DNA from: Rhodopseudomonas palustris
GTDB lineage: Bacteria > Pseudomonadota > Alphaproteobacteria > Rhizobiales > Xanthobacteraceae
Length of the DNA: 64,000 nucleotides
Assembly (NCBI RefSeq): GCF_034479375.1
Contig: NZ_CP140155.1
Span: forward strand, 558,001 to 622,000
Direction: 5' to 3'
In this document: positions 1-64,000 of the stretch, piece after piece
Numbering within the stretch: position 1 is the first letter of the stretch
Layout of the letters: every line of letters begins with the position of its first letter
Position numbers and translations under genes: made by a program
Notes under the pieces: generated by a model
Database searches by the model: none
What the model was told of the DNA's origin: nothing
The model's input: the letters and a program-made list of their open reading frames with translations, nothing else

Positions 1-2
1 GG

Positions 3-527
3 CCGGCGGTGGTCGCGGTCGACAATTTCGAGAACGGGCCGGAGATCCGGGCCAGCCTGGAACGGCACGTCGCGCGGTTCTACGATCCGGACCGGGTGAC
101 GATCGTCGAGAGCGACAGCATGCAGCTTTCCAGCGCCGATCTGCTGGCGAAGCTGCCGAGTCGTGCGAAGTATTTTTCGGTCGACGGCTACCATCGGGCG
201 GAGTTCGTCATCAACGACCTGATGGTCGCGCAGGACGTGATCTGTGACGGCGGGGTGGTGATCGTCGACGACTATCTGAGCCCGCTGGTCGGCGTCACCG
301 AAGGCGTCACGCGTTTCCTGCTGCAGAACGCGCATCAGAAGATCGCGCCCTTCGCCTATGGCGAGAACAAGCTGCTGATGACCACGATCATCAAGCGGCG
401 CGCCTATTTCAACCACTTCCGCAAGCTGCATCCGAAGCTGGTCAGCAAGATCGGCGGCTATCTCTGCGCCGGCATCAATCCCGACGACAAATGGTTCAAG
501 ACCGGCTGGACGAGTTCGGCGTCGTAA
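3..527 (+). CDS. Class I SAM-dependent methyltransferase-like protein, 5' end outside window
   Basis: The reading frame is open from the window edge, so the N-terminus and probably the SAM-binding glycine loop lie upstream; a GTG at position 9 is only an internal candidate start. The visible part begins with a VVAVDNFENG-like strand, resembling the acidic end of SAM-binding strand beta 2. It continues with YFSVDGYHRAEFVINDL and GGVVIVDDYLSP, which resemble the TylF/Methyltransf_24 group where the second acidic pair binds metal or substrate. The substrate is unknown; this group often methylates sugars or polysaccharide ends. The family call is from motif pattern only. Confidence 0.55.
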   Translation, partial: PAVVAVDNFENGPEIRASLERHVARFYDPDRVTIVESDSMQLSSADLLAKLPSRAKYFSVDGYHRAEFVINDLMVAQDVICDGGVVIVDDYLSPLVGVTEGVTRFLLQNAHQKIAPFAYGENKLLMTTIIKRRAYFNHFRKLHPKLVSKIGGYLCAGINPDDKWFKTGWTSSAS

Positions 528-744
528 CGTCCGGCCTGCGACCGCTCGCGGCGTCCTGAAACCGCCGGCCGCATTTCGAGCGTGCCGGCTCGGCGTCTGC
601 GTGTCTGACTGACTTTGCCCTCGCCGATGGCGCCAGCCGCCGTCGGCGTTCTCGCGCGCCCCCGGCGCTCCCTTTCCCTCTCTTACTCATCACTAACCGG
701 CGTTTGCGCCGTCGCTTCGGCGCGCGCTGCAGCGGAGGTTTGGC

Positions 745-1512
745 ATGTCCGATTTCGGCGAGGTTCTGAACCGGCTCTGGCCGGATGGCGATCGGAAGAT
801 TCCCGGGCTGCGCGCCGGGATGATCGCCTCGGCGAGCGAGGTGTTCGCGCGCCACGGTATCGGAACGCCGCTCGTGGTCGCGCATGTGATGGCGCAGATC
901 AGCCACGAATGCGGCGCCGGCCGCGACGTGGTCGAGAACCTGAACTACACCGCGGCGCGGATGATGCAGGTGTGGCCGTCCCGGTTCCGCACGCTGCAGA
1001 GCGCCGCGCCTTATGCGCACAATCCGCCGGCGCTCGCCGCCAAGGTCTATAACGGCCGGATGGGCAATGCGCCGGGCTCCGCCGACGGCTGGAATTTCCG
1101 CGGCCGCGGCGCCTGTCAGACCACCGGGCGCGACGGCTATGCGCGGCTCGCCAAGGCGACCGGGCTCGACCTCGTCCGCCGGCCCGATCTGGTCAACGAT
1201 CCGCGGCATTTCCTCGCCTGCGGCGTCGCCGATTTCGTCGCCTGCGGCTGCCTGCCATACGCGAAGGCCGACGACGTCACCGGCGTCACGCGGCGGCTGA
1301 ACGGCGGCACGATCGGGCTGTCGCAGCGCAAGGCGTGGCTGGCGAAATGGAAGGCGGCGCTGGGCGAGGCGCCGGTCGTCGTCGTCGCGTCGCCGCCGCT
1401 GGCGCCGGAGCTGCCGGAGCCGGAACCGGCGCAAGCGCCGGGGTCGGCGCAGCAGCCGTCGCGTCTTGGCAATCTCATCGCCGCGCTGGCCGCGGCCTTC
1501 AGGAGGAGTTGA
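745..1512 (+). CDS. GH19 chitinase-like endolysin
   Basis: 255 residues. The GH19 lysozyme/chitinase pattern is clear: AHVMAQISHECG at about 47-57 with the probable catalytic acid E55, then ENLNY at 64-68 with the second acid E64, and the substrate-cleft motif NFRGRGACQTTGRDGY near 118-133. The C-terminus (about 215-240) is a Pro/Ala/Glu linker followed by a short hydrophobic tail. There is no N-terminal signal peptide, so export probably depends on the holin encoded immediately downstream. GH19 enzymes of this size in proteobacteria are usually phage or gene-transfer-agent endolysins that cut peptidoglycan. Start ATG 745 has an upstream GGAGG. The gene ends two bases before the holin start, so the two are co-transcribed. 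Confidence 0.8.
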   Translation: MSDFGEVLNRLWPDGDRKIPGLRAGMIASASEVFARHGIGTPLVVAHVMAQISHECGAGRDVVENLNYTAARMMQVWPSRFRTLQSAAPYAHNPPALAAKVYNGRMGNAPGSADGWNFRGRGACQTTGRDGYARLAKATGLDLVRRPDLVNDPRHFLACGVADFVACGCLPYAKADDVTGVTRRLNGGTIGLSQRKAWLAKWKAALGEAPVVVVASPPLAPELPEPEPAQAPGSAQQPSRLGNLIAALAAAFRRS

Positions 1513-1514
1513 CC

Positions 1515-2087
1515 ATGGAGTGGAGCGATCTCGCCAAACAGGTGATCACGCTCGGCGCGCCGCTGCTCGGCAGTGCGCTCGGCGGCCCGCTCGGCGGCGC
1601 CGCGGGGCAAATTCTGTCCGAGGTGCTGGGCGCGCCGCAGCCGACCCCGGCCGCGGTGCAGGCGGTGCTGCCCGCCGCCGATCGCGACAAGATCGCCGAA
1701 GCGGAAGCGCGCTGGGCCGAGGCGGTCCGCGCCGAGGCCGAGACCCAGCGCATCGCGATCAGCGAGACCCAGACCACGATCCGCGCCGAGATCGCCGCGA
1801 ACGACCCGATCCAGCGCTGGTGGCGGCCGGCCTATGCCTGGGAGCTGACGCTGGAATGCGCCGCGCTGTGGGCGGTGCTGGTGCACGAATTCTGGACCGG
1901 CGACATCCAGACCATCAACGCCCTGATCGGCGCCACCGCGCTGCTGGCGACCTATTGGGCTTTCCGGTTCGGCGTGCTAGGCGTCTATGTCAGCGGCCGG
2001 ACCCGCGAAAAGGTCTGCGCCGCCACCGGGCAGAACAGCCCCGGCGTGATCGAGACGCTGGTCAAGGCCGTCGTGAAGAAAAAGTAA
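1515..2087 (+). CDS. 3-TM holin of the gene-transfer-agent release type
   Basis: 190 residues from ATG 1515, chosen because AGGAGG (1501-1506) lies 8 bases upstream inside the end of the endolysin gene. The layout is a glycine-rich amphipathic N-terminus (LLGSALGGPLGGAAG), a charged helical stretch rich in Ala/Glu/Arg, a short Trp-rich motif (QRWWRPAYAWEL), then two membrane segments near 112-130 and 136-155 and a basic tail ending KKK. This matches the GTA_holin_3TM family, whose members make inner-membrane pores for release of gene transfer agents or phage. With the adjacent endolysin it forms a complete minimal lysis cassette. No structural phage genes occur nearby. Confidence 0.75.
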   Translation: MEWSDLAKQVITLGAPLLGSALGGPLGGAAGQILSEVLGAPQPTPAAVQAVLPAADRDKIAEAEARWAEAVRAEAETQRIAISETQTTIRAEIAANDPIQRWWRPAYAWELTLECAALWAVLVHEFWTGDIQTINALIGATALLATYWAFRFGVLGVYVSGRTREKVCAATGQNSPGVIETLVKAVVKKK

Positions 2088-2196
2088 TGCGCAAGGCGGC
2101 CGCAAGGCGGCGTCGTTCATCGGTCATTCACGCCGCCGCCGCTCATCTTGTTCCCGCAGGTAACAACGCCGGTGCATCGAAACAGCGGAGTTCAAG

Positions 2197-2886
2197 GTGC
2201 GGCTGCTCGTCGTCGAAGATGATCCCGATCTCAACCGCCAGCTCACCACCGCGCTGACCGACGCCGGCTACGTGGTGGATCGCGCCTTCGACGGCGAGGA
2301 GGGGCATTTCCTCGGCGACACCGAACCCTACGACGCGGTGGTGCTGGACATCGGCCTGCCGAAGATGGACGGCATCTCGGTGCTGGAAGCCTGGCGGCGC
2401 AATGCCCGCGCGATGCCGGTGCTGATCCTCACCGCGCGCGACCGCTGGAGCGACAAGGTGCAGGGCTTCGACGCCGGCGCCGACGACTACGTCGCCAAGC
2501 CGTTCCACCTCGAGGAAGTGCTGGCGCGGATCCGCGCGCTGCTGCGCCGCAGCGCCGGCCACGCCCAGTCCGAGCTGACCTGCGGCCCGGTCGTGCTCGA
2601 CACCCGCATCGGCCGCGTCAGCGTCCGCGGCAATCCGGTGAAGCTGACCTCGCACGAGTACCGGCTGCTGGCCTATCTGATGCACCATTCCGGCCGGGTG
2701 GTGTCCCGCACCGAGCTGGTCGAGCACCTCTACGACCAGGATTTCGACCGCGACAGCAACACCATCGAAGTGTTCGTCGGCCGCATCCGCAAGAAGCTCG
2801 ACGTCGACATCATCCAGACCGTGCGCGGCCTCGGCTATCTGCTGACGCCGCCGCCGGTCGAAGCCCAGTTGGCGAACCGCTCGTGA
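2197..2886 (+). CDS. feuP: OmpR-family response regulator, FeuP-like
   Basis: 229 residues from GTG 2197, preceded by CGGAG at a good distance. The receiver domain (1-115) has the acidic pair D8-D9, phospho-acceptor D51 in VVLDIGLPKMDG, T79 and K101. The C-terminal winged helix (about 130-220) carries LTSHEYRLLAYL and the DNA-recognition region RDSNTIEVFVGRIRKKL. The sequence closely resembles rhizobial FeuP as recalled. In rhizobia feuPQ lies next to cycHJKL, has been linked to high-affinity iron uptake, and controls cyclic glucan export in Sinorhizobium. The partner kinase gene follows 37 bases downstream. The name rests on resemblance and synteny; regulatory targets here are unknown. Confidence 0.75.
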   Translation: MRLLVVEDDPDLNRQLTTALTDAGYVVDRAFDGEEGHFLGDTEPYDAVVLDIGLPKMDGISVLEAWRRNARAMPVLILTARDRWSDKVQGFDAGADDYVAKPFHLEEVLARIRALLRRSAGHAQSELTCGPVVLDTRIGRVSVRGNPVKLTSHEYRLLAYLMHHSGRVVSRTELVEHLYDQDFDRDSNTIEVFVGRIRKKLDVDIIQTVRGLGYLLTPPPVEAQLANRS

Positions 2887-2923
2887 ACGACCGGGCGAGG
2901 GCGTCGCTGCAGAAGCCGGGCTG

Positions 2924-4321
2924 ATGCCGGGCTCGGCCGCACCCGCCGCAAAGCCGCGCCGCCGCACCAGCTCGCTGGCCACCCGCCTGTTCCTGTCCGC
3001 GACCGCCTGGGTCGTGGTGATCCTGGCGATCACCGGCATCGTGCTGTCCTCGGTGTACCGCCAGGCCTCCGAGCGCGCGTTCGATCGGCGGCTCAATCTC
3101 TATCTGCGCACCATCATCGCCGAAGTCGCGACCCCCGACGCCGCGCCCGACCAGTTCCAGTCGATCGGCGAGCCGCTGTTCGACCTGCCGCTGTCCGGCT
3201 GGTACTGGCAGATCGTCCGCATCGACACCGACAAGGTCGAGCCGCGCGCCTCGCGCTCGCTGTGGGACCGCAAGCTGCCGAAGCTCGAAGAGCACGGCAT
3301 CGAGCTCGGCGCCTCCGGCGTTCGCCAGGGCTATGTCGAGGGCCCGGAAGGCCAGACCCTGCGCATGGTCGAGCGCCCGGTCGATCTCGGCGCCGACGGC
3401 AAATTCGTCGTGACGGTGGCCGGCGACGCCACCGAAATCTTCGAGGAAACAAGGACCTTCGACTATTACCTCGCAGGCACCTTCATCGCGCTGTCGATCG
3501 GGCTGGTGCTGACCACGATCTTCCAGGTGCGGTTCGGCCTCGCGCCGCTGAACCGGATCTCGCATTCGATCGCCGACATCCGCTCCGGCCGCGCCGAGCG
3601 GCTGGAGGGCAAGTTCCCGGTCGAGATCGCGCCGCTGGCGCGCGAGACTAACGCGCTGATCGAGGCCAATCGCGAGATCGTCGAACGCGCCCGCACCCAT
3701 GTCGGCAACCTCGCCCATGCGATCAAGACGCCGCTGTCGGTGCTGGTCAACGAGGCCGCGGCGCGCCAGGGCGACCCGTTCGCCGCCAAGGTGATGGAGC
3801 AGGCCGAGATCATGCGCAGCCAGGTCGCGCATCATCTGGAGCGGGCGCGGATCGCCGCGCGGCTGACGGTGATCGGCACCGTCACCGAGGTCGCACCGGT
3901 GATCGAGGCGCTGCGCCGGACGATGGAGAAGATCCACCGCGACCGCGCCATCGAGGTCCGCGCCGAGGTGGCGGACGGCCTGAAATTCCGCGGCGAGAAG
4001 CAGGATCTCGAGGAGATGGTCGGCAACCTGGTCGACAATGCCTGCAAATGGGCGGCCGGCCAGGTGGTCATTGCGGCGACCGCCGAGAGCGGCCCGGCGC
4101 CGCTGCTGCGCATCATCGTCGACGACGACGGCCGCGGCCTGTCGGCGGCGGAGCAGGCGCAGGTCGCCCGCCGCGGCCGGCGGCTCGACGAGAGCAAGCC
4201 CGGCTCCGGCCTCGGCCTCGCCATTGTGGTCGATCTGGCAGCGCTTTACGGCGGCGAACTCACCCTCGGCCACGCCCCGACCGGCGGCCTGCGCGCGGAA
4301 CTGGTGCTGCCTGCGGCATGA
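2924..4321 (+). CDS. feuQ: Sensor histidine kinase, FeuQ-like
   Basis: 465 residues. A first membrane helix (about 24-45) is followed by a periplasmic sensor region (about 46-180), a second helix (about 183-203), a HAMP-like linker containing the GLAPLNRIS motif, and a HisKA segment with H265 in LAHAIKTPLSVL. The ATPase domain has the N box LVDNACKWA and a late G box with GSGLGLAIVVDLA. It should phosphorylate the response regulator encoded immediately upstream. The kinase type with AHAIKTPL is the PhoQ-like subgroup. The next 160 bases are AT-richer and lead into an apparently foreign Fic gene, which separates this pair from the cytochrome c maturation genes. Confidence 0.75.
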   Translation: MPGSAAPAAKPRRRTSSLATRLFLSATAWVVVILAITGIVLSSVYRQASERAFDRRLNLYLRTIIAEVATPDAAPDQFQSIGEPLFDLPLSGWYWQIVRIDTDKVEPRASRSLWDRKLPKLEEHGIELGASGVRQGYVEGPEGQTLRMVERPVDLGADGKFVVTVAGDATEIFEETRTFDYYLAGTFIALSIGLVLTTIFQVRFGLAPLNRISHSIADIRSGRAERLEGKFPVEIAPLARETNALIEANREIVERARTHVGNLAHAIKTPLSVLVNEAAARQGDPFAAKVMEQAEIMRSQVAHHLERARIAARLTVIGTVTEVAPVIEALRRTMEKIHRDRAIEVRAEVADGLKFRGEKQDLEEMVGNLVDNACKWAAGQVVIAATAESGPAPLLRIIVDDDGRGLSAAEQAQVARRGRRLDESKPGSGLGLAIVVDLAALYGGELTLGHAPTGGLRAELVLPAA

Positions 4322-4484
4322 GTTTTTCTCTTATCGAGCTCTCATCGAGACTTTGTTCACCATTCGGAATCGAATTAAGTTGACCATCGACATTCACTGG
4401 ACAATACAAGGGCCAAAAAGAGCCAACTGAAATCCGCTTAGAATATTAAGTGGATGAATTGATTGTGTTTTTTTGGAGGGCTGG

Positions 4485-5654
4485 ATGTTGGCAAAACGGA
4501 CATATCTGCAGACACATCCTTGGATCACGTTTGACCTGAGAACGAAGACCTTCCCGCCGCGCACTTGGATGCTTCTTGGCGAGGCGGCTTCAAAGGCACA
4601 GCACATCGCGGGCGTCCCACTCAATCCCCAAACCGCGCAACAGTTTCACCGGGTAACTCTGGCAAAGGGGGCTCGGGCTACGACCGCGATCGAAGGAAAC
4701 ACCCTTACCGAGGATCAGGTTGAAGCGCAGATCGAGGGGCGTCTTAAACTGCCGCCGTCACAGCAGTATCTCCAGCAAGAAGTGCAGAACATTGTTGATG
4801 CCTGCAACTGGATGCTGGAGGACCGATCCCAGAACGGTCACCGAAAGATAACTCCAGAGTTTTGCTGTGATCTAAACGCAAGAGTTTTGAAAGGACTTGC
4901 ACTGGAGGACGGGGTTGCAGGGCAAATTCGACGGCATTCAGTCGTCGTTGGCAATGTGTACCGGGGGGCGCCGGCAGAGGACTGCCATTACTTGCTTGAA
5001 CGACTGTGCGACACCTTAGAAGAAACTAGGGCTCAAACTGTCGCAGATGCGCACAGTACCGCAATATTAAAAGCACTTTTTGCGCATATGTACATCGCGC
5101 TCATCCACCCGTTCTGCGACGGCAATGGTCGAACTGCGAGGTTGCTAGAGTATTATATTCTTATGGAGCATGGATTTGCTTCACCAACGGGGCATTTGCT
5201 CAGTAATCATTATAACCTTACACGATCGCATTATTACAGAGAGTTGGATAGGATAAGTAAAACAGGCGGTGAGACTGACAGTTTTGTTACTTATGCTCTC
5301 CAAGGCTTTGTAGATGGGCTCAAGGAGCAGATTGAAACTATAAGAACAGTGCAACTTTCTGTCGCTTGGGAAAATTATGTTCACAAGCAGTTTCACGGCA
5401 AATCTGCTCCGGCGGATTCGCGCCGACGGGAGCTGGTTCTGCAATTGGGGTCCGAAGGAAAGCAGGTCAAGATTGTCGATATTCCGGGATTGAGCCCGAA
5501 GTTAGCCAGAGACTACGCAGGGAAGACTGAAAAGACCCTGAGCCGAGATTTGAATGTTCTGGCGGGCATGGGTCTGATACGGCGCTTTCCGGGGCGAAGA
5601 GTTGGGGCGCAGAGCGACAAGATAAGAGCCTTTCTCCCATGGCGTGCTCAGTAA
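4485..5654 (+). CDS. Fic-family protein adenylyltransferase, class II (N-terminal inhibitory helix)
   Basis: 389 residues from ATG 4485, preceded by GGAGGG at 4475-4480; a TTG at 4473 is an alternative that overlaps this Shine-Dalgarno. The Fic core has the complete catalytic loop HPFCDGNGRTAR beginning at H208, so AMP (or another nucleotide monophosphate) transfer to a target hydroxyl is expected. The N-terminal domain carries the inhibitory motif T66-xxx-E70-G71 (TTAIEGN), typical of self-inhibited class II Fic proteins. A winged-helix-like C-terminal domain (about 325-385) suggests DNA binding or autoregulation. Base composition is clearly lower in GC and codon use more AT-rich than its neighbours, pointing to horizontal acquisition. 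No separate antitoxin gene is adjacent, consistent with the built-in inhibitor. Confidence 0.88.
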   Translation: MLAKRTYLQTHPWITFDLRTKTFPPRTWMLLGEAASKAQHIAGVPLNPQTAQQFHRVTLAKGARATTAIEGNTLTEDQVEAQIEGRLKLPPSQQYLQQEVQNIVDACNWMLEDRSQNGHRKITPEFCCDLNARVLKGLALEDGVAGQIRRHSVVVGNVYRGAPAEDCHYLLERLCDTLEETRAQTVADAHSTAILKALFAHMYIALIHPFCDGNGRTARLLEYYILMEHGFASPTGHLLSNHYNLTRSHYYRELDRISKTGGETDSFVTYALQGFVDGLKEQIETIRTVQLSVAWENYVHKQFHGKSAPADSRRRELVLQLGSEGKQVKIVDIPGLSPKLARDYAGKTEKTLSRDLNVLAGMGLIRRFPGRRVGAQSDKIRAFLPWRAQ

Positions 5655-5764
5655 CATTCGGTCGCATGCCTTTGCCACAGCGTCGCCAGATTTTCTCGCT
5701 CCGTTGCCTTGAGCGTTAGGATTTTCGGGGTACAACCCCGGTGGGGAACGGATTGGGGACTGGA

Positions 5765-6268
5765 ATGACGCCTCCGCGTGAGATCGGCTGCGGCGCGAGA
5801 CGTTCGTCGCGGTCGGCGAAGTCTTCGGCTGCGCTGCTGTTGCTCGCCGCGCTGGCGCTGGCCGGCTGCGACCGCACCACCAACCTCGCCGCGCGCGTCG
5901 ACTCCTTCACCAGCAATGTCACGCCCGATCTCGGCCGGACCGCAGACGGCGCCGCCGCGGCGGTCGACGACGCCGCGATGGGCGGCCTGATCGGGGCCAA
6001 GATCGGCGCGCTGCTGAACGCGGAAGATCGCCGGCTGGCCTATACGGCCGAACTCGAAGCGCTCGATCACGGCGAGTCCGGTGCGCCGGTGCCGTGGAAG
6101 AACCCGTCCTCCGGCCGCTATGGCAACATCGTGCCGGGCCCGGCCTACGCCAAGCAGGGCGCGACCTGCCGCGGCTTCTCCCACAGCGTCACGGTCGGCC
6201 GCCAGCTCGAGATCGCCCGCGGCACTGCCTGCCGGACCAATGACGGGCCGTGGACGGCGGCGGGCTGA
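5765..6268 (+). CDS. Outer-membrane lipoprotein of the 17 kDa surface-antigen type
   Basis: 167 residues from ATG 5765, with GGGGA just upstream; a GTG at 5741 would extend the N-terminus by eight residues. The N-terminus is basic (RRSSRSAKSS), followed by a hydrophobic stretch ending in a lipobox LALAGC, so lipidation and outer-membrane anchoring are predicted. The C-terminal 60 residues (WKNPSSGRYGNIVPGP, CRGFSHSVTVG, ARGTACRTNDGPW) match the surface-antigen/RT0821-like domain widespread in alphaproteobacteria. Its exact function is not established. It lies between the Fic gene and an unknown gene, on the same strand, with no clear operon link. Confidence 0.7.
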   Translation: MTPPREIGCGARRSSRSAKSSAALLLLAALALAGCDRTTNLAARVDSFTSNVTPDLGRTADGAAAAVDDAAMGGLIGAKIGALLNAEDRRLAYTAELEALDHGESGAPVPWKNPSSGRYGNIVPGPAYAKQGATCRGFSHSVTVGRQLEIARGTACRTNDGPWTAAG

Positions 6269-6341
6269 TTTCGGGCCGCTCGCGCGCTCGTTCGCCTCAG
6301 ATTAATCGAGCTATCCCAGCCGGTTGCAGCATTCGCTTGCG

Positions 6342-6360
6342 ATTGATGTGGAACATCAAT
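6342..6360. promoter_or_regulatory. Perfect inverted repeat ATTGATGT-GGA-ACATCAAT
   Basis: Two exact 8-base arms separated by 3 bases, lying 122 bases upstream of the unknown gene at 6482 and 74 bases after the lipoprotein gene. Arm length and spacing fit a homodimeric repressor or activator site. The core resembles FNR/FixK half-sites (TTGAT/ATCAA) but with a 7-base rather than 4-base spacer, so it is not a standard FNR box. Confidence 0.4.
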
Positions 6361-6481
6361 CCTGTCCGATAGTGGTTTGCCTCAACTCCTTCTTAACACC
6401 GCCGCTGTTATCTCTGGAGACAGCGTCTTGCGCGCGCATGGTGCGGCCGGACGCGACAGCAAGCGTGCAGAATTCGGGCGT

Positions 6482-7882
6482 ATGAGCCAGACACCGACCG
6501 AACGGCTGAGGGATTACCTCGCCCAGCTCCCGCCGCAGTCGCAGGCGTTGCTGATGCGCGAGTTCGAGCGTGCGCTGGAGCGCGGCGAAGAAGTCGCGGT
6601 CGCCAGCTTCGTGCTCGAGGAATTGCGCAAGATCGTCCGCGGCTCCGATGAAGACGAAGCGCCGCGCACCGATGATCCGGCGCGGCTGATGTTCCGCGTG
6701 CTGGAGCCGTTCCTGATCGACAACAGTCAGCAGCCGCGGCCGGGTCAGGTTCGCCGCGCCTCGCTGACCTCGATCTGGCAGTGGCTGTCGCGCGAGGCGA
6801 TTCCCGCGCAGGTCCGCGAATTCGAGGGCGGGCTGATCAGCCTGCGCGGCGGCACCGCGGCGCAGGTCGACGACCTCGTCCGCAAGCTGCAGCTCGCCGC
6901 GGCCGAGGCGATCGACAAGGTGATCAATCCGGAGCAGGGCGTCGACCGGCAGCGCGCGATGTCGCGGGTCGGACCGCCCTCGACCGTCGAGGATCTGCCG
7001 GGCGTCGGCGCCGTGCTCGCCAACCGCGAAGCGCTCGAAGTGTTCGACAGCAAGCTGTCGTCCAACCTGCGGAGCTTCGGCGACTCGCAGGTGCAGTCGA
7101 TGATCGCCTCGCTCAACGTCCCGGCGCTGCAGACCCCGATCATGCTGCCGTTCGCGCTGACGATGATCCTGCAGCACCTGACCCAGCCGTGGCAGATCGT
7201 CCGGCTGGCGCTCAAGGTGGCGGGCTCCGACGACGAGATCAGGGTCGCGGCGACCCCTTACGGCGTCGCCGTCACCATGGCGATTCACGACATCGCCCAG
7301 CTCACCGCCGATCTCCGCGACGAGCTCAAGCGCGGCCATTACAGCAACGTCGCCGAGAAGCTGAAGCTGGTCCATGACGGCGTCCGCGGGCTGCGCACCG
7401 AGCTCGACATCCGCAGCGACTCGGCCTGGGGCAAGCGGCTCGCCGCGATCCGCGTCGACATTTCCAATGCGCTCAAATCCGAGATCGAAAGCGTGCCCGG
7501 CCGGGTGCGAAGGCTGCTGCGGCAGCGCCCCGACAAGGAGATCTCGGCCAACAGCCGGATCGACCAGCTCGAGGTCGACGAGTCGGCGGCGCTGATCGAT
7601 TTCGTCGCGGTGTGCCGCAACTACGCCAGCGAGCTCGCGATCAACGAAATGACGCTGCGGACCTATTCCGAGCTGCAGCAATATGTCGAGAAGTCCACCG
7701 AATCGCTGGTGCAGTCGCTGCGCGGCTGCGAACCGCGGGTGAAGCCGTTCCGGCACATGCAGGCGCTCGCCGCGATCCAGTTCTGCGAAGTGCTGTTCGG
7801 CCACGATTATGCGCAACTGATGCGACGTGCGGTCGAGAGCGCGATGGTCGTGGTGGAGCGCAAGCCGGCGCGGGCGAGCTGA
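6482..7882 (+). CDS. Conserved hypothetical protein, mostly helical, about 50 kDa
   Basis: 466 residues from ATG 6482, which begins MSQTPTERLRDYL; the frame is open further upstream but has no better start. I do not recognise a family. The protein is rich in Leu, Arg, Glu and Ala, with long predicted helices and no signal peptide; one hydrophobic patch (PIMLPFALTMILQHL, about 215-230) could be a buried helix or weak membrane contact. A stretch VEDLPGVGAVLANREALEVFDSKL occurs around 170-195. Charged helices in the second half suggest a cytoplasmic structural or scaffold protein. It stands alone between a lipoprotein gene and the cytochrome c maturation operon, and its GC-rich codon use matches the genome core. 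Confidence 0.6.
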   Translation: MSQTPTERLRDYLAQLPPQSQALLMREFERALERGEEVAVASFVLEELRKIVRGSDEDEAPRTDDPARLMFRVLEPFLIDNSQQPRPGQVRRASLTSIWQWLSREAIPAQVREFEGGLISLRGGTAAQVDDLVRKLQLAAAEAIDKVINPEQGVDRQRAMSRVGPPSTVEDLPGVGAVLANREALEVFDSKLSSNLRSFGDSQVQSMIASLNVPALQTPIMLPFALTMILQHLTQPWQIVRLALKVAGSDDEIRVAATPYGVAVTMAIHDIAQLTADLRDELKRGHYSNVAEKLKLVHDGVRGLRTELDIRSDSAWGKRLAAIRVDISNALKSEIESVPGRVRRLLRQRPDKEISANSRIDQLEVDESAALIDFVAVCRNYASELAINEMTLRTYSELQQYVEKSTESLVQSLRGCEPRVKPFRHMQALAAIQFCEVLFGHDYAQLMRRAVESAMVVVERKPARAS

Positions 7883-7892
7883 CCGCGAGACC

Positions 7893-7906
7893 TTGATTCA
7901 TATCAA
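7893..7906. promoter_or_regulatory. FNR/FixK-type binding site upstream of ccmI
   Basis: TTGATTCATATCAA is a perfect match to the FNR/FixK consensus TTGAT-N4-ATCAA. It lies 138 bases before the ccmI start, in the only gap ahead of the four-gene cytochrome c maturation operon. In Rhodopseudomonas and Bradyrhizobium, FixK, FnrN and AadR use such sites under low oxygen. The expected effect is raised cytochrome c assembly in microaerobic or anaerobic growth. The spacing to a transcription start cannot be read from sequence alone. Confidence 0.7.
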
Positions 7907-8043
7907 GATTTGAACGTCGCGCTGCCGTACTCCGGTGTCGCAAATGTCAATTGCGCCAGCGGTCCGGCCATGGTGTAACCCGGCCGGATTTCGACCGCGT
8001 CGCAGCCGGCGTTTGCGCTTTCTTACCCCGGAACCCTCCTCGC

Positions 8044-9147
8044 ATGGCCTTGTGGTTTGTGTTGGCGATCATGACGGCCGTCGCGGTGTTCGCCGTACTG
8101 TGGCCGCTCGGCCGAGGCGTCCGCACCGAGCGTCAGGGCAGCGAAGCCAATGTCTACAAGGACCAGCTCGCCGAGGTCGACCGCGACGCCGCCGTCGGGC
8201 TGATCGGCCCTGCCGAAGCCTCCGCCGCCCGGGTCGAAATCGGCCGCCGGCTGCTCGCCAGCGCCGATGCCGAAAGCAAGGCTCCGGTGACGACGCGCCG
8301 CGGGTTGCGGCGTGGGGTCGCGGTGTTCGCGCTGGTCGGCCTGCCGGCGCTGGCGCTCGCGGTGTATCTGCCGCTCGGCTCGCCGATGCAGGGCGACGAT
8401 CCGCTGGCGAGCCGCACCAAGACCGCGGCGGCCTCGCAGCCGCTCGAAAGCCTGGTGGCCCAGGTCGAGGCGCATCTGGAGAAGAATCCGACCGACGGCC
8501 GCGGCTGGACCGTGCTGGCGCCGGTGCTGACCAAGCTCGGGCGGTTCGACGACGCCGCGCGCGCTTACCGCAATTCGCTGACCTATGCGGGCGAAACCGC
8601 CGACCGCCACGCCGATCTCGGCGAGGTGCTGGTGGCGGCTTCGGGCGGCGTGGTGACGGCCGACGCCAAGTCGGAATTCGAGCGTGCGGTGAAACTGAAG
8701 GCCGACGATCCGAAGGCAGGGTATTTCCTGGGCCTTGCTGCCGAACAGGACGGGCGGCCGAAGGATGCCGCGGCGATGTGGCGCGCGATGCTGGCGAAGG
8801 CGCCGGCGGATGCGCCGTGGAAGCCGATGCTGCAGGCGCAGATCGCCCGGATCGAGGGCACGCCGCTGCCGGCGCTGCCCGACGAGACGATCGCTTCGGC
8901 GCAGAACATGAGCGAGGCCGACCGCAGCGCGATGATCCGCGGCATGGTCGACAAGCTCGCCGCCCGGCTGCAGCAGAACGGCGACGACGTCGAGGGATGG
9001 CTGCGGCTGGTGCGTGCCTATATGGTGCTGGGCGACGGCGACAAGGTGAAGCAGGCGCAGGCGCAGGCGCGGCAGGCGGTGGCCGGCAATGCCGAGCGGC
9101 TGAAGCAGCTCAATGACGGGCTGAAGACTCTCGGGCTGGACGGATGA
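8044..9147 (+). CDS. ccmI: Cytochrome c maturation protein CcmI (CycH)
   Basis: 367 residues from ATG 8044. The N-terminal part has two membrane helices (about 3-21 and 91-110) flanking a cytoplasmic loop with the CcmI signature VYKDQLAEVDRD. The C-terminal half is periplasmic, Ala-rich and TPR-like (GWTVLAPVLTKLGRFDDAARAYRNSL; GWLRLVRAYMVLGDGDKVKQA), which in the family chaperones apocytochrome c to the haem ligation complex. It is the first gene of ccmI-ccmE-ccmF-ccmH, equivalent to rhizobial cycHJKL. A gap of 129 bases separates it from ccmE. A FNR-type site lies upstream. Confidence 0.9.
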   Translation: MALWFVLAIMTAVAVFAVLWPLGRGVRTERQGSEANVYKDQLAEVDRDAAVGLIGPAEASAARVEIGRRLLASADAESKAPVTTRRGLRRGVAVFALVGLPALALAVYLPLGSPMQGDDPLASRTKTAAASQPLESLVAQVEAHLEKNPTDGRGWTVLAPVLTKLGRFDDAARAYRNSLTYAGETADRHADLGEVLVAASGGVVTADAKSEFERAVKLKADDPKAGYFLGLAAEQDGRPKDAAAMWRAMLAKAPADAPWKPMLQAQIARIEGTPLPALPDETIASAQNMSEADRSAMIRGMVDKLAARLQQNGDDVEGWLRLVRAYMVLGDGDKVKQAQAQARQAVAGNAERLKQLNDGLKTLGLDG

Positions 9148-9276
9148 CGACGAGGCCGGAGTTCATGCGGTTTTCCGACAAAATCGTCCGGCAAATGTCG
9201 CGCAAGCGCGAAACGCAACGATCAGGCGTCGACCATCACGGCGGCGCTCGGGATGCCGAAACAAGCAAGGCTCACC

Positions 9277-9774
9277 ATGACTCGTAAACAGCGGCGGTTG
9301 ATGATGATCGGGGGCGCCGGCGTGGTGCTCGTCGTCGCGGTGGGGCTGGTGCTGAACGCGATGCGCGGCTCGATCGTGTTCTTCTCGACGCCGCAGATGG
9401 TGCACGAGCAGCATATCGAGGCCGGCAAGCGCTTCCGACTCGGCGGCGTGGTCGAGCCCGGCTCGCTGTCGCGCGGCGAACAACTCGCGGTGGCCTTCAA
9501 GGTGTCCGACGGCGCCGCCACCGTGCCGGTGGCGTTCAAGGGCATTCTGCCGGATCTGTTCCGCGAAGGGCAGGGCGTGATCGCCGAGGGGGCGCTCGAC
9601 ACTGCCGGCGTGTTCAAGGCCGATACCGTGCTCGCCAAGCACGACGAAACCTACATGCCGAAGGAAGTCGCCGACGCGCTGAAGAAGCAGGGCCACTGGA
9701 AGGACGACTACGAGAAGAAGCCGCCGGGCGCAGGGCCGGCGGCCTCCGCCTCCGCGGCCGGACCGGCGCGATGA
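9277..9774 (+). CDS. ccmE: Haem chaperone CcmE (CycJ)
   Basis: 165 residues from ATG 9277 (MTRKQRR), chosen for the AAGG seven bases upstream; ATG 9253 would add eight residues. A single N-terminal anchor (about 9-28) is followed by an OB-fold periplasmic domain. The haem-attachment histidine H122 and axial ligand Y126 are present in [10 protein letters not shown]. CcmE holds haem covalently and hands it to CcmF/CcmH for attachment to CXXCH motifs. The tail is a Pro/Ala/Gly-rich extension after DYEKKPPG, common in the family. The stop overlaps the ccmF start by four bases (ATGA), indicating translational coupling. Confidence 0.93.
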
Positions 9775-11753
9775 TCGCCGAGGCCGGTCACTACGCACTG
9801 GTGCTGGCGCTGGCGCTGGCGCTGATCCAGTCGACGGTGCCGATCCTCGGCGCGCGGCTGGGCGACGGCGGGCTGATGAACGTCGCGCGCTCGACGGCGC
9901 TGGCGCAATTCGCCTTCGTCGCCGTCTCGTTCGGCGCGCTGGTCTGGCTCAACGTCACCTCCGACTTCTCGGTCGTCAACGTCTACGAGAACTCGCATTC
10001 GGCCAAGCCGCTGCTCTACAAGATCACCGGCGTGTGGGGAAACCACGAAGGCTCGATGCTGCTGTGGGTGGCGATCCTGGCGCTGTTCGGCGGCATGGTC
10101 GCCGCCTTCGGCAACAATCTGCCGCTGTCGCTGCGCGCCCATGTGCTGGCGGTGCAGGCCTGGGTGGCGAGCGCGTTCTATCTGTTCATCCTGATCACAT
10201 CGAACCCGTTCCTGCGGATTCCCAATCCGCCGCTCGAGGGCCGCGATCTCAATCCGGTGCTGCAGGATATCGGCCTCGCGGTGCATCCGCCGCTGCTGTA
10301 TCTCGGCTATGTCGGCTTCTCGATCTCGTTCTCGTTCGCCGCGGCAGCGCTGATGGAAGGCCGGCTCGACGCCGCCTGGGCGCGCTGGGTGCGGCCGTGG
10401 ACGCTGATGGCGTGGATCTTCCTCACGCTGGGGATCGCGATGGGCTCGTACTGGGCCTATTACGAACTCGGCTGGGGCGGCTGGTGGTTCTGGGACCCGG
10501 TCGAGAACGCCTCGCTGATGCCGTGGCTCGCCGGCACCGCGCTGTTGCATTCGGCGCTGGTGATGGAGAAGCGCAACGCGCTGAAGGTCTGGACCATCCT
10601 CTTGTCGATCCTGACCTTCTCGCTGTCGCTGCTCGGCACCTTCCTGGTGCGCTCAGGCGTCTTGACCTCGGTGCACACCTTCGCCACCGACCCGTCGCGC
10701 GGCGTGTTCATCCTGATGATTCTGTGCGTCTTCATCGGCGGCAGTCTGGCGCTGTTCGCGTGGCGCGCCTCGTCGCTGAAGCAGGGCGGGCTGTTCGCGC
10801 CGATCTCGCGCGAGGGCGCGCTGGTGCTGAACAATCTGTTCCTCACCACCGCCTGCGCCACGGTGTTCGTCGGCACGCTGTATCCGCTGGCGCTGGAAGT
10901 TCTCACCGGCGACAAGATCTCGGTCGGCGCGCCGTTCTTCAATCTCACCTTCGGGCCGCTGATGGTGCCGCTGATGCTGGCGATGCCGTTCGGCCCGCTG
11001 CTGGCGTGGAAGCGCGGCGACCTGCTCGGCGCGGCGCAGCGGCTGGTGGCCGCCGGCGTCGTGGCGCTGCTCGCGGTCGCGCTGGTCTGGGCCTGGACCA
11101 CCGGCGGCCCGGTGCTGGCGCCGCTGGCGATCGGACTCGCGGTGTTCGTGATCGCCGGCGCGCTCGCCGATATCGTCGAGCGCATCGGGCTGTTGCGCAA
11201 TCCGCTGTCGATCTCGTCGCGCCGCGCCCGCGGACTGCCGCGCTCGGCATGGGGTACGCTGTTCGCGCATGCGGGCGTCGGCGTGGCGCTGATCGGCATC
11301 GTCTGCGAGACCACCTGGAACAGCGAACACATCGCCGCGATGAAGGAGGGCGAGTCCGCCAAGCTCGCCGGCTACGAACTCAAATTCGACGGCGCGATGC
11401 AGCGTCAGGGCCCAAACTATCGCGAGTTGCAGACCCATTTTTCGATCAGCGAAGGCGGCCGGCCGATCGGGGTGATGACGCCGTCGAAGCGCAGCTTCTC
11501 GACCCGCGGAACCTCGACCACCGAGGCGGCGCTGCTGACGCGCGGCGTCAGCCAGCTCTACATCTCGCTCGGCGAGATCGACGCCGCGGGCGCAGTGACG
11601 GTGCGGATCTATCACAAGCCCTTCGTGCTGCTGATCTGGATCGGACCGCTGCTGATGGCGTTCGGCGGCCTGCTGTCGCTGTCCGATCGACGGCTGCGCG
11701 TAGGCGCGCCGAAACCCGCCAAGCCGCAGCGCGCGCTGCAGCCGGCGGAGTGA
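9771..11753 (+). CDS. ccmF: Cytochrome c haem lyase subunit CcmF (CycK)
   Basis: 660 residues with about 15 predicted membrane helices. The haem-handling WWD motif [19 protein letters not shown] (about 234-252) is intact, and family-typical segments such as [18 protein letters not shown] and the [13 protein letters not shown] loop are present. CcmF takes haem from CcmE and ligates it to apocytochrome c together with CcmH. Length agrees with the family norm of 640-670. It starts inside the end of ccmE (ATGA overlap). The next gene, ccmH, is separated by a 109-base gap almost filled by an inverted repeat, which is unusual within this operon. Confidence 0.95.
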
Positions 11754-11759
11754 ACGAAC

Positions 11760-11851
11760 GTCATCCTGAGGAGCCGCGTAGCGGCGTCTCGAAGGATGTA
11801 GCTGAACAATCATCCTTCGAGACGCATCCTGCGGATGCTGCTCAGGATGAG
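11760..11851. repeat. Intergenic palindromic repeat inside the ccm operon (CATCCTGAGGAG type)
   Basis: The stretch runs TCATCCTGAGGAGCC...GTCTCGAAGGATG, a short centre (TAGCTGAACAA), then CATCCTTCGAGACGC...GCTCAGGATGA. The two halves are largely complementary and would fold into one long cruciform or RNA hairpin. This type of element is frequent between genes in Rhodopseudomonas and Bradyrhizobium. Here it separates ccmF from ccmH, so it may act as an mRNA-stability or partial-termination element that lowers ccmH relative to ccmIEF. Confidence 0.75.
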
Positions 11852-11862
11852 GGGAGAGTGCG

Positions 11863-12363
11863 GTGCGAAAGTTCGCGACGGTAATACTTCTGGCCCTGTC
11901 GATGCTCGCCTTCGCCGCGCCACTGGCCCAGGCGGTGCAGCCCGACGAGGTGATGGCCGATCCGGCGCAGGAGGCGCGGGCGCGGGAATTGTCGCGCGAA
12001 CTGCGCTGCATGGTCTGCCAGAACCAGTCGATCGACGATTCCGATGCGACGCTCGCCAAGGATCTGCGGCTCCTGGTGCGCGAGCGGATCGCGGCCGGCG
12101 ACAGCAACAATCAGGTGCTGGACTATCTGGTCGCGCGCTACGGCGAATTCGTGCTGCTGAAGCCGCGCTTCGAAACCCACACGCTGGTGCTGTGGCTGGT
12201 GACGCCGCTGGTGTTGTTCGGCGGCGGGCTGGCGCTGTGGCTGCACGTGCGCAGACGCGCCCGCAATGCGCCGCGGGCGCTGGACGCGGCGCAGCCGCTC
12301 AGCGCCGACGAACAGGCGCGGCTGGAGCGGCTGATGGCGGAAGGATCCGACCGTCCGGTCTGA
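11863..12363 (+). CDS. ccmH: Cytochrome c maturation thioredoxin-like protein CcmH (CycL)
   Basis: 166 residues from GTG 11863, with GGGGAGA upstream. The signal peptide ends near AQAVQPDEV (about 25). The redox motif LRCMVCQNQS carries C49 and C52, which reduce apocytochrome disulfides before haem attachment. A single C-terminal membrane helix (about 107-125) and a cytoplasmic tail follow. This is the short alphaproteobacterial form without the TPR domain; that function is supplied by ccmI at the head of the operon. It is the last gene of the operon, followed by a convergent ferritin-like gene 30 bases on. Confidence 0.93.
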   Translation: MRKFATVILLALSMLAFAAPLAQAVQPDEVMADPAQEARARELSRELRCMVCQNQSIDDSDATLAKDLRLLVRERIAAGDSNNQVLDYLVARYGEFVLLKPRFETHTLVLWLVTPLVLFGGGLALWLHVRRRARNAPRALDAAQPLSADEQARLERLMAEGSDRPV

Positions 12364-12393
12364 TCCGATCCGCCAAGCGCCGCGTGTGTGGCC

Positions 12394-12882
12394 TCAGAAC
12401 GGCACGATTTCCATCGGCAGCGGCTTGCCGGCCTTGTGCAATGCGATCCAGCGGTGCAGTTCGGCGACGTGGCCGCTTTCCTCGGCGACGAACTCTTTCG
12501 CCAGCGCCCTGATTTCCGGATTGTCGGTGGTGTCGAGCACGTTCTTGTACCAGTCATAGGCGCCGGTCTCGGCTTCGAGCGCGATTTCCAGCGCCAGATC
12601 GCGACCGATGAACGGGTCGGTGCCCCAGATAGCCGCGGTCTCCGGGCTTTCGTCACCCGGCCATTTGAAATCGCCGATTTCCATCTCCGGCATGTCGCGG
12701 AAGCCTGCGCGCGCCTGGGCGTCGGCCTGATGCATCCGCGAGTAGTCCGCGAGCTGCCGGAACAGCTTCGAGACTTCCTTGTTGCCGCACGAATCCATCG
12801 CGTCGGCAAGCTGACCGAACCGCAGCGCCGCTTCCTGTTCGAGGCGGATCGAGTGCGCCAGAAACTCTTCGACCGTTTCCAT
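12394..12882 (-). CDS. Rubrerythrin/ferritin-like protein (ferritin-only paralogue)
   Basis: 162 residues from ATG 12882. The four-helix ferritin-like fold is suggested by EQEAALRFGQLADAM, FRQLADYSRMHQADAQARAG, EIALEAETGAYDWY and the iron-ligand motif EESGHVAELHRW (ExxH). These match, helix for helix, the C-terminal domain of the upstream gene (for example SRMHLAEVKARAG and EEAEHVRILEAW there), so the two genes are an ancient tandem duplication. Likely role: non-haem di-iron protein in iron storage or peroxide protection. It lies 68 bases downstream of the fusion gene and is probably co-transcribed. Function is inferred from fold only. Confidence 0.75.
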   Translation of the reverse strand: METVEEFLAHSIRLEQEAALRFGQLADAMDSCGNKEVSKLFRQLADYSRMHQADAQARAGFRDMPEMEIGDFKWPGDESPETAAIWGTDPFIGRDLALEIALEAETGAYDWYKNVLDTTDNPEIRALAKEFVAEESGHVAELHRWIALHKAGKPLPMEIVPF

Positions 12883-12950
12883 CTGAATATCCTTCGCTGT
12901 TCGGCTGCCGCCGGGTCGACGGCAGCCGTCTCCGATGTCGGATCTCGTCG

Positions 12951-13856
12951 TCAGGCGTTTTCAGCCGTCTTGGCGTGCTTGAGCGCCCATTCTTCCTGGG
13001 TGATCCAGGCTTCGAGGATGCGGACGTGCTCGGCTTCCTCGCCGACGAATTCCTTCGCCGCGGCGGCGACCTCGGGCGACTTGGTGGTCGCTTCGATCGC
13101 ACGGTAGAATTCGTAGCCGCGACGTTCGCCCTGCAGCGCCGCCTTCAGGCCGCCGAGCCGCGTCATCGAGGTGTCGGAGGCCCACACCGCCGCGCGCTCC
13201 GGGGTGGCGTGATCGGGCCACGCGTAGTCCGGCGGCACCGATTTGCTCACATCGATGCTGCCGGCGCGCGCCTTCACTTCGGCGAGATGCATCCGCGAGA
13301 ATTCGGCGAGCTGCGCGAACAGCTTCGCGACCGACTCGTTGCCGGCCTCGGCCATCGCCTTGGCGAGTTCGTCGTAATGCAGGGCGGCGTCTTCCTCGAG
13401 CTTGGCGGCGTAGCTGAAGAACTCCGGCAGCGTCGAGATTTCGAGGCCACCCTTGAAGCGCGCCGCGGCGTGAGTCACCGCGAGCTTCTGCGGCAGGGTC
13501 TTGTCGCCCTCGAACCGCACCATGATGTCCTCGTTGCGGACGAAGCACTGGCAGGCGAGGCGGTAGCGCGGCGGAATGTCGTTGACCTCGGCGTTGGCGA
13601 TCTCGTCCTTGGTGATCTTGCCGAGCTGACGCAGCACTTCCTTTTCCTTCTCGGTCAGCGCCACTGCGGATTTGGCCTTCGGATTGAAGTGCTCGACCTG
13701 CACCAGGCAGGAGCCGCATTCGCCGTCCTGACAATCGAACGGAATCGGGATCTTGTGCGCCTTCGCGACGGCGAGAATGGTGCCGCGATCGCCGGCGACG
13801 GCGTAAACGGTGACGTCCTTCGCCATCACGGGCGAAGAGAAGGTAATATTGGCCAA
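12951..13856 (-). CDS. [2Fe-2S] ferredoxin fused to a rubrerythrin/ferritin-like domain
   Basis: 301 residues from TTG 13856, chosen because AGGAGAG lies six bases upstream and the resulting N-terminus (ANITFSSPVMAKDVTVYAV) supplies the first beta strand of the ferredoxin; an ATG at 13826 has no ribosome site. The ferredoxin domain (1-110) has C42, C47 and C50 in DCQDGECGSC and a fourth cysteine in RLACQC (C102 or C104). After a linker, a four-helix ferritin-like domain (about 135-295) carries EEDAALHYDELAKAM and EEAEHVRILEAW. The fusion suggests direct electron delivery to a di-iron centre, either to reduce peroxide or oxygen or to load and release stored iron. It is the first gene of a two-gene unit. 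Confidence 0.8.
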   Translation of the reverse strand: MANITFSSPVMAKDVTVYAVAGDRGTILAVAKAHKIPIPFDCQDGECGSCLVQVEHFNPKAKSAVALTEKEKEVLRQLGKITKDEIANAEVNDIPPRYRLACQCFVRNEDIMVRFEGDKTLPQKLAVTHAAARFKGGLEISTLPEFFSYAAKLEEDAALHYDELAKAMAEAGNESVAKLFAQLAEFSRMHLAEVKARAGSIDVSKSVPPDYAWPDHATPERAAVWASDTSMTRLGGLKAALQGERRGYEFYRAIEATTKSPEVAAAAKEFVGEEAEHVRILEAWITQEEWALKHAKTAENA

Positions 13857-14206
13857 GGCGCGCTCTCCTGTTAGCTGGGTTAGGACCGACGCCGTACGGG
13901 CGTCCTTGATGCCGCCTTGGCAAGAAGCAGGCCACTGGAGATGAGCTGATATTTCAGTTAGTTGCGCAAATTCGTGCAGCAGCTCGCGCGGCGGCCGCGG
14001 ATCGGATTCCCGACACAAATGTACGAGTATTGACAAAACCGTGAGCTGATCGTGGGCCCTATCGCGACCAACCGTCGCGCCGGAATACCGCTAAGTTACA
14101 AAAGTTTAATGCCTCATCCAGCGCGCTGTAAGGAGCGAGCCCCCATCTTCAGACCAACCGGTGCGATCGCCCGCACCCCGACATTCGATGGTTCTGGAGA
14201 CCCTGT
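13857..14206. other. Divergent intergenic region between the ferredoxin-ferritin gene and degP
   Basis: 350 bases without a supported gene. It holds the AGGAGAG ribosome site for the minus-strand ferredoxin gene near its left end and must hold promoters for both directions. A TTGACA hexamer occurs at 14030-14035, but no good -10 lies 16-18 bases downstream. I see no clear Irr, RirA or FNR box. Confidence 0.4.
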
Positions 14207-15796
14207 ATGACCGACCGTTCTTCCGATCTCACCTCGCAGCCGTCCAGCCGGCCGGTTCGCCGCTCGCTGTTCTCGGCGCGGAAATTCGCGCTGATGGCGT
14301 CGGTGGTGGCCGGCCTCGGCGCGGGCGCGTTCGGGCTGTCGCAAGTCCCGGCTTCCGGCGATCTGTTCAGCACGCCGGCGCACGCGCAGGTCGGCAACGA
14401 GGTCCACAAGGCGCTGCAGCCGGTGGGTTTCGCCGACATCGTCGAGAAGGTGAAGCCGTCGGTGATCTCGGTGAAGGTCAACATCGCCGAGAAGGTGGCG
14501 AAGAACGACGAGCGCAGCGAGCGCAGCGAAGAATCGCCGTTCGCGCCCGGCTCGCCGATGGAGCGCTTCTTCCGCCGCTTCGGCGGTGAAATGCCGCCCG
14601 GCATGCGCGGCCATCCCGGCCGCGGCATGATGACCGGGCAGGGCTCGGGCTTCTTCATCACCGCCGACGGCTATGCGGTGACCAACAATCACGTCGTCGA
14701 CGGCGCCGACAAGGTCGAAGTCACCACCGACGACGGCAAGACCTACAAGGCCAAGGTGATCGGCACTGACCAGCGCACCGATCTGGCGCTGATCAAGGCC
14801 GAAGGCCGCACCGACTTCCCGTTCGCCAAGCTGTCCGAAGGCAAGCCGCGGATCGGCGACTGGGTGCTCGCGGTCGGCAATCCGTTCGGCCTCGGCGGCA
14901 CCGTCACCGCCGGCATCGTCTCGGCCTCCGGCCGCGACCTCGGCAACGGTCCGTATGACGATTTCATCCAAATCGACGCGCCGGTGAACAAGGGCAATTC
15001 CGGCGGCCCGGCTTTCGACGTCAATGGCGAGGTGATGGGCGTCAACACCGCGATCTACTCGCCCTCGGGCGGCAGCGTCGGCATCGCGTTCTCGATCCCG
15101 GCCTCGACCGTCAAGGCGGTGGTGCAGCAGCTCAAGGACAAGGGCTCGGTCAGCCGCGGCTGGATCGGCGTCCAGATCCAGCCGGTGACGCCGGAGATCG
15201 CCGACAGCCTCGGGCTGAAGAAGGCCGACGGCGCGCTGGTGGCGGAGCCGCAGGCCAACGGCCCGGCCGCCAAGGCCGGCATCGAATCCGGCGACGTCAT
15301 CACCGCCGTCAACGGCACGCCGGTGAAGGACGCGCGCGAGCTCGCCCGCACCATCGGCGGCTTCGCGCCGGGCAATACGGTGAAGCTCACCGTGGTCCAC
15401 AAGGGCGCCGATCGCGAACTCAGCCTGACGCTCGGCCAGTTGCCGAACCAGATCGAGGCCAAGGCCAATGACGACGGCGACAGCGGACGCCAATCCAGCC
15501 GCGGCGCCGAAGTGCCGCGGCTCGGCCTGACGGTCGCGCCGGCCAGTTCGGTCGCCGGCGCCGGCAAGGATGGCGTGGTGGTCACCGACGTCGATCCGAA
15601 GAGTGCCGCAGCCGAGCGCGGCTTCAAGGAAGGCGATGTGATCCTCGAGGTCGCGGGCAAGAATGTCGCGAGCCCGGGTGATGTCCGCGAGGCCATCAAC
15701 ACCGCCAAGAACGACAACAAGAACAGCGTGCTGATCCGGGTCCGCTCGGGTGGTTCGTCACGCTTCGTCGCGGTGCCGATCTCGGCCAAGGGCTGA
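14207..15796 (+). CDS. degP: Periplasmic serine protease/chaperone DegP (HtrA, Do family)
   Basis: 529 residues. A long N-terminal signal/anchor ends near AHAQ (about 63). The trypsin-like domain has the full triad: H162 in NNHVVDGA, D192 in TDLALIKAEG and S265 in KGNSGGPAF. Two PDZ domains follow (about 325-415 and 440-525; GLKKADGALVAEPQANGPAAKAGI and VVTDVDPKSAAAERGFKEGDVILEV). It degrades or refolds damaged envelope proteins. In rhizobia degP follows cycHJKL, and here the same order is kept but with the ferritin-like pair inserted on the other strand. Downstream is a two-component regulator, often linked to degP in alphaproteobacteria. Confidence 0.93.
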   Translation: MTDRSSDLTSQPSSRPVRRSLFSARKFALMASVVAGLGAGAFGLSQVPASGDLFSTPAHAQVGNEVHKALQPVGFADIVEKVKPSVISVKVNIAEKVAKNDERSERSEESPFAPGSPMERFFRRFGGEMPPGMRGHPGRGMMTGQGSGFFITADGYAVTNNHVVDGADKVEVTTDDGKTYKAKVIGTDQRTDLALIKAEGRTDFPFAKLSEGKPRIGDWVLAVGNPFGLGGTVTAGIVSASGRDLGNGPYDDFIQIDAPVNKGNSGGPAFDVNGEVMGVNTAIYSPSGGSVGIAFSIPASTVKAVVQQLKDKGSVSRGWIGVQIQPVTPEIADSLGLKKADGALVAEPQANGPAAKAGIESGDVITAVNGTPVKDARELARTIGGFAPGNTVKLTVVHKGADRELSLTLGQLPNQIEAKANDDGDSGRQSSRGAEVPRLGLTVAPASSVAGAGKDGVVVTDVDPKSAAAERGFKEGDVILEVAGKNVASPGDVREAINTAKNDNKNSVLIRVRSGGSSRFVAVPISAKG

Positions 15797-15861
15797 TCGC
15801 CACCCGACGCAGAGTTGGAGAGTGTCGCCGGCAATGTCGCCCCCGCTGACGGCGCTTTCCG

Positions 15862-15930
15862 GGGGACGGGTGAACAGCTCGTCCCCACCTTCTACCTTCC
15901 GGCCGGAGTAAGCCCCCCTCCGTCGGAAGG
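15862..15930. other. Two consecutive hairpins in the degP-response regulator gap
   Basis: GGGGAC (15862-15867) pairs with GTCCCC (15881-15886). A second, longer stem pairs CCTTCCGGCCGGAG (15895-15908) with CTCCGTCGGAAGG (15918-15930), with one internal mismatch/bulge. Neither is followed by a T-run, so these may be a weak terminator, an mRNA-processing element, or a structured leader for the regulator. Function is inferred only from folding. Confidence 0.4.
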
Positions 15931-16069
15931 ACCAGGCGGGCGGTGGAGTTCCCCCAGCTCCATCGCCCGCTTCCACGTCCGGTGGGCGCGTCGTGCCGCC
16001 TTGCATGAAGGCTGAAGTCCCGCCATGGTGCCAGAAACCGTGAAGCCCGCGAGCGAATCCGAACCCCAT

Positions 16070-16750
16070 ATGCGCCTGCTGATCATCGAGGATGACCGCG
16101 AATCCGCCGATTATCTGGTGAAGGCGTTTCGTGAAGTCGGCCACGTCGCCGATCTCGCCAGCGACGGCGAAGAGGGCCTCGCGCTCGCCGACAGCGGCGA
16201 TTACGACGTGCTGGTGATCGACCGCATGCTGCCCAAGCGCGACGGCCTGTCGGTGATCGGCACGCTGCGCGACAAGGGCAATCGCACCCCGGCGCTGATC
16301 CTGTCGGCGCTGGGACAGGTCGACGACCGCATCAAGGGCCTGCGCGCCGGCGGCGACGACTATCTGCCGAAGCCCTACGCCTTCGCCGAACTCTTGGCGC
16401 GAGTCGAGGTGCTTTCACGCCGCCACGGCGGCCCGGCCGAAGAGACCAGCTACCGCGTCGGCGATCTCGAACTCGACCGGCTGTCGCACCGCGTCACCCG
16501 CGGCACCGAGGAGCTGACGCTGCAGCCGCGCGAATTTCGTCTGCTCGAATATCTGATGAAGCACGCCGGCCAGGTCGTGACCCGCACCATGCTGCTGGAG
16601 AACGTCTGGGACTATCATTTCGATCCGCAGACCAACGTCATCGACGTCCACATCTCCCGCCTGCGCGGCAAGATCGACAAGGGCTTCGACCGTCCGCTGC
16701 TGCACACGATACGGGGTGCGGGGTATATGATCAGGGATGGTATGAGGTAG
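16070..16750 (+). CDS. OmpR-family response regulator, probable partner of the kinase at 18671
   Basis: 226 residues from ATG 16070, where the receiver fold normally begins (MRLLIIEDDRE); ATG 16025 in frame would add 15 residues, and neither start has a strong ribosome site. The receiver has the acidic pair D8-D9, phospho-acceptor D51 in VIDRMLPKRDG, and K101 in DDYLPKPYAF. The winged-helix domain ends with the typical TNVIDVHISRLRGKID and HTIRGAGYMI. Between degP and glnE in relatives, a regulator of this type is directly followed by its histidine kinase. Here the kinase is about 1.9 kb away, behind two AT-richer genes. Targets are unknown; CopR/CusR-type envelope or metal stress is possible. 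Confidence 0.8.
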   Translation: MRLLIIEDDRESADYLVKAFREVGHVADLASDGEEGLALADSGDYDVLVIDRMLPKRDGLSVIGTLRDKGNRTPALILSALGQVDDRIKGLRAGGDDYLPKPYAFAELLARVEVLSRRHGGPAEETSYRVGDLELDRLSHRVTRGTEELTLQPREFRLLEYLMKHAGQVVTRTMLLENVWDYHFDPQTNVIDVHISRLRGKIDKGFDRPLLHTIRGAGYMIRDGMR

Positions 16751-16873
16751 CGATATCCGGCGCGCGCGCCGACTTAAAGCATGAGTATCTGCGGATACGG
16801 TTGTTTAGTCATATCAGTCGGGTTGCAACTGAAGGTTATGGTCAAGTAAGTTCCCGCGCCGAATGGGGGAATC

Positions 16874-17995
16874 ATGATCAAAATCGACATTGCAACGAAA
16901 GTCGTTTCGCCTGACACCTTGATTTGGGTGGTTTTCCCGGGCCTTCGAAGGCGGTTTCTCAACATCTTCCTTGCAAACGATGTGGTTTTTCTTGAGGCTC
17001 CTGGCCTCGAACTGAATCCGGAAGTTGTCAAGCACGCAGCCTTGGTGAGGCAGCGGACACGACTATCCATGGCAGTAGCGGACTACGTGAGGAAGGGAGA
17101 TGGTCAGCCTCCCGCTCGCAATCCTTCCAACTATTCAGATGCCAAGTTGGATGACGGTCCTGAGAAAACTCTCGCGTCCAATATACGGAAAATGTTCGCT
17201 AAGATGAAAGCCGGCGATCTTATTGTGGTTCCTGGCCAAACCTTCGCGCCAGTACACTTCGCCGAGATTATCTCTGATTTTTCTGCAAACGATACAATCG
17301 AGATTGACCGATATCCGGGCGAGCAGATTCCAGTTCGGAAGGTACGGTGGCTGAGCCAAGTCCCGCGTGCTATGGTACCGTCGGAACTGCAGGTGTACCT
17401 CTCGAAGCCGCCCGCTGCTCAGATGGTGCCGCGCGGATTTCAGAACGATCAGTTTTTTAGGCTGGCTTATCCATCCTTTGTCCAAGCAGAAAAGTCTGCG
17501 GTAATGATGGAAGGCCCTCGATATGACGGAAAGCACCCGCTCGCAACGCATGAAGCTAACGTCTTAGTTTCGTATTTTATTTCCGCGTTCAATGCGATTG
17601 AACTAAATCGATTGCAGCAATTCACCACGCTCGATGTCGATCAGGCAATTGCGGCCTTTTACGCTCCCGCGTTAGTCGATTCTTTCTCGCAGAACTTCAA
17701 TTCGCCAGGAAAATTCGGACTGGTGGCATTTTCAGCCATTATGGCGACCTTCGTAAGTGCGGGAATCGCTGTGTCTCTTCTTGGTCCGAGCGATGCTCAA
17801 TTGGCCGGGGGCATCGAGGTCACGAACTCAATCTCACCTCAAGATTCTCATGCAGCTAAGAGCGCGGGCGTAAAACTACAGTACCTTTACAATGCGCTCC
17901 AAAAACAAGAGATTGATCGATTGAGCGATCTCGCTGATAAAGCTGAAAAGAACATTGGTCTGAGGACGCCCATGAAGGTCGAGGTGGCGCCGTGA
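16874..17995 (+). CDS. Unknown membrane-anchored protein with a PUA/EVE-like domain
   Basis: 373 residues from ATG 16874, preceded by GGGGGA. I do not recognise a named family. A segment at about 110-162 (MKAGDLIVVPG, PVHFAEIISDF, IPVRKVRWL) has the strand pattern of the PUA/EVE-like barrel found at the N-terminus of some restriction and nucleic-acid-sensing proteins. One membrane helix lies near 281-304, followed by an about 70-residue charged tail. Base composition and codon use are AT-richer than both flanking genes, marking recent acquisition. The stop overlaps the next gene (GTGA), so the two form a unit. It may be a defence or toxin gene, but this is inference. Confidence 0.6.
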   Translation: MIKIDIATKVVSPDTLIWVVFPGLRRRFLNIFLANDVVFLEAPGLELNPEVVKHAALVRQRTRLSMAVADYVRKGDGQPPARNPSNYSDAKLDDGPEKTLASNIRKMFAKMKAGDLIVVPGQTFAPVHFAEIISDFSANDTIEIDRYPGEQIPVRKVRWLSQVPRAMVPSELQVYLSKPPAAQMVPRGFQNDQFFRLAYPSFVQAEKSAVMMEGPRYDGKHPLATHEANVLVSYFISAFNAIELNRLQQFTTLDVDQAIAAFYAPALVDSFSQNFNSPGKFGLVAFSAIMATFVSAGIAVSLLGPSDAQLAGGIEVTNSISPQDSHAAKSAGVKLQYLYNALQKQEIDRLSDLADKAEKNIGLRTPMKVEVAP

Positions 17996-18558
17996 TGTGG
18001 ACACTTCGCCTTCTGGCCTATTTGAAGGGGGTCTGTCTCCGAGACAAGTTGCCCGTCTGGGCAACTCTACTCGGATTTATAGTAGGCGGACTGATCACAG
18101 CTATTGGCACATACTGGATAGTACCTCGAATCAATCAAACCTTGGAGAGACAGAAGATTCGTAGTGAATTTGTGATCCGGAACCTCGATGATCTAAATTC
18201 ACGGACCAGAATGCTTATGGCTGACGTTTCTCTTATTCATCAGGCGATTTTGCGCACGGGTGTTCCTGACGACGGCGCCATACAGAGAGCGCTTGCCAAG
18301 ATTACAGAAATGCAATGGAAGGCTATAGAGCTGGCAATAATATTCAGCGGATCTGCAGGGCAGTTGACGATCGAGGGATATCAACAAGATCTGGATGGGT
18401 TGCGATCCGCCCTTTCTACACTCCAGAAGAAGGAGGACTTGCTTGCTTCACAGCGGGCCGTGGAAAGATTGTCTGCTAGCACGGTTCAGGTGATCAAGGA
18501 GCTTGCTGGTTTAGCCGGTCTCGGCGTCGGAAGACTCCAGGCCCCAAATGCAAGATAG
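17992..18558 (+). CDS. Unknown small membrane protein, second gene of the inserted pair
   Basis: 188 residues from GTG 17992 (ATG 17995 equally possible), overlapping the stop of the preceding gene. A single N-terminal membrane helix (about 22-46, PVWATLLGFIVGGLITAIGTYW) is followed by a long helical cytoplasmic or periplasmic domain with a coiled-coil-like pattern (RINQTLERQKIRSEFVIRNL; LRSALSTLQKKEDLLASQRA). No family is recognised. Its AT-rich composition matches the upstream partner and differs from degP and glnE. Translational coupling suggests the two proteins act together at the membrane. Confidence 0.6.
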   Translation: MMWTLRLLAYLKGVCLRDKLPVWATLLGFIVGGLITAIGTYWIVPRINQTLERQKIRSEFVIRNLDDLNSRTRMLMADVSLIHQAILRTGVPDDGAIQRALAKITEMQWKAIELAIIFSGSAGQLTIEGYQQDLDGLRSALSTLQKKEDLLASQRAVERLSASTVQVIKELAGLAGLGVGRLQAPNAR

Positions 18559-18670
18559 ATCGCTCTATCTACTTACTTCATTAAAGAATTCTCATGAAGT
18601 CTTGCTGTCATAGTGGCTTCGAGCTTGGTAAGTTGAATTGGCTCGACGCAATGCAGATGAGAGCTAATTC

Positions 18671-20140
18671 GTGACGGCATTCGGTAAACTGATCCGAACC
18701 ACCGCGTTTCGGCTGACGCTGGTCTATCTGTTCCTGTTCGGGCTGTTCGCGGCGTCGTTGCTGGGCTACTTCGCCTGGAATACGCGGCGGCTGATCACCG
18801 ATCAGATCACCACCACGGTGGATGCCGAGATCGGCGAGGTCGACGACGTCTACACGCGGCGGGGGCTGCGCGGGCTGGTGTTGACGATCGAGAACCGGGC
18901 GCTGCGGCCGGGCGCCAATCTCTATCTCGTCACCACGCCGGCGGGGCAGGCGGTCGCCGGCAATGTCGGCGCTCTGGCGCCCGGCGTGATGAGCAAGATC
19001 GGCTGGACCGAAACCTTCTATCGCCGGCTCGACGATCAGGACCGCGGCGAGCACCGCGCGCTGGTGCGCGTCACCGAACTGTCGAGCGGGTTCCGGCTGC
19101 TGATCGGCCGCGACCTCGAGGAGCGGCGGCGGCTGTTCAACGTGGTGCGCTCGGCGGCGCAATGGTCGGTGCTGATCGTCGTCGTGCTCGGGCTCGGCGG
19201 CGGCATCTTCGTCGCGCGCCGCGTGCTGCGCCGGATCGACGCGATGACCGGCACCACGCAGCGGATCATGGCCGGCGACCTGTCCGGCCGGCTGCCGGTC
19301 GGCCGCAGCGGCGACGAACTCGACCGGCTGGCGGAAAATCTCAACGCCATGCTGGAGCGGATCGAGGCGCTGATGAGCGGCCTCAAGGAGGTCTCCGACA
19401 ACATCGCGCACGATCTGAAGACGCCGCTGACGCGGCTGCGCAACCGCGCCGAGGAGGCGCTGGCGCTGTCCGGCAGCGAGGCGGATTATCGCGCCGCGCT
19501 GGAGCGCACCATCGAGGAATCCGACGGCCTGATCCGCACCTTCAACGCGCTCTTGATGATCGCGCGCGCGGAATCCGGGCACGCACGTGGCGAAATGGAT
19601 GCGTTCGATGCCGCCGGGATCGCGCGCGACATTCACGAATTGTACGAGCCGCTGGCGGAAGACAACGGCCTGACGCTGCAGGTCACGAGCGAGCCGGCGC
19701 CGGTCCGCGGCAATCGCGAATTGATCAGCCAGGCGCTCGCCAATCTGGTCGAGAACGCGATCAAATACGGCCAGCCGCAGCTCGCGCTGGCGCCGCCCGG
19801 CGCCGCACCGGCGACGGCGCCGCCGCCGCGCGCAGAGATCATGATCGAGGCCCGGCGCGACGGCGACCAGGTGCTGCTCAGCGTCACCGATCGCGGTCGC
19901 GGAATACCGGAGGCCGACCGCAAGCACGCGGTGGAGCGCTTCGTGCGGCTGGAGGCGAGCCGCACCCTGCCGGGCTCGGGACTCGGCCTCAGCCTCGCCT
20001 CGGCGGTGGCGACGCTGCATGGCGGCGAACTGCGGCTGTCCGACGCGCAACCGGGTTTGCGCGCCACGCTTGCAATTCCGGCGCACACGGGCGAAGGACT
20101 GGCTCCAGCCAACACCACACCAGAACCGACGCCCGCATGA
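18671..20140 (+). CDS. Sensor histidine kinase, cognate of the regulator at 16070
   Basis: 489 residues from GTG 18671; no strong ribosome site is visible, which may reflect disruption of an original coupling to the regulator. Membrane helices at about 13-33 and 160-182 flank a short periplasmic sensor. A HAMP domain (VARRVLRRIDAM; GRSGDELDRLAENLNAM) leads to HisKA with H247 in NIAHDLKTPLTRLRNRAEEAL. The ATPase domain has N box LVENAIKYG, an Ala/Pro-rich insert (about 373-393), and a G box with GSGLGLSLASAVATLHGGEL. This is the typical CusS/PhoR-like layout. Its last codons overlap the glnE start (ATGA). Confidence 0.85.
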   Translation: MTAFGKLIRTTAFRLTLVYLFLFGLFAASLLGYFAWNTRRLITDQITTTVDAEIGEVDDVYTRRGLRGLVLTIENRALRPGANLYLVTTPAGQAVAGNVGALAPGVMSKIGWTETFYRRLDDQDRGEHRALVRVTELSSGFRLLIGRDLEERRRLFNVVRSAAQWSVLIVVVLGLGGGIFVARRVLRRIDAMTGTTQRIMAGDLSGRLPVGRSGDELDRLAENLNAMLERIEALMSGLKEVSDNIAHDLKTPLTRLRNRAEEALALSGSEADYRAALERTIEESDGLIRTFNALLMIARAESGHARGEMDAFDAAGIARDIHELYEPLAEDNGLTLQVTSEPAPVRGNRELISQALANLVENAIKYGQPQLALAPPGAAPATAPPPRAEIMIEARRDGDQVLLSVTDRGRGIPEADRKHAVERFVRLEASRTLPGSGLGLSLASAVATLHGGELRLSDAQPGLRATLAIPAHTGEGLAPANTTPEPTPA

Positions 20141-23106
20141 GTTCCTCCGCGATTGACGCGGACATTTCGCCCGCCGCACTGGCTGCGCGTTTCGCAGCCG
20201 GGCCGCAATTGCATGCGCCCGACGAGGCCGCCAAACGCTTCGCGGACTGGCTCGCCGACGTTCCGGCCGATCAGGCCGACGCGATCCGCGGCGTCGCCGA
20301 TCGCTGTCCGAACATTCGTGTTGCGCTGCATTCGATCGCCGAGGCGTCGCCCTATCTGTTCGACCTGATCCGCGCCGATCCCGCCCGTCTGCTGCGGCTG
20401 CTGCGGTCCGAGCCGGAGACCGGCTTCAAGGCGCTGCTCGACGCTACCGCGGCTGCGGTCGCCACCGCCTCCGACGAGGCCGAGGTGATGGCGGTGCTGC
20501 GCAAGATGAAGGCGGAGGCGGCGCTGTCGATCGCGCTGTGCGACATCGGCGGGCTGTGGCCGGTGCTGCAGGTGACGCAGGCGCTGACCGACCTCGCGGT
20601 GCAATCGGTGCAGATGACGCTGCGCTTCCTGCTCCGGCAGGAGGCGGCGCGCGGCCGCATCCTGCCGCCGAACAGCGACGCGCCGGAAGAGGGCAGCGGC
20701 CTGATCGTGCTGGCGATGGGCAAGATGGGCGCCGGCGAGCTGAACTACTCCAGCGACATCGACCTGATCGTGTTCTACGAGCTCGACGCGCCGACGCTCG
20801 CGCCCGACATCGAGCCGCAGCCGTTCTTCGTGCGGGTGACGCAGGGGCTGAGCCGTATCCTGCAGCAGCGCCGCCACGACGGCTACGTGTTCCGCGTCGA
20901 TCTGCGGCTGCGCCCGGATCCGGCGTCGACGCCGGTGGCGCTGTCGACCGCATCGGCGCTCAATTACTACGAGCGCGAGGGCCGCACCTGGGAGCGCGCC
21001 GCGATGATCAAGGCGCGCGCCTGCGCCGGCGATCAGTTTGCGGGCGATGCGCTGCTGTCCGAGATCGCGCCGTTCGTCTGGCGCAAGCATCTCGACTTCG
21101 CAGCCTTGTCCGACGTCCACGACATGAAGCGGCAGATGCAGACCTTCCGCGGCCAGACCGAGGTCGCGGTCGAGGGCCACAACGTCAAGGTCGGGCGCGG
21201 CGGCATCCGCGAAATCGAATTCTTCGCGCAGACCCAGCAACTGATCGCGGGCGGACGGCATCCCGAATTGCGGGTGCGGCCGACGCTCGCCGCGCTCGAC
21301 ATTCTGGCGAATCGCGACTGGATCACGTTTCAGGCGCGCGATGAATTGTCCGCCGCCTATCAGTTCCTGCGCCGCGTCGAGCATCGCATCCAGATGATCG
21401 CGGACGAGCAGACCCACACGCTGCCGGACAGCATCGAGGCGGTGGAGCGGTTCTCGCGGTTCTTCGGCTATGCCAGCCGCGAGGCGTTCGCGCGCGATCT
21501 GCTGGCGCATCTCGATTGCGTGCAGGGCCACTACAGCAAGCTGTTCGAGGGCGATCCGACCGGCACCGCCAAGCTGCCGATCGACTACGCCGGCGGCCCC
21601 GACGACACTGTGCTGCTCGATCATCTGCGCACGCTCGGCTACAAGAAGCCGCTGATGGTGGCGACCACGCTGCAGCAATGGATGGCCGGTGGCTACCGCA
21701 TCCTCAAGGTCGAGGCGACCCAGCGCGCGTTCCACGATTTCGTGCCGGCGCTGATCGAGGAACTGGCGCGCGCCGAGGAACCCGACAACGCGGTGAACGC
21801 ATTCGACCGGCTGCTGCAGGCGCTGCATCGCGGCGGCCGGCTGATCTCGCTGCTCAGCCAGAACCGCGATCTGCTGACGCTGGTCGCGCTGGTGCTCGGC
21901 GCCGCGCCGCGGCTCGGCGACATGCTGGCGCGGCAGCCGCAGATCATGGACGGGCTGATCGACCCACGCTTCTTCGGCGCGATGCCCGACCGCATCGAAC
22001 TGTCGGCGCGGCTCGCGGCGACGCTGGCGGATGCCGGCTCCTACGAGGAGTTTCTCGACCGGCTGCGGCTGTTCGGGCAGGAGAGCCTGTTCCTGATCGG
22101 CACCCGGATTCTGTCCGGCACGGTGTCGACGCAGCAGGCCAGCGTCGCCTTCGCCGACGTCGCCGAGGGCATCGTCGGCACGGTGCACGATCTGGTCAGC
22201 AAGCAGTTCGTGTCGCAATACGGCAGGATCCGGGAGCAGGAGACCGCGATCCTGGCGATGGGCAAGCTCGGCAGCCGCGAGATGACGGCGGCGTCCGATC
22301 TCGACCTGATCCTGATCTATGATTTCGATCACGAGCAGCCGGACTCCGACGGCGAACGTTCGCTGCAGGGCGCGCAGTACTTCGCGCGCTTCACCCAGCG
22401 GCTGATCTCGGCCTTCACCACGCGCACCAATTACGGCGTGTTGTACGATGTCGATATGCGGCTGCGGCCGTCGGGCCGCGCCGGCCCGCTGGCGTCGCGG
22501 CTGGATTCGTTCGCGGAGTATCAGGAGGTCGAGGCCTGGACCTGGGAGCATCTGGCGCTGACGCGCGCGCGGGTGATCTCGGCGTCACCGGAGTTCCGCG
22601 CGCGGATCGAACAGGTGATCCGCGCGGTGCTGACACGGCCGCGCGACGCCGCGATCATCGCCAACGACGTCGCCGAAATGCGCGCCGCGATCGCACAGGA
22701 GAAGGGCGAGGGCGACGTCTGGGATCTCAAATACGCCGCCGGCGGCATGGTCGATATCGACTTCATCGCGCAATATCTGCAATTGGTGCATGCCGCCGCG
22801 ATGCCGGAGATTCTCGCCGTCAATACGCTGGCGGCGATCGACAACGCGGCCAGGCTCGGCGTGCTGGCGCAGCCCGACGCCGATGTGCTGCGCCCCGCGG
22901 CGCGGCTGTATCACGACCTCACGCAGATCCTGCGGTTGTGCGTCAGTGACAAGTTCAAGCCCGAGGCCGCCGGCGAAGATCTGCTGCGCGTGCTGGTGCG
23001 CGCTGGCGACGCGCCGGATTTCTCCTCGCTGCAAGCGCGGGTGAAGGAAACCCAGGCCGAGGTGCGGGCGATCTTCAACCGGCTGATCGGCGGGAAGAGC
23101 GAGTAG
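20137..23106 (+). CDS. glnE: Bifunctional glutamine synthetase adenylyltransferase/deadenylase
   Basis: 989 residues from ATG 20137, four bases overlapping the kinase stop. Two nucleotidyltransferase domains are visible. The N-terminal adenylyl-removing domain has MGKMGAGELNYSSDIDLIVF near 195-215, and the C-terminal adenylyl-transferase domain has MGKLGSREMTAASDLDLILIY near 707-727. Each is followed by a helical (GlnD-PII-UTase) domain; DVDMRLRPSGRAGPLAS is present in the second. The enzyme adds or removes AMP on a tyrosine of glutamine synthetase in response to PII and glutamine, tuning ammonium assimilation. Length is normal for the family. Confidence 0.96.
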   Translation: MSSSAIDADISPAALAARFAAGPQLHAPDEAAKRFADWLADVPADQADAIRGVADRCPNIRVALHSIAEASPYLFDLIRADPARLLRLLRSEPETGFKALLDATAAAVATASDEAEVMAVLRKMKAEAALSIALCDIGGLWPVLQVTQALTDLAVQSVQMTLRFLLRQEAARGRILPPNSDAPEEGSGLIVLAMGKMGAGELNYSSDIDLIVFYELDAPTLAPDIEPQPFFVRVTQGLSRILQQRRHDGYVFRVDLRLRPDPASTPVALSTASALNYYEREGRTWERAAMIKARACAGDQFAGDALLSEIAPFVWRKHLDFAALSDVHDMKRQMQTFRGQTEVAVEGHNVKVGRGGIREIEFFAQTQQLIAGGRHPELRVRPTLAALDILANRDWITFQARDELSAAYQFLRRVEHRIQMIADEQTHTLPDSIEAVERFSRFFGYASREAFARDLLAHLDCVQGHYSKLFEGDPTGTAKLPIDYAGGPDDTVLLDHLRTLGYKKPLMVATTLQQWMAGGYRILKVEATQRAFHDFVPALIEELARAEEPDNAVNAFDRLLQALHRGGRLISLLSQNRDLLTLVALVLGAAPRLGDMLARQPQIMDGLIDPRFFGAMPDRIELSARLAATLADAGSYEEFLDRLRLFGQESLFLIGTRILSGTVSTQQASVAFADVAEGIVGTVHDLVSKQFVSQYGRIREQETAILAMGKLGSREMTAASDLDLILIYDFDHEQPDSDGERSLQGAQYFARFTQRLISAFTTRTNYGVLYDVDMRLRPSGRAGPLASRLDSFAEYQEVEAWTWEHLALTRARVISASPEFRARIEQVIRAVLTRPRDAAIIANDVAEMRAAIAQEKGEGDVWDLKYAAGGMVDIDFIAQYLQLVHAAAMPEILAVNTLAAIDNAARLGVLAQPDADVLRPAARLYHDLTQILRLCVSDKFKPEAAGEDLLRVLVRAGDAPDFSSLQARVKETQAEVRAIFNRLIGGKSE

Positions 23107-23110
23107 CAGC

Positions 23111-23392
23111 CTATTTTGCGGTCGGCGCCGGGATCGGCGCATTCGCAGCCGGCTCCGCCGGCAACTGTTCGCAATCCATCGAATACACCAGCTCGCCCTC
23201 TGCGGTGTAGCCGATCGGCTGGCACGGGGGAAAGCCGACGGCCGGCACGGCGGTCTGCGCCGCGACGAGGCGCGCGCCGGGCATGTCGGCATCGCCGCGC
23301 ATCGCGAGATAGGCGACGCCGACGAGGCCGCCCACGATCGCGGCCCGAAACGACCACGTCGCAAACTGATGAAAGCGGGCACTGAAATTCAA
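23111..23392 (-). CDS. Small single-TM hypothetical protein
   Basis: 93 residues from TTG 23392, supported by GGAGGG seven bases upstream on the same strand. An N-terminal amphipathic segment (NFSARFHQFATW) precedes one membrane helix (about 15-31, AAIVGGLVGVAYLAM). The remainder is probably periplasmic, with two cysteines (PPCQPIGY and SMDCEQLP) that could form a disulfide, and a Pro/Ala-rich tail. No family is recognised. It is convergent with glnE, only five bases apart, and downstream of the AraC-type gene on its own strand. Confidence 0.5.
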   Translation of the reverse strand: MNFSARFHQFATWSFRAAIVGGLVGVAYLAMRGDADMPGARLVAAQTAVPAVGFPPCQPIGYTAEGELVYSMDCEQLPAEPAANAPIPAPTAK

Positions 23393-23503
23393 CGCCGATC
23401 CCTCCGCGGACGGACGATCGGCTCATACACGTGGCCGACGCAGCCGCGCAATACGGAATTCGGCTACAGCGGAAGGGCCGCTTCCCGGTTGCGGTCCCGC
23501 TCC

Positions 23504-24535
23504 TCAGCCGGGGGCGAGGTCGCGAACCGGCGGGCTTCGCGCCACCGCCGTCCACCATTGCTGCACCACGGCCGGGCTGGTGAGCTGGATCGCGGCGGAG
23601 GCGTCGAGTTGCGCCTTGCGGTAGGCGCTGGCGGTGACGCCGAAGCGGATGCGGAAGCTCCGGCTGAAATGCGCTTCGCTCTTGAACCCCAGATCGGACG
23701 CCAGGCGCGACAGGCGGCGGGTTTCGACGGGATCGCTCAGCGCCGCCTGGACGGCGAGCAGCCGGCGTTCCTGGACGTGGCGCATGATGCCGCCGCGATC
23801 TGCGAACAGCCGATACAGAGAAGCCCGAGATACGTCGAGCCTGTCGGCCAGCCAGTCGGGGGACAAATCGGGCGAGGCGAGATTGTCGCGGATCAGCGCC
23901 TCGGTGAGCGTCAGAACCGTCTCGTCGGTTCCTCTTTGCGGCGCCGGTGAATCGTCGGGAACCGGGACAAGCAGCCGTCGCAGAAAGTCGACGGTGTCGG
24001 TGACCGTGGCGGCCACGTCGGTCTCGGTCAATTGGGCGCTGCGTTCCTGCAGCGATCGCATATACGCCGCGAGCAGATCGTTTCGGAACGGATCGAGCCG
24101 CGGCTTCAGCGTGTCGAGCGGAAGGCCGCCGAGCAGCCTGCGCGGAACGATGAGGCACACCGTGCTGGACGCGAAGGCGCGCGTCGCGATCGGGTGAGCC
24201 AGATCGATCAGGGCGACCTTGCCGGGGCCGATGTCGGTCTGCTGCCGCGTGACGACGCCATTGAAACCGCCGGTTACATAGAGATGCAGCAACAGGTGGT
24301 CCGGCGTCGCGGCGATGCGTTGCTCGTCCCGGACGAAGTCCTGTGCGTTGAAGGCGACCTTGGCGATGATCAGATCGCCGATGATGATACCATAGGCCGA
24401 TCCGGTCGGCGTCTTCCTGCTTGGGCGGCATGGGCGCGGCTCGAACAGCGGCGAAATCACTGCGCTCCAGGTGGCCAGGGCTGTCGCCTCGTCCAGGCTG
24501 GAAGTGACGTAGAACAGTCGGGGAAGGGACGCCAT
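23504..24535 (-). CDS. AraC-family transcriptional regulator
   Basis: 343 residues from ATG 24535, with an immediately preceding in-frame GTG as an alternative. The C-terminal third (about 240-325) has the two helix-turn-helix motifs of the family: SPDWLADRLDVSRASLYRLF and RRLSRLASDLGFKSEAHFSRSFRIRFG. The N-terminal part resembles the AraC_binding_2-type domain (LLLHLYVTGGFNGVV; VALIDLAHPIATRAF), which senses a ligand or mediates dimerisation. It is divergent from the subtilisin autotransporter gene at 24949 across a 413-base spacer and may regulate it. The effector cannot be deduced. Confidence 0.88.
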   Translation of the reverse strand: MASLPRLFYVTSSLDEATALATWSAVISPLFEPRPCRPSRKTPTGSAYGIIIGDLIIAKVAFNAQDFVRDEQRIAATPDHLLLHLYVTGGFNGVVTRQQTDIGPGKVALIDLAHPIATRAFASSTVCLIVPRRLLGGLPLDTLKPRLDPFRNDLLAAYMRSLQERSAQLTETDVAATVTDTVDFLRRLLVPVPDDSPAPQRGTDETVLTLTEALIRDNLASPDLSPDWLADRLDVSRASLYRLFADRGGIMRHVQERRLLAVQAALSDPVETRRLSRLASDLGFKSEAHFSRSFRIRFGVTASAYRKAQLDASAAIQLTSPAVVQQWWTAVARSPPVRDLAPG

Positions 24536-24948
24536 CACGCGCGATCTGGTAGGGCCGATATTGTCTTCGGATGGTCTCGCGGGACGCCGCGCCCGAACAC
24601 AGGCGATGGTTCTACCGCAATCCCTCCCGGGACACGATGGATAAGTCGCCGATCACGGGTGGAATCACCGCCGCGCCGCGCTGCGGCCACCGGTCCACCG
24701 CGACGTTCGCGCGCCTCGGCCTCGCGGTTTGTCCCATACGGGGACGAGTCCGGCTCCACTGAGACGCCACGTCAAGGGAAAGCGCCGCCCGCGGGCCTCC
24801 CAAGCTCACAGCACTCTGTCGCACCGATCCGGCGCCGTTCTAGAAACGACCCGAAACAGTGGCGCGTCGAATGTCGGACGTGCCAACATCGTGGCGAACA
24901 GGACCGGGCGCGCACGCAGGGCGCGCATCTGCTGAGGAGGAGCATTCG
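24536..24948. other. Divergent spacer between the araC-type gene and the autotransporter
   Basis: 413 bases with no supported gene. The only clear element is GAGGAGG (24934-24940), the ribosome site for the autotransporter GTG start. The GC-rich middle has several short ORFs in all frames, but none has a ribosome site or recognisable product. Promoters for both divergent genes should lie here. Confidence 0.4.
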
Positions 24949-27900
24949 GTGGCGACTGGGGGACGTTTCCGTGATTTCTCGATGCTGTTGCTGGGCACCA
25001 CGTTTCTCGTGAGTGCCCCGGTTTCAGCCGCGCTGTATGCGGCGGAGCCCGGCAAAAAGCCGAAATCGATCGCCAGATCGGCGGTGCCGTCGGAGCTGAA
25101 GGCGCGGCTCGCCGACGCCCTGCGGCAAGGCGAGCGCGAACTGATCGCGCAGGCCTATGACAGCACCTACCGGAATCCCGCTTTGCGCAATACCGTGGTC
25201 GACTACGCCGCCGGCCTTTCGCCGGCGGCGTCCCGCCATGTCGTCACGGCGGCCGATCTCGGGGTGCTGACCTCGGGTCAGCGGATGATGCTGGCGCCGA
25301 ACGCCGCGCAGGTCATGGCCACGGCGACGACCACGGCGTCCGGCCTCGGCGCCTCGTCCTATCAGAACGTCGCGATGACGAACAACAACAACTCGCCCAA
25401 CCTGCCGACCCAGTTGCCGAGCCTCGCGGCCCAGACCTGGAATCTGACGATGATCGGCGCGCAGGCGGCGTATACCCGCGGCTTCACCGGCGCCGGCGTC
25501 ACCGTGACCGTCGCCGACACCGGCTTCGACACCACCAATGCCGGACTGGTCAACAAATTGCTGATCAATCTCGGCAAGAACTACGTGGTCGAGAACGGCG
25601 GCACCTACGACCCCAACGACCTCTCGCCGCAGAGCGCCAAGAAGCTCGATATCCATGGTTCGCACGTCTCCGGCATCGTCGCCGGAGAGAAGTTCGACAA
25701 CGTCGCCGCCCACGGCGTGGCGTATGACGCGAACATCATTCCGATCCGCGCGATCACCGAGGAGGGATATTCGACCGTCAGCGACAGCACCGCCGACGCG
25801 CTGAACTACTTCACCAGCCTGTCCGGCACGATGATCTACAACGCCAGCTACGGGCCGAATTACGACGAGACCCTCGGCCTCAAGCAGTGGCCGGTCTCCG
25901 GCGTCTCCAGCGAGGCGAATGCGGCGCTCAACGCGCTCAAGGCCGGCAAGATCATCGTCGCCGCCGCCGGCAACGACCGTCTCAAGAGCCCCGACGCGGC
26001 GGACAATCCGTCCGGTCTGGCGCTGCTGCCGTTCCTCAACCCGGCCCATGCCGGGCTCGGGGTCTACGACGATGGGGGAGAGGGATACGACTACACCTCG
26101 CTGCAACGTCAGAACGGCCAGATCATCGCGGTGATGGCGGTCGGCTCGACCAGGGGCGCGGCGTCGTATTCGAATCTGTGCGGTGTCACCGCGAGCTGGT
26201 GCGTCGCCGCTCCCGGTGGTGACGGCAACACCGAAATCTACTCGACGATCCCGTATGACACTTACGGCTTCGCGGCCGGCACCTCGATGGCGACGCCGAC
26301 CGTCTCGGGCGCGATCGCGGTGCTGATCCAGGCCAATCCGAGCTACAACGCGCAAGACCTCGCGCATCTGCTGTTCTCGACCACCGAGGATCTGGGGGCG
26401 GCCGGCATCGACGCCGTGTTCGGCCACGGCCTGATCCGGCTGGATCGCGCGACGGAGGGGCCGACCACGCTGGCCGCCAATGCAGCCGTCAACGTCGCTG
26501 CCGACCAGACCGTGTACTGGAGTCGGCTGCTCAACACCGATGGCGAATTCAGCAAGATCGGCACCGGCATTCTGACGATCTCGGGCCGGACCAACGCCGC
26601 CGGCAACGTCTATGCGCAGCTCGGCACGCTCGCGGTGGACGGCACGTTGACGATGACGACGGGCGGCATGCTCAGTGTCGCTCAGCCTGCGACGCTGGCG
26701 GGCTTCGGCACCGTGGTCGGCGACAGCACGATCGCCGGCACGCTGTCGCCGGGCAAGATGGCCAATATCGGCGACTTCGTCGCCAACAACATCGTGCCGG
26801 CGGGCACGGTGCTGAACGGCAATTCGGTCGGCGAGCTGACCTTCAACGGCAACGTCACGCTGACCTCGACGGCGACGACGCGGATCGACATCGACGGCAC
26901 GCTGCTCGTGCCGGGCGGTCCCGGCACCTACGACAAGATCTACGTCACCGGCGCCGGCAACGTGTTCTACGCGGCCGGTACGCTCACGCCGGTGCTGCGC
27001 GACAGCGTCGGCACCGTCAGCAACTACACGCCTGCGCTCGGTACGGATTTCGCCATCGTGCAGGCGCAGGACGGCGCGCGCACGGCGGGCAGCTTCTCGT
27101 CCCTGGTGCAGCCGGTCGCAGGCCTGCCGGCCAATGGCCGGTTCGATCTGGTCTATGACCCGACGGCTCTGACGCTGGTGGTGACGCCGGCGAGCTTCAG
27201 CTCCTTCGCCGACAGCGGTCAGCTCGGCGGCAACGCGCGATCGGTCGCCGGCATCCTCGACAGTCAACGACCGGCCGCCGGCGTGCTGCCCTCCGATCGG
27301 GAAAAGGCGTTGTACGACGCGCTGTACAGGCTGGAGACCGAGACGCAGTACGACAAGGCCTTGACGCAATTGTCGGGCCCGGGCCAGCCGGCGGTCGCGA
27401 GCGCGTCGCTGCAGGCGTTCACCGGCTTCCTCGGCGCGATCGGCGATCGTCAGGAGACGATGGCCCTGGGTGGCGAGCGGGGACAGAACGGCACGGCGCA
27501 ATCCTTCGCGTTGTCCTATGCCGGGCAGAACACGACCAGCGCCGCGACGAGTTCGGCCATGGAGGCGTTCGCCGGCATTGCGCCGACGGACCGCGTCCAG
27601 GACGGCTGGTCGGTCTGGGGGCAGGGCTTCGGCCGTAACTCCCGCGTGCGCGACAATGGTGATCTGGCGGGCTCCAAGGCCGTCAGCGCCGGCTTCACTC
27701 TCGGCGCCGATCGCTGGTTCTCCAACAGTCTCGTGGCCGGCGGCGCCTTCGGCTATGCGCGGACTACGGCGAGCAGCACCGATATCCAGGGCAAATCGGA
27801 TACTTACGCCGGCGCCGCCTATGCGAGCTGGATGCCGGGCGCGGCGGTGCTGGATTTCCGGATCGTGGCCGGGACCAGTGATTTGTCCACCGGCCGTCAG

Positions 27901-28416
27901 ATCATGCTGGCGCCGACCAGTCTGCAGGGCAATGCTAATGGCGTCGGCCTCGGCACTGCGTTGGAGGCGGGGTATCGCTTCGCGCTGGCACCCGATGTGA
28001 CGCTGAAGCCGTTCGCCGGCCTGAGCTGGCAGGGCTTCCGCCGCGACGGCTACAGCGAAAGCCAGCTTCCGATCGGGCTGGTCTATGCTGCGCAGACCTA
28101 CGACAAGCTGACGACCGTCACCGGCGCGGCCCTGAGCGCCCGACTGCGTGTCGCAGACGGCGCCACCCTGATGCCTGAACTCAAACTCGGGTGGGGCTAC
28201 GACCTGCGCGATACGACGTTGGTCAGCCAGGCGGCGCTGCTCGACCAGCCTTTTCTGGTCTCGGCGGCCCAGCCCGGCCGCAATGCGGCGCTGGTCGGCG
28301 CCAAGATCTCCGGCTGGCGCACCGACTCGTTCCGGATGTTCGCGGCCTACAATGGTGAGTACCGCAGCAATGCGGCGAGTCACCAGCTTTCGGCGGGCGC
28401 GCGCTTCAACTGGTGA
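24949..28416 (+). CDS. Subtilisin-type (S8) serine protease autotransporter
   Basis: 1155 residues from GTG 24949, eight bases after GAGGAGG; the frame extends upstream but without a ribosome site. A signal sequence ends near APVSAALYA (about 29). The S8 passenger domain has the full triad: D190 in VTVADTGFD, H236 in DIHGSHVSG and S446 in GTSMATPTVSG. A repeat-poor beta-helix stalk (about 520-760) contains an autotransporter-associated repeat (KIGTGILTISG). The final about 270 residues form a translocator barrel (GWSVWGQGFGRNSRVRDNGD onward) ending in ...GARFNW with a terminal aromatic residue. It secretes its own protease to the surface by the type Va route. The substrate is unknown. Confidence 0.93.
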   Translation: MATGGRFRDFSMLLLGTTFLVSAPVSAALYAAEPGKKPKSIARSAVPSELKARLADALRQGERELIAQAYDSTYRNPALRNTVVDYAAGLSPAASRHVVTAADLGVLTSGQRMMLAPNAAQVMATATTTASGLGASSYQNVAMTNNNNSPNLPTQLPSLAAQTWNLTMIGAQAAYTRGFTGAGVTVTVADTGFDTTNAGLVNKLLINLGKNYVVENGGTYDPNDLSPQSAKKLDIHGSHVSGIVAGEKFDNVAAHGVAYDANIIPIRAITEEGYSTVSDSTADALNYFTSLSGTMIYNASYGPNYDETLGLKQWPVSGVSSEANAALNALKAGKIIVAAAGNDRLKSPDAADNPSGLALLPFLNPAHAGLGVYDDGGEGYDYTSLQRQNGQIIAVMAVGSTRGAASYSNLCGVTASWCVAAPGGDGNTEIYSTIPYDTYGFAAGTSMATPTVSGAIAVLIQANPSYNAQDLAHLLFSTTEDLGAAGIDAVFGHGLIRLDRATEGPTTLAANAAVNVAADQTVYWSRLLNTDGEFSKIGTGILTISGRTNAAGNVYAQLGTLAVDGTLTMTTGGMLSVAQPATLAGFGTVVGDSTIAGTLSPGKMANIGDFVANNIVPAGTVLNGNSVGELTFNGNVTLTSTATTRIDIDGTLLVPGGPGTYDKIYVTGAGNVFYAAGTLTPVLRDSVGTVSNYTPALGTDFAIVQAQDGARTAGSFSSLVQPVAGLPANGRFDLVYDPTALTLVVTPASFSSFADSGQLGGNARSVAGILDSQRPAAGVLPSDREKALYDALYRLETETQYDKALTQLSGPGQPAVASASLQAFTGFLGAIGDRQETMALGGERGQNGTAQSFALSYAGQNTTSAATSSAMEAFAGIAPTDRVQDGWSVWGQGFGRNSRVRDNGDLAGSKAVSAGFTLGADRWFSNSLVAGGAFGYARTTASSTDIQGKSDTYAGAAYASWMPGAAVLDFRIVAGTSDLSTGRQIMLAPTSLQGNANGVGLGTALEAGYRFALAPDVTLKPFAGLSWQGFRRDGYSESQLPIGLVYAAQTYDKLTTVTGAALSARLRVADGATLMPELKLGWGYDLRDTTLVSQAALLDQPFLVSAAQPGRNAALVGAKISGWRTDSFRMFAAYNGEYRSNAASHQLSAGARFNW

Positions 28417-28477
28417 CGGTGCCGACCGGCCGGTCGGCCAACGCTTCTCGGGGCGCTGGTCGACGGCCCCGGATCGA

Positions 28478-30793
<2,316 letters not shown>

Positions 30794-31010
30794 ACCGTGG
30801 CCCCCGCCTAATGTCCGTCAGCACCCGGTTCGAACGACGTTTCGCCATTCGAATCACGAGCTGATTTGAATCCACTTTTGGCGGGCTGTCGAGAGTCAAC
30901 GATTCGGCGGATCGGAATATTTCTTATCCAAAGATGAATCGCGCGCTCATTTGTGCGTGAGCCGAGTCCGAAACAAGAACGTGGACTCGTAGGAGTCTCA
31001 GGTGTCGCGC

Positions 31011-32390
31011 TCAATCGGCGTTGGGCGGCTCGGCGTGACTGATCACCCGCTTCACGCTCGGGAACGCGCGGCGCATGTGGCGCTCGATCTCGTCGACGTG
31101 ATCGTGCACCGCGATGACGCTGAGCGTCGGCTCTGCGTAGCAGTGGAAGTTGACGATCTCGCCGGCCTCGGTGTCGCGGACCCTGACGCTGTGGATGTCG
31201 TGGATCGCGCCGTTGCTGGCAAAACCGATCAGCGCGGCGCGAATCTCCTCGACGCGTTCCGGCGCGGCTTCGTAGCCCTGCGGCATCTCCGGTTCGAGCG
31301 GCTCGATATGGGTGTCGACCTCGACGTCGGTGCCGAAATCGTCGCGGATGTGCCGTTCGAGTTCGTGCGCGATGTCGTGCGCCTCGACCAGCGGCATGTT
31401 GCCGTCGACCTCGAGATCGATGCTGACGGTGATCTTGCAGCCGAGATCGTGGACGGTGACGTGGTGGACGGCGAGGCCGGAATTGCGCGCGATCACCATG
31501 ATCCGCTCGCGCACCGTCTCGTTGTCGCGCGCGACCGGAATCGCCGTGAAGGTGAGGTCGGCGTCCTCGAAGGCGAGCTTCAGCGCGTCGTCGGCGCGCC
31601 GCTTGATCTCGTCGATCCGGTCGATCGGGTAGGTGCGCGGCACCTCGACCAGCGCGTCGATGAAATGCGTCGGCCCGACCATGCGGGTGCGCAACCGCTC
31701 GATGCCGACGACGCCCGGCACCGCGCTGATCACGTCGCGGGCCTTGTCGGAGACCCCCTCCGGCGCGCGGTCGAGCAGGGTCTGGATCGTCGAGCGGCCG
31801 AGCCGCAGGCCGAGGATCGAGATCATCACCGCGACGCCGATCGCGGCGGCGGCGTCGCCCCAGGCGAAGCCCATCGCCGACAGCGACAGTCCGGCGATCA
31901 CCGCGAACGAGCCGAGCACATCGGAGGCGAAGTGCAGCGCGTCGGCGGCGAGCGCCTGGCTCTTGGTCGCGACCGCCGTGCGATGCAACGCCCAGGCGCG
32001 CCAGGAATTCACCAGGATGTCGACGCCGAGAATTGCGAAGGCCCACAGCGAGAAGGCCGGCGGCGGAGCGCCCTCGCGCAACCGGCTCGTGGCCTCGACC
32101 AGAATGCCGCCCGCCAGGACATACAGCAATGCGATGACGCCGAGCGCCGACAGGCTTTCGATCTTGCCGTGGCCGTAGTGATGGGCATCGTCGGCCGGGC
32201 GGTCGGAAACCCGGACCACGAACCAGGTGATGATGGTCGCGACCAGATCGATCGAGCTGTGCAGCGCCTCGGAGATCAGCGCCAGCGATCCGATGGCGAT
32301 GCCGACGGCGAATTTCGCCGCGGCCATGCTGGCGCTCGCCAGCACGGACACCGCAGCCACACGCGATTTGGTGCTGGCGAAATTGCTCAT
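31011..32390 (-). CDS. Cation diffusion facilitator (CDF) metal exporter with long C-terminus
   Basis: 459 residues. Six membrane helices fill the first about 200 residues, with metal-site motifs HSSIDLVATI (helix 2), DAHHYGHGKIE and ADALHFASDVLGS (helix 5). These are the HxxxD-type sites used for Zn(II), Fe(II), Co(II) or Mn(II) antiport. The cytoplasmic C-terminal domain (about 210-305) is a standard ferredoxin-like dimerisation fold. A second similar region follows (about 310-455; VTVHDLGCKITVSIDLEVDG, VEVDTHIEPLE, VIAVHDHVDEIERHMRR), rich in His, Asp and Glu, making the protein about 150 residues longer than most CDFs. The metal cannot be chosen from sequence. Confidence 0.9.
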   Translation of the reverse strand: MSNFASTKSRVAAVSVLASASMAAAKFAVGIAIGSLALISEALHSSIDLVATIITWFVVRVSDRPADDAHHYGHGKIESLSALGVIALLYVLAGGILVEATSRLREGAPPPAFSLWAFAILGVDILVNSWRAWALHRTAVATKSQALAADALHFASDVLGSFAVIAGLSLSAMGFAWGDAAAAIGVAVMISILGLRLGRSTIQTLLDRAPEGVSDKARDVISAVPGVVGIERLRTRMVGPTHFIDALVEVPRTYPIDRIDEIKRRADDALKLAFEDADLTFTAIPVARDNETVRERIMVIARNSGLAVHHVTVHDLGCKITVSIDLEVDGNMPLVEAHDIAHELERHIRDDFGTDVEVDTHIEPLEPEMPQGYEAAPERVEEIRAALIGFASNGAIHDIHSVRVRDTEAGEIVNFHCYAEPTLSVIAVHDHVDEIERHMRRAFPSVKRVISHAEPPNAD

Positions 32391-32521
32391 GGGCGCGGTG
32401 TAGCAGCCCGATCCTGAACATAAAAGCCGGCCGAAGTGGATCGCCCTCGCGATTTCGCGACCGCCGTTATTGCAAATTGTTCTTATTCAAGCGGCTGCGT
32501 CGTGGCGATTGCGGGAACCGC

Positions 32522-33490
32522 TCAGAACGTCACCACGATCTTGCCGAGGTGACGGTTCGCTTCCATGTGAGCGAACGCCTCGCCGATCTCCGAGAACGGG
32601 AAGACGCGGTCGATCGGCAATCGAAGCTTGCGGGATTCGACCGCCGGCCAGATGTCGCCGCGAACCTGGCGGAAGATCTCGCGGATCTCCTCGATGCTGC
32701 GGCTGCGGAAGGTGACGCCGACATAATCGATCCGGCGCGCCGCGTGCAGGTCGAAGTTGAAATCGGCGTGGGTGCCGCCGAGCCGGCCGATATTGACGAT
32801 GCGGCCGCGCACGCGCGCCGCGGCGAGGTTCTGGTTGGCGACCTTGCCGGAGATCTGATCGATGATCAGATCGACGCCGGCGCCGCCGGTGGCGGCGAGC
32901 ACCTGATCGACCCAGCCTTCGGCAGAGGAATCGATCGCGAGATCGGCGCCGAACTCGCTCAGCCGGTCGCGGCGGCCTTTGTCGGTCGACGACCCGATCA
33001 CGAATCTCGCGCCCTTCAGCTTCGCGATCTGCAGCGCCATCAGGCCGACTCCCGAGCTCGCGCCCTGAATCAGGACGGTCTCGCCGGGGCGCAGCCTGCC
33101 GACCGCGATCAGCGCGTTGTGCATGGTGGTGAGCGCGACGGGCAGGGTGGCGGCTTCCTCGAAGCTCACGCTGTCCGGAATCGGAAACACCCGACCGTGA
33201 TCGGCCAGCGTGTATTCGCCGAACGCCGCTACGCCCGATCCCATCACTCGCTGGCCGACCTCGCAGCCATGCGCCTCGTCGCCGACCGCCTCGATTTCGC
33301 CGGCCCATTCCATGCCGAGCACCGCGCCGACACCGCCCGCCGCGCCGTGGGCATGGCCCTTGGTCATGCCGAGATCGGCGCGATTGAGGCCGCAGGCGCG
33401 GACGCGGATCAGGACCTGCGGTCCGGTCGGCGCCGGCTTGTCGACCTCGGCGATGGCGGCGCCGCCGGCGCCGTAGACATAGGCCTTCAT
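32522..33490 (-). CDS. Quinone oxidoreductase-like medium-chain dehydrogenase
   Basis: 322 residues from ATG 33490 (MKAYVYGAGGAAIAEV). The GroES-like N-terminal domain and the Rossmann domain with GASSGVGLMALQIAKLKGA (about 140-158) are clear, as is the QOR-type segment VLGMEWAGEIEAVG. The zinc-binding cysteines of alcohol dehydrogenases are absent, so it is a zinc-free NADPH:quinone or enoyl reductase. It reads downstream of the nitronate monooxygenase gene, 38 bases away on the same strand, at the end of the minus-strand metabolic cluster. The physiological substrate is unknown. Confidence 0.85.
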   Translation of the reverse strand: MKAYVYGAGGAAIAEVDKPAPTGPQVLIRVRACGLNRADLGMTKGHAHGAAGGVGAVLGMEWAGEIEAVGDEAHGCEVGQRVMGSGVAAFGEYTLADHGRVFPIPDSVSFEEAATLPVALTTMHNALIAVGRLRPGETVLIQGASSGVGLMALQIAKLKGARFVIGSSTDKGRRDRLSEFGADLAIDSSAEGWVDQVLAATGGAGVDLIIDQISGKVANQNLAAARVRGRIVNIGRLGGTHADFNFDLHAARRIDYVGVTFRSRSIEEIREIFRQVRGDIWPAVESRKLRLPIDRVFPFSEIGEAFAHMEANRHLGKIVVTF

Positions 33491-33528
33491 CTCAACGCTT
33501 CCCGTCTCGGTGGCGCGCCGGCCCGCGG

Positions 33529-34919
<1,391 letters not shown>

Positions 34920-35705
34920 CTACGCTTTCGCTGCCTGATGAAATTCGTTGTGCAGTTCGCCGATGCCTTCGATCGCGATGGTGACGCTGTTGGTCGCCTC
35001 CTTCATCACGCCGACGCCGACCGAGGTGCCGCAGCAGATCAGGTCGCCGGGCTCGAGCGTCATGTCGTGCGACAGCAGGCTGACGAGCTTGTGCGGCTGG
35101 AACACCATGTCGGCAACCGGGTAGTTCTGCCGCTCGGCGCCGTTGAGGATGGTGCGGATCGACAGCGTCGCCGGATCGAGACCGGTGGCGATCGCCGGGC
35201 CGAACGGGCCGAAGCCGTCGAAGCTCTTGGCCCGCGCCCATTGCGGGAAGCTCGGGTCGCGATTGAGAATGTCGGCGGCGGTGATGTCGTTGACGCAGGT
35301 GTAGCCGAAAATGTGCGCGGCCGCGTCGGCCTCGGAGATGCCGCTACACCGCTTGCCGATGACGATGCCGAGCTCGCCTTCATACACCACCTTGCCGTCA
35401 TAGGACGCCGGACGGTGCACCACGGCGCCATGCGCGGCGACGCTGGTGGTGGCTTTCAGGAAGTACAACGGCTCCGGAGGAATCGACTGGTTCAGCTTGG
35501 CGGCCAGCGCGTGAAAATTGTTCCACAGCCCGATGATCTTGCCGGGCGTGCAGGGCGCGAGCAGCTCGACATCGCCGAGCTGCAGCGTCCGGCCGGTCGG
35601 CTTGTTGGCGCCGAACATCTCGCCGTCATGCACGGCGATGTCGGAATGCGCGATGGTGCCGAAGCCGATCGCGCCGTCGGTGTGGAAGCGAACCCATTTG
35701 GTCAT
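34920..35705 (-). CDS. Fumarylacetoacetate hydrolase (FAH) family protein
   Basis: 261 residues from ATG 35705. The metal-dependent FAH fold is shown by VVYEGELGIVIGKR (two metal-ligand glutamates), FGYTCVNDITAAD (ligand aspartate) and the late GDLICCGTSVGVG motif. Members cleave or isomerise C-C bonds in beta-keto acids, acylpyruvates or ring-cleavage products such as 2-hydroxyhepta-2,4-diene-1,7-dioate. The neighbours, a carboxylate transporter and a CoA transferase, fit a role in organic-acid degradation. Substrate is not predictable. Confidence 0.88.
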   Translation of the reverse strand: MTKWVRFHTDGAIGFGTIAHSDIAVHDGEMFGANKPTGRTLQLGDVELLAPCTPGKIIGLWNNFHALAAKLNQSIPPEPLYFLKATTSVAAHGAVVHRPASYDGKVVYEGELGIVIGKRCSGISEADAAAHIFGYTCVNDITAADILNRDPSFPQWARAKSFDGFGPFGPAIATGLDPATLSIRTILNGAERQNYPVADMVFQPHKLVSLLSHDMTLEPGDLICCGTSVGVGVMKEATNSVTIAIEGIGELHNEFHQAAKA

Positions 35706-35763
35706 GGCGAAGGTCTCCTCAATGTTCCGATCGTCGTGGTGGTCGGGCTCACCCGTTTCACCG

Positions 35764-35856
35764 CGTCATGCCCGGGCTCGACCCGGGCATCCACGCCTTC
35801 AGGCACGGCCCTGCTCGTGTCCGTGGATGGCCGGGTCAAGCCCGGCCATGACGTGG
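35764..35856. repeat. Inverted pair of CATGCCCGGGC-type repeats
   Basis: GTCATGCCCGGGCTCGACCCGGGCATCCACG is followed about 40 bases later by its partner CGTGGATGGCCGGGTCAAGCCCGGCCATGACG, so the whole spacer can form one large hairpin. It lies between the FAH-family gene and the reductase gene on the minus strand and differs in sequence from the CATTCCGGGGC family nearby. Confidence 0.75.
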
Positions 35857-35872
35857 AGAGGTAGTCGGGCAG

Positions 35873-36847
35873 TTAGTACAGCCCCGCCACCTTGGCGCGC
35901 TGGATCACCAGGCCGAGGACGCTGTCGATTGCGGGCGTCGGGATGCCGGTCATGCGGCCCATTTCCTGCACCACGGTGACCAGGGGATCAATCTCCATCG
36001 GCCGGCCGCGTTCGAGATCCTGCAGCATCGAGGTCTTGTGCGCGCCGACTTTGCGCGCGCCCTCGATGCGGCGTTCGACGTCGACGCGGAATTTGACGCC
36101 GAAGGTCTCGCCGATCGCCTGCGCTTCCAGCATCATCGCCTTCGCCAGCGCACGCGTCGCCGGATCGGACGCGATCACGTCGAGCGTGGCGTGGGTCAGC
36201 GCGCTGATCGGGTTGAAGCAGACATTGCCCCACAGCTTCAGCCAGATCTCGTCGCGAATGCGATCGAGGATCGGCGCCTTCAGGCCGGCGGCCTCCAGCA
36301 GCTTCGACAGATTTTCGACATCGGTCGTGGTCTCGCCCGAGGCCTCGCCGACCGGGAATTTGTCGCCATAGACGTGGCGGACGACGCCCGGGCCTTCCAG
36401 CTCGGTCGCCGGATAGACGATGCAGCCGATGCCGCGCTCCGGGCCGAGTTCGTTCCACTGCCGCGCGCCGGGATCGATGCTCTCCAGCGTCCGGCCTTCG
36501 AACTGATTGCCGTGCTTGTAGAAGTACCAATACGGCACGCCGTTGACCGCGGTGACGATGCGGGTGTGCGAGCCGAGCAGCGGCTTCATCGCGTCGATCG
36601 CGCCGGTGATCGAATGCGCCTTGAGACAGATGATGATGAAGTCCTGCTGGCCCAGTTCCGACGGCTTGTCGGTGGCGCGGACCTTCACCACGCGCTCCTC
36701 GTCGCCGATCAAGAGCTTGAGGCCGTTCTGCTGCATCGCCGCGAGATGCGCGCCGCGCGCAACCAGGCTGACGTCGGCGCCGGATTGCGCGAGCTGCACG
36801 CCGAGATAACCGCCGATCGCGCCGGCGCCGTAGATACAGACTTTCAT
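35873..36847 (-). CDS. Ketopantoate reductase (PanE/ApbA)-family dehydrogenase
   Basis: 324 residues from ATG 36847, chosen for AGGGA upstream; an in-frame start at 36865 adds six residues. The NADP-binding motif GAGAIGGYLG is at 7-16, the catalytic lysine lies in IICLKAHS, and NGVPYW and the helical C-terminal domain follow (about 190-320; KLWGNVCFNPISALT). The family reduces 2-dehydropantoate, but many members in catabolic clusters act on other 2-oxo acids. Placement beside TctABC genes and an FAH-type hydrolase, away from pan genes, argues for a carboxylate-catabolic role rather than coenzyme A synthesis. Confidence 0.82.
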   Translation of the reverse strand: MKVCIYGAGAIGGYLGVQLAQSGADVSLVARGAHLAAMQQNGLKLLIGDEERVVKVRATDKPSELGQQDFIIICLKAHSITGAIDAMKPLLGSHTRIVTAVNGVPYWYFYKHGNQFEGRTLESIDPGARQWNELGPERGIGCIVYPATELEGPGVVRHVYGDKFPVGEASGETTTDVENLSKLLEAAGLKAPILDRIRDEIWLKLWGNVCFNPISALTHATLDVIASDPATRALAKAMMLEAQAIGETFGVKFRVDVERRIEGARKVGAHKTSMLQDLERGRPMEIDPLVTVVQEMGRMTGIPTPAIDSVLGLVIQRAKVAGLY

Positions 36848-36969
36848 CGAATTCCCTGGGCTCAACGCCAGAACGCCTGGCGATCGTGGAGGTTGCAGCC
36901 GCGAACGATGCGGTGCGGCGGTTTATCGGTCAGATCGGCGGATGGTTCAAGCATGCGATGCTCATGGTG

Positions 36970-38502
36970 CTATTCGTAATCGGGGCCGGCCGGCCGCGGC
37001 CGCCCGGTCGCCGCGGACCGCAGCCGGGCGTAGCCCGCGTTGATCGGCGACCAGAACAGCGCGATCAGCCCGAGCGCCATGATGGTGCCGACCAGCCCGT
37101 TGGAGAAGAACACGCCGAGCGCGCCCTGCGAGGCCAGCAGCGACTGCCGGAAAGCCTCTTCCGCCTTGTCGCCGAGCACGATCGCGAGCACCAGCGGCGC
37201 CAGCGGATAATTGCACTTCTTCAGCAGATAGCCGATCACCCCGAACACCAGCATCAGCATCACGTCGAAGGTCGAGTTGTGCACCGAATAGGCGCCGATC
37301 GCGCACAGCACCAGGATCAGCGGCGCGACGATGCTGAACGGAATCCGCAGAATCGCGGCGAAGAAAGGCACGCAGGTCAGCACGATCAATAGACCGACGA
37401 CGTTGCCGAGATACATCGAGGCGATCAGGCCCCAGACGAATTCCTTCTGCTCGACGAACAGCATCGGGCCGGGCTGCAGGCCCCAGATCAGCAGGCCGCC
37501 GAGCAGCACGGCTGCGGTCGGCGATCCCGGCACGCCGAGCGACAGCATCGGCAGCAGCGCCGCGGTGCCGGCGGCGTGGGCCGCGGTCTCCGGCGCGATC
37601 ACGCCCTCGATCTCGCCATTGCCGAAATTCTTGCCGTTCTTCGACACCCGCTTGGCGATGCCGTAACTCATGAACGAGGCCGGCGTGGCGCCGGCCGGCG
37701 TGATCCCCATCCAGCAGCCGATCACGCTGGAGCGCAGCGACGTCATCCAGTAGCGCGGCAGTTCCTTCCAGGTCTGCAGCACGACGCGCAGATTGATCTT
37801 GGCCTTGCTGCCGCGGAAGCTCAGGCCGTCTTCCATGGTCAGCAGGATCTCGCCGATGCCGAACAGGCCGATCACCGCGATCAGGAAGTCGAAGCCGTTC
37901 AGCATTTCGGTGAAGCCGAAGGTCAGCCGGAGCTGGCCGGTCATCGAATCCAGTCCCACCGCGGCCAGCGCGAAGCCGAGCATCATCGCCGCGACCGTCT
38001 TGAAGGCGGGCTCTTTCGACAGCCCGATGAAACTGCAGAAGGCGAGGAAGTACACCGCGAATTTTTCGGGCGGCCCGAACTCCAGCGCGAACCGCGCCAC
38101 CAGCGGCGCGACCAGCGTGATCATGATGATCGCGAACAGCGCGCCGACGAAGGACGAGGTGAAAGCGGCGGTCAGCGCTTCGCCGGCCTTGCCCTGCTGC
38201 GCCATCGGATAGCCGTCGAAAGTGGTGGCGACCGACCATGGTTCGCCGGGGATGTTGAACAGGATCGAGGTGATCGCCCCGCCGAACAACGCCCCCCAAT
38301 AGATGCAGGATAGCATGATGATCGCAGAGGTCGGTGGCATGCTGAAGGTCAGCGGCAGCAGGATCGCCACGCCATTGGCGCCACCGAGGCCCGGCAGCAC
38401 GCCGATGATGACGCCGAGAACGATGCCGATCACCATCACCAGGATGTTGAACGGCATCAGCGCGACGGCGAAGCCGTGGAACAGGTTGGTGAGTTCTTCC
38501 AT
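36970..38502 (-). CDS. Tripartite tricarboxylate transporter large permease TctA
   Basis: 510 residues with about 11 membrane helices. The TctA signature GVLPGLGGANGVAILLPLTF is near 37-56, and the second conserved proline/glycine loop GVPGSPTAAVLLGGLLIWGLQPG is near 327-350. The C-terminus is a short cytoplasmic tail with RPRPAGPDYE. TctA forms the translocation pathway for tri- and dicarboxylates or aromatic acids, driven by ion gradients and fed by a periplasmic TctC protein. The genes for TctC and TctB lie upstream on the same strand in the order C-B-A. Confidence 0.93.
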   Translation of the reverse strand: MEELTNLFHGFAVALMPFNILVMVIGIVLGVIIGVLPGLGGANGVAILLPLTFSMPPTSAIIMLSCIYWGALFGGAITSILFNIPGEPWSVATTFDGYPMAQQGKAGEALTAAFTSSFVGALFAIIMITLVAPLVARFALEFGPPEKFAVYFLAFCSFIGLSKEPAFKTVAAMMLGFALAAVGLDSMTGQLRLTFGFTEMLNGFDFLIAVIGLFGIGEILLTMEDGLSFRGSKAKINLRVVLQTWKELPRYWMTSLRSSVIGCWMGITPAGATPASFMSYGIAKRVSKNGKNFGNGEIEGVIAPETAAHAAGTAALLPMLSLGVPGSPTAAVLLGGLLIWGLQPGPMLFVEQKEFVWGLIASMYLGNVVGLLIVLTCVPFFAAILRIPFSIVAPLILVLCAIGAYSVHNSTFDVMLMLVFGVIGYLLKKCNYPLAPLVLAIVLGDKAEEAFRQSLLASQGALGVFFSNGLVGTIMALGLIALFWSPINAGYARLRSAATGRPRPAGPDYE

Positions 38503-38592
38503 CCGGACGGGTCCTGAACTGCGAGGATATCGATTGCTTTCGAAAACTGAGTCAGCGCCGGTCCACGCGGAGAAGACAGGCGGAGCGAAAAA

Positions 38593-39090
38593 CTAGAGAC
38601 CGAGCAGATCCTCGAGCGGACCTTTCGGCAGCGGCACCAGGAACCAGCGCTCGAACACCAGATAGGTGACCACCGGCGCGCCGATCGCGACGGCGAACAC
38701 GGTGAGCCAGCGATATTTACCGAGCCGTCGCATGAACCAGCCGATGAACAGCGCCGACGAGACGTAGAGCCCGATGAACGGCATCGCGCCGACGAACAGC
38801 GCGCTCGGGATCAGCACGCTCATGACGTGGCCGAGCTGACTCCATTCGGCGAACAGATGATGATGGCGGGCGCGCAGCGCGGAGATCAGGTTGATCACGC
38901 TGGCGAGCACGATGAACAGCCCGATATAGAACGGGAAGAAGCCGGCGCGCGGGCCTTCGGCGCCCCAGCCGATCCCGGCCCTGATGCTGCCGACGATCAC
39001 CACGACCCCCGCGGCGCCGATCAGCAATGCGACGCCGGCCTCGACGAGCTTGTGCGAGGGACCGAGGTTGCCGTCAGTCGATGCAGACAT
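38593..39090 (-). CDS. Tripartite tricarboxylate transporter small permease TctB
   Basis: 165 residues, four predicted membrane helices (about 15-35, 46-66, 87-115 and 128-150), as usual for TctB. The sequence includes GPRAGFFPFYIGLFIVLASV, the typical loop and second helix. It pairs with TctA in the inner membrane. Spacing to tctA is about 90 bases, to tctC about 83 bases, consistent with one operon. Confidence 0.88.
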   Translation of the reverse strand: MSASTDGNLGPSHKLVEAGVALLIGAAGVVVIVGSIRAGIGWGAEGPRAGFFPFYIGLFIVLASVINLISALRARHHHLFAEWSQLGHVMSVLIPSALFVGAMPFIGLYVSSALFIGWFMRRLGKYRWLTVFAVAIGAPVVTYLVFERWFLVPLPKGPLEDLLGL

Positions 39091-39173
39091 GAAATCGTCC
39101 CCGACATGAGAGACGGCGCGGGCGGTCGCTCCGCGCCGGAGCTTTCGTCAGTCACATGCGTCGGCAAGCGCGG

Positions 39174-40187
39174 TCAGTTGCCTTGCGCCAGGAAGCCGGC
39201 GTCCCGCATCAGCGTTTCGTGCCGCTTGTCCTCGGTCTCGACCCATTTGGTGAATTCGGGGCCGGTCATGAAGGTGGTGTTGAACGCACCGTTCTTCATG
39301 AAGTCCTTCCACTCCGGCGTATCGCGGACCTTGTTGAACAGGTCGATGTAATAGGCGACCTGGTCCGGGGTCGCTTTCGGCCCCATGAAGATGCCGCGCA
39401 GCATCAGATACTCGATGTCGAGCCCCTGCGACTTGCAGGTCGGCACGTCCTTCCACGCCTTGCCGTCGGCGATCGGATCGCCGTAGTCCATCGGCTTGCC
39501 GTCGAACACGCAGAGCGGTCGCAGCTTGCCGCCGCGCCATTGCGCCACCGCCTCGATCGGATTGTTGACCGTCGAGTCGATGTGATTGCCGACGAGCTGC
39601 ACCGCGACTTCGCCACCGCCCTTGTAGGGAATGTAGGTGAGCTTGGCTCCGGTGGCCTTCTCCAGCGCCACGGTGATGATCTGGTCTTCCTGCTTCGAGC
39701 CGGTGCCGCCCATCTTCATGCTGCCGGGCGGGGCCGCCTTCACGGCATCGACGAAGTCCTTGGCGGTCTTGTAGGGCTTGTCGGCATTCACCCAGAGCAC
39801 GAACTCGTCGAGCGCGAGCATCGCGACCGGCGTGAGATCCTTCCAGCCGAACGGAATGCCGGTGGCGAGCGGGGTGGTGAACAGGTTCGACAGCGTGATG
39901 ATGATCTTGTGCGGATTGTTCGCCGCCGTCTTGACGTCGAGGAAGCCTTCGCCGCCGGCGCCGCCGGATTTGTTCACCACCACCAGCGGCTGCTTCATCA
40001 GATTGTACTTGGTGACGATCCCCTGCAGCGTCCGCGCCATCTGGTCGGCGCCGCCGCCGGTGCCGGCGGGGACGATGAATTCGACCGGGCGGGTCGGCTG
40101 CCAGGCCGCGCCGGCGGGAACCACCGCACCCGCGGTGCAGATTGCCGCAATGGCGCCGAACACAAGACGAGTCACTCCACTCTTCAT
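39174..40187 (-). CDS. Periplasmic carboxylate-binding protein TctC (Bug family)
   Basis: 337 residues from ATG 40187, with GGGAGAA upstream. The signal peptide ends near PAGAAWQP (about 28). The Bug-family ligand motif VEFIVPAGTGGGADQMAR begins the mature protein, and NKSGGAGGEGFLDVKT and YIPYKGGGEVAVQLVGNHID are conserved binding segments. Such proteins bind di- or tricarboxylates, aromatic acids or related anions and deliver them to TctAB. The adjacent formyl-CoA transferase suggests a small carboxylate ligand such as oxalate, but the binding site does not settle this. Confidence 0.92.
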   Translation of the reverse strand: MKSGVTRLVFGAIAAICTAGAVVPAGAAWQPTRPVEFIVPAGTGGGADQMARTLQGIVTKYNLMKQPLVVVNKSGGAGGEGFLDVKTAANNPHKIIITLSNLFTTPLATGIPFGWKDLTPVAMLALDEFVLWVNADKPYKTAKDFVDAVKAAPPGSMKMGGTGSKQEDQIITVALEKATGAKLTYIPYKGGGEVAVQLVGNHIDSTVNNPIEAVAQWRGGKLRPLCVFDGKPMDYGDPIADGKAWKDVPTCKSQGLDIEYLMLRGIFMGPKATPDQVAYYIDLFNKVRDTPEWKDFMKNGAFNTTFMTGPEFTKWVETEDKRHETLMRDAGFLAQGN

Positions 40188-40415
40188 GTCGCGTTCTCCC
40201 TCGGATTGAACGCCGATCTTGCGTCGGCTTCGGTGCACTGGTCGGTTGGCTTTACATCGGATGTTCCATCAACCTGACACAGCTTGCAAATGAAATTGCT
40301 GAAAATCGCCGATCTTCGATCGAAGAAGTGACGCGTAGTTATCAGTTGTTCGAAGGCACGACGAGGCCGCCGGCGGTTCCGGCCGACCCGTCGTCGAGCT
40401 GCGTTGCAGCAGCCG

Positions 40416-41693
40416 CTATTCCGCGGCCTGCTTGCGCGGCGGAGCGAGTGCGCCGGAATCGTGGATTTCAGCGACCTGATGATCGTTGAAGCCGAGGACG
40501 TCGCGCAGAATTTCGTCGGTGTGCTCGCCCAGCAGCGGCGAGCGCTCGACATGGGTCGGCGAGTCCGACAGTTTGATCGGGTTGCCGACCGACAGATATT
40601 TGCCGCGGGTCGGATGATCGACCTCGACGATCGTGCCGGTGGCGCGCAGCGAGGCGTCCTCGGCGAGTTCCTTCATCGACAGGATCGGTCCGCAGGGGAT
40701 GTCGTCCTGGTTGAGGATCTCCATCGCCTCGAACTTGGTCTTGGTCATGGTCCATTGTTCGATCCGGGCGAAGATGTCGTTGAGATGCTTCAGCCGCGCC
40801 GGCGGCGTCGCGTAGTCCGGATGGGTCTTCCAGCCGGTCTCGCCGATCACGTCGCAGATCTTCTCCCACACCGGGGCCTGGGCGATGAAATAGATGTAGG
40901 CGTTGGGATCGGTCTCCCAGCCCTTGCACTTCAGGATGCGGCCGGGCTGGCCGCCGCCGGAATCATTGCCGGCGCGCGGCACTGCGTCGCCGAACGGCAC
41001 GCCTTCGCCGAACTGGCTGTATTCCTTGAGCGGGCCGTGCGCGAGGCGCTGCTGATCGCGCAGCTTGACGCGCGACAAATTGAGCACGCCGTCCTGCATC
41101 GCGGCGGTGACGCGCTGGCCGCGGCCGGTGTGATGGCGCTGATACAGCGCGGTGACGATGCCGAGGGCGAGATGCAGCCCGGTGCCGCTGTCGCCGATCT
41201 GCGCGCCGGTGACCAGCGGCGGGCCGTCGCGGAAGCCGGTGGTGGAGGCGGCGCCGCCGGTGCATTGCGCGACGTTCTCGTAGACCTTGCAGTCTTCATA
41301 AGGACCGGGGCCGAAGCCCTTGATCGAGGCGACGATCATCCGCGGGTTGATCTCCTGGATCTTGTCCCAGGTGAAGCCCATGCGATCGAGCACGCCCGGG
41401 CCGAAATTCTCCACCAGCACGTCGCAGGAGCGGATCAGCGCGGTGAGCACTTCCTTGCCCTTGGGGTTCTTGGTGTCGAGCGTGATCGAGCGCTTGTTGT
41501 GGTTCAGCATGGTGAAGTACAGGCTGTCGACCTTCGGGATGTCCTGCAACTGACCGCGGGTGATATCGCCGGTGCCCGGGCGCTCGACCTTGATGACGTC
41601 GGCGCCGAACCACGCCAGCAACTGGGTGCAGGTCGGCCCGGACTGGACGTGGGTGAAATCGAGAATGCGAACGCCGTCGAGCGCCTTGGTCAT
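40416..41693 (-). CDS. frc: Formyl-CoA:oxalate CoA-transferase
   Basis: 425 residues, a class III CoA transferase (CaiB/BaiF). The catalytic aspartate is D168 in [12 protein letters not shown], and the sequence strongly resembles Oxalobacter FRC in N-terminal [16 protein letters not shown], the [14 protein letters not shown] loop, [12 protein letters not shown] and the glycine loop region [10 protein letters not shown] that gates the active site. It transfers CoA from formyl-CoA to oxalate, the first step of oxalate breakdown. The usual partner, oxalyl-CoA decarboxylase, is not in this window. It lies between the GntR regulator and the TctABC genes on the minus strand. Confidence 0.9.
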
Positions 41694-41821
41694 GGTCGTG
41701 CTCCGTCTGTTACTTCGATGCGCGCGCGAGGCGGCATCGCTCCGGTGTTGTGTTCCCCCGGCGCATCGTTGTGCACCGGGAATCGTCTGTCAGTCTCGTC
41801 GTCCGCATGCCCGACGCGCGG

Positions 41822-42553
41822 TCACGCGAACAGCTCCTGGCCATGCGCCTCGACATAGGCGGCGAGCCGCAGCGTGTGCTCGCGCGCCAGCTTCTCGGCG
41901 AGTTCGGTGTCGCGCTCTTCCATCGCCTCGATCATCGCGAGGTGCTCGGGCAACGACGCGGCGATGCGTTCCTTGCGGCCGATGGTGAGCTGGCGATAGC
42001 CGCGCACGTGGATCAGGATGTCGTCCGTCATGTCGACCAGCACCTGCGACTCGCTGAGCGAGATCAGCGCCTGGTGGAACACGATGTTGGCGCGGGAATA
42101 TTCCTGGATGTGATCCTGCGGCAGGCGCTCTGGGCCGAACGCCTTAAACACGTCGCGCAGCGCGGTGATGTCGCGCTTGCGCGCCATCGTGGTGATCAGC
42201 CGCGCCGCCATGCTCTCCAGCGCCGCCCAGGCGCGGATCATGTCGACGATTTCCGCCTTGGTCCGGCGCACCACCATGATGCCGCGGCGCGGCACGGCCT
42301 TCACCAGCCCGTCCTGCTCGAGCATCGCGATCGCCTCGCGAATCGGCGTGCGGCTGACGCCGAGCTTGTCCGACAGCGCGCGCTCGTCGAGCATCACCGG
42401 CTCGGGCGTGGTGTAGATGTCCATCTTCAGGATGGCCTGCTTCAGCGCCTGGTACGCCTTGGCCTTGTAGCTGACCTCGGGCGCGAGCGGCGCCATCGCG
42501 AGATCGGGCTCGGCGATCAAGTCCATCGGTCTGGTCCTGGCGCGAGCAGTCAT
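41822..42553 (-). CDS. GntR-family (FCD/FadR-type) transcriptional regulator
   Basis: 243 residues from ATG 42553 (MTARARTRPMD), preferred because the longer frame up to 42619 runs through a palindromic operator. The N-terminal winged helix has ERALSDKLGVSRTPIREAIAMLEQDGLVKAVPRRG. The C-terminal FCD domain (about 105-235) is helical with the ligand/metal histidine region NIVFHQALISLSESQVL and EHLAMIEAMEERD. Regulators of this class usually repress catabolic genes until an organic acid binds. It precedes frc and the transporter genes on the same strand and probably controls them and itself. Confidence 0.88.
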   Translation of the reverse strand: MTARARTRPMDLIAEPDLAMAPLAPEVSYKAKAYQALKQAILKMDIYTTPEPVMLDERALSDKLGVSRTPIREAIAMLEQDGLVKAVPRRGIMVVRRTKAEIVDMIRAWAALESMAARLITTMARKRDITALRDVFKAFGPERLPQDHIQEYSRANIVFHQALISLSESQVLVDMTDDILIHVRGYRQLTIGRKERIAASLPEHLAMIEAMEERDTELAEKLAREHTLRLAAYVEAHGQELFA

Positions 42554-42592
42554 CGATCTTCCATACCGTAACGGGAACGTCTGTTCGCTGAA

Positions 42593-42611
42593 CTGGCATG
42601 CCAAATGCCAG
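42593..42611. promoter_or_regulatory. Operator palindrome CTGGCAT-GCCAA-ATGCCAG
   Basis: Exact 7-base arms with a 5-base centre, 39 bases upstream of the GntR start. Size and symmetry fit the binding site of a GntR/FCD dimer, suggesting autoregulation. A second copy upstream of frc was not found. Confidence 0.55.
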
Positions 42612-42778
42612 GTCGTCAAGGTGGACGTCCGATACGCGAGTCGTGTTGCTCTGCGGTCATTGGTTGGGATGCCAGCACAGAGGCTGTTTCGCGAGAAAAG
42701 CGATCAAAATAGTGCTTGCGCGAAAATACAACTTATACGAGTATTTCGGCATGGGGTTGCCCCATGCGGAGATCGGGC

Positions 42779-43630
42779 ATGACGAACGGGATCGGGCGTG
42801 TGTTCATGTTCAATCCGCTGGTGAGCGGCACCTACGGCCCGTCCCAGTCCGTGGTCGTCAATTCCGACGGCAGCGCGCCTTACGTCATCAAGAACACCTC
42901 GCCGCGGATCGACTATGTGCCGTTCTCGACCTCCGGGGCGCGCGCCTCGGGCGCGCAGCCCGTCGGCAACGCGTTCGTCGATCGCAACGCGCTGCTGATC
43001 ACCAACGATGTGTCCTGGACCTACCAGTTCGACATTGGTGACTATCCGGGCGATCTGATCGCCTATCTGTTTCGCAGCCAGATCGTGCTGCTCGCGAACA
43101 GCGGCATCTTCCTCGCGTCCTATTCGGCAAAGCCGAAAGGAGATCATCGGCGCTCCGTGCCGAGCCGCGCGAAGGCGAGCCGGGAGTCGGAGACCGGCTC
43201 GGTCTACGTCTTCAACCTGTTCAGCGAAGGGCTGGACTTCATGTCGAACGGCGGCAGGGCCGGCGACATCCCGGCCTGGAGCGACGGCAGAAGCGGCGCG
43301 GCGATCTACACGCCGAACACCCTCGCGGTCGCGCGCGTGCTCAACAAGAGCGATGCGAAGGGCAAGATCTTCGACGGCGCCAACGCCATCACGGTCACCA
43401 CCGAGACCATCGGCACGTTCACGCTGAATGTCGACGGCAGGAAATTCCCGCTGGTGCAGGATCTGCTGCTCTATCTGATGCGCGACCGCTGGTACCTGTT
43501 CGACGAATTCGGCGCGGACTGCACCACCGGTCCGATCGAATTCGACGCCCCTCACTTTCATCCCGGCCGGGACGAAAGCGCTTCGCGACGTCAACCCACA
43601 GGAGATCGTCACCATGGCGACGAAGGATAA
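42779..43630 (+). CDS. Unknown protein with the VYVFNxFSE/PLxQDLLLY repeat domain (two-domain member)
   Basis: 283 residues from ATG 42779, with GGAG seven bases upstream. No named family is recognised. The second half (about 135-265) is a copy of the domain in the two following genes: SVYVFNLFSEGLDF, ARVLNKSDAKGKIFDGAN, and FPLVQDLLLYLMRDRWYLFDEFG. The first half (RVFMFNPLVSGTYG; SWTYQFDIGDYPGDLIAYLFRSQ) looks like a diverged copy. The domain is rich in short beta strands, suggesting a beta-sandwich. There is no signal peptide. The start is preceded by AT-richer DNA that probably holds the promoter of this cluster, and the end overlaps the next gene by 17 bases. Confidence 0.65.
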   Translation: MTNGIGRVFMFNPLVSGTYGPSQSVVVNSDGSAPYVIKNTSPRIDYVPFSTSGARASGAQPVGNAFVDRNALLITNDVSWTYQFDIGDYPGDLIAYLFRSQIVLLANSGIFLASYSAKPKGDHRRSVPSRAKASRESETGSVYVFNLFSEGLDFMSNGGRAGDIPAWSDGRSGAAIYTPNTLAVARVLNKSDAKGKIFDGANAITVTTETIGTFTLNVDGRKFPLVQDLLLYLMRDRWYLFDEFGADCTTGPIEFDAPHFHPGRDESASRRQPTGDRHHGDEG

Positions 43631-44030
43631 CAACGGTTCGGTCTACGTCTTCAACGTCTTCAGCGAGACGCTGACGCTCAGCACCAACGGCGTCACGGTG
43701 AAAGACGGCGATATCCCCGGCTGGTTCGCCGACGCGACGCCGAAATATCGGCCGAATGCCGTGGCGGTGCCGCGCACGCTCAATGCCAGCGACGGGCCGG
43801 GCAAGTTCTTCAACGGCACCAACCGGCTGACGATCCAGTGGGCCGACGGCCTGTTCGGCGCCTCGGTGGCGATCGACGGCGCGGGGTTTCCGCTGATCCA
43901 GGATCTGCTGCTGTTCATCGATCGCAACAAATGGCAGCTCGTCAACGAATACGGCGTCGAGAAGGACACCGGGCAGGTGATCGGCGCGGCGGCTCTCGGC
44001 GAACTGGCCGGCGGTCTCGTCAAGGCGTGA
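43614..44030 (+). CDS. Unknown small protein, single VYVFNVFSE-domain paralogue
   Basis: 138 residues from ATG 43614, eight bases after AGGAG, inside the end of the previous gene. It is one copy of the domain: SVYVFNVFSETLTL, a glycine/aspartate turn, RTLNASDGPGKFFNGTN, then SVAIDGAGFPLIQDLLLFIDRNKWQLVNEYG. A short glycine/alanine-rich tail follows. No signal peptide, membrane helix or known motif is visible. Close similarity to both neighbours shows tandem duplication. Product function is unknown; a secreted or structural beta protein, or a small partner of the giant protein downstream, are possibilities. Confidence 0.65.
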   Translation: MATKDNNGSVYVFNVFSETLTLSTNGVTVKDGDIPGWFADATPKYRPNAVAVPRTLNASDGPGKFFNGTNRLTIQWADGLFGASVAIDGAGFPLIQDLLLFIDRNKWQLVNEYGVEKDTGQVIGAAALGELAGGLVKA

Positions 44031-44064
44031 GCAGGGGCGCCGTGTCCGATCTCATGGCCAGAGC

Positions 44065-44469
44065 ATGACATCGCCCGGCGCCCTGCAGACGCCCGCAGGG
44101 AGCGTGTTCGTGTTCAACGTGTTCAGCGAAGACATGGACCGCTTCAGCGCCAACGGCACGCAGGTCGGCGGCAATCCGGCGATCGCGGCATGGAGTGCGG
44201 GGCCCGCGCCGGCGAAGTACACGCCGGGTTGCCTTCAGGTGTCGCGAACGCTCAATCCGAGCGACGGGCCGGGGAAGTTCTTCAACGGCAGTAACGACAT
44301 CAAGGTGAACTGGTCCGGCGAGATCGGCGCCTGCACGGTGCCGATCGACGGCGCCAAACATCCGCTGCTCGAGGACCTCGCGCTCTACGTGTTTCGCGGC
44401 AACTACTACCTGATCGACTCGGTCGGCGTTCTCATCGAGAGCGGGGCGATGCAGTTGACGGCGCGATAG
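44065..44469 (+). CDS. Unknown small protein, third VYVFNVFSE-domain paralogue
   Basis: 134 residues from ATG 44065. It repeats the same plan: SVFVFNVFSEDMDRFS, SRTLNPSDGPGKFFNGSN, a strand with CTVPIDGAKHPLLEDLALYVFRGNYYLIDSVG, and a short tail. It contains one cysteine. The ribosome site is weak. It lies 34 bases after the second paralogue and 40 bases before the giant gene, so all four are probably one transcript. Function is unknown. Confidence 0.62.
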   Translation: MTSPGALQTPAGSVFVFNVFSEDMDRFSANGTQVGGNPAIAAWSAGPAPAKYTPGCLQVSRTLNPSDGPGKFFNGSNDIKVNWSGEIGACTVPIDGAKHPLLEDLALYVFRGNYYLIDSVGVLIESGAMQLTAR

Positions 44470-44509
44470 CGCCGGGATCGCGGCATCGTCGGCGCGGCAA
44501 AGGTGCATC

Positions 44510-47500
44510 ATGGCGGATCGAACGCGTGCCCGGACCTCGTCGTTGCAGTTCGAACTGGTCGTGCCCGGCGTCCCGCTGTATCGCGCCGTCGGCGCGACGC
44601 CGCAGACCGCGCCCAGCGTGTACTACGCGCTGGTCGGCGATCCCGGATCGTTCCCCGAGATGCTGCCGGCGGACGACGCCTGGGCGAACTGTTCGGGCGG
44701 CTTCGTCTTCGTCGAGGCGGGCGCGGCGGTCGCCGACCCGAAGGATGTCGTTGCGGCGCTGAACGAGCGGCTGCAGCCGCAGGCGCCGATGCGGCAATGG
44801 GTGGTGTGGGCGAGCGACCTCACGCCGCCGCGGATCGCCGCCGCGCAATTCATCACCATCGCCAAATCCGCCGGCGACGGCAGCGGGCGGGTCAAACCGG
44901 GCTGCGCGATTGCGTTCTGCGATCTGGCGCTGCAGATCAGCGCCGAAGTGATCGTCGCGCCTGCGTTCGGCGACGATCCGCCTGCGCTGCAGCTCGTCGC
45001 CAGCGGCAGCAGCGGCCTGGTGCTGCAAAGCCAGGGCGCGGGCCAGGCGTCGCTGCCGCTGCCGAGCGATCAGCCGGTGGCGATGCCGATGGCGGGGCCG
45101 TCGCTGGGCACGTTCAGCTTCGCCTTCGCGCCGGATCGCGGCAGCTTCTTCGCGCTGTTCGCGCCCGAGGACGACAGCGAAACGCCGCCGGCGTCGGCGG
45201 AGATCCGGTTCTTCGCGGGGCCGTTGGAAACCCCGATCGCGATGCGGTTTCCATTGCTGCTCGGCGCCTTTCCGGATCCGCGCGCGCCGGTCGCGGCGCA
45301 ATTGCCGCTGCGGGTGACGATCGATCCGCTGCAGCCGACAAATGCGACGCGCACCCGGTTTGTGTTCGATCTCGACAAATACGGCGACGGCAAGCCGGTG
45401 CTGCCGGTCAGCGAGGCGATGCGCAGCACGGCGGGCGCGACGTTGCGGCTGACGCCGCAGTCTGGCGCCGGTTTCAGCCTCGCGCGAAAACCCGGCGCCG
45501 CGCCGCAGACGGCCTACCTCACGCCGGCCGGGCGATATCTGGTTGCGACGTTGCCGAAGACCAAGGCAGGCGCGCCGATCGCCGATGATCCGTTGGCGCT
45601 GATGTGCGGCTTGTTCGGCAGCGAGTTCCTGCTGATCGCGCAGAGCGATCTGCTCGATTTCCAGGGCGAGCGGCCGGGCTTCGCCGCGCACTATCCGCCC
45701 GAGATGCATATCGCCCGCGCCTGGGATGCGCGCGGTCCGCTGTCCGACGTTTACACCACCAACTGGGTGCAGGTGATCAAGGGCGCGAACAGCGACAAGA
45801 CCTTCCCCGGCACCATCAAGCAGAGCTTCTGCGCGCAGGCGGTCGACACGGTGTATTTCCAGAGCGCGCCGACCGGGACCGAGCCGTTTCCGATCGCGGT
45901 GGGCGCGCGGATCGCCGATCTGTCGGATGCGGCCGCGGGGCAGGTGCTGCCGCTGGCGCCCTATGGCGATGTGTATTTCTCCGACCGGACGATCGACAAT
46001 CCGAACCCGGCCGTCAGCGCCGATGCGCTCACCAGTTTCGAGACCGCGGTGCTGTCGCCGGCACGGTTCGCGGCGATCGCGGCGGATCGCTGCCTCGGGC
46101 CGCTGTTCTTCGACATGGCGACGCTGGAGCCGCTGAGCGGCGGCTATGTCCAGACGCCGCAGGGCCTGCTGGTCGGCCTCAACAGCGGGGCGATGACGTC
46201 CGCGACGCCGGCCGGGAGCTGGCAGCAATTGCTGCTGGCGCGCAGCCCGCAGCGGCCGGAGCAATGGCTGCGCTTCCTCCACGGCACGACGCCGTCGGGC
46301 TGCAGCGGCGGCACCGGGCCGTTTGACGTCGTCAGCCCGTATCTGTCGACCGCGCTGATGAATCCGGCGGCGTTTCTGGTGATCGCCGATCCCGCATACC
46401 TCGGCGCCTTCGACAATCTGCTGCAGCTCGGCGAATTTCCGATCGAGATCGCGGTGTCGAACGCCGACGACGGGCCGTCGCTCGACGTCAATTGCGTGCT
46501 GGCGTTCAAGCTCGCGGCGGGGCGCTCCTTCGCCGAACTCGCCGCCGAGCCGTCGGGCTGGACCGACCCCGAGCTGTTCGCCGGCGCTGGCAGGGCCGAA
46601 ACGATCTCGCGGCAGATCGTCGACTATATTCATCAGGCGAAGCTCGCGAGCGAGGCGGCGCGCGCCGCGGGGGCTTACGATTATTTCGGCGACTTCGTCG
46701 CACGGATGAACGATCCGGACTGGACCGGCATCATCGCGCTCGACGCGCCGCTGCGATTGCCCGAGCTACCCGCCGACATCGCGATGCTGTTGTGCGGGAT
46801 GCGATCCGACAAGCCGCTGTGCTGTCATCATTTCGGCATCACCACCAACGCGCCGAAGCGGGCGGCGTCGGCCGACGACGCCCTGCAGCACAGCTCGCTG
46901 TTCGGGTTGATCTATTACGATTACGCGTTCCAGACCCCGACGGCGGATTTCGATTTTCAGACGCTGTCGCTCAAGGCGCTGTTCGCCAACAGCCTGCTGG
47001 CGCATTTCGAATCGCAGATCGCTTACTCGATCGCGACGCTGTTCGACGATCCTGTGACGCTGTCCGTCGCCGGCCAGAACGATTTCCCCGCCACCAACAC
47101 CATCGTCATCGACGGCGCGCTGCAGCAGCGCGACGGCGAGACCTCGGTGGTGTTCGTGACCAGCGAGCAGCGCGTCTTCACGTTCCCGGCCGACGCCGAT
47201 CGGTACCGTGCACTCGCGGCGCAGACCGTCACCAGCGCCGGGCTCGCGCCGCTGACGGAGGGGAGCGACGGCGTCGGCGGCGATGCCGGCCGAACGGTGT
47301 GGGCCGCGTTCACGCTCGACGGCGCGCTCGGCTTCAACACCGAGCCGGCGACTGCACCGCGACGCGACGGTCCTGCGCCGATCGATCTGTTCTCCTATGG
47401 ACTCCACGACGCGTATTCCGGCGGGCTCGGCTACACCGGATATGCGTTCACGATGAAGAGCGTGGTGCCGGACCAAGGCCTCACGCCGCCGCCGAACATC

Positions 47501-50500
47501 GCGACCGACCTCGGCGGCGTGCTGCTCGACGCCGAAGCCGGCGCGCCGCGCGATCACAGCCTGATGGCGACGCTGCCGCTGAAGCTGCTCGGCTTCCGGC
47601 CGCAGGCGGAATTCGCCGCGTTGAAGACGGTCACCGTCACCGGCGTCGGCCTCGACAGCGTCGAGCCGGTCTACGCGCTGGCGCTGCAGGTGATGATGGG
47701 CACGATGGGCGGCCTGACGTCACAGGCGCCGCTCGAAGGCGTGCTGCTGCTCGGCTGGGTTCCCGGCAAGACGCGGGCAGTCGCCGATCAGGTCGGGCTG
47801 CTGCTGGCGCCGCCGCCGTCGATGAAGGACGGCACGTTCCAGCTCCAGGGCGTGCTGCCGACGCAATACGGCGCGGTCGAATTGCTGCGTCCCAAGCTCG
47901 CAGGCGACGACGTCTATGTGCTGATGCTGCGCGACGTGCTGTTCGCGCTGGGCGCGTTTCCGCTCTACATCCCCTCGACCGGCGAGCGTTCGCTTACCTT
48001 CTTCGGCCTGCCGGCGGACGACGGTGAAGGCCGCAACGAGGGCGATGACGAGGACGGCGGCATCAACCTCGCCTGGTTTCTCGGCGAGCCGGATCTGGCC
48101 GGCGCCGCAGCGCCGTCCGAACCGCGGCCAGTGCGCGCGACCGAAAAGCATCTCAGCGTCACCCCGACCGTCTACGTCGTCGCCGGCCTCAAGGTCGAAT
48201 ACGACATCCAGTCCAACGACGTCATTCCGATCATCATCTCGATGCTGTCGGAAGTGCCGCTGTCGACCAAGGCGGCGCTCGACGACATCGCGGACGGTTC
48301 GGCGCAAATCCCGGTGTCCTACGATCCCTCGGCCGGCGTCACCGTCGCGGTCGATCTCGAATTCACCCCGGTGACGTTCCAGTTCGTGTTCTCCGATCCC
48401 TATGTCTACGGCGCGCGGCTGTCGATCGGCGCGGCGCCGCCCGAGCCGAAGGTGCGCACGTCTGGCCCGGTGGCCGTGGCTGGTCGGGTCGCGGCGAACA
48501 TCGCGGCGCCCCCGGAAAAGAAGAAAGGCATCCTCTCCAGCCTGCGCGGCTTCGTGCTGGAAATCGCCTATCGCAAGATAAGCGACAATCTCGGCGCCTG
48601 GAGCGGATCGTTCACCTGGACCCAGCCGATCGGCACCGACGATTACAACATCATGCTGCCGACGGTCGGACTGATCGTCTACACCAACAGCGATTTCCGG
48701 GTCGATATCGGCTGGCCGTTCGCGCCGGACGGGGCCGGGCTGGCGCAGCCGTTCTCGGTGTCGTTCTCTATCGAGGGCGTGCCGGTCGAGGCCGCCGGCG
48801 GCTTGTACTTCGCCAAGCTGCGTTCGGCCGACGCGCCCGAGGAACTGGGCGACGACTTCGCGGTGATCTGGCGGTTCGGGCTCGGCCTGTCGTTCGGGAT
48901 CGTCAAGGAAATCCACAAGGGCCCGATGTTCCTGAGCGCGGGCCTGATCGCCTTCGCCACCTTCGAGGGCTTTCTGTCCTCGACGCACGGCAAGATGACC
49001 GAGCAGGGCGTCGACTACAAATGGTTCGCCGGCCAGCTCGGCGTCGAGGCCTATTTCACCGGCGCGGTCGATCTGCGGATCATTTCGGCGGCGATCTCGA
49101 TCAGCGCCACGCTGGTGCTGCAGGTCGCCTACGAGACCGCGCATTCGACGGTGATCCGGCTGGCGTTCAAGGTGTCGATCTACGTCGAATTCCGCATCGT
49201 CTTCATCCGGATTTCGTTCAGCTTCGACGCCGACCTCGACGTGTTCCCGCCGATCCATATCGGCAGCGGTCCGCCGGCGCTGATGATCGGCCCGACGCCG
49301 CCGACCGCGCGCCGCATCGAGGCACGGCCGACGCGCGCGCCCGCGCCTCCGGTCCGCGTCCGCAAGGAGCTGCATCCCGCCATCGCTGCGCGCTTCGCAT
49401 TGGAAGCTCCGGGCGATGCGATCGCGATCACGCTGTACTTCACGCTGCAGCCCGCGGTGATCAACAGCACGAATGCGGCGATGCCGCAGGCGGTCGCGGG
49501 GCTGGCGATCAATCTGCAGCCGGAATCGACGGCGCCGGACGATTTCTCCAATCTCTCCACCGCGCTTGGCCATTTTCTGCAGGCGAACTACGCGAAGGGC
49601 GTCACGCTGACCGAGCAGCTCGCCGCGATCACGGCGAGGCTGGACGACGGCACGTTCGACGGCGCGGTCGGCACGTTCCTGTCCGGCTTGAAATTCACCA
49701 TCCTGCCGCAGGCGAGCCTGACCACGGCGGCAGACTTCGCGTTCTTCCCGATGCTGCCGCAACTGGCGCTGAGTTATAACGGCAGCCAGATCGTGTTCGA
49801 TGCGCCGCCGCTGCCGGCGGGCTACGCCGAGGCGCTGAAGCGCTATTTCGATCAGCTCGCGCAGGGGATGCCGCGCCAGCCGCTGGCGCGCGAGGCGATG
49901 ACGGACAGCGCGTTTCCGACATCGGCGGCGGGCCTGATCTGCACCGACATGATCGTGCTGCTCGCCAAGCAGCTCGTCGCCAATCTGCAGGACATCGCTG
50001 CGGCCGATCCCGATCTGAGCTTCGACCAGGCGCTGTCGACGCTCGGCCCGGCCGGCTTCGCGCAACTCGCCGGCTACATGTCGCGCTTCGCGCTGTACGG
50101 GCTGCGGCTGCCGGTGCCGGGCAGCGAGCCGTTCGGCAGCGAGCTGACGGCGATATATCAGCTCACCGGCCAGCAGGTCGCGCTGGCGCAGCAAGGCGGG
50201 AAGTGGATCACCAGCTTCACGCTCGGCTACGCGCCGGGCGAAAACGTCTCCGACTGGATCGTGTTCGGCGCCGACGGCAAGGCGGCGTCGGTCACCGACG
50301 ATCTCGGCGCCGGGCTGGTGCTGGACACGATGGTGCAGCCGTCCTGGCTCGGCGCCGGCGGCGACTTCGTGGCGCTGCCGCCGCTGAAGACCCAGCCGTG
50401 CCCATATTACATCGCGCGGTCGTATCTCTGGAGCCGCAATGACGGCCACATCGCCAATGTCAGGCCGATGGCCGACGCGCTGCTGACCCGGATGCGGCAG

Positions 50501-53500
50501 TTCTATGCGCTCGGCGGAAGCGGCGCGGTGGCGCGGCTGGCGCAGGTCCCGGGCGACGCGTCCCCGTCCCCGTTGAAGGCGACCGCTGCACTGATTGTCG
50601 GGATGAGCCTGCGCCGGATCATTCCGCCGGGACAGGACAAGCCGCTCGCGACCGTGTTCCGCCTGATCGGCGCCGACACCGGCACGCGCGATCTGCTCGA
50701 CCGGCTGATCACTGCCGATGCGTGGGCGGGAACGACGCTGTCGCTGCTGATCGCCAACGGGTCGAGCAGCTATGCGTCCTGCGCCAAGCCCGACGCGGTC
50801 GTGCTCACCAAGGCCAATCTCTCGACTCTGAACGAGCCGCCGGTGCTGATGGCCACCGGCCAGCCGGCGCTGCGCGCGGCGGCGCAGCAGCCGCCGGTGT
50901 CGGCACGCCTCGCGGATGCCGCCGCCTTCGCGCTGCTGGTGTGGGAAGTCTCGGTGGTCAATGCCGACGGCTTCTATCTGCACATCGACGGCGTCCCCGA
51001 CGCCGCCTTCAGCACCGGCGATGCCCAGATCGCGTTGCTGATCTCCGCCGGTGCGCCGGATGTCGCGACGCCGCTGACGCCGTGGGCGAACTGCTTCGTG
51101 CTGGGCAGCGTGCCCGAGGATAGCAAGGGACCGGTCGCTGCGACCGTCTCGGATTCGGGCGGGGCGTGGCAGACGACGACGCCGGGCAGCCTCGGCGGCA
51201 GCGTCGGCTTCTCGATCGACTGGCCGGCGCCGCCGGCAACGCCCGGCCTCGGCGCTAGTCCATCGCCGGCCGAGAAGGCGGCCTATGCCGAGGCGCTGTA
51301 CAGCCTGCTGCAATATCGCATCGACCAGATCGTCGCGCCGACGCCGCGCGTCGCCGCGGCGATCGGCGCAAGCGTGACGCTGCCGACCAATTGGAGCATG
51401 CCGGTCGGCCCCAACCAGGCCGAGCGCGGCGCCGACTGGATCTTCAGCAACAGCGTCGCCATCGCGGCGCTGCTCGGCCAGAGCAATCGCTACGTCGGGA
51501 TCGGCTGTTCGGTCGGGTTCTCGATCCAGCTCCTCGACATCTACGGCAATGCACTGCCGAAGCCGTCATCCGTTTTGGTGCCGTTCGTCTACAACGACGT
51601 GCTGGTGGCGGTGGAAGCGTGGCCGGCGATCCGCTCCTACTACGCGTTCAGTGCATCAGGCAGCGCCGTCGAACTGACGCTGCTGCTGGTGTTCGATCCG
51701 GCCAATCTCGGCGGCGGCGCGCTGTCGCCCGACGATCCGGTGACGATCGCCAGCGCGATCGGCAGCTACAGGCTGGTGCTGGACCAGCTCACCGATCCTC
51801 TGCAGCTCGCGAGCCCAGGCGCCGCGATCCAGATCGAGACCGTGCTGTCGGCGTTGCCGCTGACGACATTGAGCGACGGCCGCAGCCTGCGCGCGGTGCT
51901 GACGGCCTTCGTCCAGTCGATCATCGCTTTTCTCGAAGCGCTGCTCGCCGGCAAAACGCCGGCGCCGCCGCCGCCGCTGCAGGCGCTGTTCTTGCTCGAC
52001 AAGAGCTACGTCGCCGAGCTGCCGTCGGACATCTTCGAACTCACCGTCGAACTGGTGTTCGCGCGCGCGCCCGAGACGGTCGATCCCGCGATCGCCGCAG
52101 CACTGCCGGCGGTGCAGATCAGCCGGTCATGGATTGCGGCGGCGGTGTCGCTGGCGCCGACCGGCAGCGGCGACGGGCCGGACATGCAGTTGTCGGCATT
52201 CGCGCAGGCGTTCGAAGCGGCGTGGGCCGGCTTCGACGGCGGCAGCGGCGAGCTGAAGCTGGCGCAGGGCGTCCAGGCCAACAATGCACTGGCGCGCAAG
52301 CGGCGTGAAGCGCGGCTCGGCAGGACGCGCGCTGCGCTCACCGCCGCGGCGGCCGGGCAGGCCGCGCAGGCGCCGCTGTGGTGCGTGCGGTTCGCGCGCT
52401 CCGCGGGCATCGCCGTTTCATTTCCGAATGCCGGCGCATCGCCGCCGGCGGCGCAACTGCCGCTGTCCTGCGCGCCGCTGCCGCTCTCCACCAGCCTGAT
52501 CACCGCGACCGTCAAGGTTCGCGTCTACGACGCCAACGGCGGCGTCAAGGCCGATCAGGACGTGGTGTTTTCGAGCATCGACATGGACGTGTGGGCCGGG
52601 CAGTTCCTGTCCGCGGCGGATGGTCTGTTCGCGCCGCTGATGGCGAGCGCCTCGGCGACGCTCGATCCGGCCTGCTACGCCGATCTTGCGGCGAGCAAGG
52701 AAACCCTCGCCGACCAGATCGCGACTGGCCTCGCCGCAGTGCTGCGCATCCCCGGCCAGAGCGTCGACCTCGCGGAGGCGACCGAGCGGTTCCGGCAGGC
52801 GTTGCTGCAGAGCCTGTCGACGGACTACGCGCTCGCTTCGGTGGTGCAATTGCCCGCGGCGGTGACGCTCGCGGGCAAGGACGAGCCGGACGCGCCGCCG
52901 CAATTGTTCGGCAAGGTGCGCGATCCCAGCCTGTCGGCGGCGGCCTCGCAGGCTTTCACGCTGACGTCCGCGGATCTCGCGCTCGCCACGGGCGACGAGC
53001 CGCTGATCTATCTCGCCTCGGCACGCAATCCGGCCGCCCATGCCTGGCTCGATCTGCGCCCGGAATTCGACGTCGCGTTCCTCGAGCACGATTTCGATCC
53101 GGACCACAAGCGCTACGGCTACGAGCCGTCGGCGTGGCTGAGCTTCATCGTGCCGGCGTTCGCGCCGGCCGGCGGCCGGCCGGTGCTGAATATGCCGATG
53201 GGCCGCAACGCCATTCCGGTGCCGCTGCGGCTGTTCCCGGCGATGCCGGCGATCGCCACTCAGGCCAGCGTGCTGCCGGCGACGATCACCTCGATCGCCG
53301 ATGCGCTGTTGTGGAGCTACAGCTTCACCGTGTCGGCGCCGAGCGCGGCGCAGGACGAATTGACGCTGCTGGTGCTGTTGAACGATCCACCCGCGCCGGG
53401 CCTCGGCCGCCGGCTGCAACGCACCACGCATGTGGAGGCCGCCGGCGACGATCCGCCGCGGCCGCCGCCGAACAACCTGTTCGAGGCGCTGGCGCGGTTC

Positions 53501-54538
53501 TCGTTCGAATATCCGCAGCTCGCGCCGTTCCTCGCGCAGGTGCCGGCCGCCGCGTTCGACGGCGCCCCGCCGGACGCGCCACGCAAGGCGCTGCAGCGTT
53601 TCGACGCGCTGGTCGGCGGCGCTGCATCGACCTGGGCAGCGTGGGTGCAAGACCCCAAGCAGGCGAGGGCGGAGCAACTGGCCGCGCGATTGCTGCGGTC
53701 GGACGGAGCCGAAGGGGTGCCGCGCGCGACCTGGCGCTACCTGATCGATTTCAGCAGCCAGCCCGACCTGAAGGTGACCCGCGCGATCGATCAGACCACG
53801 ACGACATTGCCGCCGTGGCCGCAGATCGACGGCTATGTCACGCCGCCCGCGAGCAACAAGCCGACCGACATCTACGCATTGCGGCAGCGCAGCGAGGCGC
53901 CCGGCGAATTGCGCGTGACGCTGCCCGGCCTGTTCATGGTGGCGGCGCAGACCGCGCATGTCATGGCCAATGTCGTGCGCAATGCCAATCTGGTGCCCGA
54001 TGGCATGCCGGCCGGCACCAGCGTCGATCCGGGTTTCGTCTACACCACGCCATGGACCGAACTGAAAGACCCGGTCGGCCCCGCGCAGACGGTGACCTCG
54101 CCGATCGTCGTCGGCAGCGGTGCGACAAATCTGTCCGCCGCGATCGACCAGATGCTGCAGCCGTTCGTCGCCGGGCCGGCGGTCCCCGGCGTGGATGCGA
54201 CGACGATGCGGCTGCTGGTCAACGCCAACTACGCCTACACGCTGGCGCAGGGCGGCAAGGATCAGGCGCTGCTCAGCCGCTCGGCGATCTTCCTCGGCGA
54301 TCGCGACATTGATCTGACCGCGGCGCGCGCGGACCCGGCGAGCTTCGACCAGTTCAAGCGCGACCTGGTCGGCGCATTGATGCAGTGGCACACCGCCTTC
54401 GCTCCGAGCGATCGCGGGGCGCGGCTGGAATTCTTGCTCGATCTGTTTTCGCAGACCGGCGACAAACAGGTCGCATTGCTCCGCCTGACCGATGTGCGCA
54501 TTGCGGTGCCGGCTGCCGCGCCGGCGTGGTGGGAATAA
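44510..54538 (+). CDS. Giant protein of unknown function (3342 residues)
   Basis: An uninterrupted frame of 3342 codons from ATG 44510, with AAAGG six bases upstream; about 350 kDa. I recognise no family, signal peptide or transporter-like membrane topology. Most of it is made of short beta strands with Ala/Pro/Gly-rich turns. Around residues 1220-1590 there is a run of long alternating hydrophobic strands (VAVDLEFTPVTFQFVFSD; RIVFIRISFSFDADLDVF) resembling a lipid-transfer-like groove or a barrel/solenoid. A proline/arginine-rich linker (about 1600-1620) divides the protein. Terminal Trp residues (PAWWE) end it. Codon use is GC-rich and matches the genome, so it is established rather than newly acquired. 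It lies downstream of three paralogous small genes and 168 bases before pqqA. It may be a structural, surface or toxin-type protein, but none of this is shown. Confidence 0.7.
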   Translation: MADRTRARTSSLQFELVVPGVPLYRAVGATPQTAPSVYYALVGDPGSFPEMLPADDAWANCSGGFVFVEAGAAVADPKDVVAALNERLQPQAPMRQWVVWASDLTPPRIAAAQFITIAKSAGDGSGRVKPGCAIAFCDLALQISAEVIVAPAFGDDPPALQLVASGSSGLVLQSQGAGQASLPLPSDQPVAMPMAGPSLGTFSFAFAPDRGSFFALFAPEDDSETPPASAEIRFFAGPLETPIAMRFPLLLGAFPDPRAPVAAQLPLRVTIDPLQPTNATRTRFVFDLDKYGDGKPVLPVSEAMRSTAGATLRLTPQSGAGFSLARKPGAAPQTAYLTPAGRYLVATLPKTKAGAPIADDPLALMCGLFGSEFLLIAQSDLLDFQGERPGFAAHYPPEMHIARAWDARGPLSDVYTTNWVQVIKGANSDKTFPGTIKQSFCAQAVDTVYFQSAPTGTEPFPIAVGARIADLSDAAAGQVLPLAPYGDVYFSDRTIDNPNPAVSADALTSFETAVLSPARFAAIAADRCLGPLFFDMATLEPLSGGYVQTPQGLLVGLNSGAMTSATPAGSWQQLLLARSPQRPEQWLRFLHGTTPSGCSGGTGPFDVVSPYLSTALMNPAAFLVIADPAYLGAFDNLLQLGEFPIEIAVSNADDGPSLDVNCVLAFKLAAGRSFAELAAEPSGWTDPELFAGAGRAETISRQIVDYIHQAKLASEAARAAGAYDYFGDFVARMNDPDWTGIIALDAPLRLPELPADIAMLLCGMRSDKPLCCHHFGITTNAPKRAASADDALQHSSLFGLIYYDYAFQTPTADFDFQTLSLKALFANSLLAHFESQIAYSIATLFDDPVTLSVAGQNDFPATNTIVIDGALQQRDGETSVVFVTSEQRVFTFPADADRYRALAAQTVTSAGLAPLTEGSDGVGGDAGRTVWAAFTLDGALGFNTEPATAPRRDGPAPIDLFSYGLHDAYSGGLGYTGYAFTMKSVVPDQGLTPPPNIATDLGGVLLDAEAGAPRDHSLMATLPLKLLGFRPQAEFAALKTVTVTGVGLDSVEPVYALALQVMMGTMGGLTSQAPLEGVLLLGWVPGKTRAVADQVGLLLAPPPSMKDGTFQLQGVLPTQYGAVELLRPKLAGDDVYVLMLRDVLFALGAFPLYIPSTGERSLTFFGLPADDGEGRNEGDDEDGGINLAWFLGEPDLAGAAAPSEPRPVRATEKHLSVTPTVYVVAGLKVEYDIQSNDVIPIIISMLSEVPLSTKAALDDIADGSAQIPVSYDPSAGVTVAVDLEFTPVTFQFVFSDPYVYGARLSIGAAPPEPKVRTSGPVAVAGRVAANIAAPPEKKKGILSSLRGFVLEIAYRKISDNLGAWSGSFTWTQPIGTDDYNIMLPTVGLIVYTNSDFRVDIGWPFAPDGAGLAQPFSVSFSIEGVPVEAAGGLYFAKLRSADAPEELGDDFAVIWRFGLGLSFGIVKEIHKGPMFLSAGLIAFATFEGFLSSTHGKMTEQGVDYKWFAGQLGVEAYFTGAVDLRIISAAISISATLVLQVAYETAHSTVIRLAFKVSIYVEFRIVFIRISFSFDADLDVFPPIHIGSGPPALMIGPTPPTARRIEARPTRAPAPPVRVRKELHPAIAARFALEAPGDAIAITLYFTLQPAVINSTNAAMPQAVAGLAINLQPESTAPDDFSNLSTALGHFLQANYAKGVTLTEQLAAITARLDDGTFDGAVGTFLSGLKFTILPQASLTTAADFAFFPMLPQLALSYNGSQIVFDAPPLPAGYAEALKRYFDQLAQGMPRQPLAREAMTDSAFPTSAAGLICTDMIVLLAKQLVANLQDIAAADPDLSFDQALSTLGPAGFAQLAGYMSRFALYGLRLPVPGSEPFGSELTAIYQLTGQQVALAQQGGKWITSFTLGYAPGENVSDWIVFGADGKAASVTDDLGAGLVLDTMVQPSWLGAGGDFVALPPLKTQPCPYYIARSYLWSRNDGHIANVRPMADALLTRMRQFYALGGSGAVARLAQVPGDASPSPLKATAALIVGMSLRRIIPPGQDKPLATVFRLIGADTGTRDLLDRLITADAWAGTTLSLLIANGSSSYASCAKPDAVVLTKANLSTLNEPPVLMATGQPALRAAAQQPPVSARLADAAAFALLVWEVSVVNADGFYLHIDGVPDAAFSTGDAQIALLISAGAPDVATPLTPWANCFVLGSVPEDSKGPVAATVSDSGGAWQTTTPGSLGGSVGFSIDWPAPPATPGLGASPSPAEKAAYAEALYSLLQYRIDQIVAPTPRVAAAIGASVTLPTNWSMPVGPNQAERGADWIFSNSVAIAALLGQSNRYVGIGCSVGFSIQLLDIYGNALPKPSSVLVPFVYNDVLVAVEAWPAIRSYYAFSASGSAVELTLLLVFDPANLGGGALSPDDPVTIASAIGSYRLVLDQLTDPLQLASPGAAIQIETVLSALPLTTLSDGRSLRAVLTAFVQSIIAFLEALLAGKTPAPPPPLQALFLLDKSYVAELPSDIFELTVELVFARAPETVDPAIAAALPAVQISRSWIAAAVSLAPTGSGDGPDMQLSAFAQAFEAAWAGFDGGSGELKLAQGVQANNALARKRREARLGRTRAALTAAAAGQAAQAPLWCVRFARSAGIAVSFPNAGASPPAAQLPLSCAPLPLSTSLITATVKVRVYDANGGVKADQDVVFSSIDMDVWAGQFLSAADGLFAPLMASASATLDPACYADLAASKETLADQIATGLAAVLRIPGQSVDLAEATERFRQALLQSLSTDYALASVVQLPAAVTLAGKDEPDAPPQLFGKVRDPSLSAAASQAFTLTSADLALATGDEPLIYLASARNPAAHAWLDLRPEFDVAFLEHDFDPDHKRYGYEPSAWLSFIVPAFAPAGGRPVLNMPMGRNAIPVPLRLFPAMPAIATQASVLPATITSIADALLWSYSFTVSAPSAAQDELTLLVLLNDPPAPGLGRRLQRTTHVEAAGDDPPRPPPNNLFEALARFSFEYPQLAPFLAQVPAAAFDGAPPDAPRKALQRFDALVGGAASTWAAWVQDPKQARAEQLAARLLRSDGAEGVPRATWRYLIDFSSQPDLKVTRAIDQTTTTLPPWPQIDGYVTPPASNKPTDIYALRQRSEAPGELRVTLPGLFMVAAQTAHVMANVVRNANLVPDGMPAGTSVDPGFVYTTPWTELKDPVGPAQTVTSPIVVGSGATNLSAAIDQMLQPFVAGPAVPGVDATTMRLLVNANYAYTLAQGGKDQALLSRSAIFLGDRDIDLTAARADPASFDQFKRDLVGALMQWHTAFAPSDRGARLEFLLDLFSQTGDKQVALLRLTDVRIAVPAAAPAWWE

Positions 54539-54706
54539 TGACGAATAGCCGCACCGACACGTCATTGTTGCGCCGCACGGATTTCATGTTGCGGTGCTCA
54601 CCTTGTGTTGATGGCCGGAGGCGAAACCATCCGGTGCTTGCATGCGTTCCAGTGCAGCCTTAATCTTCAAGGCGTGACGACAGTCTGCAATCCTCGGGAG
54701 GACCTC

Positions 54707-54787
54707 ATGGCCTGGAAGAAGCCTGCGATCGTTGAAGTTTCCGTCGGCATGGAAATCAACATGTACGCCTGCGCGGTGCGCAAGTAA
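54707..54787 (+). CDS. pqqA: PQQ precursor peptide PqqA
   Basis: 26 codons, from ATG 54707 with GGGAGG just upstream. The peptide has the invariant glutamate E16 and tyrosine Y20 in VGMEINMYA, which PqqE cross-links to begin PQQ synthesis; the rest of the peptide is leader. Length and spacing match alphaproteobacterial PqqA. The gene is 138 bases ahead of pqqB. Confidence 0.93.
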   Translation: MAWKKPAIVEVSVGMEINMYACAVRK

Positions 54788-54924
54788 TCGATCCGCAACG
54801 AGCGTGGGTGGCCGGCGCATCGACGCCGGCTGCTTTCGTTTAGTCCGGCACCGACGGCCTGACGGCGTGGGCCGGCGGCAACAGGCCGCACGATCTCAAT
54901 TTCAGCGGACATTGGAGGACCCCC

Positions 54925-55848
54925 ATGCGCGTCGTCGTTCTCGGGGCGGCGGCTGGAGGCGGGGTCCCGCAGTGGAACTGCGGCTGCGAGGTCTGCCGCG
55001 CGGCATTCGCCGATCCGACGCTTGCGCGCACGCAGGCGTCGGTGGCGGTCAGCGCGGATGGCCGGCACTGGTTCCTGATCAATGCCTCGCCGGATCTGCG
55101 CCAGCAGATCGTCGCGACGCCGCAGCTTCATCCGAAGGCCGGCGCGTTGCGCCACAGCCCGATCGCGGGCGTGATCCTCACCAATGGCGAAGTCGATGCG
55201 GTGGCCGGCCTGCTGTCGATGCGCGAGGGATCGCCATTCGCGATCTACGCCCACGCCAAGGTGCTGGCGATCCTGAAGGTGAACAGCATCTTCAACGTGC
55301 TCGACGAGAAACTGGTGCCGCGCCGATCGATCGAGATCGGTCGGCCGTTCGAGCCGATGCTGCCGGATGCGACGCCATCGGGCCTCGACGTGGTGGCGTT
55401 CGCGGTGCCCAGTAAGGGCGCATGGTATCTCGAAGGGCGACCGCATCCGGGCGGCGAGGCGGCGGATGGCGATACGCTCGGCCTGACCATCACCGACAAG
55501 GCTACGGGCCAGTCCGTGCACGTCCTCACCGCCTGCGCGCGGGTCACCGACGATCTCAAGGCGCGGCTGGCCGGCGCGCCGCTGCTGCTGTTCGACGGCA
55601 CGGTGTGGCGCGACGACGAACTGATTGCTGCCGGGCTCGGCCGCAAGACCGGGCAGGCGATGGGGCACATCGCGATGTCGGGCGAGGACGGCGCGATCGC
55701 CGCACTCGACGGTCTCGGCATTGCGCAAAAGCTGTTCGTGCATATCAACAACTCCAATCCCGCGCTGCTGTGCGACTCCGCGGAGCGCCGCGCCGCGGAG
55801 ACGGCCGGTTGGCAGATCCCGGCCGACGGCACGGAGGTGACGCTGTGA
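54925..55848 (+). CDS. pqqB: PQQ biosynthesis protein PqqB
   Basis: 307 residues from ATG 54925, with GGAGG upstream. It is a metallo-beta-lactamase-fold protein with the PqqB N-terminus VVVLGAAAGGGVPQWNCGCEVCRAA (a cysteine knuckle-like pair), INASPDLRQQI and the ILTNGEVDAVAGLLSMREG segment. In the current view of the pathway PqqB hydroxylates the tyrosine-derived part of the cross-linked, processed intermediate. Translation is coupled to pqqC by overlap at CTGTGA. Confidence 0.93.
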   Translation: MRVVVLGAAAGGGVPQWNCGCEVCRAAFADPTLARTQASVAVSADGRHWFLINASPDLRQQIVATPQLHPKAGALRHSPIAGVILTNGEVDAVAGLLSMREGSPFAIYAHAKVLAILKVNSIFNVLDEKLVPRRSIEIGRPFEPMLPDATPSGLDVVAFAVPSKGAWYLEGRPHPGGEAADGDTLGLTITDKATGQSVHVLTACARVTDDLKARLAGAPLLLFDGTVWRDDELIAAGLGRKTGQAMGHIAMSGEDGAIAALDGLGIAQKLFVHINNSNPALLCDSAERRAAETAGWQIPADGTEVTL

Positions 55849-56609
55849 ATGCGATGACCGCGTTTTCGATCAACGGCGCCGCGCCGCTGGCGAGCGCCGA
55901 CGAGCTGGAAGCCGCGCTGCGCCAGATCGGCGCGGCGCGCTATCACAATCTGCATCCGTTCCATCGGCTGCTGCACGGCGGCAAGTTGAACCGAGGGCAG
56001 GTGCAGGCCTGGGCGCTGAATCGTTACTACTACCAGAGCACGATCCCGATCAAGGACGCGGTGGTGATCTCGCGCTTCCGCGACCGCGCCACGCGAATCG
56101 AGTGGCGGCACCGGATCGAGGATCACGACGGCGATGCCGGCAGCGAGGGCGGCATCGCGCGCTGGCTGAAGCTGACCGAGGGGCTCGGGCTCGACAGCGC
56201 CTATGTGGAGTCCACCCAGGGCATTCTGCCGGCGACCCGCTTTGCCGTGGACGCCTATGTGCATTTCGTCCGCGACCGCACGCCGCTGGAGGCGATCGCG
56301 TCGTCGCTGACCGAGCTGTTCGCGCCGAACCTGCACGAGGAGCGTATCGCCGGTATGCTGGCGCATTACGACTTCGTCAATCCGGAGATCATGAGCTATT
56401 TCAAGCGCAGACTGACGCAGGCGCCGCGCGACGCCGAGTTCGCGCTCGACTACGTCAAGCGCCATGCGACGACGCCGGCGGAACGCGAAGCGGTATGCAA
56501 TGCGCTGATCTTCAAGACCAACGTGTTGTGGGCGCAGCTCGACGCGCTGCATCACGCCTATGTCGACGGCCACATCCCGCCGGGCGCCTTCGTGCCGCAG
56601 GGCAAGTGA
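55845..56609 (+). CDS. pqqC: Pyrroloquinoline-quinone synthase PqqC
   Basis: 254 residues from GTG 55845, overlapping the pqqB stop; ATG 55854 (MTAFSING) is a close alternative. The helical haem-oxygenase-like fold is shown by YHNLHPFHRLLHGGKLNRGQ, QAWALNRYYYQSTIPIKDA, HRIEDHDGD and HHAYVDGHIPPGAF. It performs the final ring closure and eight-electron oxidation that yields PQQ, using O2 without metal. Length is normal (about 250). An 10-base gap leads to pqqD. Confidence 0.95.
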   Translation: MNAMTAFSINGAAPLASADELEAALRQIGAARYHNLHPFHRLLHGGKLNRGQVQAWALNRYYYQSTIPIKDAVVISRFRDRATRIEWRHRIEDHDGDAGSEGGIARWLKLTEGLGLDSAYVESTQGILPATRFAVDAYVHFVRDRTPLEAIASSLTELFAPNLHEERIAGMLAHYDFVNPEIMSYFKRRLTQAPRDAEFALDYVKRHATTPAEREAVCNALIFKTNVLWAQLDALHHAYVDGHIPPGAFVPQGK

Positions 56610-56619
56610 GGGCAGGGCG

Positions 56620-56928
56620 ATGGCGTCGCGCCACATCAGCGTCAACGAACAGAGCCGGCCGGTGCTGCCGCGCCACGCGAAATTGCGTTTCGATGAAACA
56701 AGGCAGCGCTGGGTGATCCTCGCGCCCGAGCGCGTGCTGGCGCCCGACGACATCGCGGTCGAGATTCTGCAGCTCTGCGACGGCACGCGTGACGTTGTTG
56801 CGATCGTCGATGCGCTGGCGCTGAAGTACACCGCCGATCGCGCCGAGATCGGCGCCGACGTGGTGACGATGCTGCAGGACCTCGCCGACAAGGGGTTCCT
56901 CACCGAAGCGCGCGAGAGCGCGCCATGA
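56620..56928 (+). CDS. pqqD: PQQ peptide chaperone PqqD
   Basis: 102 residues from ATG 56620, ten bases after the pqqC stop. The PqqD/RiPP-recognition fold is indicated by RPVLPRHAKLRFDETRQRWVILAPERVL and the helical QLCDGTRDVVAIVDAL and LQDLADKGFL segments. It binds the PqqA leader and presents it to PqqE. The end overlaps the pqqE start by four bases (ATGA), fitting the known physical partnership. Confidence 0.93.
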   Translation: MASRHISVNEQSRPVLPRHAKLRFDETRQRWVILAPERVLAPDDIAVEILQLCDGTRDVVAIVDALALKYTADRAEIGADVVTMLQDLADKGFLTEARESAP

Positions 56929-58106
56929 GCGCCGCGGTGAACGAGACCCATCACCAAGTCGATGGCGTCGCGGCGCTGGAGTCGCGGGGCTCCGTCCCCG
57001 AGAGCTTCGGGATTCCGCTCGCGGTGCTGCTGGAAGTGACGCATCGCTGCCCGCTGCAATGTCCGTATTGCTCCAATCCCGTCGAGCTCGAGCGCGGCGG
57101 CGCGGAGCTTGCGACCGACGAATGGAAGCGCGTGCTGAGCGAACTCGCCGCGATCGGCGTGCTGCAGGTGCATTTCTCCGGCGGCGAGCCGACCGCGCGC
57201 AAGGACCTCGTCGAACTGGTGCGGCACGCGACCGACGTCGGGCTCTACACCAACCTGATCACCTCGGCGGTGCTGCTGACGCGCGAGCGCCTCGCTGCGC
57301 TGGCGGATGCCGGGCTGTGCCACGTCCAGATCAGCTTTCAGGGCAACGAGCCGGCCGTTGCGGACCGCGTCGGCGGCTTCGCCGGCGGCCATGCCAGGAA
57401 GGTCGAGGTCGCCCGCTGGACCCGCGAGCTCGATCTGCCGCTCACCGTCAACGCGGTGATGCACCGGCAGAACCTGCATCAATTGCCCGACATCATCGAG
57501 ATGGCGGTGGCGCTCGACGCCGACCGGCTCGAAGTCGCCAATGTGCAATATTACGGCTGGGCGCTGAAGAACCGCGCCGCCCTGATGCCGACGCTGCAGC
57601 AGATCGAGGATTGCACGGCGATCGTGGAGGCCGCGCAGTCGCGGCTGAAGGGGCAGCTCGCAATCGACTACGTCGTGCCGGATTACTACGCGCTGCGACC
57701 GAAGACATGCATGGGCGGCTGGGGCCGGCAGTTCTTCAACATCTCGCCGAGCGGCAAGGTGCTGCCGTGCCACGCCGCCGAGACCATCACCGGCCTCGCC
57801 TTCGATTCGGTGCGCGGAGGTGCGTCGATCGCCGAGATCTGGCGCAATTCGGAGGCGCTGAACCGCTATCGCGGCACCTCGTGGATGCAGCAGCCCTGTG
57901 CGAGCTGCGCCTTCAAGGAGATCGATTTCGGCGGCTGCCGCTGCCAGGCCTTCGCGCTGGCCGGCGACGCGGCCGCGACCGATCCGGCCTGCGCGCTGTC
58001 GCCGCTGCACGAGCGGATCTTCAAGACCGCGGAAGCAGAGGCGGAAGCCGGCGGCGAAAAGTTCGTGTATCGCAATTTCGCCGGCGGCACGGCGGAGGGC
58101 GGGTAG
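56925..58106 (+). CDS. pqqE: Radical SAM PqqA peptide cyclase PqqE
   Basis: 393 residues from ATG 56925. The radical-SAM cluster motif has C42, C46 and C49 in THRCPLQCPYCSNP, and FSGGEPTARKDLVEL forms the SAM site. The C-terminal SPASM region binds auxiliary clusters with cysteines in LRPKTCMGGWG, GKVLPCHAAETI and QPCASCAFKEIDFGGCRCQAF. It forms the carbon-carbon bond between E16 and Y20 of PqqA, assisted by PqqD. It is the last gene of pqqABCDE; no pqqF-like protease is present here. Confidence 0.95.
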   Translation: MSAAVNETHHQVDGVAALESRGSVPESFGIPLAVLLEVTHRCPLQCPYCSNPVELERGGAELATDEWKRVLSELAAIGVLQVHFSGGEPTARKDLVELVRHATDVGLYTNLITSAVLLTRERLAALADAGLCHVQISFQGNEPAVADRVGGFAGGHARKVEVARWTRELDLPLTVNAVMHRQNLHQLPDIIEMAVALDADRLEVANVQYYGWALKNRAALMPTLQQIEDCTAIVEAAQSRLKGQLAIDYVVPDYYALRPKTCMGGWGRQFFNISPSGKVLPCHAAETITGLAFDSVRGGASIAEIWRNSEALNRYRGTSWMQQPCASCAFKEIDFGGCRCQAFALAGDAAATDPACALSPLHERIFKTAEAEAEAGGEKFVYRNFAGGTAEGG

Positions 58107-58557
58107 CACCAACTCACCACGTCATTCCGGGGCGCGCGCAGCGCGAACCCGGAGTCTCTTCGCAAATACATCCCCTCGTTTGTCATTCCGGGGCGCCGCG
58201 CAGCGGCGAACCCGGAATCCATAGCCCCTGGAGTTGATGCTCATCCACGGCCTGACAACGGCTGTGCGCAACGCAGGCACAGGGAGTATGGATTCCGGGC
58301 CTGCGCTGCTGCGCAGCGCATCCGGGAATGACGTTGAGAGGTGAGGGGCATTGCAGATTCCGGGTTCGCCCACCTTCGTGAGCGCCCCGGAATGACGGAA
58401 CAGTCGTCATTGCGAGGAGCGAAGCTACGAAGCAATCCAGAAGCTCAGTGCTCGGAGCTGGATTGCTTCGCTTCGCTCGCAATGACGGGGAGAGGCTTGG
58501 CGACTGGATTCCGGGTTCGCTCACTTCGTGAGCGCCCCGGAATGACCGCGGAAAAGT
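58107..58557. repeat. Repeat-rich spacer: five CATTCCGGGGC units and one CATTGCGAGGAGCGAAG unit
   Basis: No gene is supported. CATTCCGGGGC-type units lie near 58121-58159, 58182-58222, 58289-58333, 58354-58397 and 58506-58547, in both orientations. A different palindrome at about 58405-58487 joins CGTCATTGCGAGGAGCGAAG...AGCAATCCAG to its complement CTGGATTGCTTCGC...CGCAATGACG. The area separates the convergent pqqE and formaldehyde dehydrogenase genes and would form strong RNA hairpins on both strands, so it can serve as a bidirectional terminator. Confidence 0.8.
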
Positions 58558-59667
<1,110 letters not shown>

Positions 59668-59778
59668 GGCGAATCTCCCTGCATCGGCGTCACTGCGATT
59701 GGCGTCCGGTATCGCAAATCGGCGGCGTCACCGGAACCGTTTTTTCGCGAGCGCTTCTGAACAGCGCGCAGCCGCCTC

Positions 59779-61299
59779 TCAGGCCGACGACGCGTCGCAG
59801 GCGGCCTCGGCGGGCATCTCTTCGGCCGCATTCGGGTCGCCCGGCGCGGTCGCCCAGGCGAGTTCGACCAGCGTCACAGTGCGCCGGCCGGCGCCGTCGA
59901 ACTGGCAGACGATCAGGCCCTGTTCCTCGATATAGGTCAGCAACCGCCGGGCGCGGCGCAGCGAGTGGGTGCCGTAGGCGCGCGCGATCGCGGCGTCGCC
60001 GGGGCAGGGCCAGCCCTCCTTGGCGGCGCGCGCGATCATCATGAATACGCCCTGCATGTCGTCGGGCAGCATGCCGGCGCGGATCGAGACGTCCTGCCAG
60101 CCGTCGTCATCCGCGATCTGCTCGGCGGTTAGCCCGGCGCGGGCGTGGGTCAGCATCCGGCGGAAGTCGGTCAGGTCCGGGATCGTCGCCGCCAGGCCTT
60201 CGATCCGGCAGCGCACGATGAACTCCTGATACAGCACGCCGATGGCGCGGAAGCCGGCGTCGGGTTCGGCGAGGATCGCGCGCAGGATGCGGTCGAGCCG
60301 TTCGCGCCGCGCCGCCAGTTCCTCGGCGCTCAGCGGCTGCTCCACCGGATCGGGACGGGCGTCGAGCGCCGCGGATTTCGCCGCCATCAACTGGCTGAGC
60401 AGATCCGGCGCCGAGCGCCGCTGCGGACGCGTCGATACTTCCGGTGGCGGTTCAGCGAGAATGATCGCGCGCGCATCCTGCAACGCTTCCTCGGGCAACG
60501 GCATCAGCCGCGGCGTGGCATTGCGCGGGTGCGTCTCGGTTGGGCCGATCCGCAGCGCCAGCGGGCGGCGCGACAGAGCCGGGCCCAGCGCCATGAACTG
60601 GCCGCGCTCGAGATCGCGGAACGCATCCGCTTGCCGCCGCTCCATGCCGAGCAGGTCGGCGGCGCGCGCCATGTCGATGTCGAGGAAGGTGCGGCCCATC
60701 AGGAAGTTCGATGCTTCGGCGGCGACGTTCTTGGCGAGCTTCGCCAGCCGCTGGGTCGCGATCACGCCGGCGAGGCCGCGCTTGCGGCCGCGGCACATCA
60801 AATTCGTCATCGCGCCGAGCGACAGCTTGCGGGCTTCGTCGGAGACTTCGCCGGCGACCGCCGGCGCAAACAATTGCGCTTCGTCCACCACCACGAGCAT
60901 CGGGTACCAATGGTCGCGCGCGACGTCGAACATCCCGCCGAGGAAGGCCGCGGCACGGCGCATCTGATTCTCGGCGTCGAGTCCTTCGAGATTGAGCACG
61001 GTCGAGACGCGATGCATCCGCGCGCGCTCGCCCGCGGCCTGCAGCCCGCGCTCGGTGTGGTCCTCGGCATTGATGACGAGGTGGCCGAATTTTTCGGCCA
61101 GGGTCACGAAGTCGCCTTCGGGGTCGATGATCGATTGCTGCACCCACGGCGCGCTCTGTTCGAGCAGCCGGCGCAGCAGATGCGATTTGCCGGAGCCGGA
61201 ATTGCCCTGCACCAGCAGGCGGGTCGCCAGCAATTCCTCGAGGTCGAGCGTCGCCGGTCCGTTGGTCGTGGTCTGCCCCATCTCGATCACAACGGTCAT
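59779..61299 (-). CDS. HerA-like ATPase (DUF87)
   Basis: 506 residues. The Walker A motif GNSGSGKS is at 32-39 and Walker B MLVVVDEAQLFAP near 131-143, with a RecA-like core that also has the RGRKRGLAGVIATQRLAKLAKN segment (sensor or arginine-finger region). The C-terminal part (about 300-500) is helical and ends in an acidic alanine-rich tail; a winged-helix-like stretch at about 415-480 may bind DNA. HerA-type ATPases usually pair with NurA nuclease in DNA end processing, or act alone as hexameric translocases in defence-like systems. No NurA gene is adjacent. The role here is open. Confidence 0.82.
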   Translation of the reverse strand: MTVVIEMGQTTTNGPATLDLEELLATRLLVQGNSGSGKSHLLRRLLEQSAPWVQQSIIDPEGDFVTLAEKFGHLVINAEDHTERGLQAAGERARMHRVSTVLNLEGLDAENQMRRAAAFLGGMFDVARDHWYPMLVVVDEAQLFAPAVAGEVSDEARKLSLGAMTNLMCRGRKRGLAGVIATQRLAKLAKNVAAEASNFLMGRTFLDIDMARAADLLGMERRQADAFRDLERGQFMALGPALSRRPLALRIGPTETHPRNATPRLMPLPEEALQDARAIILAEPPPEVSTRPQRRSAPDLLSQLMAAKSAALDARPDPVEQPLSAEELAARRERLDRILRAILAEPDAGFRAIGVLYQEFIVRCRIEGLAATIPDLTDFRRMLTHARAGLTAEQIADDDGWQDVSIRAGMLPDDMQGVFMMIARAAKEGWPCPGDAAIARAYGTHSLRRARRLLTYIEEQGLIVCQFDGAGRRTVTLVELAWATAPGDPNAAEEMPAEAACDASSA

Positions 61300-61467
61300 G
61301 ACTTCGCTCGATGCTCCTTTCGGGGGAGGGGCTTAACAATCCGACCGCACTGCGTCGAGCGCCGTGAACCCATGGCTGCCCGTTATGCACGGGTGGTTGC
61401 CGGAATGTTCCCCCGGAACCGTCTCAGGCTATCGCGGCGTCTGCGCTCACATACACTCCTTCGATGT

Positions 61468-62088
61468 TCACCGGATCAGCCCCCGAAGCAGCAGATCGGT
61501 GCTGGCTTCCGTGAAACAGTCCATATCGAAGCGTTTGCGGGTTCCGAACAGCAGCGACCACAGGCTGATCAACAGGGCCGGACTCATCACGATCTCGACG
61601 AACTCCGTTGCGGGAGCATCTCGGAATTCTCCTGCGGCGACGCCTGCATCGATCACATTCTTGAAGTGTTGCATCATTGGCACGACGAATTCTTCGTAAT
61701 GTCTGTCGACCAGATCGGGAAATCGCCCACCTTCGGAGATCAGGAAGCGCAGGACCTCGCGGGAGGCCCTGTTCTCCGCGATGTGGGCGTATGCGTAGAC
61801 GACCATCGCGCGCAGCCGATCGGTGTGCGAACCGGTGAGGGTGGCGGCGTAGTCCCCCAACCGAGGCAGGAACTCCATGGATTTGTGCCGGACCATCTCT
61901 TCGAACACCCGCTCCTTGGTGTCGAAGTAGAAATAAATCGTCCCCTTTGTCACGCCGGCCAACGCCGCGACGTCTTCCAGTCGCGTGGCTGAATAACCAT
62001 GCTTCACAAACTCCTCGAACGCTGCATCGAGGATCTCGGCCGGACGTTCGGCTTTGCGCCGGGCGCGCTTCTTGGTTTCGGCAGGCAT
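61468..62088 (-). CDS. TetR-family transcriptional repressor
   Basis: 206 residues from ATG 62088 (MPAETKKRARRK), eight bases after GGAG. The longer frame up to 62139 would start inside the operator and within a probable promoter, so it is rejected. The N-terminal helix-turn-helix has ILDAAFEEFVKHGYSATRLEDVAALAGVTKGTIYFYF. The ligand domain is helical. It is divergent from an RND efflux adaptor gene and should repress it and itself through the palindrome between them; a hydrophobic drug-like ligand is the usual inducer. Confidence 0.9.
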   Translation of the reverse strand: MPAETKKRARRKAERPAEILDAAFEEFVKHGYSATRLEDVAALAGVTKGTIYFYFDTKERVFEEMVRHKSMEFLPRLGDYAATLTGSHTDRLRAMVVYAYAHIAENRASREVLRFLISEGGRFPDLVDRHYEEFVVPMMQHFKNVIDAGVAAGEFRDAPATEFVEIVMSPALLISLWSLLFGTRKRFDMDCFTEASTDLLLRGLIR

Positions 62089-62110
62089 GACGGGAGCTCC
62101 AATCATTCGC

Positions 62111-62141
62111 AGCATACTATTGACTTTCGAGTCAGTCAATA
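62111..62141. promoter_or_regulatory. TetR operator overlapping the divergent promoter
   Basis: TATTGACT-N8-AGTCAATA (62118-62141) is an exact inverted repeat and contains a nested palindrome TGACT-TTCG-AGTCA (62121-62134). On the minus strand TTGACT (62139 to 62134) and TATGCT (62116 to 62111) form a -35/-10 pair with a 17-base spacer, driving the regulator. The operator covers the -35 of this promoter and probably the -35 for the efflux genes (TTGACT, 62120-62125). This is a standard TetR-efflux arrangement. Confidence 0.7.
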
Positions 62142-62156
62142 TTATTGCAGAGCAGC

Positions 62157-63260
62157 ATGGTCGATCATATGAGCCAGCCTATCATGTTACCGCCGCTTCG
62201 AACGATCCTGTTGTTGCTCCTGGCGCTGCCGCTGGCGGCCTGCAACGAAAAGGCTCAGCAGGGCCGGCCGGCGAATCTGGTGAAGACCGAGATCGTTCAC
62301 CTTCAGCCCCGGCAGACGGTGGTTCGTCTCACCGGCGACGTCCAGGCGCGTGTGACCAGCGAATTGTCGTTCCGCGTCAGTGGTCGGGTGACGGAGCGGC
62401 TGGTCGATGTCGGGGCCCATGTGAACGCCGGCGACGTGCTGGCGCGGATCGATCCGACCGAGCAACGGGCCGACCTCGTCGGCTCCCAGGCGGCGGTCGC
62501 GTCCGCGGAAGCGCAGCTGCGTCTCGCCACCGCGACCTTCGAACGGCAGAAGTCGCTGATGGCCAGCGGCTTCACCACCCGGGGCTCGTTCGACCAGGCG
62601 CAGGAAGGATTGCGGACCGCCGAAGGCTCGCTCGACAACGCCCGGGCCCAGCTCGAAATCGCAAGAGATGCCCTGACCTATACCGAGCTTCGGGCGAGCG
62701 CGTCGGGCATCATCACGGCGCGCAACATCGAGGTGGGGCAGGTCGCGCAGTCCGCCCAGTCGGCCTACACGCTGGCCGAGGACGGCGCGCGCGACGCTGT
62801 GTTCGACGTCAACGAATCGGTGTTTCTGAAGCCGATCGAGGGCGGCACCATCAAGCTGACGCTGGTGTCGGATCCCTCGGTCACCGCGATCGCGCGTCCG
62901 CGAGAAATCTCTCCGACCGTCGACCCGAAGAGCGGGACCGTTCGGGTCAAACTGTCGATCGAGAATCCGCCGGCCGCGATGACGCTCGGCAGCGCAGTCA
63001 CAGGCGAGGGGCGCAGCCCGTCCGTCGACAAGATCGTGCTGCCCTGGAGCGCCCTGACCTCCGATCAGCAAGGGCCCGCCGTCTGGGTGGTCGACCCCGA
63101 GACGCGCGCCGTATCGCTCAGGAGCATCAAGGTCGAAACCTACGAGACCAGTTCGATCGTCGTGGCCGGCGGCCTGAAACCGGGCGAGCGGGTCGTCGTC
63201 GACGGCGGCAAGATGCTCCGGCCCGCGGAAATCGTCACCTATGACGGGGAAAACGCATGA
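62157..63260 (+). CDS. RND efflux membrane-fusion lipoprotein (first adaptor)
   Basis: 367 residues from ATG 62157; ATG 62169 or 62184 are possible because the ribosome site is weak and the promoter is close. A signal with lipobox LALPLAAC anchors it to the inner membrane. The MFP plan follows: barrel-sandwich part FRVSGRVTERLVDVGAHVNAGDVLARID, a helical hairpin (about 100-155; EAQLRLATATFERQKSLM), second lipoyl half YTELRASASGIITARNIEVGQVAQ, and a beta-barrel/membrane-proximal domain. It links an RND pump to an outer-membrane channel. The stop overlaps the next gene (ATGA). Confidence 0.9.
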   Translation: MVDHMSQPIMLPPLRTILLLLLALPLAACNEKAQQGRPANLVKTEIVHLQPRQTVVRLTGDVQARVTSELSFRVSGRVTERLVDVGAHVNAGDVLARIDPTEQRADLVGSQAAVASAEAQLRLATATFERQKSLMASGFTTRGSFDQAQEGLRTAEGSLDNARAQLEIARDALTYTELRASASGIITARNIEVGQVAQSAQSAYTLAEDGARDAVFDVNESVFLKPIEGGTIKLTLVSDPSVTAIARPREISPTVDPKSGTVRVKLSIENPPAAMTLGSAVTGEGRSPSVDKIVLPWSALTSDQQGPAVWVVDPETRAVSLRSIKVETYETSSIVVAGGLKPGERVVVDGGKMLRPAEIVTYDGENA

Positions 63261-64000
63261 CAGCGTCGCGGGTCATCGGCGTGATAGCGGCCTGCGTGTT
63301 CATCGCGGGATGCCAGGAGAAAGCCAGCCAGCCGCAGCCGATCCGGCCGGTGCTGTCGACTGTGGTCGCCCCGCCCGAAGCGACCAGCATAGGCGTCGTC
63401 GGCACGATCCAGCCCAGGTACAAGACGGATTATGGTTTCCGCGTACTCGGGCGGATGATCGCGCGGCCCGTCAATGTCGGTGACACCGTCGCGAAGGGGC
63501 AGGCGCTTGCGGCAATCGATCCGTTCGCGGCGGAACTGGCCGTCCGGTCCGCCGTCGCCGACGTCGCCTCGGCGCAGGCCCAGTTGGTCAACGCCAGTAG
63601 CAACGTCGCCCGCCAGCGCACGCTGATCGAAACCGGCGCCGTGACCAAGGCGACGCTCGACTCCGCGGAGCAGGGCAATTCCGCGGCGCAGGCCTCGGTC
63701 ATTCGCGCCCAATCGAGCTTGACCAAGGCGCGCGAGCAACTGAGCTACACCAAGATCGCCACCGAATATGCCGGCGTCGTCACCGCTGTCGGTGCGCAGG
63801 TCGGCCAGGTCGTCAGCCCCGGTCAGACCGTGGTGACGGTCGCGCGACCGGACGTTCGCGAGGCGGTGATCGACGTCGCCGACGACCTCGCCGGCGCCCT
63901 GCAGATCGACATGCCGCTGAAGGTCGCGCTGCAGCTCGACCCGCGGATTCGTGTCGACGGCAAAGTGCGTGAGGTGTCGCCGCAGGCCGATCAGGTGACC
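63257..64000 (+). CDS. RND efflux membrane-fusion lipoprotein (second adaptor), 3' end outside window
   Basis: At least 248 residues from ATG 63257, translated by hand to the window edge with no stop. It has its own signal and lipobox (VFIAGC, about 14-19), then the adaptor plan: TDYGFRVLGRMIARPVNVGDTVAKGQALAAID, a hairpin (AQAQLVNASSNVARQRTLI; KATLDSAEQGNSAAQASVI), and YAGVVTAVGAQVGQVVSPGQTVVTV. It is clearly different from the first adaptor (not a recent duplicate), so this system probably has two adaptor subunits ahead of an RND pump gene beyond the window, as in MdtB/C- or TriABC-like dual-adaptor efflux systems. Confidence 0.85.
   Translation, partial: MTASRVIGVIAACVFIAGCQEKASQPQPIRPVLSTVVAPPEATSIGVVGTIQPRYKTDYGFRVLGRMIARPVNVGDTVAKGQALAAIDPFAAELAVRSAVADVASAQAQLVNASSNVARQRTLIETGAVTKATLDSAEQGNSAAQASVIRAQSSLTKAREQLSYTKIATEYAGVVTAVGAQVGQVVSPGQTVVTVARPDVREAVIDVADDLAGALQIDMPLKVALQLDPRIRVDGKVREVSPQADQVT

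Follow-up and report, generated by a model that had tools for sequence, protein, structure and literature searches.

Two giant proteins in fixed order with an exchangeable enzyme slot, fused into one chain in Rhodopseudomonas palustris: a candidate payload-delivery cassette

What might a bacterium do with a protein of 3342 residues that resembles nothing in the family libraries and is encoded behind three small, related genes? The question is raised by a locus in Rhodopseudomonas palustris, within the 64,000-nucleotide stretch analysed here (the window; contig NZ_CP140155.1, positions 558,001 to 622,000). An earlier note had described the layout from the letters, and the open reading frames confirm it as a single tight cluster on the plus strand in which small genes 1 and 2 overlap by 17 bp and gaps of 34 and 40 bp lead up to the giant:

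41822..42526, minus strand: GntR-type regulator gene (FCD and GntR domains), left flank; outside the system, left insertion edge
42779..43630, plus strand: small gene 1, 283 aa; start uncertain, as the open frame reaches back to 42716 (ORF list, gene caller)
43614..44030, plus strand: small gene 2, 138 aa; modelled as a beta-sandwich, no visible signal peptide (ORF list, structure model)
44065..44469, plus strand: small gene 3, 134 aa; carries the small domain (ORF list, profile match of 142 bits)
44510..54538, plus strand: giant gene, 3342 aa, G1-G2 fusion; no visible signal peptide (ORF list, relatives)
54925..58106, plus strand: pqqB, pqqC, a short frame and pqqE, right flank; outside the system, right insertion edge

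That the giant is a genuine gene, as the earlier note held, follows from its nine full-length relatives with 42-69% identity and agrees with its third-position GC, which is 0.88 overall and 0.87-0.90 in every one of its eleven full 300-codon blocks (small genes: 0.82-0.88). A gene caller based on codon usage, for which the giant itself served as the first training set, also chose the cluster's frames, with later starts for small gene 3 (44104) and the giant (44543). In ten sister genomes the two flanks lie only 227-419 bp apart, so the cluster of about 12 kb is accessory. A phage origin was rejected, with no match among 50,697 phage records; matches were found in 7 of 72,556 plasmid records, every one under 60% identity.

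The empty sites in the sister genomes also bear on a role in PQQ synthesis or oxalate metabolism, which the neighbourhood might suggest: pqqB, pqqC and pqqE lie directly downstream (PqqB, PqqC and PqqE score above the NCBIfam cut-offs), and a formyl-CoA transferase gene is found two genes away. The same neighbours occur without the cluster in the ten sister loci, on which ground we rejected the PQQ link, and relatives elsewhere have genomic neighbours that differ from those of the window; such a role is hardly credible.

The giant's lack of a recognised family was borne out in the libraries searched (Pfam above cut-off, NCBIfam, PHROGs, PADLOC, PDB sequences). Against Pfam-A up to E=1 it matches nothing beyond DUF2574 at E=0.19, and the cluster has no match in NCBIfam or PHROGs up to E=1; no Pfam or PHROGs domain of giant adhesins, RTX proteins, NRPS/PKS or contractile-injection proteins appears up to E=1, as had been claimed. 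PADLOC gave no match for the giant up to E=0.01, its core profile matches no PDB sequence, and the domain scan recognised no NTPase or other sensor domain. LysM is annotated (precomputed) in 5 of 18 relatives, while a Pfam scan of the window giant to E=1 gave no LysM hit. By our own heuristic rule, on which the signal-peptide counts here rest, 0 of 150 giant frames start with a signal peptide (the window's N-terminus was judged by eye). Internal repeats were rejected after an hhalign profile comparison found none.

Comparison with relatives shows that the window giant is a fusion of two usually separate proteins, G1 and most of G2: profile positions up to about residue 1170 match separate proteins in relatives, and separate G2 proteins carry an extra N-terminal extension that the window giant is missing. 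As mutual duplicates, G1 and G2 were rejected (hhalign found nothing). The parts are:

44510..48019, plus strand: G1 part, giant residues 1-1170; a separate protein of about 1200 aa in most relatives
48527..54535, plus strand: G2 part, giant residues 1340-3342; comprises most of G2

For the wider distribution we took the best 80 of 203 confirmed loci, located through one core motif, which is why the core is present in 80/80, and called their genes mechanically. They span 11 phyla. A G1 profile match is found in 78/80, and 78/80 also show G1 and G2 on one strand with G1 first, the two exceptions beginning at contig ends. The two giants keep a fixed order while the neighbouring enzyme and small partners are swapped, and the "constant gene order" expected from the window needs rewording: what stays constant is G1 then G2, fused in the window. 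No published description of the system was found in the open-access literature; PMC12419801 concerns other large LysM-containing proteins.

The small genes turned out to be far less faithful companions. Profile scores of 212, 142 and 119 bits mark three clear copies of the shared domain, as the earlier note had it, one of them the C-terminal half of small gene 1 (118.6 bits); the N-terminal half of that gene scores 4.2 bits and is at most a very weak further copy. No copy is hidden inside the giant, a candidate rejected by hhalign profile comparison, and the small-domain profile has no PDB sequence match. Small gene 2, with 65 relatives found, is modelled as a beta-sandwich (pLDDT 88.8, pTM 0.82). 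Within the family the expected co-occurrence held, since 4 of 296 genomes carry the small domain, all among the 5 with the giant's core; at class scope (337 genomes), 4 genomes have the core but only that of the window has the small domain, and just 2 of the 80 wider loci have this small-domain family at E<=1e-5. Six other small-protein clusters recur, and 51 of the 74 loci with sufficient upstream sequence carry one or another of the six there; by sequence comparison the upstream small proteins of relatives fall into several unrelated, exchangeable families. A collagen-like/Kelch family recurs near 6/80 loci. Among loci with at least two small genes, 20/29 mix one signal-peptide-like start with one lacking it (heuristic), an observation that counts against the delivery reading given below.

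Most relatives have a further protein between G1 and G2 or joined to the N-terminal end of G2, in what we call the slot. The census of the 80 loci gave a DNase I-like (EEP) protein in 38, a GFGHQ protein in 20, a metallo-beta-lactamase (MBL) fold in 7 and probably an HNH protein in 1, with the MBL of locus L057 and the HNH of L080 (19.9 bits, below the cut-off of 21.4) entered by hand. In 9/80 the giants are unfused and no slot enzyme was recognised, and fused giants, the window's included, have no slot gene; both facts also count against delivery. A quick tree, with SH-aLRT as its only support measure and values under 80 at 33 of its 78 inner branches, requires at least 17 slot changes (L062 omitted from the slot count); its starred branches alone require a minimum of 5 for EEP, 2 for GFGHQ and 3 for MBL.

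By motif and profile, the EEP slot protein of relatives belongs to the DNase I-like EEP family: E60, H230, G265, F267, N268, D344, S446 and H448 are invariant and N8, D266 and N345 near-invariant in 19 aligned members, the profile matches DNase gamma (E=2e-6) and DNase I (E=6e-6), and Pfam PF03372 is found in 12/19 at E<=0.1. It shares the motif set and profile match with known enzymes of this family and differs from them in being larger (297-580 aa as called), with inserts. The window's own genome has no EEP at E<=1e-10 in a whole-genome profile search, a type of search that scores few candidates per genome (here five). Motif and profile likewise assign the slot protein of some relatives to the MBL fold, with H98, H100, D102 and H103 (HxHxDH) invariant in 8 proteins, ComEC chains matched at E=1e-5 and both L057 proteins passing the Lactamase_B cut-off. 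When a single EEP and a single MBL protein were first scanned against Pfam, the result was negative or below cut-off. GFGHQ proteins, whose relatives, one listed under Flavobacterium johnsoniae, are all unnamed or hypothetical, match nothing in Pfam below E=0.07 or in the PDB below E=0.9, and may be GT-B glycosyltransferases, which is a guess from the motif. Signal-peptide-like starts were called on 8/8 MBL proteins of cluster c13 and on 2/26 EEP proteins (heuristic).

Structure prediction likens the most conserved stretch of G2 to beta-barrels of the outer membrane:

48275..49297, plus strand: best-conserved segment, giant residues 1256-1596; beta domain with a predicted likeness to membrane barrels (model, structure comparison, strand hydropathy, alignment)

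Structural matches of residues from about 1256 to 1596 include CymA, OmpG, Occ porins and TonB receptors at 4-11% sequence identity, and the predicted barrel strands alternate hydrophobic and polar residues. On the side that counts against delivery, Foldseek gave no significant match (best E 0.11), the segment's model has a pTM of 0.55, and strands beyond the barrel alternate as well, but are shorter and less extreme. The core with the predicted barrel is also present in Gram-positives (Actinomycetota, Bacillota), phyla that mostly have no outer membrane.

As a reading of the whole we tentatively favour, as quite possible though short of probable, a payload-delivery complex with a membrane-inserting barrel, of which the window would hold a compact, payload-free form. 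G1 and G2 would build one large complex enclosing the slot protein, which would leave the producer cell through lysis or a non-Sec route; the small partners, plus LysM inserts in some relatives, would attach it to the target surface, and the amphipathic G2 beta-barrel would enter the target membrane and let the payload in. Delivery, binding and toxicity are here inferred for the cassette, and no secretion route was identified. Because G1 and G2 form one chain in Rhodopseudomonas and the slot gene is absent, this form would act without a payload, so that in Rhodopseudomonas and its relatives the complex might need no more than binding and membrane insertion, or rely on a partner encoded elsewhere. 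The signal-peptide-like starts on all c13 MBL proteins make these a poor fit to cytosolic loading. With more reserve, the cassette could represent a new class of delivery machine across at least 11 phyla, comprising a G1/G2 carrier with its own barrel, interchangeable enzymes and interchangeable small recognition proteins, and a fused, payload-free single chain of about 3300 residues in Rhodopseudomonas-like lineages.

Other readings explain part of this evidence. LysM inserts would bind peptidoglycan or chitin, and together with the signal-peptide-like starts on several slot enzymes and small proteins and the collagen-like/Kelch neighbours they would suit an assembly at the cell surface or outside the cell (a matrix, adhesin or scaffold) whose slot enzymes scavenge DNA or other phosphoesters. 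The giants' lack of signal peptides and the window giant's lack of LysM speak against it, one slot holding unrelated enzymes is unexpected for a scaffold, and a membrane-type barrel would have no evident role; we regard this reading as unlikely. Were the barrel instead a translocon placed in the outer membrane of the producing cell, its similarity to outer-membrane proteins would be accounted for, as would the small partners and MBL proteins that several Gram-negatives apparently export, whereas giants without a signal peptide and the same core in Actinomycetota and Bacillota would not, which makes this highly improbable.

Intracellular defence, in which the giants would detect phage or plasmid and the exchangeable slot protein would be the effector, draws on the sporadic accessory distribution (5/296 and 4/337 genomes, empty sites) and on effector exchange, both typical of defence systems, and one MBL slot protein resembles PADLOC models of defence MBL proteins (LmuA, E=1.6e-12; RTasMBL, 3e-8; Avs1a, 7e-5). 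PADLOC, however, returned no match up to E=0.01 for the window giant, a small protein of the window, one EEP or one GFGHQ protein, and the absence of a recognised NTPase or other sensor domain, the signal-peptide-like starts on MBL slot proteins, a predicted barrel left without explanation and the metabolic genes adjoining the window cluster all weigh against defence, which we consider improbable.

If delivery is the right reading, annotation has overlooked a widespread system of two giants with exchangeable enzymes, since no family library covers its carriers; machines that deliver interchangeable payloads are in demand as tools. A few constructs in laboratory strains would be enough to test the function, thanks to the fixed order, the natural fusions and the exchange at the slot. 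Even if delivery is wrong, the G1-slot-G2 cassette helps to name giants now labelled hypothetical or LysM domain-containing.

Among known systems, outer-membrane barrel proteins such as those matched above are alike in predicted strand arrangement and alternation, whereas the predicted G2 barrel sits in a chain of 2000-4700 residues without a signal peptide and occurs in Gram-positives as well. Tc (ABC) toxin complexes are very large leaderless proteins with an enzyme payload that insert into a target membrane, and the likeness lies in the cassette's inferred mechanism; the window giant has no Tc (TcA/TcB/TcC), SpvB or Rhs domain match (Pfam up to E=1). Unlike in Tc, the putative payload has a gene of its own or is joined to the N-terminus of G2, and the predicted membrane part is a many-stranded barrel inside one chain. 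Polymorphic toxin and CDI systems likewise exchange enzyme modules of unrelated kinds while the large carrier is conserved. No immunity-like family appears among the neighbour clusters found in at least 4 of the 80 loci (crude gene calls and BLAST E<=1e-4, which fast-evolving genes would escape), and the cassette's variable enzyme precedes G2 or sits at its N-terminus, in contrast to the C-terminal modules of those systems.

The giant cluster of the window is an accessory insertion. Searched with pqqB, 14 of the 16 genomes of the genus gave a match and 12 a locus; two of these loci come from giant-carrying genomes (the window's own and G108) and ten from genomes without the core, the best-conserved part of the giant. 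Only 227 to 419 bp separate the regulator flank from the pqq flank in these ten genomes, compared with ca. 12 kb in the window, where the edges of the empty site and the genes beyond them are:

ca. 42512-42621: end of the left-hand regulator flank (GntR-type regulator, formyl-CoA transferase)
ca. 54555-54694: start of the right-hand pqq flank (PqqB, PqqC and PqqE, all above-cut-off matches)

Since these flanks are joined without the giant in ten genomes of the genus, the neighbours tell little about function. The insertion itself comprises four + strand genes, of which the first two overlap by 17 bp and the others follow at distances of 34 and 40 bp, bearing out the tight row of small genes and giant described in the earlier note. 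Third-position GC is high along the whole giant gene, and neither the giant nor the small proteins gave an above-cut-off match in any family library searched, so that the giant's reported lack of a recognised family stands. Its full-length relatives (n = 9, 42-69% identity) include proteins of Rhodopseudomonas palustris, Allosphingosinicella sp. and Sphingomonas pituitosa. The sole tRNA found in the window by ARAGORN, a tRNA-Sec (15265-15360, - strand), lies within a called protein frame on the opposite strand.

Scanning species genomes through one core motif confirmed 203 loci, of which the best 80 were fetched. On a profile of window-type giants, separate proteins of ca. 1200 residues (G1) span positions up to ca. 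1170 and separate larger proteins, mostly of 2500-4700 residues (G2), span ca. 1340 to the end. Dedicated profiles detected the G2 core in all 80 of these best loci, as expected by construction, and G1 in 78, always on the same strand and upstream of G2; the two G1-less loci (L016 and L062) start at a contig end inside the slot gene, which encodes an exchangeable protein between G1 and G2, or inside G2. Four of the 80 loci carry G1 and G2 in a single frame like the window (L004, L010, L018 and L034), and on a quick tree these fused forms fall at three separate positions: the window beside L004, L010 beside L018, and L034 by itself.

Other genes were observed around some giants. L092, on plasmid pBRH02 (typed as conjugative) of the fungal endosymbiont Mycetohabitans rhizoxinica, holds a LysM giant in one row with a small gene and two genes of ~1100 residues (389-15968). 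On a Lysinibacillus fusiformis plasmid (L096, 29529-32849), nucleotidyltransferase, E2/UBC-family and Mov34/MPN/PAD-1 genes, a combination reminiscent of CBASS-like defence, lie ~10 kb downstream of the G1-G2 pair. Single-linkage clustering placed a collagen-like (G-P-Q repeat) and Kelch-like family near giants in 6/80 loci (L031, L037, L043, L061, L067 and L076).

Across the best 80 of 203 loci, profiles assigned the slot to a DNase I-like EEP protein in 38, to the unnamed GFGHQ family in 20 and to a metallo-beta-lactamase-fold (MBL) protein in six, to which Pfam added an MBL protein in L057 and, with a score under the cut-off, an HNH-like protein in L080. The other 14 are the four fusions, for which no slot enzyme was found by profile in the fetched 20-30 kb, the truncated L062, and nine loci without a recognised enzyme (L014, L027, L028, L033, L036, L040, L064, L068 and L083), with short genes at the slot position in some and no gap in others. 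EEP proteins keep the DNase I-like motif set and matched DNase gamma (E=2e-6) and DNase I (E=6e-6); three higher-ranked rows, designed SAKe proteins matched over a 40-residue stretch, look spurious. MBL proteins keep HxHxDH and matched ComEC. In 11 of the 20 GFGHQ loci, the domain is encoded at the start of the G2 frame. At least 17 changes of slot state on the quick tree, compared with 37.2 under shuffled labels (0/200 shuffles as low), show that the slot partly tracks descent yet has been exchanged repeatedly; one starred group of ten loci mixes six GFGHQ and four MBL. L120 (G328:C2) has two tandem slot genes (13301-16080), one above the cut-off for Lactamase_B, and a G2 region split over two frames; the core occurs in 3/3 genomes searched of its genus. 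The window locus lacks a slot gene. A search of the window's genome for EEP relatives gave none at E<=1e-10, and one for GFGHQ relatives, run without a positive control, gave none at E<=0.01.

Same-strand ORFs lie no more than 400 bp from G1 in 60 of the 74 loci with sufficient upstream sequence, and the other 14 have none; six recurring clusters account for 51 of the 60. Profile comparison likened cluster c2 to c8 (probability 94) and weakly to c5 (58), and found no likeness of the window's small family, c4, c6 or c9 to other small families (at most 1.2). Where at least two small genes lie upstream, a leaderless and a signal-peptide-like copy are paired in 20/29 loci (including L014, L020 and L069); signal-peptide-like starts were found on 0/150 giants. 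As to the co-occurrence of small and giant genes, a check proposed in the earlier note, the small domain occurs in 4/296 genomes of the family, all among the five with the core. In the class, the core is in 4/337 genomes and the small domain in the window's own genome only. At the G193 locus (L118), the only site of the EEP subfamily in the 296 family genomes, a weak small-domain gene (34 bits) is followed by a 435-residue gene, after which come a G1 in split form, a gene for an EEP protein and the beginning of G2. This order links the small family of the window to loci with split giants.

Fixed gene order and two kinds of fusion suggest that the slot protein would form one working complex with G1 and G2. 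Because unrelated enzymes share one slot, they would be payloads, and the barrel predicted in a giant without signal peptide would be the part destined for another membrane. Together, these arguments point tentatively to delivery of the slot payload by a G1-G2 complex, a reading we consider possible though short of an even chance. Signal-peptide-like starts on MBL proteins and small copies, as well as the enzyme-less loci, speak against certainty here; a surface assembly is a less likely alternative, and intracellular defence a less likely one again.

No earlier description of a G1-slot-G2 system was found in the open-access papers that our search covered. We rate the cassette as categorically new because its carriers have no curated-family match and its architecture, to our knowledge, fits no known system; if delivery were shown, it would form a separate kind among delivery machines.
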